A DNA stretch of 64,000 bases from Bacteroidota bacterium (GTDB lineage Bacteria > Bacteroidota > Bacteroidia > B-17B0 > Aurantibacillaceae), in contig JAJNDK010000001.1 in the NCBI GenBank assembly GCA_021156365.1, positions 682,001 to 746,000 on the forward strand, given 5' to 3'. Below the pieces are notes generated by a model. That model did no database searches and was not told where the DNA came from. It saw nothing but the letters and a program-made list of their open reading frames with translations. Made by a program: the position numbers and the translations under genes. Within the stretch, counting starts at the first letter, position 1; each line of letters starts with the position of its first letter. Below are positions 1-64,000 of this stretch, piece by piece.

Positions 1-1849
1 CGTATTCCTTCTCATCCGGCAACCCCATATTCTTTAAGATAAAGTATGTCTTCAGCAGAAAATTATTCCCTAAGGACAACTCGTTCTCAAAAGAAAGGAA
101 ACGCTGCATCACTACAAAACGAAAGTCACCGGTTATGTTGTGTTTGTCAAGAGAACAGTACCGGCTTTTTATATTTACTTCTTGATTCTGCACCATTTCC
201 TCCACCACTTTCCGGAAAAGCAGGTTGATACGTGGCGCTACCCGGAAACCCAGCTTAAAGGTGATCCACACAATATCATTTTCCGCAAGTACTTCTGTCT
301 TATACGACATCCGATACGGTTCGTCCACTACATCTACATGTACGAACCAATAGATGTCGGCGCGTTTCGGCTGCTTGTTCAGGATAGAATAAATAGTCCT
401 GTCCTCGATCTGCCCGCTGTTGGCAGAAGAAGTAAGATACACGAGGTTCGTGGCATACTTTGGCACCTGTTCATCTTCGCTCAGCTCTTTCAGTACAGGA
501 ATGTACGGAGCCAAAGGCACCATGGTCTGAAGCTTCTTTTTTATTTCACTTGCCCGGTGCCAGATGTACATGATCGCAAAAATAATAACTCCCACAAACA
601 ATGTTACCCATCCGCCATTCATGAATTTTTTCAGGTTCGCTACCAGGAAAGACCCTTCTATTGCAAGAAAGGTTATGAGCAATGCAAACACCGCGATCTT
701 ATTTACTTTACGGGTGTAGAGGTAAAAAGCGAGCAGAATGGTTGTCATCATCATAGTAAGTGTGATAGATAAACCATAAGCCGCTTCCATATTCTTAGAT
801 TCCCGGAAATACAATACAATAGCGATGCACCCCGACATCAGCAGCCAGTTGATCGTTGGAATGTATAGCTGCCCTCTTATATCCGAAGGAAAAAGTATTC
901 TTAATTTAGGCCAGAGATTGAGACGAATGGCTTCGGCTACTAATGTGAACGAGCCGCTGATCAAAGCCTGGCTGGCAATAATAGTAGAAAGAGTGGCAAT
1001 GATGATCATCGGGAAAATGAACCACTCCGGCACCAGCCCGAAGAAAGGCGTGATCTCCCCTAACCTTGTTCCTTCACGTTCCATTAGCCAGGCGGCCTGT
1101 CCGAAATAGCTAAGTAAAAGGCATATTTTTACATACATCCAGCTGATCCGGATATTTTTTTTGCCGCAGTGTCCCATATCCGAATACAACGCTTCTGCCC
1201 CTGTTGTACATAAGAATACGCTTCCCAACAGCCAAAAACCTCCGGGATATTTGGCCAGCAAACAATAAGCATAATAAGGATTAACGGCCTTTAAAATCCC
1301 AATATTCCCAAAAACCGATATGCCTCCGAGTATCCCGATAATGGTGAACCACAGCAGAGTTACCGGACCGAATAGTTTTCCGACAAACGAAGTCCCTTTA
1401 CGCTGGATCATAAATAAAAGCACGATGATCGCAATAACAATGGGCATGGTTTGCAGTTCCGGGAATTTGGGTTTTAAACCTTCTATCGCCGAGGAAACAG
1501 ATACAGGTGGAGTTATAATACTGTCTGCCAGCAAAAAGGCACCTCCTAAGATAGCAGGAAATAAAAGCCATTTGCGGTACTTCCGGACAAGTGTGTAAAG
1601 CGAAAAGATCCCGCCCTCCCCTTTGTTATCAGCCCTGAGTGTAATAAAAACGTATTTAACTGTCGTTTGAAAAAACAAGGTCCAGAAAATGGCCGAAGCA
1701 CTGCCGAGCACCAATAGCTCCGAGATCACGTCTTCGCGGATAATAGCAGAATATACATAAAGAGGAGATGTTCCGATATCCCCGAACACAATGCCAATGG
1801 ATACCAGGAAACCTGCGAAGCTTAATTTTTTCAGATCGATGGAGCTCAT
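1..1849 (-). CDS. kup: KUP-family potassium transporter, C-terminus cut by window edge
   Basis: Inner-membrane potassium uptake permease of the KUP/HAK/KT family. The minus-strand frame is open from an ATG at 1847-1849 to the window edge, about 616 residues, so only the C-terminal end is missing. Near the N-terminus it has the family hallmark GIVFGDIGTSPLYVY, then GEGGIFSLYTLVRKYRKW and a DSIITPPVSVSSAIEGL segment, followed by many hydrophobic helices and a soluble C-terminal domain. It starts 33 bp after the porin gene at 1883-3244 on the same strand, so the two are probably co-transcribed, porin first. No regulatory element specific to potassium was recognised. Family assignment is secure; substrate specificity is inferred from the family. 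Confidence 0.95.
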   Translation of the reverse strand, partial: MSSIDLKKLSFAGFLVSIGIVFGDIGTSPLYVYSAIIREDVISELLVLGSASAIFWTLFFQTTVKYVFITLRADNKGEGGIFSLYTLVRKYRKWLLFPAILGGAFLLADSIITPPVSVSSAIEGLKPKFPELQTMPIVIAIIVLLFMIQRKGTSFVGKLFGPVTLLWFTIIGILGGISVFGNIGILKAVNPYYAYCLLAKYPGGFWLLGSVFLCTTGAEALYSDMGHCGKKNIRISWMYVKICLLLSYFGQAAWLMEREGTRLGEITPFFGLVPEWFIFPMIIIATLSTIIASQALISGSFTLVAEAIRLNLWPKLRILFPSDIRGQLYIPTINWLLMSGCIAIVLYFRESKNMEAAYGLSITLTMMMTTILLAFYLYTRKVNKIAVFALLITFLAIEGSFLVANLKKFMNGGWVTLFVGVIIFAIMYIWHRASEIKKKLQTMVPLAPYIPVLKELSEDEQVPKYATNLVYLTSSANSGQIEDRTIYSILNKQPKRADIYWFVHVDVVDEPYRMSYKTEVLAENDIVWITFKLGFRVAPRINLLFRKVVEEMVQNQEVNIKSRYCSLDKHNITGDFRFVVMQRFLSFENELSLGNNFLLKTYFILKNMGLPDEKEY

Positions 1850-1882
1850 AGTTTATTTTTAAAATTGAAAATGAAATTATTT

Positions 1883-3244
1883 TTATAACCTGAATAACAC
1901 AGCGAAAATGATCCTGTCTTCCGCTTTCACGAGGTCGGGAACCCAGTTAGGTGTCAAAGGCGATGTACTATAACCAGTGGGCGATGTTACACCACCACGG
2001 CCTGCGAAATACGGAACATTGGATTGCCGGTGCACATACTCCAGCCGGAATGAAACATGTTCGTTCGGCAACCACTCCATATTGGCAGAATAATCAAAAC
2101 CTTCGAATGCATCTCCAGGTGAAGCACTGTAGGGAAATGATCCTTCCGGCACCGTCGGGTTATTCACATTCGGCAAGGGACTGGCCTGACCGGTTGGATA
2201 CAATACCAGGTACCTGCCCGGATTATTCATGTATCCTCCGCCCATGGTGCAGGCGAGCTTGTTCTTCGCAAACCAGATCCGGTTGTAGAACATTACACTT
2301 GCAAAGTACTGTGCCGGCCCACTGATGGAATCTCCGTTCTTAAAACCGTTCACGCCCCCGCCTTTTTCAAAACCCGCATCGGCAGTTAAGGAGAAAGCCA
2401 TTTTACTGATCCCTTTTGATTGTGGTTTGTTCAGATAACGGATCAATAAGCTGTTATCCGAATGAAAGCGTTTGCGCTTCGGGATCCCGGCTGCATCTGC
2501 TCCGTAATAATTATTCGTTAACAGTTTTATCCGTTCATTCGGTATCCAGGTAATGTTTCCGCCAAGGCCCGGCTGCTGATTGAACAGCCCGTAGCTTTGC
2601 CAGCCATTAATGATCCAGGGCTCTATCTTCAAATGTTTTGTCGGGTGTATCTGTATCCGGATACCATTGAAAAACCAGGGCGTGTTATCGGAAGTAAAAG
2701 AAGCCTGGTATTCCCAGTTCTCCACCTGGTAATAGGAGTTCAGCCCGAGATACGACATGAACATACCCGCATCCACGTTGATCCCGTACATTGTATTGAA
2801 ATGATACCCTGCATTTGCTTCCGCCAGGTAACGGTATGCATCAGCCAGCTTATACTGACCTTTGTAAGGGCTGTAATCATTTCTCGGTACCACGGTAGAG
2901 CGTGTTCCGAATTGCGTTACAATATGCGCCCTCGCGCCCTCGTAATAAAAATCACCGCCGAGGTGTGCCGCCGAAACCTGCATCTCATTGTTCCGGGCGA
3001 GCGCTGTCGATCCTATAACCGTATTATCGATCGGATTGTTGAAGGAGTGAGTAAAATTAGCATCCAGCATCACAACAGGTGTAAAATGCTTCCCCGGTAA
3101 AGTCGGGCTGCTGCGCCGGTCGCCTCCATTCAGCCAGCTCAGGTCCATTCCTTCAAAAGGTACTTTCACAGTCGGCAGGGAGTCTGTTTGCGCCGAAAGT
3201 GCAGTTACTCCGGCTGTGGCGATAATAAATAAAATTCTTTTCAT
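1883..3244 (-). CDS. OmpL-like outer-membrane beta-barrel porin (BBP2 type)
   Basis: Predicted outer-membrane porin. The frame is open up to 3346, but the start at 3244 is preferred because it gives a clean signal peptide (MKRILFIIATAGVTALSAQ). The mature part resembles the putative beta-barrel porin-2 (OmpL-like) family: alternating amphipathic strands, aromatic-rich turns, a segment MYGINVDAGMFMSYLGLNSY, then WIINGWQSYGLFNQQPGLGG, and a C-terminal strand ending in F-R-L (IIFAVLFRL), as in barrel proteins. Its length of 453 residues fits the family. Being directly upstream of a potassium transporter suggests it supplies the outer-membrane step for the same or a co-regulated solute, which is inference only. 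Confidence 0.85.
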   Translation of the reverse strand: MKRILFIIATAGVTALSAQTDSLPTVKVPFEGMDLSWLNGGDRRSSPTLPGKHFTPVVMLDANFTHSFNNPIDNTVIGSTALARNNEMQVSAAHLGGDFYYEGARAHIVTQFGTRSTVVPRNDYSPYKGQYKLADAYRYLAEANAGYHFNTMYGINVDAGMFMSYLGLNSYYQVENWEYQASFTSDNTPWFFNGIRIQIHPTKHLKIEPWIINGWQSYGLFNQQPGLGGNITWIPNERIKLLTNNYYGADAAGIPKRKRFHSDNSLLIRYLNKPQSKGISKMAFSLTADAGFEKGGGVNGFKNGDSISGPAQYFASVMFYNRIWFAKNKLACTMGGGYMNNPGRYLVLYPTGQASPLPNVNNPTVPEGSFPYSASPGDAFEGFDYSANMEWLPNEHVSFRLEYVHRQSNVPYFAGRGGVTSPTGYSTSPLTPNWVPDLVKAEDRIIFAVLFRL

Positions 3245-3697
3245 ACTGTTTATTCTTAATTTGATAAGTGCCTGTCTTTTTTTACCTGATAACCACCTTT
3301 TTTTATCCCTTGAAAGCTTTTCATTCAATGGCATTACGCAATCCACTGTCTGACAGCCTCCTCCGGGCTTTAGAAAAGCCGATACTCATTTTTCATAAGA
3401 CTTCAGCCTGGAATCCAAAGCCTGTTCCCTTTTGAGATAAACAAGTCGGAGTTTGCAACTGATTAGCTTTCAGTAAATTGCCAAAAAATACTTTTTGTAA
3501 CACCGTGTCGTATCCCTTCCGTTTTGGAAGGGTTTTTCATTTTGAAAAAACTATATTTTGAGAAAAAAACTTTGTTACCGGTACCAGCTGTAAAAATGGT
3601 TTTTTCTATATTTAAGGCGGTAATATGCTTAGGACGTATTATTATAGGTGAGCCGAAAACTATAGAACAGAGTAGGCAGGATACAATCTAAACAATC
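3245..3697. other. 453-bp divergent intergenic region
   Basis: The region separates the minus-strand porin operon from the plus-strand LipL32-like gene and must hold both promoters. No confident Bacteroidota -33/-7 promoter was found by eye; TATATTTT near 3549 is a partial -7 match without a well-spaced TTTG. It contains one strong plus-strand intrinsic terminator (3514-3537) that no annotated gene explains. No protein-coding frame is convincing. Confidence 0.5.
3514..3537 (+). terminator. orphan intrinsic terminator in intergenic region
   Basis: CCCTTCC (3514-3520), loop GTTTT, GGAAGGG (3526-3532), then five T's and a further T-rich stretch. This is a classic rho-independent terminator for plus-strand transcription. 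There is no plus-strand gene upstream within the intergenic region, so it may end a small RNA, or act as an attenuator in the leader of the LipL32-like gene, which starts 160 bp downstream. Confidence 0.6.
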
Positions 3698-4408
3698 ATG
3701 AAAAAATTAACAGGTACATTGGCAATCGTTCTTGCCGTAGCTTCTCTCAGCTTTATCGGCGGAGACGACAAGCTGGACAAATTCAAAGCTGACATGGGTA
3801 AACAAACCAAGTTAGGAAAAGAGATCCGCGTTCCATACACGGATGTATTAAGCTATTACGGATATGTAAAACCAGGTGGAGCTCCGGACGAAACAAGAGA
3901 TGGAAAAAAATACTATTACCTGTACATCTGGATCCCTGCTGTAGCGCCTGAGATCGGTATTCGTATGGCTTCTCCGGTTCCTTCGAAAATGACGCCTGAG
4001 AAAACGGATTTCGTTGCAGCTGATTACACAGCAAACAGCACCGATACCAAAAACTACTTTGATACCTGGATCACGCTTGAAAGAGCGGATGGTGTTACCA
4101 GCACAGCTGATATCGCTACAAAAGGTAAAACTGCAAAATGGAATTCGTACGGTTCCAATGATGACTCCAGCGAAATGCCGGCACAGCCATCAGGAAGCAA
4201 TTACAATTCTTTGATGCGCATCACCAGCGAAACCAGCAACCCACTGAAATCACTGGTAGTTGGTTTATACCGTGTTGGTTTCACCACTTACAAAACAGGT
4301 GAAGTTCAGGGAAGCTTTATTGCACAGGTTGGTGCTCCGGTAAAACTACCAGGAGTAGGTATGGCTAAAACAATTGATGAGCTGTCTGCACAGGTAGCTA
4401 AGAAATAA
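3698..4408 (+). CDS. LipL32-like secreted protein without lipobox
   Basis: A 236-residue exported protein. It has a short signal peptide (MKKLTGTLAIVLAVASLSF), but no cysteine at the expected lipobox, so it is probably a soluble or peripheral secreted protein. Blocks closely match my recollection of Leptospira LipL32: YYGYVKPGGAPDETRDGKK followed by YYLYIWIPAVAPEIGIRM, then FDTWITLERADG, YNSLMRI, and GLYRVGFTTYKTGEVQGSF. LipL32 is a calcium-binding, matrix-interacting protein; the acidic cluster used there is reduced here to NDDSSE. The gene stands alone, is followed by a strong terminator, and converges on the response regulator. The LipL32-family assignment is strong; the role in this organism is unknown. 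Confidence 0.88.
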   Translation: MKKLTGTLAIVLAVASLSFIGGDDKLDKFKADMGKQTKLGKEIRVPYTDVLSYYGYVKPGGAPDETRDGKKYYYLYIWIPAVAPEIGIRMASPVPSKMTPEKTDFVAADYTANSTDTKNYFDTWITLERADGVTSTADIATKGKTAKWNSYGSNDDSSEMPAQPSGSNYNSLMRITSETSNPLKSLVVGLYRVGFTTYKTGEVQGSFIAQVGAPVKLPGVGMAKTIDELSAQVAKK

Positions 4409-4427
4409 GCTGCATACTCAATTATAC

Positions 4428-4464
4428 AAAAAGCGCCGTTCATCAAAAATGAACGGCGCTTTTT
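4428..4464 (+). terminator. intrinsic terminator of the LipL32-like gene
   Basis: A perfect 16-bp stem (4428-4443 with 4449-4464), core GCGCCGTTCAT, with a 5-nt loop. The 3' arm ends in a T-run. It starts 19 bp after the stop codon. The A-run on the 5' side makes it potentially bidirectional. Confidence 0.9.
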
Positions 4465-4573
4465 GTTTTATCCCGTCATAGGGAAAGGTTGTGATTAATT
4501 TATCGGAATTATTTTCTTCCCTTAAGGAACTTCTTTTCTGCAAAGCAGAACCCGGAAATCCATGTTTTGGTTT

Positions 4574-4661
4574 CCCTCTCCCTGCGGGAGAGGGAGTGCG
4601 GCGGGATGTGTGTTGGCCAAAGGGTGAGGGCGTACAGTAGCCCCTTACGCCCTCACCCTTT
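4574..4661. repeat. pair of intergenic hairpins (REP-like)
   Basis: Two palindromes lie close together between convergent genes. The first is CCCTCTCCC-TGC-GGGAGAGGG (4574-4594). The second has perfect 16-bp arms AAAGGGTGAGGGCGTA (4619-4634) and its complement (4646-4661) around an 11-nt loop. Paired GC-rich palindromes in an otherwise AT-rich spacer are typical of dispersed REP/BIME elements. They could also act as a terminator for the response regulator gene, which ends at 4747. No second copy was found in this window. Confidence 0.6.
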
Positions 4662-4746
4662 TCGCACAGGCTTGCCTCTTCTGCCGGAATATAATTTCGT
4701 TAGTAAAATGATGAAAACAATCCGTTTTCTCAGCAGGATTCTACCC

Positions 4747-6093
4747 CTACTTCTCAATTCCGTACTCTTCCATCTTCCGGTAGAGAGTGGTCAGGCCGAT
4801 GCCTAACAATTCGGCGGCTCTCGTTTTATTTCCTTTGGCAAAGACCAGTATTTTTGCGATATGGATCTTTTCCATAGCTGTCAGGCTTGTATAGGAATGA
4901 TCTGCACGGGGTTCTTCATTGATGATCTCTACAGGAAGCAGGTCCACCGTCAGATTATTGGTGTCGGCGAGTATCGTCGCCCGCTCGATGCAGTTCTTCA
5001 GCTCGCGGATATTTCCTCTCCACTGATTTTTCTGAAGCGAAGCCAGAAAATCCCTTTCCATTCCGGTAATGCGTTTTTTCAATTTCACCGCATATACATT
5101 CATAAAGTGTTTTGCCAGTTCTTCGATATCCTCTTTCCGTTCCTTTAAAGAAGGGATTGTTATTTTGAATGCAGAAAGACGGTAATACAGATCGGAACGA
5201 AAATTCCCGTTCTCACTTTCTTTTTTCAGATCACGGTTGGTGGCTGCAATGATACGTACATTCACTTTTGTGGATTTGGTATCACCCACTTTAATGAAGC
5301 TTTGTGTTTCCAGCACACGCAGCAGCCTGGCCTGCAGCCCGGATTCCATTTCACCCATCTCATCCAGGAAGATCGTACCGTTGCTGGCCTCTTCAAACAA
5401 ACCTTTTTTATCCGCGAGGGCTCCGGTGAAAGCTCCTTTTTTGTGTCCGAACAATTCGCTTTCCAGCAAATCCCTGGCAAATGAGCTACAGTTAACAGCT
5501 ACAAACGAGTTGTTCCTTCGCGGACCTGCATAATGGATAGCCTGCGCAAACAGCTCCTTGCCCACTCCTGTTTCTCCTTCCAGCAACACAGTAGAATCGG
5601 TTGCCGCTACTTTTTTTGCAAGCGCTACTGTTTCACGAATGGGAGCTGATCCTCCGATGATAGTTTCGAAGCCATACCTGGCTTCCAGTTTATTCTCTAA
5701 TTCAAGTACCCGTTTTTTCAGGGCTATCTTTTCGCTGGCACGGCTCAGCGCAGGAATGATCTGCTCGTTGTCATCACCTTTCACAAAATAATCGGTCGCG
5801 CCCTGCTTCATTGCCTTTACGCCGTCGTGGATAGTGCCAAAAGCGGTCATTACAATACATTCACAAAGCGGGTTCACAGACCGGATCTTTTCAAGAATGT
5901 CGATCCCGTTCCCGTCGGGTAATTTTACATCTGTGAGTACAATGTCCGGTTTTTCCTGTTGCAGTATTTTCAATCCCTGTTGTATCGAAGCTGCCTCCGA
6001 CACGGCATATCCTTCCAGCGATATGATACGTGCCAGCAGCTGCCGGAACTTTTCCTCATCGTCAATGATCAGTATGCTCGTTTTTGGATTCAT
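4747..6093 (-). CDS. sigma-54-dependent response regulator, NtrC family (orphan)
   Basis: A 448-residue activator. The receiver domain (about 1-115) has the acidic pair in ILIIDDEE and a phosphoacceptor Asp near residue 55 (VLTDVKLPDG). The AAA+ sigma-54 interaction domain has Walker A GETGVGKE (about 173-180) and an intact GAFTGA loop (about 220-225). A Fis-type helix-turn-helix is at the C-terminus (TRAAELLGIGLTTLYRKM). The start at 6093 is the first ATG; the extension to 6102 would use TTG. The receiver's conserved lysine is followed by Gly instead of the usual Pro (FVKGDD). No kinase gene is adjacent. The divergent lipoprotein gene carries a near-consensus sigma-54 promoter and is its most likely target. 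Confidence 0.95.
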   Translation of the reverse strand: MNPKTSILIIDDEEKFRQLLARIISLEGYAVSEAASIQQGLKILQQEKPDIVLTDVKLPDGNGIDILEKIRSVNPLCECIVMTAFGTIHDGVKAMKQGATDYFVKGDDNEQIIPALSRASEKIALKKRVLELENKLEARYGFETIIGGSAPIRETVALAKKVAATDSTVLLEGETGVGKELFAQAIHYAGPRRNNSFVAVNCSSFARDLLESELFGHKKGAFTGALADKKGLFEEASNGTIFLDEMGEMESGLQARLLRVLETQSFIKVGDTKSTKVNVRIIAATNRDLKKESENGNFRSDLYYRLSAFKITIPSLKERKEDIEELAKHFMNVYAVKLKKRITGMERDFLASLQKNQWRGNIRELKNCIERATILADTNNLTVDLLPVEIINEEPRADHSYTSLTAMEKIHIAKILVFAKGNKTRAAELLGIGLTTLYRKMEEYGIEK

Positions 6094-6116
6094 CCGGAAC
6101 AAAGGTATACTTTTCC

Positions 6117-6133
6117 CGCGAGGCTTCGCGAAC
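6117..6133. repeat. 17-bp inverted repeat, left copy
   Basis: CGCGAGGCTTCGCGAAC. Its exact reverse complement is at 6605-6621. The pair flanks the small lipoprotein gene and its promoter. The sequence is itself dyad-symmetric (CGCGA-GGCT-TCGCG). This copy lies about 85 bp upstream of the sigma-54 promoter, a suitable place for an activator site, but the second copy has no promoter beside it, so a dispersed palindromic element is equally possible. Confidence 0.6.
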
Positions 6134-6216
6134 TACCCTCGTTTCTGTTTCGGGTTTTTGTATTCAATAAAGGGAATATTCTCCACATAATTTTTCCATT
6201 CAAAGCCCGAAAGAGC

Positions 6217-6232
6217 TGGAATACGACTTGCA
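6217..6232 (+). promoter_or_regulatory. sigma-54 (-24/-12) promoter
   Basis: TGGAATACGACTTGCA matches the sigma-54 consensus TGGCACN5TTGCW at the GG and the full TTGCA, with the required 10 bp between GG (6218-6219) and GC (6230-6231). The expected start site near 6243 would give a leader of about 20 nt before the ATG at 6264. It lies between an NtrC-type activator gene (divergent) and a small lipoprotein gene, the usual arrangement for such a circuit. Confidence 0.75.
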
Positions 6233-6263
6233 TTGATCTGCATACCGATTTAAAATCCCGAAA

Positions 6264-6428
6264 ATGAAAAAATTACTATTCATACTCATCACGGCAGTTT
6301 CCCTGCTTACTGCCTGCAACTCAGAAGAGCACGGCAATGCACCGGCCGGCGATATAGAAGGAAGCACTGAACCGATAGATGTAGATTCAAACAATATTAA
6401 CAAGGATACCGCACTTTTTCCACATTAG
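6264..6428 (+). CDS. small lipoprotein (54 aa)
   Basis: A 54-residue protein starting MKKLLFILITAVSLLTACNS: charged start, hydrophobic core and a clear lipobox (LLTAC) for lipidation at Cys18. The mature part of about 37 residues is acidic and has no recognisable domain (EEHGNAPAGDIEGSTEPID and on). The start is fixed by the signal sequence and by the sigma-54 promoter about 30 bp upstream. A strong hairpin follows the stop. Function unknown; it is probably an envelope lipoprotein controlled by the divergent response regulator. Confidence 0.85.
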   Translation: MKKLLFILITAVSLLTACNSEEHGNAPAGDIEGSTEPIDVDSNNINKDTALFPH

Positions 6429-6445
6429 GTATTTTTGGATGCATG

Positions 6446-6481
6446 GCCTCCCTCCTTTTGCACAAACAAGAGGAGAGAGGC
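6446..6481. terminator. hairpin downstream of small lipoprotein gene
   Basis: The arms GCCTCCCTCCTTTT (6446-6459) and AAGAGGAGAGAGGC (6468-6481) pair over 14 positions with one mismatch and one G-T, around an 8-nt loop. It lies 17 bp after the lipoprotein stop. The T-tract downstream is weak (CCATTTTTAG), so termination is likely but not certain. It could also serve the convergent minus-strand gene ending at 6653. Confidence 0.55.
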
Positions 6482-6604
6482 GATCCATTTTTAGTTGTGC
6501 TGCTGTAAATTAATCCGGCTGTCACGTCGGGTGTTTCGACAATCCTCAAAAGAAACGGATGTTCTCTTATTTTGCTACAGATTATCAGCATCCGGCATCG
6601 AAAT

Positions 6605-6621
6605 GTTCGCGAAGCCTCGCG
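6605..6621. repeat. 17-bp inverted repeat, right copy
   Basis: GTTCGCGAAGCCTCGCG, the exact reverse complement of 6117-6133. With one more base it forms a perfect TCGCGA-AGCC-TCGCGA hairpin (6607-6622). It sits 32 bp beyond the 3' end of the minus-strand membrane protein gene. Confidence 0.6.
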
Positions 6622-6652
6622 AGAGACGCTTACGAAGATAGCTATAGGATCT

Positions 6653-8170
6653 TCATTCCACCGCTTCCAGCTTCATTTTCAAAACCGGGAAAATGGCAGG
6701 ATCCAGTCGTGGAGTCACATACGCATCAAAGGAGAACAAAATACCTTCACGGACAAACTGCCGGTCAGACGGAGGAAATTGCCGGTAAAGTATATTGATC
6801 TTTTCAACGGCTGCAGTCGCCGGAGCTTTTTCATCCCGCAGAAGACCTGTACTGATCCCCCATCCGAAACCTTTTTTCATTTCCTGTTGCGTCGCTTCAT
6901 CATATGCCTGCACGATCTGCAGCAGCTTATGAGGTTCACTGCCGTATTTTTTCGCCAGAACCCAGCCGGCAGGTTCATACAAAGCAATTTTTGCAGGCTG
7001 GAGATGGGAAATATATACAAGTGAAAAAAACGCGCATAAACTGATCCAGGTATAGGAGATTAAGACGCCTGCCTTCGGAAGAGATACAAAAGAAGAGATC
7101 ATCAGCGCCAGCAGGAAGGGAAGCAGGTAGCTCATGTACCGGTAATCAATATAGCTTTTATGTTCGATCGAAGCCGTATAAACAGGGCTCAGGCTATAAA
7201 TCACTACAAAACACAGGATCAGTAGGGATGCCAGTAATTTTGGCGGATCAGCAGAGCCTTTACGTACTGCAATAAATAAAGCCGGCAACAGGAATGCAAG
7301 CACTATGGTCGTATGGAACCTTGACGACAGCCAGTTGACCGCGGAAAGGAAAAAAGAAGCAGGAAGGCTGGTATACCATACCTTATAGAGATGCGATGCC
7401 TGTTCGGCTGAAAAAGGATTTTCGAAGGACAGATCACGCACCGAGAAAATACCCGGATCTTCAAAAGCAAAAGACTGCTCTATAAAAAGCCTGCAACAGA
7501 GATAAGGCAGCAAAGCCAGGATCGTACATCCTGCATATTGAAAAAAGCTCCGTACTACATGTGTTTGCTGCCGGTAAGTAACAGCAAGGAACAGCAGGTA
7601 AGCAGGAACAAGAATGATATTATCGAAAGCGAATGAGATAGCCGCGCCACTCAGCAGTCCGCAATAGATAGCACTTCGTTCTTTCGCACGGACACTGGTG
7701 GCAAAGTACAGCAGCAGAAAAGGGAAAACAGAAGAGATCGCATGCAGTCCGAAATTTACAGTTGCCCAGGGCAGCAGCGATGGAAGCGATAGAATACTGA
7801 AGACAGCAAAGGCCCATCCTGCCCGGTCACCAAACACACGCTGTGTGATCCGGATCTGGACAAAACGGATAGCGGTATCGATCAGCAAGGCAGCCAGCGA
7901 CAAAGCTGGCATAATTGTTTTGAAAGGGATCAACAACAATGCAAGAAGCGAAATAAAAAAACTACCTCCTTCATGCGGGTAATGGATCAATTGCTTGTAG
8001 GAGAAATTCCCGTTCCGGAGCAGCTCTTCCAGTTCCGCTTCCCAGGCCAGCTGGTCGGGTGATTGTAGCCAGGCCTTAGCGTACATACCGCAAAAAAAAC
8101 GCAGCAAAGTACCGGCAAGCACCAGCATCCAGATGTACCTGTTTTTTAGTTGGAATGTAAAGGGCCTCAT
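6653..8170 (-). CDS. multi-pass membrane protein of unknown function
   Basis: About 505 residues with roughly ten or more hydrophobic segments, and a soluble C-terminal part of about 90 residues. The start at 8170 (MRPFTFQLKNRYIWMLVLAG) is preferred: the frame is open to 8305, but that extension runs through the palindromes at 8247-8299. An early loop has aromatic and acidic residues (SPDQLAWEAELEELL), reminiscent in layout of glycosyltransferase-C/mannosyltransferase-like membrane enzymes, but I see no diagnostic catalytic motif and do not assign that function. It converges on the lipoprotein gene and stands alone. Confidence 0.7.
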   Translation of the reverse strand: MRPFTFQLKNRYIWMLVLAGTLLRFFCGMYAKAWLQSPDQLAWEAELEELLRNGNFSYKQLIHYPHEGGSFFISLLALLLIPFKTIMPALSLAALLIDTAIRFVQIRITQRVFGDRAGWAFAVFSILSLPSLLPWATVNFGLHAISSVFPFLLLYFATSVRAKERSAIYCGLLSGAAISFAFDNIILVPAYLLFLAVTYRQQTHVVRSFFQYAGCTILALLPYLCCRLFIEQSFAFEDPGIFSVRDLSFENPFSAEQASHLYKVWYTSLPASFFLSAVNWLSSRFHTTIVLAFLLPALFIAVRKGSADPPKLLASLLILCFVVIYSLSPVYTASIEHKSYIDYRYMSYLLPFLLALMISSFVSLPKAGVLISYTWISLCAFFSLVYISHLQPAKIALYEPAGWVLAKKYGSEPHKLLQIVQAYDEATQQEMKKGFGWGISTGLLRDEKAPATAAVEKINILYRQFPPSDRQFVREGILFSFDAYVTPRLDPAIFPVLKMKLEAVE

Positions 8171-8246
8171 GTGGAAAGTAAATATAAGAAGAAATAGCAA
8201 AGACGTGTTTGCATAATAAAATACATAGTTTGTAATCATTCCCGCT

Positions 8247-8299
8247 CCGCAGGATTTGCAATCCTGCGGAATAGCCGAAATGCCGGGATCTATGATCCC
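8247..8299. repeat. pair of short palindromes (REP-like)
   Basis: CCGCAGGATT-TGC-AATCCTGCGG (8247-8269) is a perfect 10-bp stem with a 3-nt loop. It is followed by GGGATC-TAT-GATCCC (8285-8299). Tight stems with tri-nucleotide loops in pairs are typical of REP sequences mobilised by REP-associated tyrosine transposases. No such transposase gene is in the window. Confidence 0.65.
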
Positions 8300-8337
8300 A
8301 TTCATTCTATGGCATCTATTTGATAACGAGATTGTTT

Positions 8338-8610
8338 ATGGCGTCGGAATGTGATCTGGCATGGTTGGAACGTGAACTCGCATGGTCGGAACGTGAACCC
8401 GCATGGTCGGAGTGTGAACCAGCATGGTTGGAACGTGAACTCGCATGGTTGGAACGTGAACTCGCATGGTCGGAACGTGAACCAGCGTGGTTGGAGTGTG
8501 AACTAGCATGGTCGGAATGTGAACCCGCGTGGTCGGAACGTGAACCCGCGCGGTTGGAGAGTGAACCAGCATGGTCGGAACGTGAACCCGCGCGGTTGGA
8601 GAGTGAACTC
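8338..8610. repeat. 21-bp minisatellite, 13 units
   Basis: Twelve full 21-bp units run from 8359 to 8610, preceded by one diverged unit at 8338-8358. The shared core is TGGTYGGAACGTGAAC. Because 21 is divisible by 3, frames stay open on both strands. The plus frame from the ATG at 8338 reads as a heptad repeat AW(L/S)E(R/C)E(L/P) and stops at 8640. Variation affects all codon positions, so protein selection is not evident. It lies between divergent genes, upstream of the lipoprotein gene at 8715. Confidence 0.9.
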
Positions 8611-8714
8611 AGCCATTTTTGCAAAAAAACGGGGAAATAATTCCACGGGATCTTTCGGAAAAACAATGGATACAGCTGGCATGTTTTTATCATTTTAAGA
8701 ACAAAATCCGGCTT

Positions 8715-8888
8715 ATGAAAAACCTCAAACTACTATCGCTTTCCATCCTTGTTCTCTCCCTGTTTATGCTTGCCTCCTGCGAATTTATAGGCGGGGTATT
8801 CAAAGCAGGCATGGGATTCGGGATCTTTATCGTTGTTGCGATCATTGTTGTTATTGTCGTCCTTTTAATGAGAGCCGGCAAAAAATAA
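8715..8888 (+). CDS. small membrane-anchored lipoprotein (57 aa)
   Basis: Starts MKNLKLLSLSILVLSLFMLASC, a lipoprotein signal with the lipobox LASC, then EFIGGVFKAGMGFGIF and a second strongly hydrophobic stretch (about 35-52), ending RAGKK. The open frame extends upstream to 8619, but the signal sequence fixes the start at 8715. Similar short Bacteroidota proteins exist and are sometimes mislabelled phosphatidate cytidylyltransferase; nothing here supports that enzyme activity. It ends 3 bp before the DNA glycosylase gene, so the two are probably co-transcribed. Confidence 0.8.
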   Translation: MKNLKLLSLSILVLSLFMLASCEFIGGVFKAGMGFGIFIVVAIIVVIVVLLMRAGKK

Positions 8889-8891
8889 TTT

Positions 8892-9626
8892 ATGCCCGAA
8901 GGTCCTTCCATAGTGATCCTGAAAGAAGCCGTTGAACTATTCTCCGGCAAAAAAGTTGTGTCCGTAAGTGGCAACAGCAAAAAAATAGACCTACACCGCT
9001 TACCGAGTCAAAAAGTGATCGCTTTCCGAAGCTGGGGCAAGCACTTCCTGATCTGCTTTAAAGACTTTTTTTTGAAGGTCCATTTTCTCATGTTCGGATC
9101 TTATCTTATCAATGACAGGAAACCACAGGACCCACGTCTGAGTCTCGTATTCAAAAACGGCGAGCTTAACCTCTACTCCTGCTCTGTGAATCTGCTGGAA
9201 GGAACAGCCGACGAACTGTACGACTGGAGCACAGATGTTATGAACGATGCCTGGGATCCGAAAGCAGCAAAGAAAAAACTGAAGGAAAGACCAACAGCCC
9301 TGATCTGCGATGCATTGTTAGAACAGGATATTTTTTCGGGTGTAGGTAATATTATTAAAAATGAGATCCTGTACCGGGTGAAAGTACACCCGGAATCTGC
9401 CGTTGGAAAGATCCCCGCTGCAAAACTAAGCCGGCTAATAAAAGAAGCGCGTATCTATAGTTTTGAATTCCTGGAATGGAAAAAAGAATACAAGCTTCGG
9501 GAACACTGGCTGGCCCACACCAAAAAGACCTGTAAACGCTGCGATCTCCCGTTCACATTGAAGCATACAGGATCAAAAAAGCGTAGAAGTTTTTTCTGTA
9601 CCAATTGTCAGATCTTATACAATTAA
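8892..9626 (+). CDS. Fpg/Nei-family DNA glycosylase (endonuclease VIII-like)
   Basis: Base-excision repair glycosylase/AP lyase of 244 residues. The N-terminus MPEGPS gives, after Met removal, the catalytic Pro1 and Glu2 of the family. A conserved lysine (K50, in SWGKHF) fits the beta-hairpin position. The helix-two-turn-helix is seen around LLEQDIFSGVGNIIKNEIL. A C-terminal zinc finger has C214-x2-C217 and C236-x2-C239. The GPS sequence after the catalytic residues is closer to Nei than to Fpg. It overlaps neither neighbour: 3 bp after the lipoprotein and 6 bp before the DUF72 gene, a compact operon. Confidence 0.93.
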   Translation: MPEGPSIVILKEAVELFSGKKVVSVSGNSKKIDLHRLPSQKVIAFRSWGKHFLICFKDFFLKVHFLMFGSYLINDRKPQDPRLSLVFKNGELNLYSCSVNLLEGTADELYDWSTDVMNDAWDPKAAKKKLKERPTALICDALLEQDIFSGVGNIIKNEILYRVKVHPESAVGKIPAAKLSRLIKEARIYSFEFLEWKKEYKLREHWLAHTKKTCKRCDLPFTLKHTGSKKRRSFFCTNCQILYN

Positions 9627-9632
9627 AAGGAT

Positions 9633-10355
9633 ATGAAAACAAAATTTCACATAGGTTGCTCCGGCTTTTACAACAAACATTGGAAAGGCATTTTCTATCC
9701 CGAAAATATGCCGCAAAAAGAATGGTTACACTTTTATTCCCAGCACTTTAGCTCCCTCGAATTGAACGTAACCTTTTATCGTTTTCCCAGCCTTCGGACC
9801 ATGCAGAACTGGTACAGCAAAAGCCCCGATGACTTTTTATTCTCCGTGAAAGCTCCCAAGCTGATCACACACTTAAAAAAGTTCGAGGACTGCGAGCGCT
9901 ATTTCAACGACCTGTATGGCGTTTGTGAACAGGGACTTCAGCACAAGTTAGGTTGTATCCTCTTCCAGCTTCCTCCTTCTATCGAGTACAGCGAAGAGAA
10001 ATTAGAAAAGATCCTCTCCTACATGGACCCGGCCTTAAAAAACATTCTCGAATTCCGGAATCCGAGCTGGTGGGACAAAAAAGTATACGATAAGCTGGCA
10101 ACTAAGAATATCAGCTTCTGCAGTATCAGTCATCCCAAACTGCCCGACACGCTCGTTACCAATACGGAGATCGCTTATATCCGCCTGCATGGAGATCCAA
10201 AATTATTTTACTCCGAATACTCTTCCGACTTCCTGAAAAAACTACATCAAAGCATTCTTAAGAAAAAGAAGCTGAAAGAAGTGTTCATCTACTTTAACAA
10301 TACAGCCAGTACGGCAGGTGTATTGAATGCACAGGAATTGCAAAAGCTGGTTTGA
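9633..10355 (+). CDS. DUF72 (YecE-like) TIM-barrel protein
   Basis: A 240-residue cytoplasmic protein of the DUF72/YecE family. Hallmarks are the opening IGCSGFYNKHWKGIFYP, LELNVTFYRFPS, the middle FQLPPSI, the strand LEFRNPSWW, and IRLHGDP followed by FIYFNNT. The family adopts a TIM-barrel fold and its biochemical function is not established. It lies last in the operon with the Nei-like glycosylase, which hints at a repair or nucleic-acid role without proving it. Confidence 0.92.
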   Translation: MKTKFHIGCSGFYNKHWKGIFYPENMPQKEWLHFYSQHFSSLELNVTFYRFPSLRTMQNWYSKSPDDFLFSVKAPKLITHLKKFEDCERYFNDLYGVCEQGLQHKLGCILFQLPPSIEYSEEKLEKILSYMDPALKNILEFRNPSWWDKKVYDKLATKNISFCSISHPKLPDTLVTNTEIAYIRLHGDPKLFYSEYSSDFLKKLHQSILKKKKLKEVFIYFNNTASTAGVLNAQELQKLV

Positions 10356-10373
10356 GCTACAGCAATACAACCT

Positions 10374-10416
10374 CAGGATACTTAGCCGCAGATTTCAAAT
10401 GCGGATATAGATCCTG
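10374..10416. repeat. nested palindrome between convergent genes
   Basis: A symmetric two-level structure: outer arms CAGGAT (10374-10379) and ATCCTG (10411-10416), inner arms CCGCA (10386-10390) and TGCGG (10400-10404), with equal 6-nt side spacers. It fills the 73-bp gap between the DUF72 gene and the TolC-like gene. The GC-rich inner part resembles the palindrome at 8247, suggesting related REP-like elements. It may also help terminate both genes. Confidence 0.5.
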
Positions 10417-10428
10417 GCTGGCAGGAAT

Positions 10429-11838
10429 TTATTTTTCTCCTTTATACAAAGCCAGCACCTTGCTCCTGAGCGCATACTCATATTGCGAAGTGATCAGGTT
10501 GGCCTTCGATTTTTCGAAATTGGTCTTTGCCGTAATATAATCATACGTGGTGATCGCACCTTTCTCGAATTTTGCCGTAGCGATCCGGAACGACTCGGTA
10601 TAATCATTCACCTGCTCCTGTAATACTTTAGTACGCTCCGCAGAGCTCAACAGATCATTACACAGCTGTTCGATCACCGCTTTGTACCTTGTTTCCGTAT
10701 TTTTTTGCTGCGAGCGGGCCAGTTCATAATTGATCTTCGAATTGGCCACCTGCGTGCGTGTACGCAAACCATTGAACAGGGTTAACTGAACTCCCACTCC
10801 GACATAGGTATTGAGATTGTTTTTCAGCTGGTCGGTAAAGGAGATCTTTTCGCTGGTATATTCGTACTGCGGCTGAAAAACAAGATACGGCGTGGCTCCC
10901 ACCGTTATGTATGCATCTGTGGCAGCATCATACACATTCGCTACTTTCTGCGACGAAGCCGCACTGGAATAGTTGGTTCCTAAGCTCGCATTAAGATTCA
11001 CCGTAGGAAAAAGAAGACCACCTGCAGCATGCCATCCTTTCTTTGCACCCTGCCGGCGGTATTCTGCCGAGCGGATGGCCGGAAGTGTTTTACTCACTTC
11101 CGAAAATGTTTGCTGTGGTTCTGCTTTTACTTCCGCGATCTCTTTCACTCCCATGCCTTCGAATGTAGCTGCCGGCGAAAAAGTAACATTCATCAGCTGG
11201 CCAAGATTCAACTTCGCTGTTAAAAGAGATGCTTTGATATTGATCAGGTAGATCTTATCATTCGCTAACTGTCCTTTGGTGTCATACAACACCGAAGGAG
11301 AAACAGCATTATTCTTATCCAGCACGCTAAGGCGGTCGATCTGCGCCTGTGTAACTTCCATCTGCGATAGGGCCTGGTTCAGCAATTCCTGGTTCGTCAA
11401 TACCTGCATGTACGCAAGTGTCACCTGGATGCTGATATCGAGCTTTGCCTGTTCGAGATCCATCCGGCCGGCGTGATTGTTATACATGGATTGGCGGAAC
11501 GTATTGTAGTTATACAAACCACTGAACAATGTCAGGCTGCCATTCACTCCGTATTGCCCTGTCGTTACTTCCTGGTTAATAAATGTATTGGTGTAGGGAT
11601 TGATACTCTTACCTGTACTGATCCCCTGGTTGGCATAAGCAGAAACAGAAGGCAATGCAGCAGCGGCAGACTGCTGAAGCTGTACCGAGCTGCTTTTGGA
11701 TTGAAGCTCTGCAGTGATCACCGCAAGATTATTCTTCAATGCAATGTCGATACATTTCTGCAAAGTATAGGCTTCCGTATCCTGGGCATGGATAAAAGAA
11801 ACACACATCACCCCTAAAAAAACAAACAAATATTTCAT
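10429..11838 (-). CDS. TolC-family outer-membrane efflux protein
   Basis: A 469-residue outer-membrane factor. The signal peptide is MKYLFVFLGVMCVSFIHA, followed by the TolC-type start YTLQKCIDIALKNNLAVITA. Two long repeated alpha-helical hairpin regions, rich in Ala, Gln and Leu, flank beta-strand segments such as GVNGSLTLFSGLYNYN and VGVQLTLFNGLRTRTQV, the usual two-fold TolC pattern. It lies at the downstream end of the multi-permease cluster and is the natural outer-membrane channel for the MacA-like adaptor at 42484-43746. The 205-bp gap to the upstream ATPase holds an inverted repeat, so it may also have its own promoter. Confidence 0.93.
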   Translation of the reverse strand: MKYLFVFLGVMCVSFIHAQDTEAYTLQKCIDIALKNNLAVITAELQSKSSSVQLQQSAAAALPSVSAYANQGISTGKSINPYTNTFINQEVTTGQYGVNGSLTLFSGLYNYNTFRQSMYNNHAGRMDLEQAKLDISIQVTLAYMQVLTNQELLNQALSQMEVTQAQIDRLSVLDKNNAVSPSVLYDTKGQLANDKIYLINIKASLLTAKLNLGQLMNVTFSPAATFEGMGVKEIAEVKAEPQQTFSEVSKTLPAIRSAEYRRQGAKKGWHAAGGLLFPTVNLNASLGTNYSSAASSQKVANVYDAATDAYITVGATPYLVFQPQYEYTSEKISFTDQLKNNLNTYVGVGVQLTLFNGLRTRTQVANSKINYELARSQQKNTETRYKAVIEQLCNDLLSSAERTKVLQEQVNDYTESFRIATAKFEKGAITTYDYITAKTNFEKSKANLITSQYEYALRSKVLALYKGEK

Positions 11839-11921
11839 ATTTTATAATTTTATAACCCTTCAGGGGTTACTAAGATATTTTTCAAATAATTACTATACAC
11901 TCAATCAACAGCCGGGTTGTT

Positions 11922-11993
11922 CCGGATGATAACAGGGAGCAATGTTTGCGATTCTGAATTAGCAACAATGTTTATCTCCCTGCGATCATCCCG
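11922..11993. repeat. imperfect inverted repeat upstream of the TolC-like gene
   Basis: CCGGATGATAACAGGGAG (11922-11939) pairs with CTCCCTGCGATCATCCCG (11976-11993) at 15 of 18 positions around a 36-nt loop. It lies inside the probable operon, between the second ATPase and the TolC-like gene. It could weaken or stop read-through, or be a dispersed palindromic repeat. Confidence 0.6.
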
Positions 11994-12043
11994 AACGTTG
12001 GTGTCCATTTTACCCGGCATCCACTCACCTGATCTCTGCATTC

Positions 12044-12712
12044 TTATTTATTCTCCATTCTTCCGTCCAGCAAATGAATAACGCGTGAACCATAGGCCGC
12101 ATTTTTTTCGGAATGTGTTACCTGTACGATCGTCACACCCTCGTCTGCATTCAGCTTTGTAAAGAGCTCCATGATCTCCTCTCCCTGTTTGGAATTGAGA
12201 TTACCCGTCGGCTCATCAGCCAGGATCAGTTTCGGACGGGAGATCAGCGCCCGTGCAATACCCACTAACTGCTGCTGTCCACCCGAAAGCTGGTTGGGGA
12301 ACAGATCTTTCTTTCCCACAAAATTAAAACGGTCCAGTATGTCCGATACCATGGCCTTGCGCTCCGAAGATTTAAAATCTTTGTACAAAAGCGGGGTTTC
12401 AATATTTTCGTACACCGTCAGCTCATCAATGAGATGATAAGCCTGGAACACAAAACCTACATTTTGTTTATAGATCTCCGAGCGTTGTTTTTCTTTCAGG
12501 TTCTTCACCGACTGTCCCATAAAATTGTATTCACCTTCATCAAACCCATCCAGCATCCCGATCAGGTTCAGTAAAGTGGACTTGCCGGATCCCGAAGGTC
12601 CCATAATGGAGACAAATTCTCCTTCATTGATGGTCAGATCAATGTCTTTGAGCAGGAAGATCCGATTCCCACCCTGGTTCACCCATTTAAAAATGTTCTT
12701 TAATTCTATCAT
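12044..12712 (-). CDS. ABC transporter ATPase, MacB/LolD type, divergent motifs (second ATPase)
   Basis: A 222-residue nucleotide-binding subunit. Walker [10 protein letters not shown] (38-46), Q-loop Gln90 ([13 protein letters not shown]), signature LSGGQ (142-146), Walker B LILADEP, and H-loop in [14 protein letters not shown] are all present. Two positions are unusual for this family: the Arg normally following LSGGQQQ is Leu149, and the D-loop reads NLNS where NLDS is expected. The first ATPase of the cluster (41710-42387) is canonical at both. It is placed after the last permease and before the TolC-like gene. It may pair with the first ATPase in an asymmetric dimer or serve only some of the permeases; both are inference. 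Confidence 0.93.
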
Positions 12713-12725
12713 TTTATTTTTGTTT

Positions 12726-15128
12726 TTATTCAGTTCGTAGATTTTTCACCGGGTTGGTTACCGCTGCTTTAAATGTTTGAGAACTCACTGCCAATAAAGC
12801 GATCAGCAGTGAAACAAATCCGGCTATTGCAAATACCCAGATGGAAATATCGATCCGGAAAGCATAATTCTCCAGCCAGCGGCCAAGCAAAAACCAGGCA
12901 AGTGGCCAGGCAATGATATTGGCGATCAGTACCAATTTCAAAAAATCTTTGGACAACAGGGAAACAATATTGCTTACAGAGGCTCCCAATACTTTGCGGA
13001 TCCCGATTTCTTTTACACGGGTTTCGGCAGAATAAGAAGCCAGACCAAGTAATCCGAGGCAGGCAATGATAATAGCTATAACAGCGAGAAGACTTACCAC
13101 TTTGCTCACTTTGGCATCCGATTTATACAGATTTTCGAAATGCTCATCCAGGAACTGGTATTCATAAGGAGCGCTGACGCATATGCTTTTATAGGTAGCG
13201 CTGATAAAATCAATTGCTTCTTTTGCTCTTGCTCCGTCGATCTTTACGGAAATATCATGAAAACCTCCATCCTTTTGATTTATAAGAGCCAGCGTTTCTA
13301 TCTTGTTGTGAAGGGAATTGAAATTAAAATCTTTTGCAACTCCCACAATGGTACTCATGGAATCTTCATTGGTCCAGAAACGCTGCCCGATAAGAGATTC
13401 GAAAGATGCTTTCGGAGTTTCTTTTAATAATTCCTTCGCGAGCGATTCGTTTACGATGTATTCCTTGCCATTTCCTTCTTTGGTAAAATCCTTCCCTGCT
13501 ACCAATTGGATCTTATACAGTGAAAGAAAATCACTGTCGACATACACATGAGAAGAAGCCAGATTTTTTACAGGCCCTGCTCCTTTGTAATTAAAACCGG
13601 TCTGATGAAAATTATTTCCCATCCGCTGTGAAGATCCCGTAACTCCTTTTACAAGCGTATTGGCTTCCAATGCTATTTTTAATTCCGCATAACGCTTGTA
13701 AGCTCCGGTGGTCATAACTATCTGCTCTTTATTGAAACCAGCATCTTTATTCCGCATAAAGCTCAGCTGCTTTACCACAAAAACAGTTGAAATAATAAGA
13801 AAGGTAGCGCTTGCAAACTGCCCGATAACAAGTACATTCCTTCCAAAGCTCTTGTTTTTACCCGTGGAGATAATTCCTTTCAACACTTTAACAGGTTTAA
13901 AAGAGGAAAGATAAAAAGCAGGGTAAATTCCGGAGATAATGCCAACCACTGTTGTTCCCAGAATTAATTGCAGCAATAATACAGGCTGGCGGATGAATGA
14001 CAGGCTGAGTTGATGCTCACTCAGGTTGTTTACAAACGGAAGGAACAGGAATACGAGTACGATCGCGATCACCATCGCAATAAATGCCAGTAAAATGGAT
14101 TCTCCCAAAAACTGGAAGACAAGCTGGAAACGGTGAGCCCCGATCGATTTACGAACTCCCACTTCTTTTGATCTCCTCGCTGCGCGGGCAGTGGATAAGT
14201 TTATGAAATTTACACAGGCAATGATCAATACAATAAAAGCGATGATAAAAAAAATGTTCGTATAACTTTCATCGAATTTCCGGAAATTATGGTAATCATG
14301 TGTTATATCTGAAGAACCGTTATGTACCTTATTCAGGGGTTGCAAAAACAACTGGTAGCCTTTTATTATTTCAGGCCCCATATATTTTTGAAGGAATTTA
14401 GGGAAACGCGTCTCCATGTTTTTTGTATTGCTGTTATCAGCAAGCTCCAGGTATGTCACCAGCCAGTTGCCTCCCCAGCGGTTCCCACCGTCCGTCGTGT
14501 CATTCGGATTAACGATCGAGCTCAATGAATAGAGGCCATTGAACTGCAGATGCGAATTCTCCGGGACATTCTCCATAATGCCGGTAACGGTAAAATGAAT
14601 GGTATCCCGCATATTGTATGTACTTACCGATTTTCCCATCGGATCTTCCTGTCCAAAAAGTTTTTCCGCGCTTTCCTCTGTAAGCACTACACTATTCGGC
14701 TGCGTTAATACCTGCCTGCTATTCCCTTTTACCAGCTTGTAATCAAATACATTAAAGAAAGATGAATCTGTCCAGAATACTTTCTCAAGATACACGTGCT
14801 TATTCTTATACTCAAGACCTGCCTTCTCAAAATCAAATATCCTTACATAATTCTTTACTTCCGGGAAATCGTTTTTCAATGAAGGCCCCATAGGATACAT
14901 GGAAAGCGCTACTTTCTGCGGCTGCACCATGCCTTCCCAGCTCTGCACTTCATCGAGACGATAGATGTTCTTCTTATGCATTCCGTCAAAATTCCGCTCA
15001 TATTGTACGAAGAGGAGGATCGTTATGCAAACAGCCAGTCCCAATGAAAGGCCGATGATATTAATAGCAGAGAAAGCCTTGTTTTTCCAAAGATTACGGA
15101 TTGCCAGTTTGAGATAGTTTTTAAACAT
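12726..15128 (-). CDS. FtsX/MacB-type ABC permease 12
   Basis: An 800-residue permease with two fused FtsX-type halves. TM1 is at about 22-44, then a periplasmic MacB_PCD domain, three helices at about 288-412, TM5 at about 430-455, a second periplasmic domain, and three helices within about 670-790. The ATPase-facing motifs are RRSKEVGVRKSIGA (about 318-331) and RVKEIGIRKVLGA (about 704-716). This layout holds for all twelve permeases. It ends NPVKNLRTE. It is the last permease transcribed, 13 bp before the second ATPase. It does not fall clearly into subfamilies A-C. Probable efflux or envelope mechanotransmission role with a MacA-like adaptor; substrate unknown. Confidence 0.93.
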   Translation of the reverse strand: MFKNYLKLAIRNLWKNKAFSAINIIGLSLGLAVCITILLFVQYERNFDGMHKKNIYRLDEVQSWEGMVQPQKVALSMYPMGPSLKNDFPEVKNYVRIFDFEKAGLEYKNKHVYLEKVFWTDSSFFNVFDYKLVKGNSRQVLTQPNSVVLTEESAEKLFGQEDPMGKSVSTYNMRDTIHFTVTGIMENVPENSHLQFNGLYSLSSIVNPNDTTDGGNRWGGNWLVTYLELADNSNTKNMETRFPKFLQKYMGPEIIKGYQLFLQPLNKVHNGSSDITHDYHNFRKFDESYTNIFFIIAFIVLIIACVNFINLSTARAARRSKEVGVRKSIGAHRFQLVFQFLGESILLAFIAMVIAIVLVFLFLPFVNNLSEHQLSLSFIRQPVLLLQLILGTTVVGIISGIYPAFYLSSFKPVKVLKGIISTGKNKSFGRNVLVIGQFASATFLIISTVFVVKQLSFMRNKDAGFNKEQIVMTTGAYKRYAELKIALEANTLVKGVTGSSQRMGNNFHQTGFNYKGAGPVKNLASSHVYVDSDFLSLYKIQLVAGKDFTKEGNGKEYIVNESLAKELLKETPKASFESLIGQRFWTNEDSMSTIVGVAKDFNFNSLHNKIETLALINQKDGGFHDISVKIDGARAKEAIDFISATYKSICVSAPYEYQFLDEHFENLYKSDAKVSKVVSLLAVIAIIIACLGLLGLASYSAETRVKEIGIRKVLGASVSNIVSLLSKDFLKLVLIANIIAWPLAWFLLGRWLENYAFRIDISIWVFAIAGFVSLLIALLAVSSQTFKAAVTNPVKNLRTE

Positions 15129-15139
15129 AGTTTTTTGTT

Positions 15140-17563
15140 TTATTCGGTTCGTAAACTTTTAACGGGATTGGCAACTGCCGCCTTTATTGTATGGAAGCTG
15201 ATGGTAGTAATGGAAATAAACACAGCCGATAAACCAACCAATACAAAGATCAACCAGGTAATAGTGGTGTGATACGGAAAATCCTGCAACCACTTATTCA
15301 TCAGCCACCAGGCCACAGGTGTTGCAATAACAATAGCAATGAGCACCAGTTTCAAAAAATCTTTTGTCAGCAGGTTATTGATACTCGCTACGGAAGCACC
15401 CAAAACTTTACGTACTCCGATCTCTTTGATCCGCTGCTGGGTCATCAGTAAGGCCAGTGCGAACAAACCAAGGCAGGAAAGAATAACTGCTATCACAGCA
15501 GAGATCCCCAATAATATAGACAATCGTCTTTCCCTTTGGTACCAGCGATCCACATTCTCGTCGAGGAAAGACCCCTTGAACTCCTTATCAGGTTGGATCT
15601 CTTTGAACGTCTTTTCGATCAGGCTCATTACCTGTGTAGGATTGTTGCTCTTCGTTTTGATCAGTATATACTGGATATCAAAATCCGTAGTTATCTGCAT
15701 AGTAAGCGGTTCTTTTTTTTCATGGAGAGAATACAGGTGAAAATCAGGGATCACCCCGATGATCGTGTAACGTGGAGCGGCGCTGTCTTCCTCCAGAAAA
15801 GAAAAGCCGATCGGATCTTCCACTCCTAATTGTTTTACCATGCTTTCTGTTACCACCACCGCTCCGGAAGTGTCCGTACCGTATGCTCTGTCGAAATCAC
15901 GTCCTTTAACTGGTACTATTCCCGCTGTTTTTAAAAAATCATAATCAACTGTCATCCAGTTGGTGGAAACATCTTTGCCATTATGCTCAAATCCTTTTGT
16001 CCATTTGGAAATACTTCCGTCTTTGCCCAGACCAAGATTAATAGAAGATCCCGTCATGCTTATAATAGAAGTCTGCGATGCCAGCCTGTTACGAAATTTG
16101 GCAAGCATTCCGCGACCGCTATCACTCTGCACCGGGAAACTGATTACGGCTTCCTTATTGAATCCCAAAGGCATTTCCCGCATATAGCTGAATTGTTTGT
16201 AAGCAATCAGTGTACAGGACATCAGCAGACACGCAATCGTAAACTGGAGGATGATCAGCGAGTTGCGGAACAGGCCCGGTTTCTTTAAGGACACATTCCC
16301 TCTCAGTACACCCGATACGGAAAGCCGCGAAATGACCAGGGCCGGATATCCGCCGGCACACAAAGAAATGATCAATATGCTTAACAGTAGCATTATAATT
16401 GAAGAAGGCTGATAGAAAAAAGACAGGCTGAGCTTAGCGGCAAACAACTGATTAAAGGATGGAAATAAAAATACGGCAGCTATGATCCCGACCAAAACAG
16501 AAGCAACACATATAATGAGACTTTCTCCCCACACCTGCAGGAAGATCTGTTTTCTGCTGGCACCAAGCGATTTCCGCACCCCTACTTCTTTTGTCCGGGT
16601 GAAAGCCCTTGCTATATTGAGATTGATAAAATTGAAGCAGGCAATAGCCAATACCAGGAAACTGATCAGCAAAAGAGTATAGATATAGGTTTTACTCACA
16701 ATACTGTTGCCCGAGCCAATGTTATTATCAAAGTGAATTTCATCCACCGGCAAAAGCCTTAGCGAATTATACATTCCGTTCTCGTCCTTTACATAGCCTG
16801 CCTTTTTCTGCTGTATGGTATCTATTCCAGTGTGCCTGTTAAAAAGGTACGACATGCTTTTTTCCACCGATTGCCGGGAGGCGGTCTTTGACAATTTTAC
16901 ATACACATCGTGATTCCACATATTCCAGTTGTTCTTCTCAGCGGCATAGTCACTTCTAAGCTCGGTACGGGCCAGTACATCGAACTTAAAAGAAGAATTA
17001 GCCGGAAAATCTTTTATCACCGCCGATACAACAAGCTCCTGCGGTTCTTCCTGTACTTTTATCCTCACTGTTTTTCCGATCGGATCTTCTTTACCGAAAA
17101 TACGCGTGGCTGCAGATTCAGTAAGCACCACATTGCCCGGATCCTTTAACGGGCTGGTTTTACTCCCGCTGATAACGGGGGATGCAAGAACTTTTAAAAA
17201 ATCGTCATCTACCAGGTTCACCCGGACATCCAGTTGTTTTCCTTTATACTCCAGGCCTTTGTCATTATATATGTATCGGGTGGCCGATTCTATTAGTGGG
17301 ATCTCCGTTTTAACAGCCGAAGCCACTGGGTATGGCATGCTCGCGTTATCTTCCAGTCCATCAGGGCCCATGGAATGACAATAAACCTTATAGATCCGGT
17401 CTTTATCCGGATAAAAATCATCAAAGGACAATTCGAACCAGGCATTGAGAAAAAGCAGAATGCTGCAAAGAAAAGCCAATGACAATCCAAAGATATTTAT
17501 CCATGAATGCGTCCTGTGTTTTGCAAGATTCCGAATGGCTATTTTAAAATAATTCTTAAACAT
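15140..17563 (-). CDS. FtsX/MacB-type ABC permease 11
   Basis: An 807-residue double-FtsX permease, 11 bp before permease 12. Distinctive points: TM1 reads FGLSLAFLCSILLFLNAWFE; the helix before the first coupling motif has NFINLNIARAFTRTKEVGV where most relatives have LSTARA; and the usual FLGES after that motif is VWGES. The C-terminus is NPVKSLRTE. The first periplasmic domain contains MPYPVASAVKTEIPLIESA. The second holds a glycine-rich LGLGKDGS turn. It is not closely matched to any other permease in the cluster, so it is probably an old member. Confidence 0.93.
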   Translation of the reverse strand: MFKNYFKIAIRNLAKHRTHSWINIFGLSLAFLCSILLFLNAWFELSFDDFYPDKDRIYKVYCHSMGPDGLEDNASMPYPVASAVKTEIPLIESATRYIYNDKGLEYKGKQLDVRVNLVDDDFLKVLASPVISGSKTSPLKDPGNVVLTESAATRIFGKEDPIGKTVRIKVQEEPQELVVSAVIKDFPANSSFKFDVLARTELRSDYAAEKNNWNMWNHDVYVKLSKTASRQSVEKSMSYLFNRHTGIDTIQQKKAGYVKDENGMYNSLRLLPVDEIHFDNNIGSGNSIVSKTYIYTLLLISFLVLAIACFNFINLNIARAFTRTKEVGVRKSLGASRKQIFLQVWGESLIICVASVLVGIIAAVFLFPSFNQLFAAKLSLSFFYQPSSIIMLLLSILIISLCAGGYPALVISRLSVSGVLRGNVSLKKPGLFRNSLIILQFTIACLLMSCTLIAYKQFSYMREMPLGFNKEAVISFPVQSDSGRGMLAKFRNRLASQTSIISMTGSSINLGLGKDGSISKWTKGFEHNGKDVSTNWMTVDYDFLKTAGIVPVKGRDFDRAYGTDTSGAVVVTESMVKQLGVEDPIGFSFLEEDSAAPRYTIIGVIPDFHLYSLHEKKEPLTMQITTDFDIQYILIKTKSNNPTQVMSLIEKTFKEIQPDKEFKGSFLDENVDRWYQRERRLSILLGISAVIAVILSCLGLFALALLMTQQRIKEIGVRKVLGASVASINNLLTKDFLKLVLIAIVIATPVAWWLMNKWLQDFPYHTTITWLIFVLVGLSAVFISITTISFHTIKAAVANPVKSLRTE

Positions 17564-17571
17564 ATATTTTA

Positions 17572-19983
17572 TTATTCAGTACGTAAACTTTTAACAGGAT
17601 TGGCAAAAGCAGCCCGGATCGCTTTGTATCCAACCGACAGCCATGCAATAATAATCGACGACAGGATAGCTATGGCAAACACTCCGAAGCCGATATGGAT
17701 CCTGAATGCAAAATTCTCGAGCCAGGAATTCATAAAATACCAGGCCAGTGGCGCTGCAATCACAAAAGCAATAAGGATCAGCAGGGTAAACTCTTTGGAG
17801 AAAAGGAATACGATACTGCTCACCTTTGCTCCCAACACTTTCCGGATACCCACTTCTTTGGTTTTCTGTACCGCCATAAAAGAGATCAGGCCATACAATC
17901 CAAGGCAGGAAATAAAGATCGCAAGTCCCGCAAATATTTTATACAGCAATGCCATTTGGCTTTCCTGCTGGTAAAACTCTTCGATCGTTTTATCCAGGAA
18001 GGTCGCATTGTACACATATTCCGGAAAATAGCGGTTCCACTTCTGTTGTATCACTTCCTGCGAACGGATTATATTCGAGCTGCTCAGTTTGATAGCGGCC
18101 CGGTAGTACACTTTCTTAAGCGATACGATACCTGTTGGCCGGATAGTCTCCCGGAGTGAATTGGTATTAAAGTCCTTTACTACTCCGATTATCTTTTTCC
18201 AGGGATTGCCTCCCGTACGGAAATTTTTCCCGATCGCATCCTCCGGGCTTTTAATATGGAGCTTTTTCCGAAGGCAATCGTTTATAACATATCCCGTGCA
18301 GGTATCGCTTTTCGCGTAGCCCTGCCCGGCTAAAAATTTCAAGCCAAATGTTTCGAAATAACTTTCATCCGCATATTTCATATACAGGGTAAAATTTTCA
18401 TCCGGCTGATTGTTGTAGGCAAAATTGGTTCCCCAGTTACTGTTGGAAGAAGGAGGATCATTACAGAAGCTCACCTGCTTTACTTCTGCATCGCTTAGCA
18501 GATCCTGTTTAAACGCTGCCAGTTTTTTCCTTGTAATGCTATCATTGTTCATATCCAATACAAGCGTCGCATCTTTATTGAAACCAAGATCAGCATGCCG
18601 CACAAAATCCATTTGCGCAATAGCAACAATGGTTCCGATGATCAGCAATTGAGAAATAGAGAACTGTAGAACTACCAGCACACGTCTGAGCGACAGACCA
18701 CCGATAGTGGAAGAATTGATCCTGTTCTTCAAAGCCAGTACAGGTTTAAAACCCGACAGGATCATGGCCGGATAGATACCAGCCAGCAGGGTTACAGTAA
18801 TCATCGTCAACAGGAAAAAAACAAGTGTTTGAACAGTGAACAAATGCAGGTCTTCCTGCAGAGAGATAACATGTTTGATATACGGTGTGGCCAGCCATGC
18901 TAAAAAGATGGCCAATATGGAAGATATGACCACGAGCACTTTGGTCTCCCCCAACATTTGCCAGAACAACTGTAAGCGGTTACTTCCCAGCACTTTCCTC
19001 ACGCCCACTTCTTTCGACCGGCCTACCGCCTGTGCAGTGGACAGGTTTACAAAATTGATACAGGCCATCAGGATGATCAGGAATGCGATCAGCGACAAAG
19101 TAGTCAGGGACGAACGACTTGTGCTATGATTACCAAGGTTCCCGACCTGTTCATCAAAATGATTTTCGCTTAAAGGACGAAGGAAATTCACCCGTTTATT
19201 GGCATCTTCATTTTTATAGTATTTTTTTGCCAGCGCTTTTAATTGTTGGTCGATCGCTTCTGCCTTGACTGCAGACGGTAATAACATATATACCTGGAAA
19301 TTACTGGTAGTGCTTCCCCAATCAGTTGTGTATCCATACAGCTGATTGTTCTTAAGAGTAGCAAAAGAAGCAACCGCAGTGATCTGGTAATCGCTGTTGG
19401 CAGGAACATCTTCCAGGATCCCCTCCACTGTGTACACCATATCGTTATCCATTTTTACAGATCTGCCGATAGCCTGTTTCCAGTCACCAAAATACCGGTT
19501 GGCAGTGCTGCGTGTCAACACAATGGCATTCGGCTTTGCCAGCACCTTCGGACTACCACTGAGCCAGGTGTAGGTGAACACTTCAAAAAATTCAGGATCC
19601 ATAAAAAACGTGCCCTGCTCTTCCACGAATTTTTTACTTTGTATCGCTTTCCCCGATGGATCCAATACAGCCATCTGGCAGCCAAAATTACAAAAGAGTG
19701 CGCCGGTCTTCACTTGTGGGAGATCCTGGCGGAGTGCTTCCAATGCAGGATATGGCACACCGGGCGTGTAACTCTCTCCGTCTTCACTCTTATCCTGTGT
19801 GATCACATGATAGATGTTGTTGAAGTTGGGCTGGAATTTATCATAACTGTTCTCATACCGAACAACCATAAAAATCAGCAGGCAGGAAGCCATACCCACA
19901 GCCAGCCCGAGGACATTGATCAGTGTATATCCTTTGTGACGGTTTAAATTCCGTAGCGCTGTTTTAAAATAATTCTTAAACAT
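17572..19983 (-). CDS. FtsX/MacB-type ABC permease 10
   Basis: An 803-residue double-FtsX permease. The coupling motifs are GRSKEVGVRKVLGSN and KTKEVGIRKVLGAK; the sequence after the first is QMLGET, a variant of the common FLGES. The first periplasmic domain carries two close cysteines (FCNFGCQ), which could form a disulfide and are not seen at this position in the other permeases. Ends NPVKSLRTE, 8 bp before permease 11. It starts MFKNYFKTALRNLNRHKGYT, giving the usual amphipathic N-terminus before TM1. No close paralogue in the window. Confidence 0.93.
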   Translation of the reverse strand: MFKNYFKTALRNLNRHKGYTLINVLGLAVGMASCLLIFMVVRYENSYDKFQPNFNNIYHVITQDKSEDGESYTPGVPYPALEALRQDLPQVKTGALFCNFGCQMAVLDPSGKAIQSKKFVEEQGTFFMDPEFFEVFTYTWLSGSPKVLAKPNAIVLTRSTANRYFGDWKQAIGRSVKMDNDMVYTVEGILEDVPANSDYQITAVASFATLKNNQLYGYTTDWGSTTSNFQVYMLLPSAVKAEAIDQQLKALAKKYYKNEDANKRVNFLRPLSENHFDEQVGNLGNHSTSRSSLTTLSLIAFLIILMACINFVNLSTAQAVGRSKEVGVRKVLGSNRLQLFWQMLGETKVLVVISSILAIFLAWLATPYIKHVISLQEDLHLFTVQTLVFFLLTMITVTLLAGIYPAMILSGFKPVLALKNRINSSTIGGLSLRRVLVVLQFSISQLLIIGTIVAIAQMDFVRHADLGFNKDATLVLDMNNDSITRKKLAAFKQDLLSDAEVKQVSFCNDPPSSNSNWGTNFAYNNQPDENFTLYMKYADESYFETFGLKFLAGQGYAKSDTCTGYVINDCLRKKLHIKSPEDAIGKNFRTGGNPWKKIIGVVKDFNTNSLRETIRPTGIVSLKKVYYRAAIKLSSSNIIRSQEVIQQKWNRYFPEYVYNATFLDKTIEEFYQQESQMALLYKIFAGLAIFISCLGLYGLISFMAVQKTKEVGIRKVLGAKVSSIVFLFSKEFTLLILIAFVIAAPLAWYFMNSWLENFAFRIHIGFGVFAIAILSSIIIAWLSVGYKAIRAAFANPVKSLRTE

Positions 19984-20016
19984 GTATTCGTTTTTTAATT
20001 TTCATTTCAGAAAGGA

Positions 20017-22413
20017 TCAATCCACTCTTAAATTCTTTACCGGGTTTTCCGAAGCTGCTTTTACCGCCTTTACACCAACAGTCAGGAGAGATAAAAGCAC
20101 TGCAATTATTCCGGGAATGATAAAATACCAGGCATTCAATTCTATGTGATAACTGAAATCCTGCAACCAGCTGTTCATTGCCCACCAGGCAAGGGGTACC
20201 GAAATGATCACTGCTATGATCACCATGCGGATGAACTGCCCGGATAAGCGGCTTACGATATATTGCAAAGGCGCTCCTAATACTTTCAGTATCCCGATCT
20301 CTTTAGTGCGTTGCTGGATCGTGTAAGAAGAAAGTCCGAATAAGCCCATCAGCGCAAGTGTAATGGCAAGTGCCGTAAATATGTTCATCGCTTTCCCCAG
20401 TCGGATCTCAGATTTATACATTGCTTTGTAATTCTCGTCGAGGAACGAATATTCGAAAGGACGATGCGGTGCGATCGTTTTCCATACTTTTTCAATATGT
20501 GGGATCGTTTTGCTCAGGTCCTTTCCCGCCGTTTTTAACAACAAAATATTTCCGTATGTCCCCGGGATCAGGATCAAAGGTTGAATGGGATTATGCAGAG
20601 ATGAAAAATGAAAATCCTTTACCACTGCTTTTACAACACCCGGTCTCGATTCATCCATGAACATTTTTTTTCCAATTGCTTCTTCGGGATTCCAACCCAT
20701 TTGTTTTGCAGCCGATTCATTGAGGATAAAATGAAAATAGTTTTTGGTATAATCTTCATTGCTCACATCTTTTATATCCTGGTCCGAAAGATCGGAACCG
20801 GCTACAATTCCAATATCACAGGCTTTCAGGTATTCCTGATCGACGGTTCCTGCAAACACCGAGAAGACTTTGCCCGGAGGCATTTCCGGGTTGTACATGC
20901 TGTAACCTCCCATGATGTTGCAAGGCTCAAAATCAGCCAGTGAAACATAACGTATATCCGGATCCTGCTTCAGCTCCGTTTTCAACAAGGCCAGTTTTTT
21001 TATTATTCGCTGATCGGCAGGCAAAATGATCACCAGTTCTTTTGTAAATCCTAATTTTTCATTCTGAAAAAAATCCAGCTGCTTTTGCACAATAAAAGCA
21101 CTGATGATCAGGAAAACCGAAATAATGAACTGGAAAACAAAAAGCGATCTGCGAAGTAATAAACCCGATCCGGTATTTTTAAATGCTCCTTTAAGCACCT
21201 TTACCGGCTGAAAAGCTGACAGGATAAAGGCCGGATAAGCGCCTGCAAGAAAACTTATGCAAACAATGATCAGTGCACCGGCTGCGATCAGTGCAGGAGA
21301 CGAAAGATCACTCACAGAGATCTCGCGTCCCATTAAACCATTGAACGCAGGTAAAAGCAAACAGGCCAGTATAAAACTAAGGGAGGCGGACAATAATACA
21401 AGCAGGCCCGATTCACCTATAAACTGCCAGAAAACCTGCCTTTTAAAGGCGCCGGCCACTTTCCGGATCCCTATTTCTTTGGCCCGCTCCACCGATTTGG
21501 CCGTACATAGATTGATGAACGTAAAACAGGCAATAATAAGGATCAACAGCGCCACCGCACCTACGATATATATATACGTAATACTTCCGTTCATTTCAAA
21601 GCCCGGATATTCCGAATACAAATGCACATCCATGAATGGCTCCAGTATATAGGTAAGATAATCGCTGCCGGTAAATTCTCCTTTCATTTCATTTCTCATG
21701 AATGCCCGGATCTTAGGCTGCAACGAACGCACCGCATCTTTATCCTTCAGTAGCAAATAGGTTGTGTAATTTGCATTCCAATACGTAAGTTCTCCTTTTG
21801 CAAAAGACAGTGACGAGAAAGAAGCGATAAAATTATACTTGATTTGCGAGTTAGCCGGGCAATCTTCTACGATCCCTGCAACCAGGTAATCGGTTCCCGC
21901 ACCGGAAACCCGGATCGTTTTCCCTATCGGATTTTCCAGCCCGAAATATTTTTTCGCAACAGTCTGCGATAATACAACTGAATTAGGCGAAGCAAGTGCA
22001 GTTTTTGGATTACCTCCTAACAAACGGAACGAGAACACGTCAAAAAAATTGGAATCTACAAACACAAAGCGTTTTTCCGTAAACAGTTTGTCATTGTACC
22101 GAACTATTTGTTGAGATCCCATCATCTTCACAAAATCCTCTACCTCCGGAAAGTTCTTTTTGAAAGCAGGCCCTACTTTCGTACCTGTGTAATTCCCTTT
22201 ATTGATATTGCCTCCCATGTTGTACTCCATGATAACACGGGCAATACGATCGCCTTTTTCCTGGAATTTGTCGTAGCTCAATTCGTGCCGGACATACAGT
22301 GTGATCAACAGACAGCAAGTGATCCCTGCACTCAGACCCACGAGGTTAATGACAGAATATATTTTATTCTTGTACAGGTTCCTGATAGCTATTTTCAAAT
22401 AGTTTTTAAACAT
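20017..22413 (-). CDS. FtsX/MacB-type ABC permease 9 (subfamily C)
   Basis: A 798-residue double-FtsX permease. The frame is open to 22500, but the start at 22413 (MFKNYLKIAIRNL) matches all paralogues; the extension overlaps the 3' end of permease 8. It shares GPAFKK, VDSNFFDVFSF and GNPKTAL in the first periplasmic domain with permease 5, which defines a loose subfamily C. The second coupling motif is KEIGILKVLGA, with Leu replacing the usual Arg. The C-terminus ENPVKNLRVD departs from the common LRTE. The 33-bp gap to permease 10 is the largest normal gap in the array. Confidence 0.92.
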   Translation of the reverse strand: MFKNYLKIAIRNLYKNKIYSVINLVGLSAGITCCLLITLYVRHELSYDKFQEKGDRIARVIMEYNMGGNINKGNYTGTKVGPAFKKNFPEVEDFVKMMGSQQIVRYNDKLFTEKRFVFVDSNFFDVFSFRLLGGNPKTALASPNSVVLSQTVAKKYFGLENPIGKTIRVSGAGTDYLVAGIVEDCPANSQIKYNFIASFSSLSFAKGELTYWNANYTTYLLLKDKDAVRSLQPKIRAFMRNEMKGEFTGSDYLTYILEPFMDVHLYSEYPGFEMNGSITYIYIVGAVALLILIIACFTFINLCTAKSVERAKEIGIRKVAGAFKRQVFWQFIGESGLLVLLSASLSFILACLLLPAFNGLMGREISVSDLSSPALIAAGALIIVCISFLAGAYPAFILSAFQPVKVLKGAFKNTGSGLLLRRSLFVFQFIISVFLIISAFIVQKQLDFFQNEKLGFTKELVIILPADQRIIKKLALLKTELKQDPDIRYVSLADFEPCNIMGGYSMYNPEMPPGKVFSVFAGTVDQEYLKACDIGIVAGSDLSDQDIKDVSNEDYTKNYFHFILNESAAKQMGWNPEEAIGKKMFMDESRPGVVKAVVKDFHFSSLHNPIQPLILIPGTYGNILLLKTAGKDLSKTIPHIEKVWKTIAPHRPFEYSFLDENYKAMYKSEIRLGKAMNIFTALAITLALMGLFGLSSYTIQQRTKEIGILKVLGAPLQYIVSRLSGQFIRMVIIAVIISVPLAWWAMNSWLQDFSYHIELNAWYFIIPGIIAVLLSLLTVGVKAVKAASENPVKNLRVD

Positions 22414-22423
22414 GGGGTATTGT

Positions 22424-24835
22424 TTATTCGGTTCGTAAACTTTTAACAGGATTGGCATTGGCCGCTTTTGCAGCCTGCAGGGAAACAGTAAGCAAAGCAA
22501 TACATATGGTCAGCACACCGGCGATCAAAAAAGTGATCCATCCGATCTCAATATGGAACGCAAAATTCTGCAGCCATTTATTCATACAATACCAGGCAAG
22601 CGGTGTGGCTATGATAACGGCAATACAGACAAGCTTCAGGAAATCTTTCGAAAGCAGTACACTTATATTTTTAATACTTGCTCCTAACACTTTTCTTACC
22701 CCGATCTCTTTAACACGTTGCTTAATGGTGTAGGAAACCAGGCCAAATAAACCCAGACAGGCAATAAGTACCGCCAATACAGTGAACAGGTTCAGGATCA
22801 CGCGCATATTCTGTTCGCCTTTGAATAATTTATCAAAGTCGTCATCCAAAAACTGGTAATCAAACGGTTCATCCTGTACGATGGAAGACCAGGCTTTCTG
22901 GAGATTTGCCAGTGCCTGCTTCGATTCGCCTGCTTTGATCCGCATAGAAATATTTCCGGTCCAGTCCGGCTGAATGTGAATGATAAGCGGTTCTATCTGT
23001 TCGTGCAGGGATTTATAATTAAAGTCTTTTACCACTCCTATTACATTCCCTTTTTTGCCAAGACCCCAATCTATTTTTTTTCCAATTGCTTTTTGCGGGC
23101 TACCCCAGTTAAAGAACTTCACTGCTGCTTCATTCACAATAAATGCCTGGGTGGGGTCCGTAGACATGGCTTTGGAAAAATCCCTGCCTGCCACCAATTT
23201 TAACTGGTAGGTGTTGAGGAAATTCCCATCGGTACAGATCACACTTTGGGAAGTAATTTCATTTTCAGAAGCGCCTTCCGGCAGCAGGCTGATATTGGAA
23301 ATTCCATTACTGAAACTAAAATCCGATAAGGCACAGGCTAGTACACCATTCTGTCTTTCAAATTCTTTAATGAGCAGATCCTTTTTCTCGTAAGCCTTTC
23401 TTTCCAGTCCTACCTGAAAGATCTGTTCTTTATTGAAACCTATATTTGTATTCTGTACAAAATCTATTTGCTGCATTACCAGGCTGCTACCGATGATCAG
23501 AACGATCGCTATTGTAAACTGAAAAACAACCAGGCCTTTGCGCAACAAAATATCCTGCCAGCTGTGGCGCGTAAGACCTTTCAATGAGCGTATAGGCGCA
23601 AAGGAGGACATCAGTAATGCAGGATAGAAACCGGCTAAGACACCCACTACAACTATTATTGAAAAATAGATAAGCAATAAGGCATTGTTATGAAGCAGAT
23701 CAAAAGAGATCATTTTCCCTGTAAAATTCCGGAAAGGAGAAATAGTTATATACACAAGCAACATAGAGATCACAGCAGCAATAAGCGTAAACAAAACAGA
23801 TTCGCTCAGGAACTGGATGATCAATTGTTTCCTTTCAGCCCCGATCACTTTCCGGAGACCGATCTCTTTGCCTCTTGCAATAGACCTTGCGGTCGAGAGA
23901 TTAATAAAATTACTACAGGCGATCAGCATGATAAGAATGGCCGCCGCTGAAAATATATATATGTAGCTTATATCACTGATCCTGGATGCATCGATCTCCG
24001 CATCCATTTTTGAATGAAGGTGTATGTCTTTTAACGGCTGCAATACAAAATCATAGTATAAACCCGAGGTTTTACGTTCCTCCGCCATTTGCTTATAGGC
24101 AAAAAAATTGATCTTCTTTTGCAGCGCATCTTTGTTTGTGTTCTTTTTTAGCAGGAGGTAAGAAAAATTGCTGTTGTTGAACCAGTTTTCTTCATTTTCC
24201 ATAAACCCCGGGGTTTCTTTATTCATATCAAGAGAAGTGATCTTTGATACAACGCAATCGTATGTCAGGTGCGAAGTCTCCGGAACATCTTTCACAACTG
24301 CAGTAACGGTTAAATTGATCGTATCCGAAAACTGCATGACTTTGCCAAGTGCATGTGTATTGCCAAAACATTTTTTAGCCAACGATTCTGTTAAAACGAT
24401 CGAATACGGTTTATTCAAAGCTCTTTTCAGATTGCCTTCTATCGCCCCACCTCCAAAAACAGTGTACATGCCGGAGTCAGCATAGACAATCTTTATATCA
24501 GCTATTTTTTTATGTTCAAATGAAAGCGCCCTGCCTGAAAACAGGATCCGGGTAAAATCCTCGATCTCCGGAAAGTTCCTTTTCAGAGTTGGCGCCATGG
24601 GAGGCGAGGTCGCCGCCTGTTGCCTGTCTTCCTTAGGCAAATGAAGAATTTCCGTAAGACGATAGATCCTGTCGGTATTTTCATAATGCCTGTCGTAGCT
24701 CCATTCGAATTGCACATAAAGAAATATGACAACGCAGGCAGCAATACCGATAGATAAGCCGGAAATATTGATAAGCGAATACAATTTATTCTTCCATAAA
24801 TTTCGCCAGGCTATTTTAAAATAATTTTTCAGCAT
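22424..24835 (-). CDS. FtsX/MacB-type ABC permease 8 (subfamily A)
   Basis: An 803-residue double-FtsX permease that clearly groups with permeases 2 and 4. Shared features are YIFSAAAILI before the first coupling region, NFINLSTARS, KEIGLRKVIGA, LRKGLVVFQF at TM5, and in the second periplasmic domain NEAAVKFFNWGSPQKAIGKK. It starts MLKNYFKIAWRNLWKNK. It ends NPVKSLRTE 10 bp before permease 9. Cys residues near ATPase-coupling helix 2 (IACSNF) fit the subfamily. Substrate unknown; the close similarity to two other members suggests recent duplication. Confidence 0.93.
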   Translation of the reverse strand: MLKNYFKIAWRNLWKNKLYSLINISGLSIGIAACVVIFLYVQFEWSYDRHYENTDRIYRLTEILHLPKEDRQQAATSPPMAPTLKRNFPEIEDFTRILFSGRALSFEHKKIADIKIVYADSGMYTVFGGGAIEGNLKRALNKPYSIVLTESLAKKCFGNTHALGKVMQFSDTINLTVTAVVKDVPETSHLTYDCVVSKITSLDMNKETPGFMENEENWFNNSNFSYLLLKKNTNKDALQKKINFFAYKQMAEERKTSGLYYDFVLQPLKDIHLHSKMDAEIDASRISDISYIYIFSAAAILIMLIACSNFINLSTARSIARGKEIGLRKVIGAERKQLIIQFLSESVLFTLIAAVISMLLVYITISPFRNFTGKMISFDLLHNNALLLIYFSIIVVVGVLAGFYPALLMSSFAPIRSLKGLTRHSWQDILLRKGLVVFQFTIAIVLIIGSSLVMQQIDFVQNTNIGFNKEQIFQVGLERKAYEKKDLLIKEFERQNGVLACALSDFSFSNGISNISLLPEGASENEITSQSVICTDGNFLNTYQLKLVAGRDFSKAMSTDPTQAFIVNEAAVKFFNWGSPQKAIGKKIDWGLGKKGNVIGVVKDFNYKSLHEQIEPLIIHIQPDWTGNISMRIKAGESKQALANLQKAWSSIVQDEPFDYQFLDDDFDKLFKGEQNMRVILNLFTVLAVLIACLGLFGLVSYTIKQRVKEIGVRKVLGASIKNISVLLSKDFLKLVCIAVIIATPLAWYCMNKWLQNFAFHIEIGWITFLIAGVLTICIALLTVSLQAAKAANANPVKSLRTE

Positions 24836-24847
24836 GCTATGAAGATT

Positions 24848-27280
24848 TTATTCGTTTCGTAAACTATTAACGGGATTTTCCCTTACTGCTTTGTATGCAT
24901 TGAGCAGGATCGTAACACAAGCAATAAGCAAGGCAAGGCTTCCCGCCAATAGAAACACCCACCAGTGAATATCAATACGATATGCAAAATCCCGCAGCCA
25001 CATATTGAGGACATACCAGCCCATAGGAACAGCTACTACAAGTGCAACCACGATCAGCCAGATAAAATCCTTCGAAAGCAACACCAATATGTTCTGAGTC
25101 GAGGCGCCTAATACTTTTCGAACTCCAATTTCTTTGCTTCGCTGCAATACATTGTAGGCAGATAATCCCAACAGTCCTGAACAGGCAATGAGTATAGCAA
25201 GTACAGCAAATACACCGAATACTTTTCCAAACAGGGCATCGGTTTTGTATTGCTGGTTAAAATTATCATCCAGAAAAAAATACTCTATCGGATATTCGGG
25301 AAAGTAAGCCTTCCAGGTCTTTTCGATGGATGCAATGGTGCCGGCCAGATCTTTGGTATCCAGTTTTATTGAATAATAGGCACGCGAACCGAGCTTTAGG
25401 TCGAGAAGAATCGGATCGATCGCTTTTTGAAGTCCCTGGTGATGATAATCTGCCATCACTCCAAGTATAGTCGCCGTATCTTCAGCACCAATCACTATCT
25501 TCTTATTGATCGCCTCCTCCGGCGTAGTGAAGCCAAGCACATGAAGTGAGCGTTCATTGATGAGTACTTTATTGATCTTATCGCTTGGAAAGTCTCTTGA
25601 AAAGTTTCGACCGGCAAGCATCCGGATCGAATACACGGGCACATAATCATAATTGGCAAAAATGAAATAATGCGTAACGTACTTATCAACGCCTGCCTCC
25701 AGCCGTTTTACATTATTGGTCGAATAAATTTCCCTTCCAGGTACTTCTGTTGATGAAGCAATTCCTTTAATTGCAGGATTTTGCAGCAGTTCTTCGCGAA
25801 AAGGCTGTATAGTGCTTTTGTAAGCTGAATCACCTACCGGGTTGGTTCCTCCTACTGCCAGCACCTGATCGATAGACATTCCCAACTGCTGGTCGCGCAT
25901 AAAGCTAACCTGCTGATATACGATGATCGTTCCTGCTATCAGAATAACGGAGATCGTAAATTGAAAAATGATAAGGCCTTTTCTTAAAAAGGTTCCTTTC
26001 GAAGTATTTTTGAAAGCCCCTTTCAGCACTTTGATCGGATGAAAAGCCGACAAAACAAAAGCCGGATAAAGGCCGGACAATACGGTCCCCACGACAAATA
26101 CAAGCGCAAATAAGATCCAATAGGATAAACTCAAAGAAATATTCGTAGCTGTATCCCGCCCGGTAAAAGAATCGAACGGATCCAGTAAAAAATAAAAGAG
26201 ACATAAAGAAAACATCAAACCAATCGTATTCAATAGAATATTCTCCAACATAAATTGCCGGATAAGCTCCGACCGAAAAGCGCCAAGTACTTTTTTTACG
26301 CCTACCTCCTTTGCTCGTTCAACAGATCTTGCTGTAGACAGGTTCACATAATTGATCCAGGCAATGCAGATTATGAACAAACCGATCATGAACAGGAAAG
26401 AAACCATTTGGCCATTGCCGTTTACTTCTGCTTCCTGGTTGTAATTCGATTTCAGGTGAATATCCTTTACCGGGATCAGGTGCAATTCATCATAGGTCTT
26501 ATTCGGCAGATCGACCACCATATGTTTTTTACAGAAGGCCGGAAACTTTGCTTCAAAAGCCTGTACATTGGTACCAGGCTTTAATTGCAGGTAGGTATAG
26601 AAGTCATACCGGTCAAAAAGGTTTTCAATATTTGTTCCGTAGCTCATCATTTCTGCCCTGTAGGTCTCCATAGACATCAGGTATTCAATAGCAAGGTGTG
26701 AGTTGGCCGACCGGTCCTTAAAAACACCACTTACTTCTGTAGGACGATCTCTTTCCCGGTTTTTGAACATCAACACTTTTCCGATCGGATCCTGGTTTCC
26801 GAAATACTTCTTTGCCATGCTCTCGGAAATGATAATGGTGTGCGGATCCCTGAGAGCAGTGGCAGCATTACCCGATGTCAATTCAAGGCCGAACATGGGT
26901 ATGAAAGCCGGGTCGCTGAAATATCCTTTTGTTTCCTGGAATTTAACGTTATTTTCCTGATTCACGAACGATATTTCCGCATCAATAAGCCTGCAATAAT
27001 TCTCTACTTCCGGAAAATCCTGTTTCATAGCCGGAGCGATAGCAGGATATACAGTAGCGGATTTCCAGGACAATTTACCCTGCTGGTAACTATCGAGGCG
27101 CAAGCGATACATATTGTCAGCGGAAGGAACCTGTTCGTCATAACTCTTTTCATAAGACACATAATGGAAGATCAGCAGGCAGCTGGTCATCCCTATAGTA
27201 ATACCAAGAACATTCAGCAGGAAATATCCTTTCCTTTTGAGCAGGTTACGAAACGCTATTTTCAGGTAATTATTAAACAT
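24848..27280 (-). CDS. FtsX/MacB-type ABC permease 7
   Basis: At 810 residues this is the longest of the twelve. Coupling motifs are ERAKEVGVKKVLGAF (Lys in place of the usual Arg) and RSKEIGVRKVLGAS. The conserved FLGES is replaced by FMLEN. The helix before it reads IAWINYVNLSTARS. The C-terminus NPVNSLRNE differs from the others. It shares KVLKGAFKNT before TM5 with permease 9, but otherwise has no close relative here. It lies between permease 6 (4 bp gap) and permease 8 (12 bp gap). Confidence 0.92.
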   Translation of the reverse strand: MFNNYLKIAFRNLLKRKGYFLLNVLGITIGMTSCLLIFHYVSYEKSYDEQVPSADNMYRLRLDSYQQGKLSWKSATVYPAIAPAMKQDFPEVENYCRLIDAEISFVNQENNVKFQETKGYFSDPAFIPMFGLELTSGNAATALRDPHTIIISESMAKKYFGNQDPIGKVLMFKNRERDRPTEVSGVFKDRSANSHLAIEYLMSMETYRAEMMSYGTNIENLFDRYDFYTYLQLKPGTNVQAFEAKFPAFCKKHMVVDLPNKTYDELHLIPVKDIHLKSNYNQEAEVNGNGQMVSFLFMIGLFIICIAWINYVNLSTARSVERAKEVGVKKVLGAFRSELIRQFMLENILLNTIGLMFSLCLFYFLLDPFDSFTGRDTATNISLSLSYWILFALVFVVGTVLSGLYPAFVLSAFHPIKVLKGAFKNTSKGTFLRKGLIIFQFTISVILIAGTIIVYQQVSFMRDQQLGMSIDQVLAVGGTNPVGDSAYKSTIQPFREELLQNPAIKGIASSTEVPGREIYSTNNVKRLEAGVDKYVTHYFIFANYDYVPVYSIRMLAGRNFSRDFPSDKINKVLINERSLHVLGFTTPEEAINKKIVIGAEDTATILGVMADYHHQGLQKAIDPILLDLKLGSRAYYSIKLDTKDLAGTIASIEKTWKAYFPEYPIEYFFLDDNFNQQYKTDALFGKVFGVFAVLAILIACSGLLGLSAYNVLQRSKEIGVRKVLGASTQNILVLLSKDFIWLIVVALVVAVPMGWYVLNMWLRDFAYRIDIHWWVFLLAGSLALLIACVTILLNAYKAVRENPVNSLRNE

Positions 27281-27284
27281 ATTT

Positions 27285-29633
27285 TTATTCGCTTCGTAAA
27301 TTTTTAACCGGATTAGTTCCTGCAGTCTTTAGTGTATTCAAAAATACAATCAGCAGTGTCAGTGCCAGAACTATGAGTCCAACTGCAACAAACAAAAAGA
27401 TACTGATGTCAACGTGAAAGGTATAATTCTGTAGCCATTTATTCATTAATAGCCAGGTAAGCGGTATGGTTATAACAAATGCAATAAAAACCAATTTTAT
27501 AAATTCATTTGAAATAAGCATTACTAATTGTGCCAGTGTAGCGCCGAGTACTTTTCTCATACCTATTTCACGTTTGCGTTTTTCAATTGTAAAAACAGTT
27601 AATCCACCCAGACCAATACAGCATATAAATATAGCAAGCGCTGCAAAAATATTTGTAAGCTTACCAATAAGCTCCTCTGTCAAAAATTTCTTATTAAATT
27701 CCGAATTCACGAACTCATATTCGAAAGGATATACCGGGTTGTATTTTTTGATAATCTCTTCCACCATTTTAATAGATTCATTCACGGGCAGGTCTTTATT
27801 CAACCTTAAGGTCAGGTACTCAGGATGTCTTCCATGAACAATCATTAAAGGACTAACTGCTTTGTATGGTGATTCTATGACTATATCATCCACCACTCCA
27901 ATAACGGTATATTTGTGTGATGCATAAAACATCTCCATTCCTATAGGATCTTTTAAACCCATAGTTTCAACAGCCGTTCTATTGAGTATCATTGCAGATG
28001 TATCAGACGGCATCCCTTTAAAGTAATTTCCCTTCAAAACTTTTAAGCCAACTACTTTCGCAAAATCAGCGTCGGTCCTTATACCCGTAAATATAATATC
28101 TCCGTTCTTCGGTTTACCTTTCCAGTCGGGAGCGGGTGTACTCCACCAGATATCTGTAACCGGCGAAGAGGTTCTTGTAATACCTTCTATAGAGCCGGAG
28201 CTTAAAAGCTCTTGTTTTACAACCGCAAAGTTTTTTTCCAGATCTTCCGAAGCAGGAAGCATAATCAGATTTTCGGAATTATAGCCTGTGGGCCTGTTTT
28301 TAACAAGTTGTATTTGCTGAAAAACAATTATGGTTGATGAAATAAGTAATATAGAAACAACAAATTGTACCGTAACCAAAATGCGTCTTGGCAAAAGCGC
28401 CTTCTTTCCGGTTAAATTCTTACCTTTTAAAACGCCTGCCGGATTAAAAGAAGAAAGATACAAAGCAGGATAACTTCCTGAAACAAGACCGGTAAAAACA
28501 ACAATACCGCCAGCCACCAGCCAAACATATGGCTGGTTTATCATCAGGTCAAGATGTTTATTTACAAGACTATTAAATGCAGGCAACAGCATTAAAACAA
28601 TACCGATTGAAAACACAAAAGCAATCAGCGTTAACAAAACAGATTCACAAAAAAACTGAAGCACAAGCTGCTTGCGGCTCGAACCCAGCGTTTTTCTCAC
28701 GCCAACTTCTTTGGACTTTTTCTCAGACCTGGCAGTTGAAAGGTTCATGAAATTAATACAGGCGATCAGTAGAATAATAATTGCGATAATAAAGAAAAGC
28801 CTTACGTATTCTATCATACCGCCAACCACTACTCCACCTTTAAAATCACTTTTTAAATGCCAGTCGCTCATCGGAAATGCGAAATAGTTACTGATCTTAT
28901 CATCAGGAACATGCCTGGACATTACCTCATTCAAAATCTTATTGGCTGTTTTTACGTCCGTTCCCGGCGCAGCGTCTATGTATACATTTGAAAATGAATT
29001 GACCCATTCCTGCATGTATATTTTTTCGAACTTGGTATCGTATGGTTCAATATATTCAAAATCAAAACTTGAGTTCCCCGGTGGATCTGTAATAACAGCA
29101 GTAACTTTTGCCTGCAAATCTTTATCTATTTTAAGTACTTGGCCGATCGGATCCACGTCATCAAATAAGGCTTTTGCCATACTTTCAGTAAGCACAATTG
29201 TGGACTGGTCGTGAATAGCTGTTTGCGCATTTCCTTTTATAAACTTCCAACTGAATACATCAAAAAAACGGTCGCTGACAAACATCCCGTTTTTCTTTAG
29301 TTTTTTATCTCCATACGAAAAAACATGTGAGCCGCCGCCGGAAGTAACTACTGCATTTTTAATACCCGGATAATTATCCTGGAGTGCTTTTGCAAGCGGA
29401 AAAGCGATATTGGCATCGGTGAAAACATCATTATTAAAACTGCGGTTACTCAATACCTGGTAAATAGTTTTATAATTTTTCTGATCCTTATCAAAAGTCA
29501 GCTCGTCCCACACCCATAATAAAATAAAAATGGTACATACCATACCTATTGTCAGGCCAAGGATATTCGTAATGGAAAACCCTTTGTGGCGGAATAAATT
29601 GATCCAGGCTATTTTAAAATAATTTCTCAGCAT
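27285..29633 (-). CDS. FtsX/MacB-type ABC permease 6 (subfamily B)
   Basis: At 782 residues this is the shortest of the twelve. Subfamily B with permeases 1 and 3: IEYVRLF, ACINFMNLSTARSEKKSKE, GVRKTLGSS, FFCES, and PFEYEFVNSEFNKKFL before the last helices. With permease 3 it also shares TGKKALLPRRILVT and SSPVTDIWWS. The second coupling motif is KREIGMRKVLGA. The DNA looks more AT-rich than that of most neighbours, as in permease 3. It ends NPVKNLRSE, only 4 bp before permease 7. It looks like a recent duplicate of permease 3 or of a common parent. Confidence 0.93.
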   Translation of the reverse strand: MLRNYFKIAWINLFRHKGFSITNILGLTIGMVCTIFILLWVWDELTFDKDQKNYKTIYQVLSNRSFNNDVFTDANIAFPLAKALQDNYPGIKNAVVTSGGGSHVFSYGDKKLKKNGMFVSDRFFDVFSWKFIKGNAQTAIHDQSTIVLTESMAKALFDDVDPIGQVLKIDKDLQAKVTAVITDPPGNSSFDFEYIEPYDTKFEKIYMQEWVNSFSNVYIDAAPGTDVKTANKILNEVMSRHVPDDKISNYFAFPMSDWHLKSDFKGGVVVGGMIEYVRLFFIIAIIILLIACINFMNLSTARSEKKSKEVGVRKTLGSSRKQLVLQFFCESVLLTLIAFVFSIGIVLMLLPAFNSLVNKHLDLMINQPYVWLVAGGIVVFTGLVSGSYPALYLSSFNPAGVLKGKNLTGKKALLPRRILVTVQFVVSILLISSTIIVFQQIQLVKNRPTGYNSENLIMLPASEDLEKNFAVVKQELLSSGSIEGITRTSSPVTDIWWSTPAPDWKGKPKNGDIIFTGIRTDADFAKVVGLKVLKGNYFKGMPSDTSAMILNRTAVETMGLKDPIGMEMFYASHKYTVIGVVDDIVIESPYKAVSPLMIVHGRHPEYLTLRLNKDLPVNESIKMVEEIIKKYNPVYPFEYEFVNSEFNKKFLTEELIGKLTNIFAALAIFICCIGLGGLTVFTIEKRKREIGMRKVLGATLAQLVMLISNEFIKLVFIAFVITIPLTWLLMNKWLQNYTFHVDISIFLFVAVGLIVLALTLLIVFLNTLKTAGTNPVKNLRSE

Positions 29634-29646
29634 ACTATAAAAAATT

Positions 29647-32034
29647 TTATTCGGTTCGTAAATTTTTAACCGGGTTCGACAAAGCGGCTTTGATCGACTG
29701 ATAGCTTATGGTAAGCAATGCCACTACCAATACAGCAGCGATCGAGACTACCAACATAGAAACCTTCAGCTCGATACGGTAAGGATAATTTTGCAGCCAT
29801 TTGTTCATCACCCACCAGGCAAGTGGCAAAGCAATACATGCGGCAATACCAACCAGCTTAATGAAATCCCCGGATAGTTTTCCTGCAATGATGGCAACCG
29901 AAGCCCCGAATACCTTTCGAATACCGATCTCTTTTGCCCGTTTTTCTGCCGACAATGCAGCAAGACCGAACAATCCCATACAGGAGATCAAAACAGTCAG
30001 TATAGCTGAAAAAGAAATGATCTGCTTCCATTTGGATTCCTTTTCATATTTCTCCCTATTGGCATCCTCTACAAATTTATATTGGTACGGATATCCGGGA
30101 TGTAGCTTTTTAAATGTCTTCTCCATATGCGCAAGCGCCTGTGCTCTGCTTCCATCAGCAATCTTTATGTATACTTTTGAGTACCTGTCTTCCGGTCTGA
30201 AACCAAGTAGCTGTGGCCTGATCTTCTCTGTAAGTGCCTCAAAATGATAGTCCTTCACTACACCAATTACATGATACTTCTTGTTGCGATAGAAAAAATC
30301 CACCATTTCTTCCAATGGTTTTTTCCATCCCGCTTCTCTTACAAAAGCTTCATTTACCATAACTGATTCGACCGTATCGGAAGAAATGGTCTTTGAAAAA
30401 TTCCTGCCCTGCACCAATGGTATCTGAAAAAGAGGCAGGTAGTTTGCATCGATGTGTTTGTAATTGAAACTTATTTCTTTCCCGTTATTCACATTGGCTA
30501 CTGTATTCCAGGTACCCCCCTGATCAGCGCTGATCATTGTAAATCCGGGGCTTTTCATTAGTTCCTGCTTAACAATATCCAGTTTTGCATCATTTAATAC
30601 AGGAGTGTTTACAGATACCACATTCTTTGTATTGAGTCCCAGGTCATAATCCGTAAGATATACGAATTGTGAGTACACAGTGATCGTAGCGATGATGAGG
30701 AAGGTGGACAATGCAAACTGGAATACCACCATGCTTTTGGAAAGACGGTCCTTACCGCTTAATCTTAATTTGCCATACAGGGTTTCAACCGGCTTGAACC
30801 TGGATAATATCAATGCCGGATAAAAACCAGCTAAAAGACCGGTAAGACAAAAAAGTGTAAAATATCCGATCACCAGTTTTGCATCCAACAGATAGGAAAA
30901 AGAAAGTTGCTTACCGGATACTTCGTTAAAAAACGGAAGTACAAGATAAGTAAGCATACATGCAGCCAAAAAAGCGAGGAAGCTAAGCAGGAAAGATTCT
31001 CCTAAAAATTGGTAGATCAATTGTTTCCTGCTGCTGCCAATTACTTTACGCACCCCTATCTCTTTAGCACGCTTCAGGGAACGGGCTATGGTCAGGTTCA
31101 CAAAGTTGATACAGGCGATCAGCAGGATCAAACCTGCTATCCCTGTTAATATGTATGAATAAACAGAATTGCTTGCTCCCGTTAAACCATTATCAGCCGG
31201 GTAATCTGCACTCAGGTGCATGTCCGGTAATGCCTGCAGATGAAACACATATTTTTCTTCGTTGTTGTATTTCTCTGCCATTTCTTTCAAGTCTGCAGCG
31301 GCTTCGGTGGCAAATACACGCTCGATCTTTGCCTCTACAGCTTTTATATCCGAGCCGGGCTTTAGAACCAGAAAAGTATTCAGAAAGAAATTCATCCAGT
31401 GCTGATCGTCGTTCTTCAACTGGTTGTATTTCATAGGAGCCAGCATCTGTAGTTGAACAGAAGAATTAAGAGGCGCATCCCTGGCAACGCCGGTGATCTC
31501 AAACGATTCCACATTCTTCCCGACACCAAGCTCTAAGTGTTGGCCCAGCACATCGGTCCGGCCAAAATATTTTTCAGCCACTGTTTCCGAAATAACGAGT
31601 GAGCGCAGTTCTTTTAATGCTGTTTTTGGATTGCCATACAGAAGCTGAAAGGAAAATACCGAAAAGAAATTCTCATCCACATATATGGCCTGTTGCTCGA
31701 ACACTTCTCCTTTACTTCTCACATTGAAAGAGGTTGACTGCAGGCGCATGAATTCTTCGATCTCCGGGATATCCTTTTTAAAAGCAGGCCCCTGCATCAT
31801 GCCCGTGCTGCCAAATTTGGTTATTTCTCCCGATGGAGCCGTCATGTCAGTTGCGATCCGGTATATATTTTCCTTGTTTTTAAAAAATTGATCGTAAGTG
31901 ATCTCATCCTTGCCGTATAAAAAGATCAGCATACAACAAGCAACACCCACGCTCAGGCCCAGGATATTGATAGCAGAATAGGCCTTATTTTTCAATAAGT
32001 TCCGCAGCGCCGTTTTGAAATAGTTCTTATACAT
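29647..32034 (-). CDS. FtsX/MacB-type ABC permease 5 (subfamily C)
   Basis: A 795-residue double-FtsX permease. The start at 32034 (MYKNYFKTALRNL) matches the paralogues; the open frame to 32115 overlaps the end of permease 4. In the first periplasmic domain it shares GPAFKK, VDENFFSVFSF and GNPKTAL with permease 9. The first coupling helix differs from other members, reading NFVNLTIARSLKRAKEIGV. The second motif is RAKEIGIRKVFGAS, with Phe for Leu. TM1 contains a Cys pair (GVACCML). It ends NPVKNLRTE, 13 bp before permease 6. Confidence 0.92.
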   Translation of the reverse strand: MYKNYFKTALRNLLKNKAYSAINILGLSVGVACCMLIFLYGKDEITYDQFFKNKENIYRIATDMTAPSGEITKFGSTGMMQGPAFKKDIPEIEEFMRLQSTSFNVRSKGEVFEQQAIYVDENFFSVFSFQLLYGNPKTALKELRSLVISETVAEKYFGRTDVLGQHLELGVGKNVESFEITGVARDAPLNSSVQLQMLAPMKYNQLKNDDQHWMNFFLNTFLVLKPGSDIKAVEAKIERVFATEAAADLKEMAEKYNNEEKYVFHLQALPDMHLSADYPADNGLTGASNSVYSYILTGIAGLILLIACINFVNLTIARSLKRAKEIGVRKVIGSSRKQLIYQFLGESFLLSFLAFLAACMLTYLVLPFFNEVSGKQLSFSYLLDAKLVIGYFTLFCLTGLLAGFYPALILSRFKPVETLYGKLRLSGKDRLSKSMVVFQFALSTFLIIATITVYSQFVYLTDYDLGLNTKNVVSVNTPVLNDAKLDIVKQELMKSPGFTMISADQGGTWNTVANVNNGKEISFNYKHIDANYLPLFQIPLVQGRNFSKTISSDTVESVMVNEAFVREAGWKKPLEEMVDFFYRNKKYHVIGVVKDYHFEALTEKIRPQLLGFRPEDRYSKVYIKIADGSRAQALAHMEKTFKKLHPGYPYQYKFVEDANREKYEKESKWKQIISFSAILTVLISCMGLFGLAALSAEKRAKEIGIRKVFGASVAIIAGKLSGDFIKLVGIAACIALPLAWWVMNKWLQNYPYRIELKVSMLVVSIAAVLVVALLTISYQSIKAALSNPVKNLRTE

Positions 32035-32044
32035 ATTGAATAAT

Positions 32045-34450
32045 TTATTCTGTTCGTAAACTTTTCGCCGGGTTCGAATTGGCAGCTTTGATCGCTTGTA
32101 AGGAAACGGTGACAAAGGCGATCAGCAATGCCATTGTTCCGGCCACTGCAAATATCCACCAACTTATATCTGTTTTATAAGCAAAATTCCGTAGCCACAT
32201 ATCACCTAACAACCATGAAAGCGGCAGCGCAATGATCACTGCAACAAGTACCAGCTTCAGGAAACCGCCGGATAACAAACCTGCAATATTAAATGTTCCG
32301 GCGCCCAACACCTTCCTGATCCCGATCTCTTTTATCCGCTGACGGATAGAGAATGCAGCCAGCCCAAACAGACCAAGACAGGCTACAAATAAGGCCAGGC
32401 CGGTAAATATTCCAACAATGGAACGCATCTTCTGCTCATTTTTGTACAGGCTGTTGAATTCGTCTTCAAGGAAGATATAATTAAAAGGACTATCGGTGGC
32501 AATTCTCTTCCAGGTTGCTTCCGCTTTTTTCATAGCACCTGCTATGTGATCAGGTTGTAAACGAAGGGTCACGAACACATGATCATCCGGTAGTACGTGC
32601 ATTACGAGTGGTCTGATACCTCCGTGTAATGAAGCGAAGTTAAAATCCTTCACTACGCCAATTACCGGACCGATGTGTCCACGCATCACATCTATTTTTT
32701 TTCCAAGTGCCTGCTGTGGCGTACCCCAGTTAAACGCTTTCACCGCGGCTTCATTTATTATAAAAGACGCATTCGAATCCGTTCGCGTTTCTTTCGAAAA
32801 GTCACGACCTGCTACCAGCTGAATACCAAAGGTGCTGAGGAATTTCTCATCGACTGAGATCAGATTCTGTGCATCCATTTTATTATTTTGTGATCCTTCA
32901 GGAACCATTGCTAATACAGACATTAAACTGAAGGAGAAATTATTCAGGCTTCCGTTGATCGTTCCCGGCTGTTTCAGCATCTCTTCAAGCATTACGGGTG
33001 CTTTGTCAATATCGGCATACCGGAGCTCCATCTGTACCAATTGCTCTTTATTCATACCGATCTTCCTGTTTTGGATGAAATCAAGCTGTCGGAAGATAAC
33101 CGTGCTGAGTATAATCAGTATCACTGCTACCGAGAACTGAAATACCACCAGCCCTTTACGAAAAAAAACGTCTGTCCACCCATGCCGGATCCTTCCTTTT
33201 AATGAAACCACCGGCCGGAAAGACGAAAGCAAAAATGCCGGGTATAAACCTGCAATAAGTCCTGTACATAAAGTAATAGCAAGATAGATCCAAACAAGAC
33301 CTGTATTGAGCTGCAACGGAATAGTCACAAATGAATTGAAATAAGGTATTAATGCAAGCACCAGGCAAAAGGAAACCAAGCCAGCGAGCAGCGAAAACAA
33401 TACAGATTCACCGAGGAACTGCCCGATCAGCTGCATCCGGCTTCCACCAACCACTTTACGAAGACCGATCTCCTTCATCCTGTTTTGGGAACGTGCGGTA
33501 GACAGATTGATAAAATTGCAACAGGCTACAAGTAATATAAGAAGAGCTGCCGCCGAAAAAATGTATACATAGCTGATATCACTGTTGGTAAATGGTTCCA
33601 GTTCATTTTCAAGGTTGGAGTATAGGTGAATATCCCTTAATGCCTGCAGTTTTACAGATAAGCCGATGCCGGTTTTCCTCCTCTTCTCTGCCATATCTGT
33701 TGCAATGAATGCATTCAGTTTCTTTTCCAGCGTGCCTGCTTCCGTTCTGTCGTTCATGACCAGATAGGTATACGTATCGAAAGAAAGCCAGTTATCGTTT
33801 ACCTCACGGACAAACTCCGGTTGATCTGCAAACATGCTCATGAGCGTATTTCTCGATACCAGCGCATCCATCTGTACATGCGAATTGAGCGGGATATCCT
33901 GAATGACACCTGTTACTTCCATCACAATTGAATCAGATAGCTTCATCGCTTTTCCTATGGGATCCTCATTGCCGAAATACTTTTTAGCAGTGGTTTCCGT
34001 AAGCACTACCGAATAGGGTCTCATCAGCAAATGCCGGGCATCTCCCTTCAGAACAGGAAGTGTGAAAACATCAAAAACACTGGAATCGGCAAAAAACACT
34101 TTTGTGTCGTACAGTTTTTTCTCTCCGTATGCCAATGACCTGTCGCCACCTGCAGGCAAAAGGCGTGTCCCAATTTCTATTTCAGGAATAGCCCCCGCCG
34201 TCCTTGGCAAAAGACACGCAGGAGTGATAGCCCAACTGCGGTCGCCGGTTGGCAGCTGACAAACGGATGTAACTCTGCAGATCTTAGGTGCTTTTTCATT
34301 GAAATCATCGTAGCTCAGCTCCTGCCTCAGGTATAAAAGAATGAGCACACAGCAGCTGATGCCGACAGACAATCCTGCCAGATTAATAAAGGAATAGAGC
34401 TTATTCCTCCATAAACTTCTCCAGGCTACTATGAAATAGTTTTTAAACAT
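32045..34450 (-). CDS. FtsX/MacB-type ABC permease 4 (subfamily A)
   Basis: An 801-residue double-FtsX permease grouping with permeases 2 and 8 (YIFSAAALLI, ACCNFINLSTARS, KEIGLRKVVGG, FRKGLVVFQF, NEAAVKAFNWGTPQQALGKK). The N-terminus MFKNYFIVAWRSLWRNK departs slightly from the usual KIAWRNL. It ends NPAKSLRTE, with Ala where others have Val. The first periplasmic domain has a proline-rich SWAITPACLLPRTAGAIPE in place of the family's TSPPMAPTLKRNFPE. Spaced 10 bp before permease 5. Confidence 0.93.
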   Translation of the reverse strand: MFKNYFIVAWRSLWRNKLYSFINLAGLSVGISCCVLILLYLRQELSYDDFNEKAPKICRVTSVCQLPTGDRSWAITPACLLPRTAGAIPEIEIGTRLLPAGGDRSLAYGEKKLYDTKVFFADSSVFDVFTLPVLKGDARHLLMRPYSVVLTETTAKKYFGNEDPIGKAMKLSDSIVMEVTGVIQDIPLNSHVQMDALVSRNTLMSMFADQPEFVREVNDNWLSFDTYTYLVMNDRTEAGTLEKKLNAFIATDMAEKRRKTGIGLSVKLQALRDIHLYSNLENELEPFTNSDISYVYIFSAAALLILLVACCNFINLSTARSQNRMKEIGLRKVVGGSRMQLIGQFLGESVLFSLLAGLVSFCLVLALIPYFNSFVTIPLQLNTGLVWIYLAITLCTGLIAGLYPAFLLSSFRPVVSLKGRIRHGWTDVFFRKGLVVFQFSVAVILIILSTVIFRQLDFIQNRKIGMNKEQLVQMELRYADIDKAPVMLEEMLKQPGTINGSLNNFSFSLMSVLAMVPEGSQNNKMDAQNLISVDEKFLSTFGIQLVAGRDFSKETRTDSNASFIINEAAVKAFNWGTPQQALGKKIDVMRGHIGPVIGVVKDFNFASLHGGIRPLVMHVLPDDHVFVTLRLQPDHIAGAMKKAEATWKRIATDSPFNYIFLEDEFNSLYKNEQKMRSIVGIFTGLALFVACLGLFGLAAFSIRQRIKEIGIRKVLGAGTFNIAGLLSGGFLKLVLVAVIIALPLSWLLGDMWLRNFAYKTDISWWIFAVAGTMALLIAFVTVSLQAIKAANSNPAKSLRTE

Positions 34451-34456
34451 ATCTTT

Positions 34457-36832
34457 TTATTCGGTCCTTAAACTTTTTACAGGATTAGTGTTAGCAGTCT
34501 TTATTGTATTGAAAAAAACAATAACAAATGTCAGCACAAGAATTAAAATGCCCACAACAACAAAAATCCATACACTTATATTTGTATGAAACGGATACTT
34601 CCGGAGCCACTTACTCATAAGGATCCATGTTATCGGAACACTGATGGCAAATGCAAGGGATACCAGCTTAATAAATTCGTTAGAAATCAGAAGAACCAGC
34701 TGTGGCAACGACGCGCCCAATACTTTTCTTACGCTAATTTCCTTTGTTCGTTTTTCAATAGTAAAAGCAGTAAGAGCTCCCATCCCTATACAGCAAATAA
34801 ATATGGCAAGCACTGAAAAAATAGTCGCAAGCCTGCTGATCAGCTCTTCGTTTAAAAACTTCTTATTAAACTCATCATTGGCAAACTGATACTCGAAGGG
34901 ATAAACAGGATTGTACCTGTTAATGATCTTTTCCACCATTTTCATAGCAGTGTGTGTATCCTGCTTACCTTTCAAACGCAGATCTATGCATTTAGCACTC
35001 CTCCCATTAAATGCAATTAGCATAGGATTTACCGGACTATAAGGAGACTGCATAACCATATCCTCAACAACACCAACTATTTTATACTTTTCCGGGCCAT
35101 ACCACATCTCCATACCAATGGGGTCATTTAAACCCATTGCTTTTACAGCCGTTTTATTAAACATGATAGCATTGGAGTCGGAAGGCATTTGTACAAAGTC
35201 CCGTCCCATTATAATTTTAAGCCCTGTTGTCCTGGTAAAGTCAACATCCACACCCAGACCGGTGAACTCAATAGTGAGATCCTGCGCCTTGCCTTTCCAC
35301 TCAGGAGAAGGAACATTGCTCCACCATATATCAGTAAGCGGTGAAGATGACCGTGTCACTGCTTCCACCATTCCCGTTTTCAATAATTCGGCCTTTACGA
35401 TCTCAAAATTTCTGTTGAGATCAGGAGAAGCCGTGATGGTTACCAGGTTCTCTGCATTATATCCAATGTCCCTGCCTTTTACAAACTGCAATTGCTGATA
35501 AACAATAATTGTAACACAAATCAGCATTATCGAAATTATAAATTGAGCGGTAACAAGGATCCTCCTTGGCAAAAGGGCTTTCTTCCCTGATATATATATG
35601 CCTTTCAGAACAGCAACAGGCTTAAACGAGGACAGGTACAAAGCAGGATAACTTCCGGAAATAAGGCCTGTAAAAAGTAAAATCGAAAACATCCCTATCC
35701 AAAAATAAGGCCTGGAAATTTCAATCTGCAGGTTCTTGTCTACAAATAAATTGAATGATGGAAGCAGAAAATAAACAGCAATTATAGAAATAAAGAAAGC
35801 AATCAGCGTTAAAAGCATGGATTCGCAAAAGAACTGAATAATAAGCTGCTTTTTACTGGAGCCAAGGGTTTTACGCACTCCAACTTCCCTGGATTTCTTT
35901 TCGGAACGGGCTGTGGATAAATTCATGAAGTTGATGCAGGCAATAATCAGTATCACAATGGCAATAATTGAAAACAACCTTACATATTCTATCGCACCAC
36001 CGGTATTAAAGCCATCTTTAAATTCGCTCTCCAAATGCCATTTGCTCATTGGGAAAGTAAAATAGTTGCTTATTTTATCTTTGGGATTATGCGTTTTTAA
36101 AATGGCATTTATATCCTTGTTTAAAACTGCTATATCTGCGTCCGGAACGGTTTGTAGATAAACAAACCAATAAGGTCTGTCCCAATCTTTTATGGCATTG
36201 TTATAAAGCTCGCTGGAGAACGTTTCGAGGTACTCAAAATCAAAGCTTGAATTTTTGGGTGGATCAGCAACAACTCCGGTAACTTTCGCCGGAATAATCG
36301 TCTGGGAAGAAACAAGATCCTTATCGATCCTTATTGCTTTACCAATAGGATCTTCAGTTCCAAATAATGCCAAAGCAGTACTTTCGGTCAAAACAAGTGA
36401 GTTGGGATCCCGCAGAGCCGTTTGCGGATCACCTTTAATAAATCTGCATGTAAATATATCAAAGAAATGCTCCGTTACCGCCAGACCTCTTTTATTCAGT
36501 TTTTTGTCATTGTAAAAAAGCATATGGCTCCAGTTGTTAGAAACAACTACTGCTTTTTTTACCTGAGGGTAAGCGCTTTCCAACTCTTTTGCCAAAGGAA
36601 AAACTATTTGCTGATCGGTTGTTATGGCATTGTTAAAAGTACGGTTTGCATATACCTGGTATATATTGTCGTAATTTTTCTGGTCTTTATTAAATGCCAA
36701 TTCATCATTCACCCATAAGAAGATAAATATAGCACAGGTCATCCCGGTAGAAAGCCCAAGAATATTTATAAGGGAAAAAACCTTGTTTCTGAATAAGGTT
36801 ACCCATGCTATTTTAAAATAATTTTTCAGCAT
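34457..36832 (-). CDS. FtsX/MacB-type ABC permease 3 (subfamily B)
   Basis: A 791-residue double-FtsX permease. The start at 36832 (MLKNYFKIAWVTLFRNK) is aligned with the paralogues; the frame is open to 36949 but overlaps permease 2. It is very close to permease 6 along its length: LWVNDELAFNKDQKNYDNIYQ, IEYVRLF, EKKSREVGVRKTLGSS, FFCES, SGKKALLPRRILVT, SSPLTDIWWS. The second coupling motif is KEISVRKVLGA (Ser for Gly). AT-rich in appearance. It ends NPVKSLRTE, 6 bp before permease 4. Confidence 0.93.
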   Translation of the reverse strand: MLKNYFKIAWVTLFRNKVFSLINILGLSTGMTCAIFIFLWVNDELAFNKDQKNYDNIYQVYANRTFNNAITTDQQIVFPLAKELESAYPQVKKAVVVSNNWSHMLFYNDKKLNKRGLAVTEHFFDIFTCRFIKGDPQTALRDPNSLVLTESTALALFGTEDPIGKAIRIDKDLVSSQTIIPAKVTGVVADPPKNSSFDFEYLETFSSELYNNAIKDWDRPYWFVYLQTVPDADIAVLNKDINAILKTHNPKDKISNYFTFPMSKWHLESEFKDGFNTGGAIEYVRLFSIIAIVILIIACINFMNLSTARSEKKSREVGVRKTLGSSKKQLIIQFFCESMLLTLIAFFISIIAVYFLLPSFNLFVDKNLQIEISRPYFWIGMFSILLFTGLISGSYPALYLSSFKPVAVLKGIYISGKKALLPRRILVTAQFIISIMLICVTIIVYQQLQFVKGRDIGYNAENLVTITASPDLNRNFEIVKAELLKTGMVEAVTRSSSPLTDIWWSNVPSPEWKGKAQDLTIEFTGLGVDVDFTRTTGLKIIMGRDFVQMPSDSNAIMFNKTAVKAMGLNDPIGMEMWYGPEKYKIVGVVEDMVMQSPYSPVNPMLIAFNGRSAKCIDLRLKGKQDTHTAMKMVEKIINRYNPVYPFEYQFANDEFNKKFLNEELISRLATIFSVLAIFICCIGMGALTAFTIEKRTKEISVRKVLGASLPQLVLLISNEFIKLVSLAFAISVPITWILMSKWLRKYPFHTNISVWIFVVVGILILVLTFVIVFFNTIKTANTNPVKSLRTE

Positions 36833-36834
36833 CG

Positions 36835-39234
36835 TTATTCCGTTCTTAAACTTTTTACCGGATTCGCATTTGCAGCTCTCAATGCCTGGAACGCCACTGT
36901 AACAAAAGCAATTACGAGTGCAAGTCCGCCGGCTATTATAAAGATCCACCAGCTGATATTCGCTTTATAAGCAAAATCCTGCAGCCATTTGTAACCACCA
37001 TACCATGCAACCGGGGAAGCGATCACGATCGAGATCAAAACCAGCTTCAAAAAATCTTTGGACAATAAACGTACGATGTCGCGCGAGCTAGATCCCAATA
37101 CTTTACGGATACCGATCTCCCGGAATCGTTGCTTAATAGTGAATGCTGCCAGTCCGAACAAGCCAAGACAAGCTACCAATACTGCCAGTAAGGTGAAAGC
37201 GCTTAATACCGAACGCATATTCTGTTCCGCCTGGTACAAGCTATTAAAATCATCTTCGAGAAAAGCATATTCGAAACCGCCAGAGGTACTTATTTTTTTC
37301 CAGCTTGTTTCAATATCCTTCATAGTAGCAACCAGGTTATCCGTTTTCAACCGAAGCGTAATAAACTTATACCATTGCGGAAAGATGTGGATCACCAATG
37401 GCTCTACTTCATCATGAAGGGATGCATAATTAAAATCCTTTGTTACACCGATCACTTTTCCTTTTTTTCCACCACCCCAGTCTATCTTTTTGCCAAGCGC
37501 TTCTTTCGGGCTTTTCCAGTTGAACTCTTTTACCGCAGCTTCATTCACAATAAATGCCTCGGTCACATCCGTAGGAAAATCCTTCGAAAAATCCCGGCCC
37601 GCCGCTAGATCGATCTGCATCACTTTCAGGAAATTTTCATCCACAGCGAACACATTGGAAGAAGTCATTTCATTTTCAGCAAATCCTTCAGGCCACATGG
37701 TGATATTGGAGATCCCTTTGAAATTAAACCCGTTCAGGGTAGCGGCAACAACTTTTGGATTACGTGTCAGCTCCTTTATAAACACATCTGCCTTCTCCCG
37801 ATCGCTTCCTTTCATGGTGATACCTACCAGCTGTTCTTTGTTCATCCCGATCTTTGCGTTCTGGATGAAGCTCAGCTGGTTCAATATAAGTGTAGTCCCG
37901 ATGATCAGGATAATAGCAATACTGAATTGGAATACCACCAGGCCTTTTCTGAATAACAGGTCTGCGAAGCCATGCGAAATTTTTCCTTTCAGGGATTTGA
38001 TCGGTGCAAAAGATGACATAAGTAAGGCCGGATACAAACCGGACAAGAACCCAACGCTGGCTATGATAAGCAGATAGATCCACAGAACGCTCAGGTTCAA
38101 TGAAAGCTCGGTGGCAAGGAAGGAATTGAAAAGCGGGATGGCAAGGATCACGAATACAATGGAAAGTATACTTGCGATCAGGGAAAATAACACCGATTCC
38201 CCAAGGAATTGTGCGATCAACTGCCCGCGCATAGCTCCGATCACTTTCCGCAAGCCTATCTCTTTCGAACGGTTCAGCGAACGGGCGGTAGAAAGGTTGA
38301 TAAAATTACAGCAGGCGATCAGCAGGATCAGGATGGCCGTTGCCGAAAATATATATACGTACATGATATCCCCTTTTTCAGAACCTTTGATCTCGTGTTC
38401 CAGCTCCGACTTCAAATGAATATCGGTCAGTGGCTGCAACTGTGCATTCATCCACATACCGTAACTCTTTTTAATATCCAACTGCTCTTTATCAAACAAT
38501 GTGTTCACTTTCGATTGCAGGGCTTTGGGATCCGCATTTTCTTTCAGCAACAGGTATGAATAGGAATCGCAGTTGAACCAGTTAAGCTCATCATTCTGTA
38601 CCCAGTTCGTATCTCCGCGGGCCATCTCACCGATCGTGCTCCTAGAGATAGCACAATCGAATGTAAAGTGTGAAGTACGGGGAATGTCTTTCATTATCCC
38701 GGTAACTTTCAGATTTATTGTATCCGATAGTTTCATCGTTTTTCCGAATGCATCTGCGTTACCGAAATACCTCTTTACAGCTGTTTCGCTGAGAACCACA
38801 CTATACGGTTCTTTTAAAGCAGTGATCGGATCTCCTGCTATCAAAGGAAACGTAAACACCTCAAACACGGTAGAATCGGCATAGGTCATTCGTGCTTCCG
38901 GGAATTTCCGGTTATCATACGAAAGCTGCCTGCTGGAAAACTGGAAACGTACTGCATTTTCAACTTCCGGGAAATTTTCTTTTATCCGCCGCGACATGAT
39001 CGGGGAAGTAGGCACAAAGGTTTCTTCCTTGCTTTGTTTTCTTATATAGGAAGTGACGCGGTAGATCCTATCTGCCTTTTCGTTGTAACGATCGTAGCTC
39101 AATTCATTCTGAACATAAAGGTAGATAAGTACACAGCAGGAGATCCCGATAGCAAGTCCCATGATGTTGATGAAAGAGAACATCCGGTTCTTCAATAAAT
39201 TTCTCCAGGCGATTTTCAGATAATTCTTTAGCAT
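36835..39234 (-). CDS. FtsX/MacB-type ABC permease 2 (subfamily A)
   Basis: A 799-residue double-FtsX permease. The start at 39234 (MLKNYLKIAWRNLLKNR) matches the paralogues; the longer frame to 39303 runs through the inserted palindromic element and a stray copy of a permease 3' end, so it is not real coding. Subfamily A features: YIFSATAILI, ACCNFINLSTARS, KEIGLRKVIGA, FRKGLVVFQF, NEAAVKEFNWKSPKEALGKK. The second motif is REIGIRKVLGSS. It ends NPVKSLRTE only 2 bp before permease 3, the tightest spacing in the array. Confidence 0.93.
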   Translation of the reverse strand: MLKNYLKIAWRNLLKNRMFSFINIMGLAIGISCCVLIYLYVQNELSYDRYNEKADRIYRVTSYIRKQSKEETFVPTSPIMSRRIKENFPEVENAVRFQFSSRQLSYDNRKFPEARMTYADSTVFEVFTFPLIAGDPITALKEPYSVVLSETAVKRYFGNADAFGKTMKLSDTINLKVTGIMKDIPRTSHFTFDCAISRSTIGEMARGDTNWVQNDELNWFNCDSYSYLLLKENADPKALQSKVNTLFDKEQLDIKKSYGMWMNAQLQPLTDIHLKSELEHEIKGSEKGDIMYVYIFSATAILILLIACCNFINLSTARSLNRSKEIGLRKVIGAMRGQLIAQFLGESVLFSLIASILSIVFVILAIPLFNSFLATELSLNLSVLWIYLLIIASVGFLSGLYPALLMSSFAPIKSLKGKISHGFADLLFRKGLVVFQFSIAIILIIGTTLILNQLSFIQNAKIGMNKEQLVGITMKGSDREKADVFIKELTRNPKVVAATLNGFNFKGISNITMWPEGFAENEMTSSNVFAVDENFLKVMQIDLAAGRDFSKDFPTDVTEAFIVNEAAVKEFNWKSPKEALGKKIDWGGGKKGKVIGVTKDFNYASLHDEVEPLVIHIFPQWYKFITLRLKTDNLVATMKDIETSWKKISTSGGFEYAFLEDDFNSLYQAEQNMRSVLSAFTLLAVLVACLGLFGLAAFTIKQRFREIGIRKVLGSSSRDIVRLLSKDFLKLVLISIVIASPVAWYGGYKWLQDFAYKANISWWIFIIAGGLALVIAFVTVAFQALRAANANPVKSLRTE

Positions 39235-39241
39235 AGTTCTT

Positions 39242-39368
39242 TTTTTATTCTGTACGTAAACTTTTTTGCCGTTGTTGGTGTTGTCACCAACAACCTTTTT
39301 CATGTTGTAACGTTGGTGACAACACCAACATTGGCCTTATACTCTTTTTATTCTGTACGTAAACTTTT
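39242..39368. repeat. 103-bp palindromic insertion with 24-bp duplication
   Basis: The last 24 bp of the permease 1 end region (39345-39368) are repeated exactly at 39242-39265. Between the copies are two 18-bp units in opposite orientation, GTTGGTGTTGTCACCAAC and its exact complement GTTGGTGACAACACCAAC, each of which is itself a hairpin with a 7-bp or longer stem. Removing one copy and the insert restores a gap of about 10 bp, as elsewhere in the array. This looks like a BIME/REP or MITE-like insertion. Confidence 0.8.
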
Positions 39369-41705
39369 CACCGGATTGGCCAATGCCGCTTTCAGGGATT
39401 GGTATACCACCGTGATAATGGAAATAAGTATGGAGATAAAAGCGGCCAGCACAAACACCCACCATTCGATGCGGATGCGGTATGAATAATCTTCCAGCCA
39501 TTTGCTCATCAGCCACCAGGCAAGCGGAGCTGCAATGACAAAAGCGATCACCACCAGCTTGATAAAATTGGCAGACAACATAACTGTTATCTTTGCTGCA
39601 GATGCACCCAGCACTTTGCGTACACCGATTTCTTTTACCCTGTTCTCAGCCATGTTAGCCGACAATCCGAATAAACCGAGGCAGGAAATGAAGATCGTGA
39701 GGCCCGCAAACCAGGTCGCCATCTTTGCGATCCTTTTCATATCATCGAATTTGGCTTCATACTCCTGATCCACAAAACTGTACTCAAAAGGAAATTCAGG
39801 ATTGTATTTTTTAAACAGCGGCTCTATCTTTTTCAGATCTTCAGCTCCATGCTTCAGGCGGATATGTATCACATTGAACCAGTTGTTCCCTGCTCCGGTG
39901 ATGATCATCGGTTTGGTAGGAGAATACGGGCTGTTTATGATAAAGTCTTTAAAAACCCCGACAATATGGAAGTTTAAATCCCCGTCTTTTACGATCTGGC
40001 CTAACGGTTGTTTAAAGCCCATTGTTTTCAGCGCCGATTCATTGATCAGGATCCCAAAAGAATCGGTCGGAAATTTTTTCAGATCAAGATCACGTCCTGC
40101 TGACAATTTTAATCCGGCAGTTCTGGCGATACCTTCATCTGCTGAATAACGGTCAAAATCAGTGCGGTCGTTCGGATCTTTTCCGGCCCATTCGAACCCC
40201 CAACTGTCACTCCAGCCATCTGTCAGAGGTGAATTGGTTTTTGTTACGGATTCAGCAAGGCTCTGTTGCAGCAGATCATTCTTCAGCCGCTGATAATTTT
40301 TAGTCAGGTCATTGCTCATGAAATGAAAGACCAGCTTGTCTTTGTTATAACCGGCGTCCCGCTCCGCGACGTGATTGATCTGCTGTTTAACGATAATCGT
40401 AGCAATGATCAGAACAATAGCAAACACAAACTGTATAACCACCAGAACTTTACGTGGTGTGATCACCGCACTTACCGAACGGAAGGTACCTTTCAGTACT
40501 TTCACCGGGTTGAAGGACGACAGGTAAAAAGCCGGATACGAACCTGCCAGTAAACCGGTGAGCATAATGAAACCTATGCTGGCCGTCCAGAACCATGGAT
40601 CACTGTAGTCAACCGATAGATTTTTTAAAGTAAGTCTGTTGTATGCAGGCATACATAGTTGAACAAGAATAACAGCAATACAAAAGCTGATGGAAGAGAT
40701 CACCAGTGTTTCCCCAAGGAACTGCCGGATAAGGGATGTACGAAATGCTCCTACTGTTTTACGGATACCGACTTCTTTTGCACGTTTCTCACTGCGGGCC
40801 GTACTCAGGTTCATAAAATTAATGCAGGCGATCAGCAATATAAAACCGGCAATGATCCCGAGGAGGCGTACCATTTCGATCTTTCCCCCGCCGGTTTCCA
40901 CACCGTTCTCAAACTCTCCATACAGGCGAAGGCGTTCCAGCGGATACAGGAACATATCGTATACATCGGCATCGTTCCCATATGTTTTACGCAGCTCTTT
41001 TATTTTGGGCTGAAGGGAAGTAATGGTTGAATTCTCCGTGAGCAGTACATACGTATGCGTTGAGTTATTACCCCAGTTGTTATCTTCCTCAGTCCCTTTT
41101 TCCATATGTTTCCATGGAAGCAGGTATTCGAAACGGAACCGCGTATTATTCGGAGGATCGCTCACAACACCTGTTACCGTGAAGCTGTTCTCGTTATCTA
41201 CCTTAATTACTTTACCCATCGGATCTTCCTTTCCGAACAATTTTTCCGAAAGCGTCGGTGTGATCACGATAGAGCCCGGATCTTTCAAAACAGTTTTGAT
41301 GTTTCCTTTCAACAGTGGAAAATCAAACATCGTAAGGAACTCGGGATCTACAGTAGTGCCTGATGAAAACAGTTTCTTATCTCCCGTTACCATCAAACGG
41401 CTTCCCTGCCAGTCCACACGGGCCACACTTTCTATTTCCGGGAAATGCTGACGTAATGGCTTGGCAGCAGCTTTGGGTGTAGTATTCCAACATTCCAGCT
41501 TTCCGCTCCACATGGCTTTATTCCACAGGTCATAAAGCCGGTCTTTTTTCGAATGGAATTTATCATAGCTTACCTCGTTCTGTATCCATAGGAACAGCAG
41601 CATAAAAGCGGCCATACCAATTGCAAGTCCCGATATATTGATGATCGAAAAGGTCTTGTTCTTGAATAATTGCCGAAAGGCTATTTTGAGATAATTTTTA
41701 AGCAT
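39348..41705 (-). CDS. FtsX/MacB-type ABC permease 1 (subfamily B)
   Basis: A 785-residue double-FtsX permease and the first transcribed, 4 bp after the first ATPase. Subfamily B: ACINFMNLSTARSEKRAKE, GIRKTVGA, and in the second periplasmic domain NSPLTDGWSDSWGFEWAGKD, matching the SPLTD...WKGK signature of permeases 3 and 6. It is the most diverged of the three B members (FLGET instead of FFCES). The second coupling motif is RVKEIGVRKVLGAS. It ends NPVKSLRTE; its 3' end is the source of the duplicated 24 bp. Its place next to the ATPase and adaptor suggests it may be the original member. Confidence 0.93.
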   Translation of the reverse strand: MLKNYLKIAFRQLFKNKTFSIINISGLAIGMAAFMLLFLWIQNEVSYDKFHSKKDRLYDLWNKAMWSGKLECWNTTPKAAAKPLRQHFPEIESVARVDWQGSRLMVTGDKKLFSSGTTVDPEFLTMFDFPLLKGNIKTVLKDPGSIVITPTLSEKLFGKEDPMGKVIKVDNENSFTVTGVVSDPPNNTRFRFEYLLPWKHMEKGTEEDNNWGNNSTHTYVLLTENSTITSLQPKIKELRKTYGNDADVYDMFLYPLERLRLYGEFENGVETGGGKIEMVRLLGIIAGFILLIACINFMNLSTARSEKRAKEVGIRKTVGAFRTSLIRQFLGETLVISSISFCIAVILVQLCMPAYNRLTLKNLSVDYSDPWFWTASIGFIMLTGLLAGSYPAFYLSSFNPVKVLKGTFRSVSAVITPRKVLVVIQFVFAIVLIIATIIVKQQINHVAERDAGYNKDKLVFHFMSNDLTKNYQRLKNDLLQQSLAESVTKTNSPLTDGWSDSWGFEWAGKDPNDRTDFDRYSADEGIARTAGLKLSAGRDLDLKKFPTDSFGILINESALKTMGFKQPLGQIVKDGDLNFHIVGVFKDFIINSPYSPTKPMIITGAGNNWFNVIHIRLKHGAEDLKKIEPLFKKYNPEFPFEYSFVDQEYEAKFDDMKRIAKMATWFAGLTIFISCLGLFGLSANMAENRVKEIGVRKVLGASAAKITVMLSANFIKLVVIAFVIAAPLAWWLMSKWLEDYSYRIRIEWWVFVLAAFISILISIITVVYQSLKAALANPVKSLRTE

Positions 41706-41709
41706 GCGC

Positions 41710-42387
41710 TTATACTTTTAAATTTTGTGTTACAATTTGTCCATCCAGCATATTGATCACACGGTGAGTAAAACGCGCATCGTGTTCGGAGTGCGTTACC
41801 ATAATAATGGTTGTTCCTTTTTCGTTCAGGTCGGTCAGCAATTGCATTACCTCATTCCCGTTCCTCGAATCGAGATTACCGGTTGGCTCATCGGCAAGGA
41901 TCAGCTTCGGGTTATTCACTACGGCCCGTGCTACAGCTACACGCTGCTGTTGACCACCGGAAAGCTGTTGCGGGTAATGGTTGCGGCGATGTGCGATCTG
42001 GATCTTATCCAGCACTTCATCCACAATGCGTTTACGGTCGGCCGAGCCCACACCTGTATAGATCAGGGGAAGCTCTACGTTTTCGAAAACCGTGAGCTCG
42101 TCGATCAGGTTGAAGCTCTGGAATACAAAACCGATGTTCTGCTTGCGCAATTCAGCGCGCTTACGCTCATTGAATTTGGCTACTTCCGTTCCGTTGAACA
42201 TATAACTACCTGCATCCATATCATCGAGCAATCCGATAATATTCAGCAGCGTTGATTTACCGCAACCGGATGGCCCCATCATAGCTACGAATTCGCCTTC
42301 CTTGATTTCAAATGACACATTATTTAAAGCAACGGTTTCAATTTCTTCCGTTCTATAAATTTTTTCGAGATTGCTTACTTTTATCAT
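41710..42387 (-). CDS. ABC transporter ATPase, MacB/LolD type (first ATPase)
   Basis: A 225-residue nucleotide-binding subunit with all canonical motifs: Walker A GPSGCGKS (38-45), Q-loop Gln90 (VFQSFNLIDELTV), signature LSGGQQQRV (142-150), Walker B LILADEP with D166-E167, D-loop NLDS, and H-loop in MVTHSEHDARF. It powers FtsX-type permeases from the cytoplasm. It lies between the MacA-like adaptor (97-bp gap) and permease 1 (4-bp gap). Since twelve permeases share this and one other ATPase gene, it is probably a common engine for many permease complexes. Confidence 0.96.
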   Translation of the reverse strand: MIKVSNLEKIYRTEEIETVALNNVSFEIKEGEFVAMMGPSGCGKSTLLNIIGLLDDMDAGSYMFNGTEVAKFNERKRAELRKQNIGFVFQSFNLIDELTVFENVELPLIYTGVGSADRKRIVDEVLDKIQIAHRRNHYPQQLSGGQQQRVAVARAVVNNPKLILADEPTGNLDSRNGNEVMQLLTDLNEKGTTIIMVTHSEHDARFTHRVINMLDGQIVTQNLKV

Positions 42388-42483
42388 GTTATTTATTGTT
42401 TATTTCTGGTTTGAGGTTTCGGGTTATTATTATATTTTGAGAGCAGTATTCTTATTTTACGGAATGCGTCTTGCATTTTGGTT

Positions 42484-43746
42484 CTATTTTTTACTTTCCT
42501 TCAATATCAGTTCCTGCGAGTTCACATAATTATCGTAACCTGATGTGATCACTTTGTCTCCAGGTTTCAGTCCCTGCAATACTTCGTAATACTCCGGGTT
42601 CTGTCGTCCTAACTGTACATCGATGCGATAGGCAACCGAACCATCCTCGTTCAGCTTAAATACCCAGTTGCCACCGGTCTGCTGATAAAAACCGCCTTTG
42701 GCCAATAACAGGGCCTGCGTCTCATCACTCAGTGCAAGGCGGATCTGCAATGTTTGCCCGCGGCGGATGTCTTTCGGGATCTCTCCTTCAAACTTCATAT
42801 CTACCTGGAATTTTCCGTTCTTTACCTGCGAATACACTTTTTGAATGCTCATTTTATAATCTTTGCCGGAAAGTGTGAATTCTCCTTCCAGTCCCGGATA
42901 CACACGCGTAATATAATGCTCATCGATCTCCACACGGACTTTGAATCCTGTAATCACATCGATCTGTCCAAGACGTTCTCCTTTGTTTTTGTTCTGTCCG
43001 ATCTCTGCATCCAGTGAAGTAAGCTGCCCGTCAACAGGAGCACGCACAACGAGGTCTTCTACTTTTTTACGCATGATCCGTAATGCTTCCTGTGTACGTT
43101 TAAACGATTCTTTGGCCTGGTTAAATTCTTCTTTGCTGGAAACCGAATCCTGCCTCAGGATCTGGTCGGTCAGAATTTTCTTTTTCACTGCGTAGGTGTA
43201 ACTGTTCTCCGATTGTTTAAATTCCTGCAAGGAGATCGCTTTCGATTCATACAGCTGTTTGTTCAGATCATAAATACGCTTTGCTTCCTGGAACGCATTC
43301 TCTGCATCGGTTCCCTGGTTCAGCTTCATAATGGTATTTTGATTGGCCGCATTTTTCGAGATCTGCATTTGTGTAAGCAGGTTGAATACGGATGTTTCCT
43401 GGTTGGCCAGGCTCAGCTCCAGGTCTGTATTGGAAAGACGAAGAATAGGATCGCCTTTTTTCATCACGGCCCCGTCCTCTGCAAAGATCTCCTCCACTCT
43501 TCCACCTTCCACCGCATCGAGGTAGATAGTTGAAACCGGCAATATTACACCGTTTACGGGAATGAACTCTTTGAAAGGTCCCTTTTTTACTTCACTGATC
43601 GTGATCCGTTCGGTTTCCACATTTAGCTTCGATCCTCCCGAGTTATAATAAATACTTCCGCCGATCAATAACACGATGAGGGTGATCCCTGTCCAGGTCA
43701 GGATCTTTTTTGTTGTCCACTTCCTTTTTTGTATTACTCTGTCCAT
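42484..43746 (-). CDS. MacA-like periplasmic adaptor (HlyD/RND membrane-fusion family)
   Basis: A 420-residue membrane-fusion protein. An N-terminal anchor (ILTWTGITLIVLLIGGSIYY, about 14-33) is followed by a barrel-sandwich start (VNGVILPVSTIYLDAVEGGR), a long coiled-coil hairpin of about 110-225 rich in Gln, Lys and Glu, the return strand VRAPVDGQLTSLDAEIGQ, and a C-terminal domain with GGNWVFKLNEDGSVAYR and GLKPGDKVITSGYDNY. It joins the inner-membrane ABC permeases to the TolC-like channel. It is the first gene of the run and lies divergent from the two-component system, which probably controls it. No second adaptor is present for the twelve permeases. Confidence 0.94.
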   Translation of the reverse strand: MDRVIQKRKWTTKKILTWTGITLIVLLIGGSIYYNSGGSKLNVETERITISEVKKGPFKEFIPVNGVILPVSTIYLDAVEGGRVEEIFAEDGAVMKKGDPILRLSNTDLELSLANQETSVFNLLTQMQISKNAANQNTIMKLNQGTDAENAFQEAKRIYDLNKQLYESKAISLQEFKQSENSYTYAVKKKILTDQILRQDSVSSKEEFNQAKESFKRTQEALRIMRKKVEDLVVRAPVDGQLTSLDAEIGQNKNKGERLGQIDVITGFKVRVEIDEHYITRVYPGLEGEFTLSGKDYKMSIQKVYSQVKNGKFQVDMKFEGEIPKDIRRGQTLQIRLALSDETQALLLAKGGFYQQTGGNWVFKLNEDGSVAYRIDVQLGRQNPEYYEVLQGLKPGDKVITSGYDNYVNSQELILKESKK

Positions 43747-43869
43747 AAAATAGGTTCCCTTTAATATACAGGCTTCTCAAAAGCCGGGCATGCCGGAAAG
43801 CATCAATACTGTGCCACACCATTTTTTTATTGATTTTCAATCATTTACAAATACACTATTGAATAAAAC

Positions 43870-43919
43870 TGTCCGCTTACGACCGGAAAGTGTTCGCTTT
43901 TGATACACCCCTCCGGACA
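43870..43919. promoter_or_regulatory. tandem operator-like repeats in the divergent promoter region
   Basis: TGTCCGCTTACGA (43870-43882) and TGTTCGCTTTTGA (43891-43903) agree at 10 of 13 positions and are 21 bp apart, two turns of the helix. A CGGACA at 43914-43919 is the reverse of the TGTCCG half-site. They lie about 125-170 bp upstream of the adaptor gene and 80-130 bp upstream of the response regulator gene. This is the placement expected for enhancer sites of an NtrC-type activator, most simply the adjacent regulator. Confidence 0.55.
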
Positions 43920-43998
43920 AGTTTACATAAATTGTTTTCTTTCAGTTATATAGCTTTTAGGTATATTTATTGAATCAAATTGTCGCAGATTTATAGAT

Positions 43999-45351
43999 AT
44001 GGACCTGAAGAAAATTAAAGTACTGGTTGTTGATGATGATAAGGATGTGCTGACGGCAATGAGCCTGCTATTGAAAAAAGAAGTGGCAGAAGTAGTAACC
44101 GAAAAGAATCCGGAAAACCTGTTAACGCTCCTGAAGAAACATGCATTTGACCTCGTGTTGCTGGATATGAATTTTAATGCCTCCATCAATACCGGCAACG
44201 AAGGCATTTTCTGGCTGAAACGGATCAGGGAGCTGAAAACCGATGTAAGCGTGATCATGATCACTGCCTATGCTGATATCGACCTCGCAGTTCGTTCGTT
44301 AAAAGAAGGCGCTGCGGATTTTATTGTAAAGCCCTGGAACAATCAGAGCCTGATCGATTCCATTAAAGAAATACTGAAGAAAAAAGGAACGAATGAAAAA
44401 ACGGTCAGCAGCACCGATTATGAAAGCATTGGTATTATTGGCAAAAGCGAGGCAATGGAAGATATTTTCAACAAGATCGAAAAGATCGCTCCTACCGATG
44501 CCAACATCTTAATACTTGGAGAGAACGGGACCGGGAAAGACCTGATCGCAAAAGCCATTCATCAGAAATCGCTGCGCGGACAAAAACAATTTGTAAAAGT
44601 GGATGTAGGTGCGCTTACCGACAGCCTGTTCGAAAGTGAATTGTTCGGGCATAAAAAAGGGGCTTTCACAGATGCCCGCGAAGACCGGGAAGGAAGATTC
44701 GAAGCAGCCAATAACGGAACACTTTTCCTCGATGAGATCGGGAACATTGCTTTGCAGCAGCAGGCCAAACTCTTAACCGTATTGCAGAACCGGCAGGTGA
44801 CAAGACTTGGAAGCAATGTGCAAACAGCGATAAATATCCGGCTCATCTGTGCAACCAACGTACCGCTGAGCGAGCTTGCCAATGAAAATAAATTCAGGAA
44901 AGATCTGATCTACCGGATCAATACGGTAGAGATCTTTATTCCGCCGCTCCGTGCACGAAGAGAAGACGTACCTGTTCTGTCCACTCATTTTTTGAAATTT
45001 TACGGTGATAAATATTTCAAGACCAACCTCGAGCTGAGCCCAAAGGCTATGGATAAGCTGATCGAATATCATTATCCCGGCAATGTGCGGGAGCTGCAAT
45101 ATATCATTGAACGGGCAGTGATCATGGCCGATGCAGAGCTACTGCAACCCAACGACCTGCTCTTTTCACCTCTGGAAACAGGCAGCAAAGCCATCAGTGA
45201 AGAAGACAGTGAAACGAAATTAAGCGCTATCGAAAAACAAACCATCCTCCGGGTGATCGAAAAGAACAATGGGAATATTACCAAAGCGGCGAAGGAATTA
45301 GGCATTACCCGAACCGCATTATACCGCAGATTGAGCAAATATGAAATTTAA
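43999..45351 (+). CDS. sigma-54-type response regulator with GAFTDA loop
   Basis: A 450-residue NtrC-family regulator. The receiver has D56 as phosphoacceptor (LVLLDMNF), T89 and K111-P. The AAA+ domain has Walker A GENGTGKD (174-181) and Walker B TLFLDEIG. The C-terminal Fis-type helix-turn-helix is TKAAKELGITRTALYRRL. The loop that contacts sigma-54 reads GAFTDA (221-226), whereas the other regulator in this window has the standard GAFTGA. The gene overlaps the start of the kinase gene by 11 bp, so the two are translationally linked. It is divergent from the adaptor and multi-permease run and is its likely controller. Confidence 0.95.
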   Translation: MDLKKIKVLVVDDDKDVLTAMSLLLKKEVAEVVTEKNPENLLTLLKKHAFDLVLLDMNFNASINTGNEGIFWLKRIRELKTDVSVIMITAYADIDLAVRSLKEGAADFIVKPWNNQSLIDSIKEILKKKGTNEKTVSSTDYESIGIIGKSEAMEDIFNKIEKIAPTDANILILGENGTGKDLIAKAIHQKSLRGQKQFVKVDVGALTDSLFESELFGHKKGAFTDAREDREGRFEAANNGTLFLDEIGNIALQQQAKLLTVLQNRQVTRLGSNVQTAINIRLICATNVPLSELANENKFRKDLIYRINTVEIFIPPLRARREDVPVLSTHFLKFYGDKYFKTNLELSPKAMDKLIEYHYPGNVRELQYIIERAVIMADAELLQPNDLLFSPLETGSKAISEEDSETKLSAIEKQTILRVIEKNNGNITKAAKELGITRTALYRRLSKYEI

Positions 45352-46690
45352 ACGCATCGGACTCCAGATCTTTCTGCGGACCTTATTTATGTTCGCGGCG
45401 CTGCTCATTGCTTCCATTGCCTTTATAAAACAATGGTACTGGCTTGATTTCATTATGTTACCCGTTGTTGCCGGTTTATTTTATTCCTATTATGCCTTCT
45501 ATAAAAAAGCAAGCCTCGAAGTACAGCAGTTTGTGGAGTCGGTGCACTACCGCGATTTTACACGCTACTTCGAAGTAAAAAAAGCGCCGACCGAGCTGCA
45601 GCCGTTCCGCAGTGGTTTCAATGAGATCAATACCACTTTTAAAAGCATCAGCAAAGAAAAAGAAACCCAGTTCCTGCATTTGAAGAGTATCCTCGAAATT
45701 GTGGACACCGGGATTTTTTCCTACGAAATGAACACCGGTGAAGTATTGTGGATGAATGAATCCCTGAAAGCCCTGCTTCATATCCCCTACCTGAAAACAG
45801 TGCATTCGCTGGAGAAACGGAACGAACCCCTGTACCAGGAGATCATCCGGCTGTCGGCAGGACAAAAGGCAGTGACTACCATCAGCAAGGACAACAGTTC
45901 CTTTAAGGTTTTACTTTCGGCAACCATGTTCGAGAATGAAGGGCATACCTTTAAGCTGATCGCTTTTCAGAATATCAATGAAGCCCTGGACGAAGGAGAG
46001 TCAAAAGCCTGGCAGAAATTACTAAGTGTGATGACGCATGAGATCATGAACTCCGTGGCCCCAATTTCTTCGCTGGCAGAAACACTAAAAGGCAGGATCG
46101 CGGACACATCCCTGCATCCCGAAAATTACAAAGAAGCGCTGACGGATATTGAAACAGGTATTTCCACGATCAAAAAAAGAAGCGAGGGCCTGTTGAAGTT
46201 TACGGAAACCTACCGGAACCTGAGCAAGATCAACAAGATCAATCCATCAAAAGTACTGGTAATGGAATTGTTCGGGCATGTTCAGCAATTGATGCAGCCC
46301 AATATCGATAAACGCAATATTGACTTTGAGATCATCCTGAAAGACCCGATGCTAAGTGTGAATGTGGATTCCGGATTGATTGAACAGGTATTGATCAACC
46401 TCCTGCTGAATGCCATGGATGCAGTGAAAGAAAGTATTACTCCGAAGATCACAATGAACGCCGAAACCATAAACAACCGGGTGATCGTAAAAGTAAGTGA
46501 TAACGGTACGGGCATCGAAGCCGAGATCCTCGATAAAATATTCATTCCTTTTTTCAGCACTAAAAAAACCGGGAACGGAATTGGCCTGAGCCTTTGCAAA
46601 CAGGTAATGATGCTGCACAGAGGATATATCAGTGTGAAGTCAGTGCAGAACCAGGGTACTGTTTTTATACTGAGCTTCGAGCAGGAGTAA
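45341..46690 (+). CDS. sensor histidine kinase, partner of the adjacent regulator
   Basis: A 449-residue inner-membrane kinase. Two helices at about 10-30 and 34-54 enclose almost no periplasmic loop, so the sensed signal is probably within the membrane or cytoplasm. A HAMP-like linker and a PAS-like region (about 112-215, ILEIVDTGIFSYEMNTGEVL) follow. The phosphorylated histidine is H233 in MTHEIMNSVAPI. The ATPase domain has the N-box NLLLNAMDA, G1 DNGTGI, and G2 GNGIGLSL. A short-loop kinase beside an ABC exporter fits intramembrane sensing of envelope-active compounds, which is inference. It converges with the FG-GAP gene, 15 bp away. Confidence 0.95.
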   Translation: MKFKRIGLQIFLRTLFMFAALLIASIAFIKQWYWLDFIMLPVVAGLFYSYYAFYKKASLEVQQFVESVHYRDFTRYFEVKKAPTELQPFRSGFNEINTTFKSISKEKETQFLHLKSILEIVDTGIFSYEMNTGEVLWMNESLKALLHIPYLKTVHSLEKRNEPLYQEIIRLSAGQKAVTTISKDNSSFKVLLSATMFENEGHTFKLIAFQNINEALDEGESKAWQKLLSVMTHEIMNSVAPISSLAETLKGRIADTSLHPENYKEALTDIETGISTIKKRSEGLLKFTETYRNLSKINKINPSKVLVMELFGHVQQLMQPNIDKRNIDFEIILKDPMLSVNVDSGLIEQVLINLLLNAMDAVKESITPKITMNAETINNRVIVKVSDNGTGIEAEILDKIFIPFFSTKKTGNGIGLSLCKQVMMLHRGYISVKSVQNQGTVFILSFEQE

Positions 46691-46705
46691 TTCCGGAAAA
46701 CATAT

Positions 46706-48091
46706 CTACTCTTTCACTATTTTCTTCGAAAAAGAACCGTCTGTTGTTCTGATCAAATAAATACCAGAGTTTTCTGTACTCAGGTCTACCTCCGTATTTG
46801 TCTGCAGTACGGAAAAGGAACGTATCTTTTTCCCTTCCATGTTATATATTTCCACTTCACTTTTCTTTCCATCCGTATGGAGAGAAAAATGATCGCTGAA
46901 TGGGTTTGGTGAAACAGATGCTGATTGATCAGCAGATGCTCCCTGAAAGCCTGTGGCACAATTTGTATTATTCAATAGGACAGATATACTTCCACCAGAA
47001 CCTAAATTGACTATAGCTAAATCGGGTTGTAAATCGTTATTAAAATCTCCCTGCGTGATCCCGAGAGGAACCGTCTGAACCAGGAAAGCCACGCCGGTTG
47101 CAAAAGTGCCTGTGCCGCTTCCTATTAGTACACTCGCTGTGTTCTGCGCATTGTTTGGTACAGCAAGGTCAATGATCCCATCCGTATCAAAATCCGCTGA
47201 AGTGATCCCCATACAAACAGCGCCAACAGAACTTATATAATTTACAAACGGGTTGAAACTTCCGGTTCCCGTGCCCAATAAAACAGATACCTGCGGGAAA
47301 GCGAAATGAGCAGTTGCCACATCCATGTTCCCGTCTGCATTAAAATCGCCGCAGGTTATTTTCCGCACACTACCCGAAACATTGAAAGGCTGGGGAGCAG
47401 TAAAATTACCTGTTCCATCACCCAATAACAAGGAGATCGTATTGTTCCCTTCGTTCGTAGTAACAAGGTCCGAATCACCATCATTGTTGAAATCAGCAAC
47501 AACCACTCCAAACGGATTGCTTCCCGTTAGGAAACTTACCGTACCTGAAAAACCTCCGGTTCCATCGCCCAGCAACACGGTCACACTATCTGTATTGGAA
47601 TTTCCGGTGACGAGATCCATATTCGTGTCACCGTTGAAGTCACCGATAGCCAGCGCCCGGGGTCCTGAACCACAGGGAAAATCCACAGGGGGAGCAAAAC
47701 TCCCGGAACCTGCATTGAGCAAAACCGATAAGGAATTGCCCACGAAATTGGAAGTAATAATATCCTGCCTGGTATCTCCGTTCAGATCGGTTGCTACGAG
47801 GTCGATAGATCCATTGCCAGAAGCAAAACCTGTCGATACGGAAAAAACACCGGAAGCGGAACCGAAGAAAATTTCTACGATGCTTACTGTATCTGAACGG
47901 GTGAATGCAAGATCGGTGTTTCCATCTTCGTCAAGGTCGGCAGCTACCATCCCTCCGGGAGAAGAAGCAACCGTGTAATTTACTGCCGGGAGGAAGGAGA
48001 TAGTGCAGGTTTGGGAATAGATGACTCCACACACAAATATTAACGATAGTATCATTAATACTCTTTGAAAGAAATTATTTTTAATTTTCAT
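46706..48091 (-). CDS. FG-GAP/VCBS beta-propeller protein with type IX sorting domain
   Basis: A 461-residue secreted protein. A signal sequence (about 1-26, VLMILSLIFVCGVIYSQ) is followed by seven repeats with calcium-loop motifs: ADLDEDGNTDLA, TDLNGDTRQDII, GDFNGDTNMDLV, ADFNNDGDSDLV, GDFNADGNMDVA, ADFDTDGIIDLA and GDFNNDLQPDLA. Seven repeats suit a seven-bladed propeller. The C-terminal about 75 residues form a type A T9SS sorting domain (SVSPNPFSDHFSLHTDGKK to SFSKKIVKE). It starts 46 bp after the RHS gene on the same strand, so it is probably the last gene of that operon. Likely surface-exposed or secreted; the ligand is unknown. Confidence 0.92.
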   Translation of the reverse strand: MKIKNNFFQRVLMILSLIFVCGVIYSQTCTISFLPAVNYTVASSPGGMVAADLDEDGNTDLAFTRSDTVSIVEIFFGSASGVFSVSTGFASGNGSIDLVATDLNGDTRQDIITSNFVGNSLSVLLNAGSGSFAPPVDFPCGSGPRALAIGDFNGDTNMDLVTGNSNTDSVTVLLGDGTGGFSGTVSFLTGSNPFGVVVADFNNDGDSDLVTTNEGNNTISLLLGDGTGNFTAPQPFNVSGSVRKITCGDFNADGNMDVATAHFAFPQVSVLLGTGTGSFNPFVNYISSVGAVCMGITSADFDTDGIIDLAVPNNAQNTASVLIGSGTGTFATGVAFLVQTVPLGITQGDFNNDLQPDLAIVNLGSGGSISVLLNNTNCATGFQGASADQSASVSPNPFSDHFSLHTDGKKSEVEIYNMEGKKIRSFSVLQTNTEVDLSTENSGIYLIRTTDGSFSKKIVKE

Positions 48092-48137
48092 AGTTCAGAT
48101 CTTAAATATTTTTGCCATGCTCTTTTAACAATTATCA

Positions 48138-51100
48138 TTACGGTACAGGGATTGGTATTCGGATTGGTACCCGGATCGGCATTCGGAGACTTGGTGAATA
48201 AGCAGGCTGTGGACTTGTTGCAGGAATTGGGTAAGGCTCTGCTACAGGAATGCCTGTTGGTCCGGGCATCATAAAAGGATCCGGGTCGGGACACCCCTCA
48301 CCTCCGAACCTGCAATAGGGATCTGGTGGTATAGGCAGAGGAATCTCATTTTGTGGTCTTGGGTTGAATGAAAAGAAAGCCTCCCATATCGCAGTCGCTA
48401 ATGATACTTCGTCCGGTTCCTGAAGTACAGGTAGCGGTGAAGTGATATACGAAAGATTGCTGCCTGGAAGCGGGAGTGCTAAATCTATATCGAAGAGAGT
48501 TGGGTCAAGGCGTACTGATGGTAGCTGAAGCGGATCCACCTGATCGAGATACTCATTCGCTTCAGTTATATGATCCTTCTTAATTAATTCACAAAAAATT
48601 ACTTTCCTGATCACAAGTTTCTCCGGGTGAACACTAAAATACATTGCCTGAGCATACATATCAACCGGAGTGATTCCGAGTACAATTGCTTTAATAGGAG
48701 CTTCCAAATGAGTAAGACATGCCCTTTGAACTGCGATCCCTCTTCCATAGGCATCATTCCTAAACCACACCATGGATTGTCCCGCAGTTGCGGCTCCAAG
48801 TTCCCCCGATGCAATCATGGCTGCCTCCTGTGGATTATCCACACTATTTATTCCTGTAATACCTATACTTGCAGATGTGTTTGGTATCTCTTCTTCATCA
48901 CTGGTTAAATCCTTTGCGTCGATTATTTTTTTCGGATCCAATGGCGGCGGCTTTTTAAACCATCCTCTAATACCCTCCCACGCATCTCTAAGCTTCTCCC
49001 TTACCTTACCGCCAGATAATTCATCAACAGGTCCCTTTGGCCATCTGCCATCAGGATCAATATAACTGATCGGATTATTAAAAGCAAAATCATACGGGCT
49101 CTGCTCCGGAGACTTTTCTGCCAAAGGATCTACACTCAGCCACCTGCCCAAACGCGGATCATACATTCGTGCATCAAAGTTGTACGCATTTCCTTCGCCT
49201 AATAATTCATTGTCTTTTTCCTTACCATTAAATCCGAAACGATAGTCCTGGCTATTGTAATTCCTGCCCGGCTGTTGCATCCCAAAGGGATCGTAGTTGG
49301 AATAAGACTGGATCTGCGCTTTGAATCCAAGACTCAGGTTGTTCACATTCTCGGGCTGTTTCACATCATTGATCACCACCCGCACATTGTCGAGATGGTC
49401 TTTGAGCTCATACAGCTTTAATCCCATAGTCCGGGTAAATAAAACAGTATCCGGATTATAGGTGATAGTTACCGGGTTACCGGACACCAGTTTCTTCACC
49501 AGGATACTTTCCGTGCGCATGCCAATACGGGAACTGCCATACAGTGGAATTTCATCCAGTTTATAGAGAGTGCTGTCTGCCGAAATGGTTTTCTTGTAGG
49601 TAGCCATTAGTATACCGGAAGCATCGTACACATAAAAGGTTTGGCTGATTAGTGTTCCTCCGCCTGATGCACCCGTTACATCCCTTTTTATCACCCGGCG
49701 TCCCAATCCGTCGTAAATAAAATAAAGCCGATGATCGTTAACGGAGCCGGAAGGATTAAAAACAACCGAATCAATTTTATCATCTATATTCCAGTAAGTA
49801 GCACTGCTGTTCTGAAAATCATTGGTCAGGTTACCGGAAGCATCATACGAATAATTGGAAGTGGCTGTCTGGTTCTCCATATCATTGGTATAGACGCTTG
49901 TAGTACCGACTGCATCAGCCACCTTTTTCAGGCGATTGGTTCCCGTGTAGTAGGTGTAAGTAAGCTGATCCATGGACAAGGCTGCCAAAGCATAACCATT
50001 CCGTTTTTGCGTGAGGATATTTCCATTCGCATCATACGTATACTCGGTCAGGTAATCATTGCTGGTTGTATATTGGCCCGTAGCATAGGAATTGAAATTC
50101 GATTTTTTCAGTCGGCCAAGCAGATCATATTTATACGTGTATCCTGTCATTTGTTCGTATTGCAATCCGCCTTTCGGTGCAATATGGCTTACCTGTGTAG
50201 TTATATGACCGTTGAACAGATCCGTTCCGGCTAGGTAATACACATTTGTGGCATTGGCATTAAAAGGTGAATTGGTGCGCTTGAAATCATCGGTATAATA
50301 GGACAGCATCATACCAAACACATCAAGTGCAACTGTGGAGTTTGTCCCCGTATTTCCATCTCCGCCCGGATCGATCGTTTTATCCAATGCAGGATGATTA
50401 ACACCTTTTAAGCTTCCCCTGATCGTATGAATATAATCCAGTCCCTGTACTTTATCTTCACCTATCACCATCCGTTTCAGCGGTCCATGTTTATAATAAG
50501 AATAGCCCGCATCTTTTTCCCATAAAACACCATTTTTAGAAGTCTCCAGGCCAATCAGGCGGTTATCAGCGTCATATCCATACCGGTACATGAACTGGTC
50601 CGCTTTTTTCTCATTGTAGATCATTTTCAAAGGTTTTCTGCTCACAAGATCATATTCGTAAGCCATCGTGTTTTTTCCAAGCTCCGGCAGATCCTGCACC
50701 AACCATTCCACATTACCATGCAGGTCGTAACTGTAGTAGGTATAGGTCCGGTCTGTTGTTGTAGCAGCCGAACCGTCTTTATCCGTATACACATACGAGA
50801 CATTATTCAGCAGGTTGCGTTGTGGTTTGGAAGCCGAATAATTACCCGAAGCAGACGCCGCGTTGTATACAGTAAATGTTTTCTCTGTTCCAACAGATGG
50901 GAAGGACATGTTCTCTACATTCTGAGAGAAGGTGGAGGGGCTTAAGGTGCTTTTTCCCTTTTCAGTCGGGCGGGCCAGCTCGTCATACTTTATATAACTA
51001 TAAGAACTGGCTGCCAATTGACGCGCACTCTGGCTGAAACGGAGCTGTCCTGTTTTATTGTAATAAAAGCTAACTGTTCCCGCATCGGGTGTGGTTTTGC

Positions 51101-54100
51101 TGATACACTGTCCCAACGAATTATAAGTAAAATAAGTAGCCAATGTATGATTCGGATGTACCTGCCGTTGCTTCACACTCAGCAGCGAAGGATCAAGGAA
51201 AGCAACACCTGCAGGAGGAACAGTCCGTAACTGGTTACCGACGCGATCATAATAAGAAAGGACATAGTGATAATAATCCAGCTTGTAATTCAGTTTCAAT
51301 GAATCCAGACTGTTCATGTCGAGACAGACGTTCAGGTATTTCTGCCTGTATTGCTGAGCTGCTGCATCAATACAACTTTGCCGTTGCTGGTTAATGCTCT
51401 CAACAATGTATCCAAGAACTTCTTCTTCACAGGAAACAAATCGCACGGTATCCGAATTCTCATGGCCCATGTCAGGTTCCACCCATTTGAAGCAGACATC
51501 CAGGCATCCGTGTGCCTTGCAGATACTGTTGCAGATAAAAGGAGCCTCCCAGGCCGGCGTTACATAACGTAGTGTGCAGGTATTTTGCAGATAAAAATAA
51601 CAAGGGATGGTATTGCTTACGGAGACAGTTGTGGAAGGTGTGATACAACTGTGGGTGAAATCAGGATCGAACTCCATAATGGCATCGTACACATTGAAGC
51701 TGCTGATGCCAGGCCCGATCTGTAGTTTCATCTCATCCAGCTTTGCATTCAGGTAATCCACCAGCAGGATAGATTCATCCGTGTCGCCACTGACGCGATC
51801 GAAACCTGAAGCACAATCTCCATGTTCATCCCGCAGGCTCACTTCATACGGCCAGGTCATAGATTTTGTAAGTGCCAGGATCTCCGAAGGTGTGCCTGCC
51901 TGGTTGCCCTGAACAGTAAGATTGCATCCTTGTTTGCAGTTCTCCACCATTTGTTTTGCACTGCAGAAGATCTCCTCCATAGTAATGAGGGTTTGCTCCT
52001 GGTTGGGAGTACCTTCTCCGACAATCACATAGCGGTTGTCATTTCTATAGGCTGTTAAGAGCGATTGTACAAAGCCGTCATAATGTGCCTCGCAGACCGA
52101 ATTGCAATGGGTTTCCACTGTATCGACGTAGGATTGAACGTTTGTACTGCCGCCTGCATTCGTATTGAACGAACAATCATAGAGCTGTGTCCAGTGCCAG
52201 GTAGCTGTATCGGGATAAGGATAAGAAAGCGGCGCCACGCTGTTAATCGCATTTTTACAGGGAGTACTTACAATAGTGGATTTAAAATACGCATACGCAT
52301 GCGACAGATAGCCCGGGCTTGAATAGGATGTGGTGTTTTTGGTATTGCTTACCCCTCTGAGCTTCTTCCCGGCACAGGCCAGGAATTGTTCGAGGAGATC
52401 ATACGGTTTTCCTAACTGATCGTATTGCTGCCTCATCACTTTGAAGCCCTGCACAATACCGTTCCAGCAATTCCAAAGCTCCTGGCAATCATAGGGCGAA
52501 ACAGGATCGTCGATCATATTTGCTACCAGCGCATTGAATTTTCCTGTCGTGACAGAATCACCACTGGTCCACGGCGCCTGGAAATAATTTTTGATATTCG
52601 TGCCTAAAGCCAGATCAGGGTCGCTGCCCCAGCGGTCGATCAGCGCCTGTTCGAAATTGGAAGCGGAACAGGCAGGTGTATTGCAATTCAGGTGAGGAAT
52701 CAGGATAGTGCAGCAGGAAGTATTCAACACAAAATTGGTCTCTGTAGAATCCAGCGGGAGTTCCACATCCTGTTGCAAAAATGTATTCAGTCCGTTCAGA
52801 TCCTTTACATTCACATACTCCATGATCCGGTCGAAGTATACTCCAACGTCTCCATCTATCTGTGCAGTATATGCATTCACAGCTTCATCGAGATAACTGA
52901 TGCCGGTAGCAGGATTGGTATTGGCAGTGAAGATCCGCTTCTCTACCATATACGATCCCGGCGCAAGATTGGCATACTGGATATACGGATTAATCGAGCT
53001 GGCGGAAGCCGGACAGGTTCCGCGCGGAATGATCAACGAATCCTTTTTCGGGAATCCGGCCGCATCGGGCTCCAGGATATTCCTCAATATAAAATATACC
53101 TTGTAATCGCAGGTGGAACAATAGGTGCCGCAATCGGCTGTTATGCTCTTCGGTGTGATCTTATAATATACTTTAAGCGTAGTAGGGGTGGTAAAAGCCA
53201 CGGGTTTCGTAGTGATCATGCCGTTCGGAGCCAGGGGTATTGCATCCGTCAACAGGTCGTTGATCTCATACACTGCTCCGTGCGACTCGGTGAGTGTATC
53301 CAGCACAGCAGTGTTGGTGCCGGCGGAAAGACAGGTGGCAATGCTCTGCCCTTCCTTGTTTACATACCGAATGGCGGCTGTATTGTTCTCATCGATATCG
53401 ATCACTTTGTGGACCGTGTTTGCCTTAGGCGCTTCATCGCCGAATACACGCAGCAACTCTTCTTCCGAAACACCCGAATAGAATTGTTTCTTTGTATGGG
53501 ATGTTTCATTCGGGTTGGAAAGTATGCGATGCACATAGCCCTGCGATCCAAACTCTGCATTTCTGTTAGTTCCGTCCTTGCTGTAAAGAGTGCGGGAATA
53601 CGGATAGCCTTCTGCATTCGGGATCGTGAGATCACCTCCGGGTGTATTGTCCGAATAATAATTCGCAAGCAAGCCGGCCGCCATCGGATTTGGCTTTTTA
53701 TAATTCGTATCCTGGTCGAAGTGAGTGGCCCCATACAACACACCACCTGAACGCTGTGCGAATTGCTCTACATAATCAAAATAGCTCTGCTGAACCGGAG
53801 CGGCCATTGTCGTCATCGCAGGTCGTCCCGAAAAATCATAGATCGTCTGGCCGGTCAGTATGGTTTTGTCGGTCGATAAAAGTGATTGCGTTTGTTTGCT
53901 TTGCAGTAAGCCATTGGCATAGGTCATCGTCTCTTTGATCTTCACACCGGTTTTTCCTTCATCGCCTTCCGCAAAAAAACGCGAATAGATCCAGTTCAGG
54001 TCTTTATCAAACTGATTGTAAAAGAAACAATACGGAGAGATCCCTGCACTTACATTTACGACCGCATTCTGCACGAAAGCTCCTGTAGAAGTAAAAGCGC

Positions 54101-56000
54101 CATAGTTCTTATCATTCGCCATACCTCCTTCATAATAATTGCCGATCGGCCGGACTCTCCACACATAATAACCGGTCCCTTCTACTATTGATAAAACAAG
54201 ATTAGGATCAGGTGACTGCGTTTGTATGCTCAAAGCATTGTTCCAGTCTACCTTGCAGGTGATGCTCTGTTCATTCCCTGCTCTTGCTTTGGCCGTATCG
54301 ATATTATACAGGCGCAGGAGCTGGAATTCATAGTCCGGGAAAAGGCTGCAGGAATTGTTCCAGGAAAAGGTCAGCTTATTGGTGCCGGCAGGACTCGTGT
54401 TTACCGCATTCAATGTGATCAGCGGTGAACCAGTTTGCGATACGGCATTTGCATTGAATACTTCCTTATGAGTTACCAGCATCTTAATCGCAGGCTGCAC
54501 CAGCGTACTGGAGCTGTAACCACTGATCACTACATCGAATCGCTGCACCTGATAATATACATTGGTAAAGTCTGCCACAAACAATTGCTCCGGGTTGTCT
54601 TTATTAATGGTCAGCTGTTTCTGGAAACTTACTACCTGCGAGCCCCCGGTATATGCATTGTAACCATTGATCGTTGCCGTGCAGGTGCCGGTGAAAGTAT
54701 TTGTACCGTATTCATAATCCGTTCCTGTATTAAAGGTCAGATACAGCTTTGCGTTCTTGATTGTCTGAGGTGCACAAAGGGAAGTATTCACACAATGATC
54801 CACAATAAGCGGAACAGCAGTACCAGCTGCAATCTGGGCATGATTGAGCGTGATCGTATCATTGTTGGCCGGAGGTGTTGAAAACACAAACACACTGTAT
54901 GTAGTAGCTGTTCCTACTCCACAAGTATTCGATCCCTTCACAGTAATGGAGCGGGTACCTGCCGATGTCCAGTTGACATTCACGGCTGTGGTCCCGTTAC
55001 CCGCAAGTATCGTTCCTCCTGAAATGGTCCACACGTATGATGTCGCATTCAGAATGGAAGTGGTAGTATATGTGGTAGAGTTTCCTGTTACACATGCAGA
55101 AACCGGCCCGGTGATGGCACCTGCAGCAGAAGGTAAGGGTGTTACCGTTACATTCAGGGTCCTGCTGACCGGTGAAGAGCAGGGATTGGTCACCGTCAGT
55201 GCAACCTGTCCCGATTGCGCATTGGCCGGATAGTTTACAGTAATACTGTTTGTTCCCTGTCCGGAGGCTATGCTTGCATTCGGTGGCACTGTCCATGAGT
55301 AGGTAACGGTACCGGTCACGGCAGCCACGCTATAGGAAACGGAGGATGTACCTGCACAGACAGTTGACAGTCCGGCTATAGAAGCAATTGTTCCGGTCAG
55401 CGTATTCACAAAAACCGATTTGTTGGAAGGCGATGTTGTTGCGCAACCATTCAGGTACGTCGTCAGGGTCAGGGTCCGGTTTCCTCCCGGGTTGCTCCAG
55501 TTCACACCTGCTGTATTGGTACCCTGGCCGCCGGAAATACTTCCACTGCTGGTTGTCCAGGTATAGGTAACCCCGCCTACCGGTTCAGGAGCAACCGAAT
55601 AATTGTTCACTGCAGAAGGGCATACGGTAGCAGACCCAACGATTGTTCCCGGTGCTATATTAATGACCGAAACCGTTACGTCGATTTGTCCCGTGCCAAT
55701 GCAGACACCTGCTTTCTCCGCATAGATCCGATGTGTGCCGGTCGACACACAATTCCATTTTACGGTGATGGAATTTCCGCTGGTAGTGCAGGTCGTAGAA
55801 CCGTTGCAGGGAGACGGTGATACGATCACGCCTCCCGTTACTGTCCAATCCACATCGCATCCGAATACTGAAGACGCGGTATAAGTTGCTGTTTCGCCCA
55901 TATCCACACTCGTAGGGCCACTGATAGTAAATGCTTTCACCTTACCTGCACAAACGAACAGGAACAAGGCGCCGATAAAGTATTTCATTGATCTGTTCAT
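48138..56000 (-). CDS. giant PKD/RHS-repeat exported protein with unique C-terminal tail
   Basis: 2620 residues. The signal peptide is MKYFIGALFLFVCAGKVKAF; an in-frame ATG four codons downstream is an alternative start. Domain order: about four PKD/Ig-like repeats (25-375), a long region with many cysteines (CCTILIPHLNCNTPACSAS; CNSICKAHGCLDVCFKW), RHS/YD repeats (YDELARPTEKG, YDADNRLIGLE, YTYDANGNILTQKRNG, YDGLGRRVIKRD), and the RHS-associated core (ARMYDPRLGRWLSVDPLAEK to YIDPDGR) ending near residue 2319. A 301-residue tail follows, ending in a proline-rich stretch (RMPIRVPIRIPIPVP). RHS proteins often end in variable toxin domains, but I recognise none here. No T9SS domain is visible. 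It starts 1 bp after the stop of the 1990-residue gene. Confidence 0.93.
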   Translation of the reverse strand: MNRSMKYFIGALFLFVCAGKVKAFTISGPTSVDMGETATYTASSVFGCDVDWTVTGGVIVSPSPCNGSTTCTTSGNSITVKWNCVSTGTHRIYAEKAGVCIGTGQIDVTVSVINIAPGTIVGSATVCPSAVNNYSVAPEPVGGVTYTWTTSSGSISGGQGTNTAGVNWSNPGGNRTLTLTTYLNGCATTSPSNKSVFVNTLTGTIASIAGLSTVCAGTSSVSYSVAAVTGTVTYSWTVPPNASIASGQGTNSITVNYPANAQSGQVALTVTNPCSSPVSRTLNVTVTPLPSAAGAITGPVSACVTGNSTTYTTTSILNATSYVWTISGGTILAGNGTTAVNVNWTSAGTRSITVKGSNTCGVGTATTYSVFVFSTPPANNDTITLNHAQIAAGTAVPLIVDHCVNTSLCAPQTIKNAKLYLTFNTGTDYEYGTNTFTGTCTATINGYNAYTGGSQVVSFQKQLTINKDNPEQLFVADFTNVYYQVQRFDVVISGYSSSTLVQPAIKMLVTHKEVFNANAVSQTGSPLITLNAVNTSPAGTNKLTFSWNNSCSLFPDYEFQLLRLYNIDTAKARAGNEQSITCKVDWNNALSIQTQSPDPNLVLSIVEGTGYYVWRVRPIGNYYEGGMANDKNYGAFTSTGAFVQNAVVNVSAGISPYCFFYNQFDKDLNWIYSRFFAEGDEGKTGVKIKETMTYANGLLQSKQTQSLLSTDKTILTGQTIYDFSGRPAMTTMAAPVQQSYFDYVEQFAQRSGGVLYGATHFDQDTNYKKPNPMAAGLLANYYSDNTPGGDLTIPNAEGYPYSRTLYSKDGTNRNAEFGSQGYVHRILSNPNETSHTKKQFYSGVSEEELLRVFGDEAPKANTVHKVIDIDENNTAAIRYVNKEGQSIATCLSAGTNTAVLDTLTESHGAVYEINDLLTDAIPLAPNGMITTKPVAFTTPTTLKVYYKITPKSITADCGTYCSTCDYKVYFILRNILEPDAAGFPKKDSLIIPRGTCPASASSINPYIQYANLAPGSYMVEKRIFTANTNPATGISYLDEAVNAYTAQIDGDVGVYFDRIMEYVNVKDLNGLNTFLQQDVELPLDSTETNFVLNTSCCTILIPHLNCNTPACSASNFEQALIDRWGSDPDLALGTNIKNYFQAPWTSGDSVTTGKFNALVANMIDDPVSPYDCQELWNCWNGIVQGFKVMRQQYDQLGKPYDLLEQFLACAGKKLRGVSNTKNTTSYSSPGYLSHAYAYFKSTIVSTPCKNAINSVAPLSYPYPDTATWHWTQLYDCSFNTNAGGSTNVQSYVDTVETHCNSVCEAHYDGFVQSLLTAYRNDNRYVIVGEGTPNQEQTLITMEEIFCSAKQMVENCKQGCNLTVQGNQAGTPSEILALTKSMTWPYEVSLRDEHGDCASGFDRVSGDTDESILLVDYLNAKLDEMKLQIGPGISSFNVYDAIMEFDPDFTHSCITPSTTVSVSNTIPCYFYLQNTCTLRYVTPAWEAPFICNSICKAHGCLDVCFKWVEPDMGHENSDTVRFVSCEEEVLGYIVESINQQRQSCIDAAAQQYRQKYLNVCLDMNSLDSLKLNYKLDYYHYVLSYYDRVGNQLRTVPPAGVAFLDPSLLSVKQRQVHPNHTLATYFTYNSLGQCISKTTPDAGTVSFYYNKTGQLRFSQSARQLAASSYSYIKYDELARPTEKGKSTLSPSTFSQNVENMSFPSVGTEKTFTVYNAASASGNYSASKPQRNLLNNVSYVYTDKDGSAATTTDRTYTYYSYDLHGNVEWLVQDLPELGKNTMAYEYDLVSRKPLKMIYNEKKADQFMYRYGYDADNRLIGLETSKNGVLWEKDAGYSYYKHGPLKRMVIGEDKVQGLDYIHTIRGSLKGVNHPALDKTIDPGGDGNTGTNSTVALDVFGMMLSYYTDDFKRTNSPFNANATNVYYLAGTDLFNGHITTQVSHIAPKGGLQYEQMTGYTYKYDLLGRLKKSNFNSYATGQYTTSNDYLTEYTYDANGNILTQKRNGYALAALSMDQLTYTYYTGTNRLKKVADAVGTTSVYTNDMENQTATSNYSYDASGNLTNDFQNSSATYWNIDDKIDSVVFNPSGSVNDHRLYFIYDGLGRRVIKRDVTGASGGGTLISQTFYVYDASGILMATYKKTISADSTLYKLDEIPLYGSSRIGMRTESILVKKLVSGNPVTITYNPDTVLFTRTMGLKLYELKDHLDNVRVVINDVKQPENVNNLSLGFKAQIQSYSNYDPFGMQQPGRNYNSQDYRFGFNGKEKDNELLGEGNAYNFDARMYDPRLGRWLSVDPLAEKSPEQSPYDFAFNNPISYIDPDGRWPKGPVDELSGGKVREKLRDAWEGIRGWFKKPPPLDPKKIIDAKDLTSDEEEIPNTSASIGITGINSVDNPQEAAMIASGELGAATAGQSMVWFRNDAYGRGIAVQRACLTHLEAPIKAIVLGITPVDMYAQAMYFSVHPEKLVIRKVIFCELIKKDHITEANEYLDQVDPLQLPSVRLDPTLFDIDLALPLPGSNLSYITSPLPVLQEPDEVSLATAIWEAFFSFNPRPQNEIPLPIPPDPYCRFGGEGCPDPDPFMMPGPTGIPVAEPYPIPATSPQPAYSPSLRMPIRVPIRIPIPVP

Positions 56001-56001
56001 A

Positions 56002-59000
56002 TTAGTTTCTGTTAACGGTTGGTGAATTGTATTGTGTTTCCTGGATCGTCTTTTTGCCTTTTTCGGTTTCTATGATCTTGCGGATCAGTTTTCCTTCACT
56101 GTTGTACTGGTAATACAAACCGAAGTGCTGATCATCAAAAACGGTGAGCAAATGCAAAGTAACCGGATCATAGACATACGAGGTCATTTTGGATTGCAGG
56201 GGTTGTACGCGCACATCATCGATCCAGATCTTATGTCCTGACGGGGCCGAACCATAAGAGATGAAGGGTTGAAAGCTTTTATCACTCAACACGCTTGATA
56301 CGGTCATCGTGGCTTCGTAAAGACTCCACTCACCGGTCTGAGCCTTCTTGATAAAGTTCAGCGGCGAAAGTCCGTCAAAGGCACCAAAGGTCACTTTCAG
56401 ATACGGATGCGCCTGACCGTTCTGAACATATATATCATTGTTCAGCTGGTAATTTTCTTTCACCCACACTTTGAACACAAATAAATTATTCGGGATCTGG
56501 GGAGTAACCCTGTTCAGTGGAAACACTGTAGAAGACGTCGTCGTCAATGTCATCGATCGCTTGCCCGCGTGCGCAACGGTGGCGTCGATAACCGCCGCCG
56601 GGGAAAGCCCCAGGTTATCTTCAAGGTAATAGATGCCGTCCTTCGGGTAAGAAGATTCGAAGCTCTCGAACTGCACGGCTGCATAATCTGCATTGGTAGC
56701 AGAAAGCACCGGCAGGCAATTGTTATACCCATATTTGTAAATACTGTAGATATTAATCGCATTACTCTGAACAAGCGGAGCGCCTGCGGGTGTGTATGAC
56801 TTTATTGTGTTGGTAGCAATCCAGTTCAGTGAATCTGATCCGTTTTTCGGCAGGAGCTTAAAATCATTGAATATACCGGCGCCGTTATAGTTTCGCCCCA
56901 GCGTTCCGGAATTTCCGGGTAGACTTACCGATTCATTATTTCCCGGTACAACACCGGTCCGGTAAACATAGGACTTCTCTACTCTCCAATGACCACGGCG
57001 ACCTGTTTCAAAATCGTTTACAAAACCAAGCGGAGGCGGAGGAAAACCTCCAAAAATAGTGGTGTCGTAATTCCAGTAATCTTTCAGTGCCATAGCCTGT
57101 GCGGCAATCACGCCATTCAGCGAATGATGAACGGGATCCGGTTTTTCCATAGCACCATACGTAGTAATATTCGCGTTCATCTCATTCAGCTGATTGGTTC
57201 TCCCGCTGCGCAATACTTCTATCCACACAGAAGAGGAGGAAGCGTTCGAACGCTTGTAGACTGTAGTTGGTAACATGTAAAGTGTATTCGCCTTCAACTC
57301 GGAAACATGATAGATCCCTTCCAATGCATTATTGGATTGATAGACTGCAATCAGGTCGCCAGGGGCCAGCAGATTCAGTGCCTCCATGATGGATGGAGGC
57401 GCACCGCTTATATTAATGTAAATTCCGTTGCCGTTAGCGCCTTTATTCAGAACGTTGGAAGCAGTAGGTTTAATGACGGCTCTTTCGTTCAGGCTTTTAT
57501 TCGCCATTTCAGTGAAACCGGAAGCAGCCGGCAGGCAAATATTCCTATATGTGCCATTGTGGGCAGGCGATTGCTCCGGCGACAGTCCGTCGTATCCATC
57601 GGTGGTAGTGGTCACGATCTCTCCGCCGGTGAATGGATTCACCGCAATGTTATTGGTAGTGGCATAAATTCCGTCCGCATACTTCACAATGGATTTAATA
57701 ATAGCCGGATAACGGATCACTTTTGAAGTTACATGGGTTCTCAACTTACATTCGCTGTGAATATAGTAAGGGATGACGGAAGCCATTGGCAGTGGAGGAA
57801 CAGTAAGTCCCACATCCACATCAGGCTCTATGCTTAGATCATGTGAAACATCTTCGATCGCTTTGCTCTCAAACACCAGCTCCGTTTCCTTGCCGGGATT
57901 CTCCATCACCGGGTCGTCATGAATATCATACAGCACCGGAACTTTTTCGCCCGGCTCATAATACGTATAACTGGCTTTGGAGCTCAGCAACCAGGAAGAC
58001 GGGTCGGTGAACATTCCACCATACGTTGATACGGATTTGCTTTGCCCGTGCATCGTATTGGTGATGAAACGGAACCCCTGCGAAAGCCAGAGGTTATTGA
58101 TGCTGGACGAAACAACAGGGGTCGGCGTTACCAGCCAGTCGCGCACTTCGTCCATAGGTGTAAAGTCGGTTGCCTGCTTATTGCCATCATTGAGATACGC
58201 ACAATGCATATCGAAAGGATAGTCTTTAGCTGTAAAATATTCATGAACCGAGAAACCCGGATTTGTTTTACCACTGAAAATATTTTTGATGATCGTGCGC
58301 GAATAGCCTACGGATGGCCCGGGCAGAATGCCTTCTCCAATAGGTCCTTCCGTTGTTTCCTTATCACGGCCGCTGATCACCTTGTTCAAAAAGCTCTGCC
58401 GGAAGCGGGGCAGAAATCCTACCAGCGCATTTTCTTCCCGGTTGGATGCCGGCTCGTTTGCCGCTACTCCATAACTGATCAGGTTCCCCGTTACCGGATC
58501 TGCTCCTTCGTACACATATTCTTTCCCATACAGGTTTTTGTCTCCGCTTTCTATTCCGGCATCATACATCAGTACCCGCTTTACACGTACACCCGCACCT
58601 TTTTTAGGCTTCAACAGCGGCAACCTGAAATACGAATCGCCGAAGCTGATCGTTGAACATACCGTTCCTCCCAATCCTGGGATCCCGTTCTGGGCGAATT
58701 CATTCAGCATGCCTGCAAATGAGGTGACGACCCCCATAGGATCTGTATTGCCCGCCACTGCTCCCGAAGCATTGCAGTCATCGTTCAGCACCGCCATGCC
58801 AGCGCGATTGGTTTTCACAAAATCCTTACAGACTTTCTGAGGCAAGTCATCACCATTCTGGATCTTAATAAACAGGCCGGTTGCATCGGTATTTACATCC
58901 GTTACGGTTGCATAGCCGGTAATGAATTCACCGTTGCAGCTTCCATCGGTCACCTGGATGCCGGAAGTTCCCAGCAAGCGGTAATAAAACTTAAAATAGA

Positions 59001-61974
59001 TCTTATCTTTTTTATCGATGAACTGCTCTTTGATCAGTTTTTTCAGTGCAGTCTTTTCCGCAGCTGTAGTAACACCAATAGCTGCGGCATCGATATAAAA
59101 TTTGTCGGGCGACGGGCTGGAGATCAGTGGAACCATTCCCATCGCCCTCCTGTTCTGCACATAGCTGTACGTGTTCTGCTCATACTGAACATGGATCTCT
59201 CCTTTGGTAGGAAGCTTAATAACTTTCAAATGCCAGGCGGCCGGATCAAACTGTGAAGCCGCTGCGGCCTGATCGTTCCAGGTGCGGAATTTATTGTAAC
59301 GGTTCAATCCCTGATACTGGTAATTGCCCCAGCAGTCGATATCGAACGGACTGTAGGATGGATTCTGGTTGGCCGACAGCATATAGTTGCCAAACTGCGA
59401 CTGGTACATAGCAGGATAACCGCCGGCCAGGTAACCCGGTTGCCAACCGCTCACCGACTGAGGATACGTATATTCGAAAACATAAGGGCTGATCTTTACA
59501 TTTTTCACATCGTTATAATCGAACCATACTTTTTTCAGTGTGAGTTTGCCGCTATTGGCAGCCTGTGGGTTCGCCGGATTGTAATTCACATTGTTGGGCA
59601 TGCCCGGACAGAGTGAATAGTCATATTCGAAATTGACCGTCTTTATTTTCACCGATGGATTTCCGTTCGCATCCTTTGCATACAGTTCGATCCGCTCGAG
59701 CTTCTCCAGTGTTTTTGTTCCTTTTGCAGTGGAGAGTCTTGCAGCTGCTGTGTCCGAAGCCGCTTCAAAGCCGTCTTTTCTCGACTGGCCTGAACCTGCA
59801 ATCACGATCCCATTCGGTGTTGTAATATTTGTATTACCAAGGACGAAATAAGCGATGTGTGTTTTTGTTTCGATTGTTTCGAGGTAGTAGATCTCTTTTT
59901 CTCCCGATGCAAGTGTTCCCGCATCGTCTTTGTTGTCCGAGAGCTGATTCCGTTCGTAAAGTAATCCTGTGTAGGGTGTACGCCATCTGAACCAGTTAGT
60001 ACCGGCTGATTTATATCCCTGCGCGGCAGTAGTTCCGTATTTCTGTTTATAATTGAATTTGGTATAAGCACCGTAATCATCGGCACTTGGTCCATTACCG
60101 GTCTTATCGATATAATCCGGGGATGTGATCTCCGTCAACAGGAAAGAAGCTGCATACGGCGCATTCCGTTCCTCGCCCACTTTCAGCTTCAGGCTGTTGT
60201 CGTCTTTTATGTTTTTGTAGGCCAGGTAATTTTGCTGAACCTGCGCGCCTTCTATATCGTACTGCATGTTCACTTCTTTTCGTGAATACACCGGCAATCC
60301 ATAGGTGTAGCGGTTTCCCGATTCATTGAACACAGTAAGCTCACCGATCCCTTTGTTCACTGGATTTGCAGTCCCACCTGTCCTTTTGATCCATTGATTG
60401 GTTTGCTGGTCACGTGTATACGCTTTGTAGTTTTTTCCAGTGGAAGGAATATCCAACAATGCCATCTCTTCGTTGGTGTGATAAGAGATATACGCGGACC
60501 GTGCACTTCGTTTGTTATTGTTGGCGTTGGTATACACTTGTGAAGGAATGTTCACCTCGGCTTCTTTTATTCCGGGAACGGAGATGAGGGTATTCAGATC
60601 TCCTTTTACAAAATCATCGCCGGAAGAAAAATCCAGGCTGCCACCCATATCATTATTGAACCGGAAGAAATACGCTTCATCGGTGGAAGTCGTATCATGG
60701 GCAAATGCATAATCTCCTGTATTGCCGGGATTGTTCCAGTCTTTCACCTCCAGCGTCTGCAATCCTTGTCCTATATCGGAACCACCGCCTACATTCGTTC
60801 CCACTTCTCCTTCGAAACCGATGTTGTGAATGATGGTCGAGCTCTTTTTACTGTTCGGATGAAAATGACCGGGCCGCTTATTATACAAACGGAAACCGCC
60901 GTTCAGTCCTTCTGCATTCACCGTAAAATTATCGGCATTGCTGAACGGAATACCCAGGAATTTATCAAAGCGCTCATATGATCCGCCTTTTTCCACATGG
61001 TAATCCATCATGTCTTTCGGGCCGGCTTTGGCCGAATACATATAACCGAATGTTCTCAGTTCATCCGCTGCACCTGCCACACCATTCTTACCAACATTAC
61101 GCTGAACGGAATAGCTGCCGCTCATCTTCGCATTGGGGCCGGCTTGTACAAAAATGGCTGCTGCCAGCACGGATGATTCGAAATTGAACGACTCGCCCGT
61201 GTATGCAGTAACAGCAGTAGCCCGCGAAGCATCGCCATACGAAAAGGCGCTGAAACGGCTGCCGAACAATCCGAGTTTGTTCATGGTTGGGCTTTCTTTG
61301 GTAGGTTTGGAATTGGCGTAGGAGGTGGCTTTCCGCTGTTCGTCGTCAGATCCGGAACGCTGCATCTGCGAAAGTATTTTGGCTGGATTGACCGATGCGG
61401 AAAAGCTTCCTTCATTCTCATCCAGGTTGTAGGTCAGGCTGGCCAGTCCTTTTTTGGTGCTTACACCAATAGTGGTATTGAACCCGAATCCTTTGTAATT
61501 GTTGAAGTACATTGACTTGCTCGCATTCACCGGCAGATCAAAGCTGAATGCTTCTCCGGAGCCGGATATTCCTAAAGTCGCGGTCCGGTTGGCAGGCACA
61601 CGGTTCCAGTATCTAACGGTATCGCCCTGGGAGTCATCGGCGAAGCCTCGTTTGTTGCGGTTAACAGCGCCCGGATTCAGTGTCCAGCCAAACCCAACCC
61701 AGGATGCTTCTTCTTCCGGCGAAAGGCCACTGTGATAAGAAAGCATAACAGGATATCCACCTCCGTTCGCACCCGGAATATCCAACACGTTTATTCCATA
61801 GGTAAAATCTCCGGTAAAGGGATTCACCAGGTTATCTGTTGAAACGGATTCGAATTTCGTAAACTCCGGCTGGGTAGGTCCGCCTGCCAGCATAAGGGTA
61901 GGCAGTACTGTTTCGGCTGTCAGGATCGCAGCCAGTAAAAAAGAGATCTTCTGAAGGGTAGGTTTTTTCCACAT
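56002..61974 (-). CDS. giant RHS-partner exported protein
   Basis: 1990 residues. The N-terminus MWKKPTLQKISFLLAAILTA followed by ETVLPTLMLAG is a probable signal sequence. An early block SYHSGLSPEEEASWVGFGW resembles the N-terminal part of many Bacteroidota RHS proteins, and a later block GRDKETTEGPIGEGILPGP with VHEYFTAKDYPFD recurs, to my knowledge, in large Bacteroidota proteins encoded next to RHS genes. The C-terminus holds a YD-like stretch (YQYNSEGKLIRKIIETEKGK) but no complete RHS core. It ends 1 bp before the RHS gene, so the two are almost certainly co-expressed and may act together. Molecular function unknown. Confidence 0.85.
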   Translation of the reverse strand: MWKKPTLQKISFLLAAILTAETVLPTLMLAGGPTQPEFTKFESVSTDNLVNPFTGDFTYGINVLDIPGANGGGYPVMLSYHSGLSPEEEASWVGFGWTLNPGAVNRNKRGFADDSQGDTVRYWNRVPANRTATLGISGSGEAFSFDLPVNASKSMYFNNYKGFGFNTTIGVSTKKGLASLTYNLDENEGSFSASVNPAKILSQMQRSGSDDEQRKATSYANSKPTKESPTMNKLGLFGSRFSAFSYGDASRATAVTAYTGESFNFESSVLAAAIFVQAGPNAKMSGSYSVQRNVGKNGVAGAADELRTFGYMYSAKAGPKDMMDYHVEKGGSYERFDKFLGIPFSNADNFTVNAEGLNGGFRLYNKRPGHFHPNSKKSSTIIHNIGFEGEVGTNVGGGSDIGQGLQTLEVKDWNNPGNTGDYAFAHDTTSTDEAYFFRFNNDMGGSLDFSSGDDFVKGDLNTLISVPGIKEAEVNIPSQVYTNANNNKRSARSAYISYHTNEEMALLDIPSTGKNYKAYTRDQQTNQWIKRTGGTANPVNKGIGELTVFNESGNRYTYGLPVYSRKEVNMQYDIEGAQVQQNYLAYKNIKDDNSLKLKVGEERNAPYAASFLLTEITSPDYIDKTGNGPSADDYGAYTKFNYKQKYGTTAAQGYKSAGTNWFRWRTPYTGLLYERNQLSDNKDDAGTLASGEKEIYYLETIETKTHIAYFVLGNTNITTPNGIVIAGSGQSRKDGFEAASDTAAARLSTAKGTKTLEKLERIELYAKDANGNPSVKIKTVNFEYDYSLCPGMPNNVNYNPANPQAANSGKLTLKKVWFDYNDVKNVKISPYVFEYTYPQSVSGWQPGYLAGGYPAMYQSQFGNYMLSANQNPSYSPFDIDCWGNYQYQGLNRYNKFRTWNDQAAAASQFDPAAWHLKVIKLPTKGEIHVQYEQNTYSYVQNRRAMGMVPLISSPSPDKFYIDAAAIGVTTAAEKTALKKLIKEQFIDKKDKIYFKFYYRLLGTSGIQVTDGSCNGEFITGYATVTDVNTDATGLFIKIQNGDDLPQKVCKDFVKTNRAGMAVLNDDCNASGAVAGNTDPMGVVTSFAGMLNEFAQNGIPGLGGTVCSTISFGDSYFRLPLLKPKKGAGVRVKRVLMYDAGIESGDKNLYGKEYVYEGADPVTGNLISYGVAANEPASNREENALVGFLPRFRQSFLNKVISGRDKETTEGPIGEGILPGPSVGYSRTIIKNIFSGKTNPGFSVHEYFTAKDYPFDMHCAYLNDGNKQATDFTPMDEVRDWLVTPTPVVSSSINNLWLSQGFRFITNTMHGQSKSVSTYGGMFTDPSSWLLSSKASYTYYEPGEKVPVLYDIHDDPVMENPGKETELVFESKAIEDVSHDLSIEPDVDVGLTVPPLPMASVIPYYIHSECKLRTHVTSKVIRYPAIIKSIVKYADGIYATTNNIAVNPFTGGEIVTTTTDGYDGLSPEQSPAHNGTYRNICLPAASGFTEMANKSLNERAVIKPTASNVLNKGANGNGIYINISGAPPSIMEALNLLAPGDLIAVYQSNNALEGIYHVSELKANTLYMLPTTVYKRSNASSSSVWIEVLRSGRTNQLNEMNANITTYGAMEKPDPVHHSLNGVIAAQAMALKDYWNYDTTIFGGFPPPPLGFVNDFETGRRGHWRVEKSYVYRTGVVPGNNESVSLPGNSGTLGRNYNGAGIFNDFKLLPKNGSDSLNWIATNTIKSYTPAGAPLVQSNAINIYSIYKYGYNNCLPVLSATNADYAAVQFESFESSYPKDGIYYLEDNLGLSPAAVIDATVAHAGKRSMTLTTTSSTVFPLNRVTPQIPNNLFVFKVWVKENYQLNNDIYVQNGQAHPYLKVTFGAFDGLSPLNFIKKAQTGEWSLYEATMTVSSVLSDKSFQPFISYGSAPSGHKIWIDDVRVQPLQSKMTSYVYDPVTLHLLTVFDDQHFGLYYQYNSEGKLIRKIIETEKGKKTIQETQYNSPTVNRN

Positions 61975-62206
61975 AACAAATTAGATTGGATAAATGTTTA
62001 AGAATGTTTTTGAATTCCGGATCCTGCGGATAACAGGCACCGGACAGGTGTGACATAAACAAGCAGCCTGAATACCCGTAAGGATACTTTCAGTAAGAAA
62101 TTCTTCGAACAGGTAAACAAGCTTCTTGCAGATTATTAGCATGAAGCGAAAGTAGAGCTACTGCAATCCGATTACATTGCACAAATCAATCTTTCTATTG
62201 CATTTT

Positions 62207-63082
62207 TCAATTCAGGCTTGTATGCTGCCTGTATTCGGATGGTGTGATGGACATGTTCTTCTTGAAGAAGCGATTAAAATAGGCTACGTCCTTAAAGTTG
62301 AGTGCAAAGGAGATCTCTTTCACACTTAGATTGGTGCTGTATAATAAACGGCGTGCCTCCAGCAATACGCGTTCGTGGATCAGTTGAATGGCGGTTTTGC
62401 CGGTTTCTTTCTTACACAGGCTGTTCAGGTAATTGGGAGAAAGCCGGAGCTTATCGGAATATCCCTGCACATTCAGATCGGTAGAATAATATTTATCCAC
62501 CAATATTTTGAATGCAGTAATGCCATGGTGCGTAAGCTTTACATCATCCTCGTCCACATGGGCGTTTTCCAGGAAATAATGTTTGATCTTTAGCAGAACA
62601 ATATTCAGGTACGAACGAATGATCTCTTTTTTATAAGGATGATCCGAATTGAAGATGTTGTTCATGGAGATCACCAGGTCAAAGATCTCTTTGAATAATT
62701 CCCTGTCCAGCTCAAGGTGAGGCGTAAAGACATTAAAATTATAGAACGGGAATTCATTGGCAAAATTCCTGCTTTTTTCGTGGCTGGAGTAAACGGCATC
62801 ATGTGTAAAGCACAGTACAAAACCTTTGGAGGTATTGGCTTTTAATTTATGCACCTGGGTAGGTGATACAAAATGCAGGGAGTTGGGCATGATATCATAA
62901 TCCCGAAAATCCACCTCATGTACGCCACCTCCTTCACTGAATACGAGCAGCTCGAAAAAATTGTGACGATGCGGAACGATCCCATCGTAGTTCCGCTCTC
63001 CTTTTCCATTCAATGCAATTATATCAAATTCAGCATGCTGAAGATCCTTGATCATTAAGTCGTGAACCGGAATAGTGGCCAT
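62207..63082 (-). CDS. AraC-family transcriptional regulator
   Basis: A 291-residue regulator. The N-terminal cupin-like ligand domain (about 20-110) has HRHNFFELLVFSEGGGVHEV and a SPTQVHKL segment. The C-terminal two-helix-turn-helix DNA-binding domain (about 195-288) has LRLSPNYLNSLCKKETGKTA and LSVKEISFALNFKDVAYFNR, ending FFKKNMSITPSEYRQ, the AraC signature. It is co-directional with the RHS genes but separated from them by 232 bp, so control of that operon is possible but unproven. The effector is unknown. Confidence 0.95.
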   Translation of the reverse strand: MATIPVHDLMIKDLQHAEFDIIALNGKGERNYDGIVPHRHNFFELLVFSEGGGVHEVDFRDYDIMPNSLHFVSPTQVHKLKANTSKGFVLCFTHDAVYSSHEKSRNFANEFPFYNFNVFTPHLELDRELFKEIFDLVISMNNIFNSDHPYKKEIIRSYLNIVLLKIKHYFLENAHVDEDDVKLTHHGITAFKILVDKYYSTDLNVQGYSDKLRLSPNYLNSLCKKETGKTAIQLIHERVLLEARRLLYSTNLSVKEISFALNFKDVAYFNRFFKKNMSITPSEYRQHTSLN

Positions 63083-63401
63083 AGTTATATTGTGTGCTAA
63101 AGACCTGACAGGAATACACAGAAAGCCACTCAGCTGAAAATGATGTGCTGTTGCCTTGCAGAACTGTTTCCTGAATGCAGATCCTGAGTAAAATTAAGAA
63201 AAGAAAGACGATAAATCAAGAAACTGAGTTATCGTAGGAAGCCGGGAATTATCGGCATGCTTTATCCCTTGAAACCGGATGCATCCATTGTATATTTAAA
63301 GTTAAGCGGAAAAACTGTGCAGATTGCAGGATCCAAAAAAAAAGAAAAAGAACCCGGGCGGGATCCGCGACCTGCCTTCGATCAACACCAAAACCAGCAG
63401 C
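63083..63401. other. intergenic region without recognised features
   Basis: 319 bp between the AraC-type gene and the small HMA-like gene, both on the minus strand. A T-rich tract on the minus strand near 63332-63348, preceded by a short GC-rich dyad near 63359-63370, might be a weak terminator for the upstream gene. No coding frame, RNA gene or clear promoter was recognised. Confidence 0.4.
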
Positions 63402-63611
63402 CTATTCCAGTACCTCACACACAAACCCTTTACTGGAAAGGGATTCGGAGATCAGCGAATAGGGAATCGTACTGCTGTCGATGCGCAATATCCTGTCACA
63501 ATCTTCGAGGTCGAAGTTGATAACAGAATCCGGCATTGCTCTGTGCAGATCCCGAATGATCTCTTCCGCAACTACCGGGTTTTGAACATTTGTTTTATAT
63601 ACTTCTATCAT
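63402..63611 (-). CDS. small HMA-like protein lacking the metal-binding CxxC
   Basis: A 69-residue cytoplasmic protein: MIEVYKTNVQNPVVAEEIIR, then DSVINFDLEDCDRILRI and ISESLSSKGFVCEVLE. The pattern of strands and helices resembles the ferredoxin-like fold of heavy-metal-associated domains (beta-alpha-beta-beta-alpha-beta), but the CxxC metal site after the first strand is absent (TNVQNP). The two cysteines are elsewhere. Binding of a metal is therefore unlikely; function unknown. It follows the partial gene at 63639-64000 by 27 bp and is probably co-transcribed with it. Confidence 0.75.
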   Translation of the reverse strand: MIEVYKTNVQNPVVAEEIIRDLHRAMPDSVINFDLEDCDRILRIDSSTIPYSLISESLSSKGFVCEVLE

Positions 63612-63638
63612 TTTTACAGATATTAATGATCAGCGTTT

Positions 63639-64000
63639 TTATTTCAATCGTACCATACAACGAACATCGTTCATCCCCATATACCATTCAATGCAGTATC
63701 CCTGCGGATCAATACCCGGTAGATGGATCAGTTCGTCAAATGCGCGGCCGATGGAAGAAATATCTTTTGTGAAATCCTTCAGGATGCGGAACACATACTT
63801 TCCTTTCGGGATCACAAAAGACTCGAAACCGTATTGTTCCAGCTCACCTTTCTCTAGTTCTTCAGCTGCTGCTCTGTACAGGATCTCGCCGTTTTCGGGC
63901 CTCGAAATGCCAAAATACTTCCGGCCTTCCGTGAAAGGCACTTTTGCATGCAGTGCCTGATGTGCTTTCAATACACCATCGGGGAAAGATGCTGCACGGA
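63639..64000 (-). CDS. partial conserved protein, N-terminus beyond the window
   Basis: The frame is open to the right edge of the window (in frame before LKAHQALHAKV it reads AASFPDGV), so this is the C-terminal ~120 residues of a longer gene. The internal TTG at 63971 is not a likely start. Features: FTEGRKYFGISRPENGEILYR, a KGKYVFRILKDF strand-helix segment, and a C-terminus GYCIEWYMGMNDVRCMVRL. The alternating strand pattern and the end resemble GyrI-like/effector-binding domain proteins, a suggestion only. Confidence 0.7.
   Translation of the reverse strand, partial: RAASFPDGVLKAHQALHAKVPFTEGRKYFGISRPENGEILYRAAAEELEKGELEQYGFESFVIPKGKYVFRILKDFTKDISSIGRAFDELIHLPGIDPQGYCIEWYMGMNDVRCMVRLK

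Follow-up and report, generated by a model that had tools for sequence, protein, structure and literature searches.

In the leptospirosis bacterium, LipL32 is more abundant than any other protein. Its calcium ligands are Asp132, Thr133, Asp164, Asp165 and Tyr178 (PMC5566480), and the protein is protease-protected in intact Leptospira, where immunofluorescence also places it below the surface (PMC3544172). In Pseudoalteromonas tunicata, a mutant of the related gene ptlL32 shows reduced extracellular matrix (ECM) binding and reduced colonisation of algae (PMC4080168). The same study, Gardiner et al. 2014, already listed orthologues from Cellulophaga, Formosa and Ulvibacter; it treats the family as lipoproteins, and the words lipobox and signal peptide are absent from the paper (PMC4080168). 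A literature search by the accession of the Pfam family, PF12103, returned no match. Here we describe a member of this family encoded in a window of 64,000 nucleotides, the whole stretch of DNA analysed, from a Bacteroidota genome (contig JAJNDK010000001.1, assembly GCA_021156365.1), following up an earlier note that had been made from the sequence.

A LipL32-family gene in a Bacteroidota genome

The open reading frame at 3698-4408 on the forward strand begins with ATG and encodes a LipL32-family protein of 236 residues, which matches PF12103 over the entire profile (positions 1-179 of 179) with 259.5 bits and an E value of 1.7e-77, the curated cut-off being 25 bits. When searched with phmmer against the LipL32 crystal sequences, the protein matched three chains at an E value of ~2e-35, and the alignments contain the YYGYVKPG..APD and FTTYK.GEV.GSF blocks from which the earlier note had recognised the homology. 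Core identity to the LipL32 of L. interrogans is ~48%. The score on the LipL32 equivalog model NF038394 was 135.5 bits, under the cut-off of 300, and the protein thus belongs to PF12103 but lies outside the LipL32 equivalog. A genome-wide profile search found no second copy in the 5.3-Mb genome. A spurious or chance reading frame is ruled out by the E value and by conservation, and a contaminant contig by the flanking genes, which have 73-80% identical orthologues in family relatives, as well as by the GC content of the gene (44.4%, compared with 44.0% for the window). The Bacteroidota host is likewise supported.

Fold and calcium site

An AlphaFold2 model built from an alignment of 54 family members reached a mean pLDDT of 89.3 and a pTM of 0.84. 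In a Foldseek search of the PDB, the best match was calcium-bound LipL32 (2wfk_C; E value 4.4e-20, TM score 0.71, 38% identity), and no fold other than that of LipL32 chains was found below an E value of 1e-3. Viral jelly rolls, lectins and other potential fold relatives appeared only at E values of 0.01 or higher and were ruled out. The jelly-roll fold expected from the sequence was thus borne out by the model.

All five published LipL32 ligands have counterparts in the alignment, which compares residues only. These are D122-T123 (4061-4066, forward strand; D132-T133 of LipL32), D155-D156 (4160-4165, forward strand; D164-D165), located within the motif NDDSSEMP, and Y169 (4202-4204, forward strand; Y178). 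Across the family, the counterparts of D132, D164 and D165 are present in 54 of 54 members, and those of T133 and Y178 in 52 of 54. The poly-Asp run of LipL32 (residues 161-168) is absent from the window protein, and the NDDSSEMP found in its place conforms to the loop that is the norm in the family, NDDS[SG]E[ML]PxxP. Acidic loops of the DDD(D)GDD type are confined to the branch comprising Leptospira LipL32, L056 and the Pseudoalteromonas copy L039, apart from one diverged paralogue outside this branch that also has DDD. The description of a reduced acidic calcium cluster therefore holds for the DDDDDGDD run, which is replaced, but not for the ligands, which are all kept. Judging from the alignment, the calcium site is conserved, and the long Asp run is an elaboration on the Leptospira side, the opposite of a reduction in the window protein.

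Signal sequence and lipidation across the family

The predicted signal sequence MKKLTGTLAIVLAVASLSFIGG (3698-3763, forward strand) is supported by the sequence itself, by the aligned AxA-QKLDKF sites of relatives and by low pLDDT, which covers residues 1-4 and 10-21 of the model. By comparison with the AxA/QKLDKF sites, signal peptidase I probably cleaves before DDKLDKF. The cleavage in the window protein is less certain than in the relatives because the signal ends in FIGG followed by DD, whereas nearly all relatives have AxA followed by Q. There is no cysteine in the N-terminal region, hence no lipobox and no equivalent of the lipidated Cys20 of LipL32. Both the signal sequence and the missing lipobox were thus correctly noticed at the outset.

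The absence of a lipobox is, however, not a peculiarity of this copy, as had been suggested, but the rule in its clade. When every N-terminus was read by eye and with a simple pattern, a lipobox at the signal end was found in none of the 42 Bacteroidota and Ignavibacteriota rows of the tree; the signal ends in these copies are of the signal-peptidase-I type, nearly always AxA/QK. In a few of these copies, a cysteine lies within the hydrophobic core, and L024 (IVAC) may, by eye, carry a lipobox. A lipobox was present in 5 of 7 spirochaete genomes and 3 of 5 gammaproteobacterial genomes. Well-supported branches (100/99) divide the unrooted maximum-likelihood tree into two sides. On that of Leptospira LipL32 and the gammaproteobacteria, 7 of 9 copies have a lipobox; on the other, which holds Bacteroidota, Ignavibacteriota and some spirochaetes, 44 of 46 lack it. 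The lipobox state changes at least four times on this tree, three of the changes being forced by well-supported branches; since the tree is unrooted, it is silent on gain versus loss of lipidation. We conclude that the window encodes a genuine LipL32-family protein that carries no lipid anchor and is in this a typical representative of the Bacteroidota clade.

Distribution and descent

The distribution of the family is sporadic. PF12103 was carried by a single genome, that of the window, among 395 sampled from the phylum, by 3 of 87 genomes of the window's own family, by 12 of 299 of the family of Flavobacterium, by 7 of 345 in the spirochaete sample and by 5 of 247 in one gammaproteobacterial family. 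A scan of species genomes yielded 37 loci, mostly from Bacteroidota and Ignavibacteria metagenome-assembled genomes (MAGs); the others came from isolates of Flavobacterium agri and F. stagni, from a spirochaete MAG and from a Pseudoalteromonas. The earlier view that homologues are known mainly from Leptospira and gammaproteobacteria therefore does not stand: Bacteroidota orthologues were listed in 2014 (PMC4080168), and dozens more were found here. The spirochaete MAG G481 carries two adjacent PF12103 genes (L097 and L037), one typical with 239 bits and one highly diverged with 81 bits, both without a lipobox.

The window copy lies on the Bacteroidota side of the tree, where it groups with a same-genus copy (99/94), the deeper forks being poorly supported. 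Given this grouping, transfer into the genus from outside the phylum is not supported. Carriage on plasmids was also rejected, with 0 matches among 72,556 plasmids.

Locus history

The gene lies exactly between a BBP2 (OmpL-like) putative beta-barrel porin (1883-3346, reverse strand; PF07642, 132.5 bits) and an NtrC-type sigma-54 response regulator with Response_reg, Sigma54_activat and HTH_8 domains (4747-6102, reverse strand). In relatives, the orthologues of both stand beside kdpABC, those of the porin being 76-79% identical and next to kdpC, those of the regulator 73-76%. In two family relatives without the LipL32-like gene (G471 and G443), regulator and porin bracket a small gene and kdpABC; in G443, a kup-type gene adjoins the porin. 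In the window, kdpABC is absent from 1883-6102, as seen from the gene order compared with the relatives' loci (L164 and L165), and no KdpB scored above the cut-off in the window's genome, the assembly of which is 98.7% complete. The same-genus genome G441 has kdpB, and there the regulator separates the LipL32-like gene from the side that it occupies in the window. Because relatives carry kdpABC between the same flanks and G441 keeps kdpB, kdpABC must have been lost in the window's genome, the LipL32-like gene now occupying the interval. No constant companion of the LipL32-like gene was found across the loci compared.

Codon usage and transcription unit

Measured against the genome's own ribosomal proteins, the codon adaptation index (CAI) of the gene is 0.740; the 25 ribosomal proteins themselves reach 0.721, and the background of 92 ORFs lies at 0.557 +/- 0.053. 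The gene ranks second of 93 ORFs, one being higher. Among homologues, 16 of 17 values (16 genomes) exceeded the background of their own genome, with z from -0.2 to 3.5 and a median of 1.6; note that the 17 values are non-independent and the backgrounds small samples. In some homologues, from Ignavibacteria, two Flavobacteriaceae and one spirochaete, codon bias is slight or absent. The bias seen in the gene and in most homologues fits an abundant product, and in Leptospira LipL32 is one.

Directly 3' of the stop codon, an intrinsic terminator-like hairpin with a T run (4421-4471, forward strand; inverted repeat with 23-nt arms, 91%) was identified, and a comparable hairpin stands after the copy of a same-genus genome. 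The leader and putative promoter region (3576-3697, forward strand) is partly conserved with the same-genus copy L095, for example in AGCCGAAAACTATA and AGAGTAGGCA. The gene thus reads as a single-gene unit with its own putative terminator. The ribosomal-protein-level codon usage, this single-gene unit and the position at the relatives' kdpABC site are new here. Between the LipL32-like gene and the regulator, at 4619-4661, there is a perfect 16-bp inverted repeat (AAAGGGTGAGGGCGTA), possibly a dispersed repeat.

Other features of the window

Twelve consecutive MacB/FtsX-type ABC permease genes of ~800 aa occupy 12726-41705 on the reverse strand, bracketed by two ABC ATPases (12044-12712 and 41710-42387) and, further out, by an outer-membrane efflux protein on one side (10429-11838) and an HlyD-like fusion protein (42484-43746) with an NtrC regulator/kinase pair (43999-46690) on the other. 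Within this array, Pfam was checked for three of the permeases, one of the ATPases, the HlyD-like protein and the efflux protein. A 21-bp tandem repeat of about 12 copies with a 63-bp higher order (8343-8613) is open on both strands, as NHAGSRSDHA-like or AWSEREP-like peptide repeats. Two giant ORFs of 2620 and 1990 aa (48138-61974, reverse strand) look RHS/YD-repeat-like by eye.

Location and proposed role

No type IX secretion (T9SS) sorting domain, either TIGR04183 or of Pfam, was detected on the window protein at E values up to 1; TIGR04183 is present on an FG-GAP-like protein in the same window (46706-48091). With neither a lipid anchor nor a T9SS tail, the periplasm is the simplest inference for the location, in agreement with the subsurface data on LipL32 (PMC3544172). 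The proposal that the protein is secreted was accordingly right in that the signal sequence predicts export, but periplasmic is the better reading. We consider it reasonably likely that this LipL32-family protein is soluble, binds calcium and is abundant in the periplasm. Sec would export the protein, signal peptidase I would remove about 22 residues, and the mature part would fold in the periplasm into a calcium-stabilised jelly roll; soluble, non-lipidated and devoid of anchor or T9SS tail, it would stay there. Large amounts would be made from its own single-gene transcription unit. It would most likely serve as an abundant calcium-binding envelope protein, with either a structural role or a calcium-dependent affinity for some part of the envelope, for which peptidoglycan, glycans and outer-membrane proteins are candidates. 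Against this reading count the weak or missing codon bias of some homologues, the less certain cleavage after FIGG, the want of a conserved gene partner indicating a substrate, and the ptlL32 mutant phenotype, from which a role at the surface seems likely for the P. tunicata lineage at least.

That phenotype, together with ECM binding by PtlL32 (PMC4080168), also speaks for a secreted or surface adhesin, as proposed for LipL32 and PtlL32, which would reach the outside via vesicles or another route and need calcium to bind host matrix or algal glycans; furthermore, the C-terminal half, to which ECM binding by LipL32 is reported to map, is well conserved. We nevertheless regard an adhesin as unlikely, given that the window protein has neither lipid anchor nor T9SS tail, that several carriers come from groundwater, fen, soil and pond (according to record titles) with no obvious host, and that LipL32 itself is reported to be subsurface in Leptospira, the LipL32 mutant of which still binds ECM (PMC3544172).

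Less likely still is an inner-membrane protein facing the periplasm, with the uncleaved signal as its anchor. The signals of the window and same-genus copies do end in [IV]GG/DD, with no AxA directly before the mature part, but at the aligned position a canonical AxA/Q is seen in nearly every other copy from Bacteroidota, and signal peptidase I tolerates I or V at -3 and G at -1. Control of a signalling-linked envelope protein by a neighbouring two-component system is very improbable: at 13 loci a gene for a histidine kinase or a response regulator is no more than three genes away, corresponding to ~9 of ~42 independent loci versus 7% of control genes, but because the systems are non-orthologous (NtrC-, LytTR- and LuxR-type) and the detection models were trained on the same hits, we treat this enrichment as unproven and suggestive only, and the window's NtrC regulator is explained as part of a kdp locus present in relatives without the LipL32-like gene.

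The lack of a lipid anchor, shared with the Bacteroidota relatives, the retained calcium site and the signs of strong expression hint that much of the LipL32 family consists of free calcium-binding proteins within the cell envelope rather than surface lipoproteins. More tentatively, lipidation might be a lineage-specific add-on to a widespread form that is soluble, abundant, calcium-binding and periplasmic in environmental Bacteroidota and Ignavibacteriota, in which case LipL32 would primarily serve Leptospira in an envelope function that it inherited, and not in adhesion to the host. The anchor-less clade, with the same fold and calcium site, includes tractable non-pathogenic hosts such as Flavobacterium agri MAH-1 and F. 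stagni WWJ-16, which allow what the family basically does to be studied apart from infection.

Comparison with known systems

The closest described system is LipL32 of L. interrogans (PDB 2wfk, 2zz8 and 3frl; NF038394), with which the window protein has in common the fold, a full-length PF12103 match and the same calcium ligands. Both also look abundant, LipL32 from measurements by others and the window protein by prediction from codon usage. The window protein differs in the missing lipidated cysteine, in NDDSSEMP where LipL32 has the DDDDDGDD run and in the absence of the ~10-residue insert that precedes the GLYR block of LipL32. PtlL32 of P. tunicata and its gammaproteobacterial relatives (PMC4080168) are, as here, patchily distributed PF12103 proteins outside Leptospira, but belong to the other, mostly lipobox-bearing clade. 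The Bacteroidota orthologues of Gardiner et al. 2014 (Cellulophaga, Formosa and Ulvibacter) share both phylum and protein family with the window protein and, unlike its host, are from marine flavobacteria.
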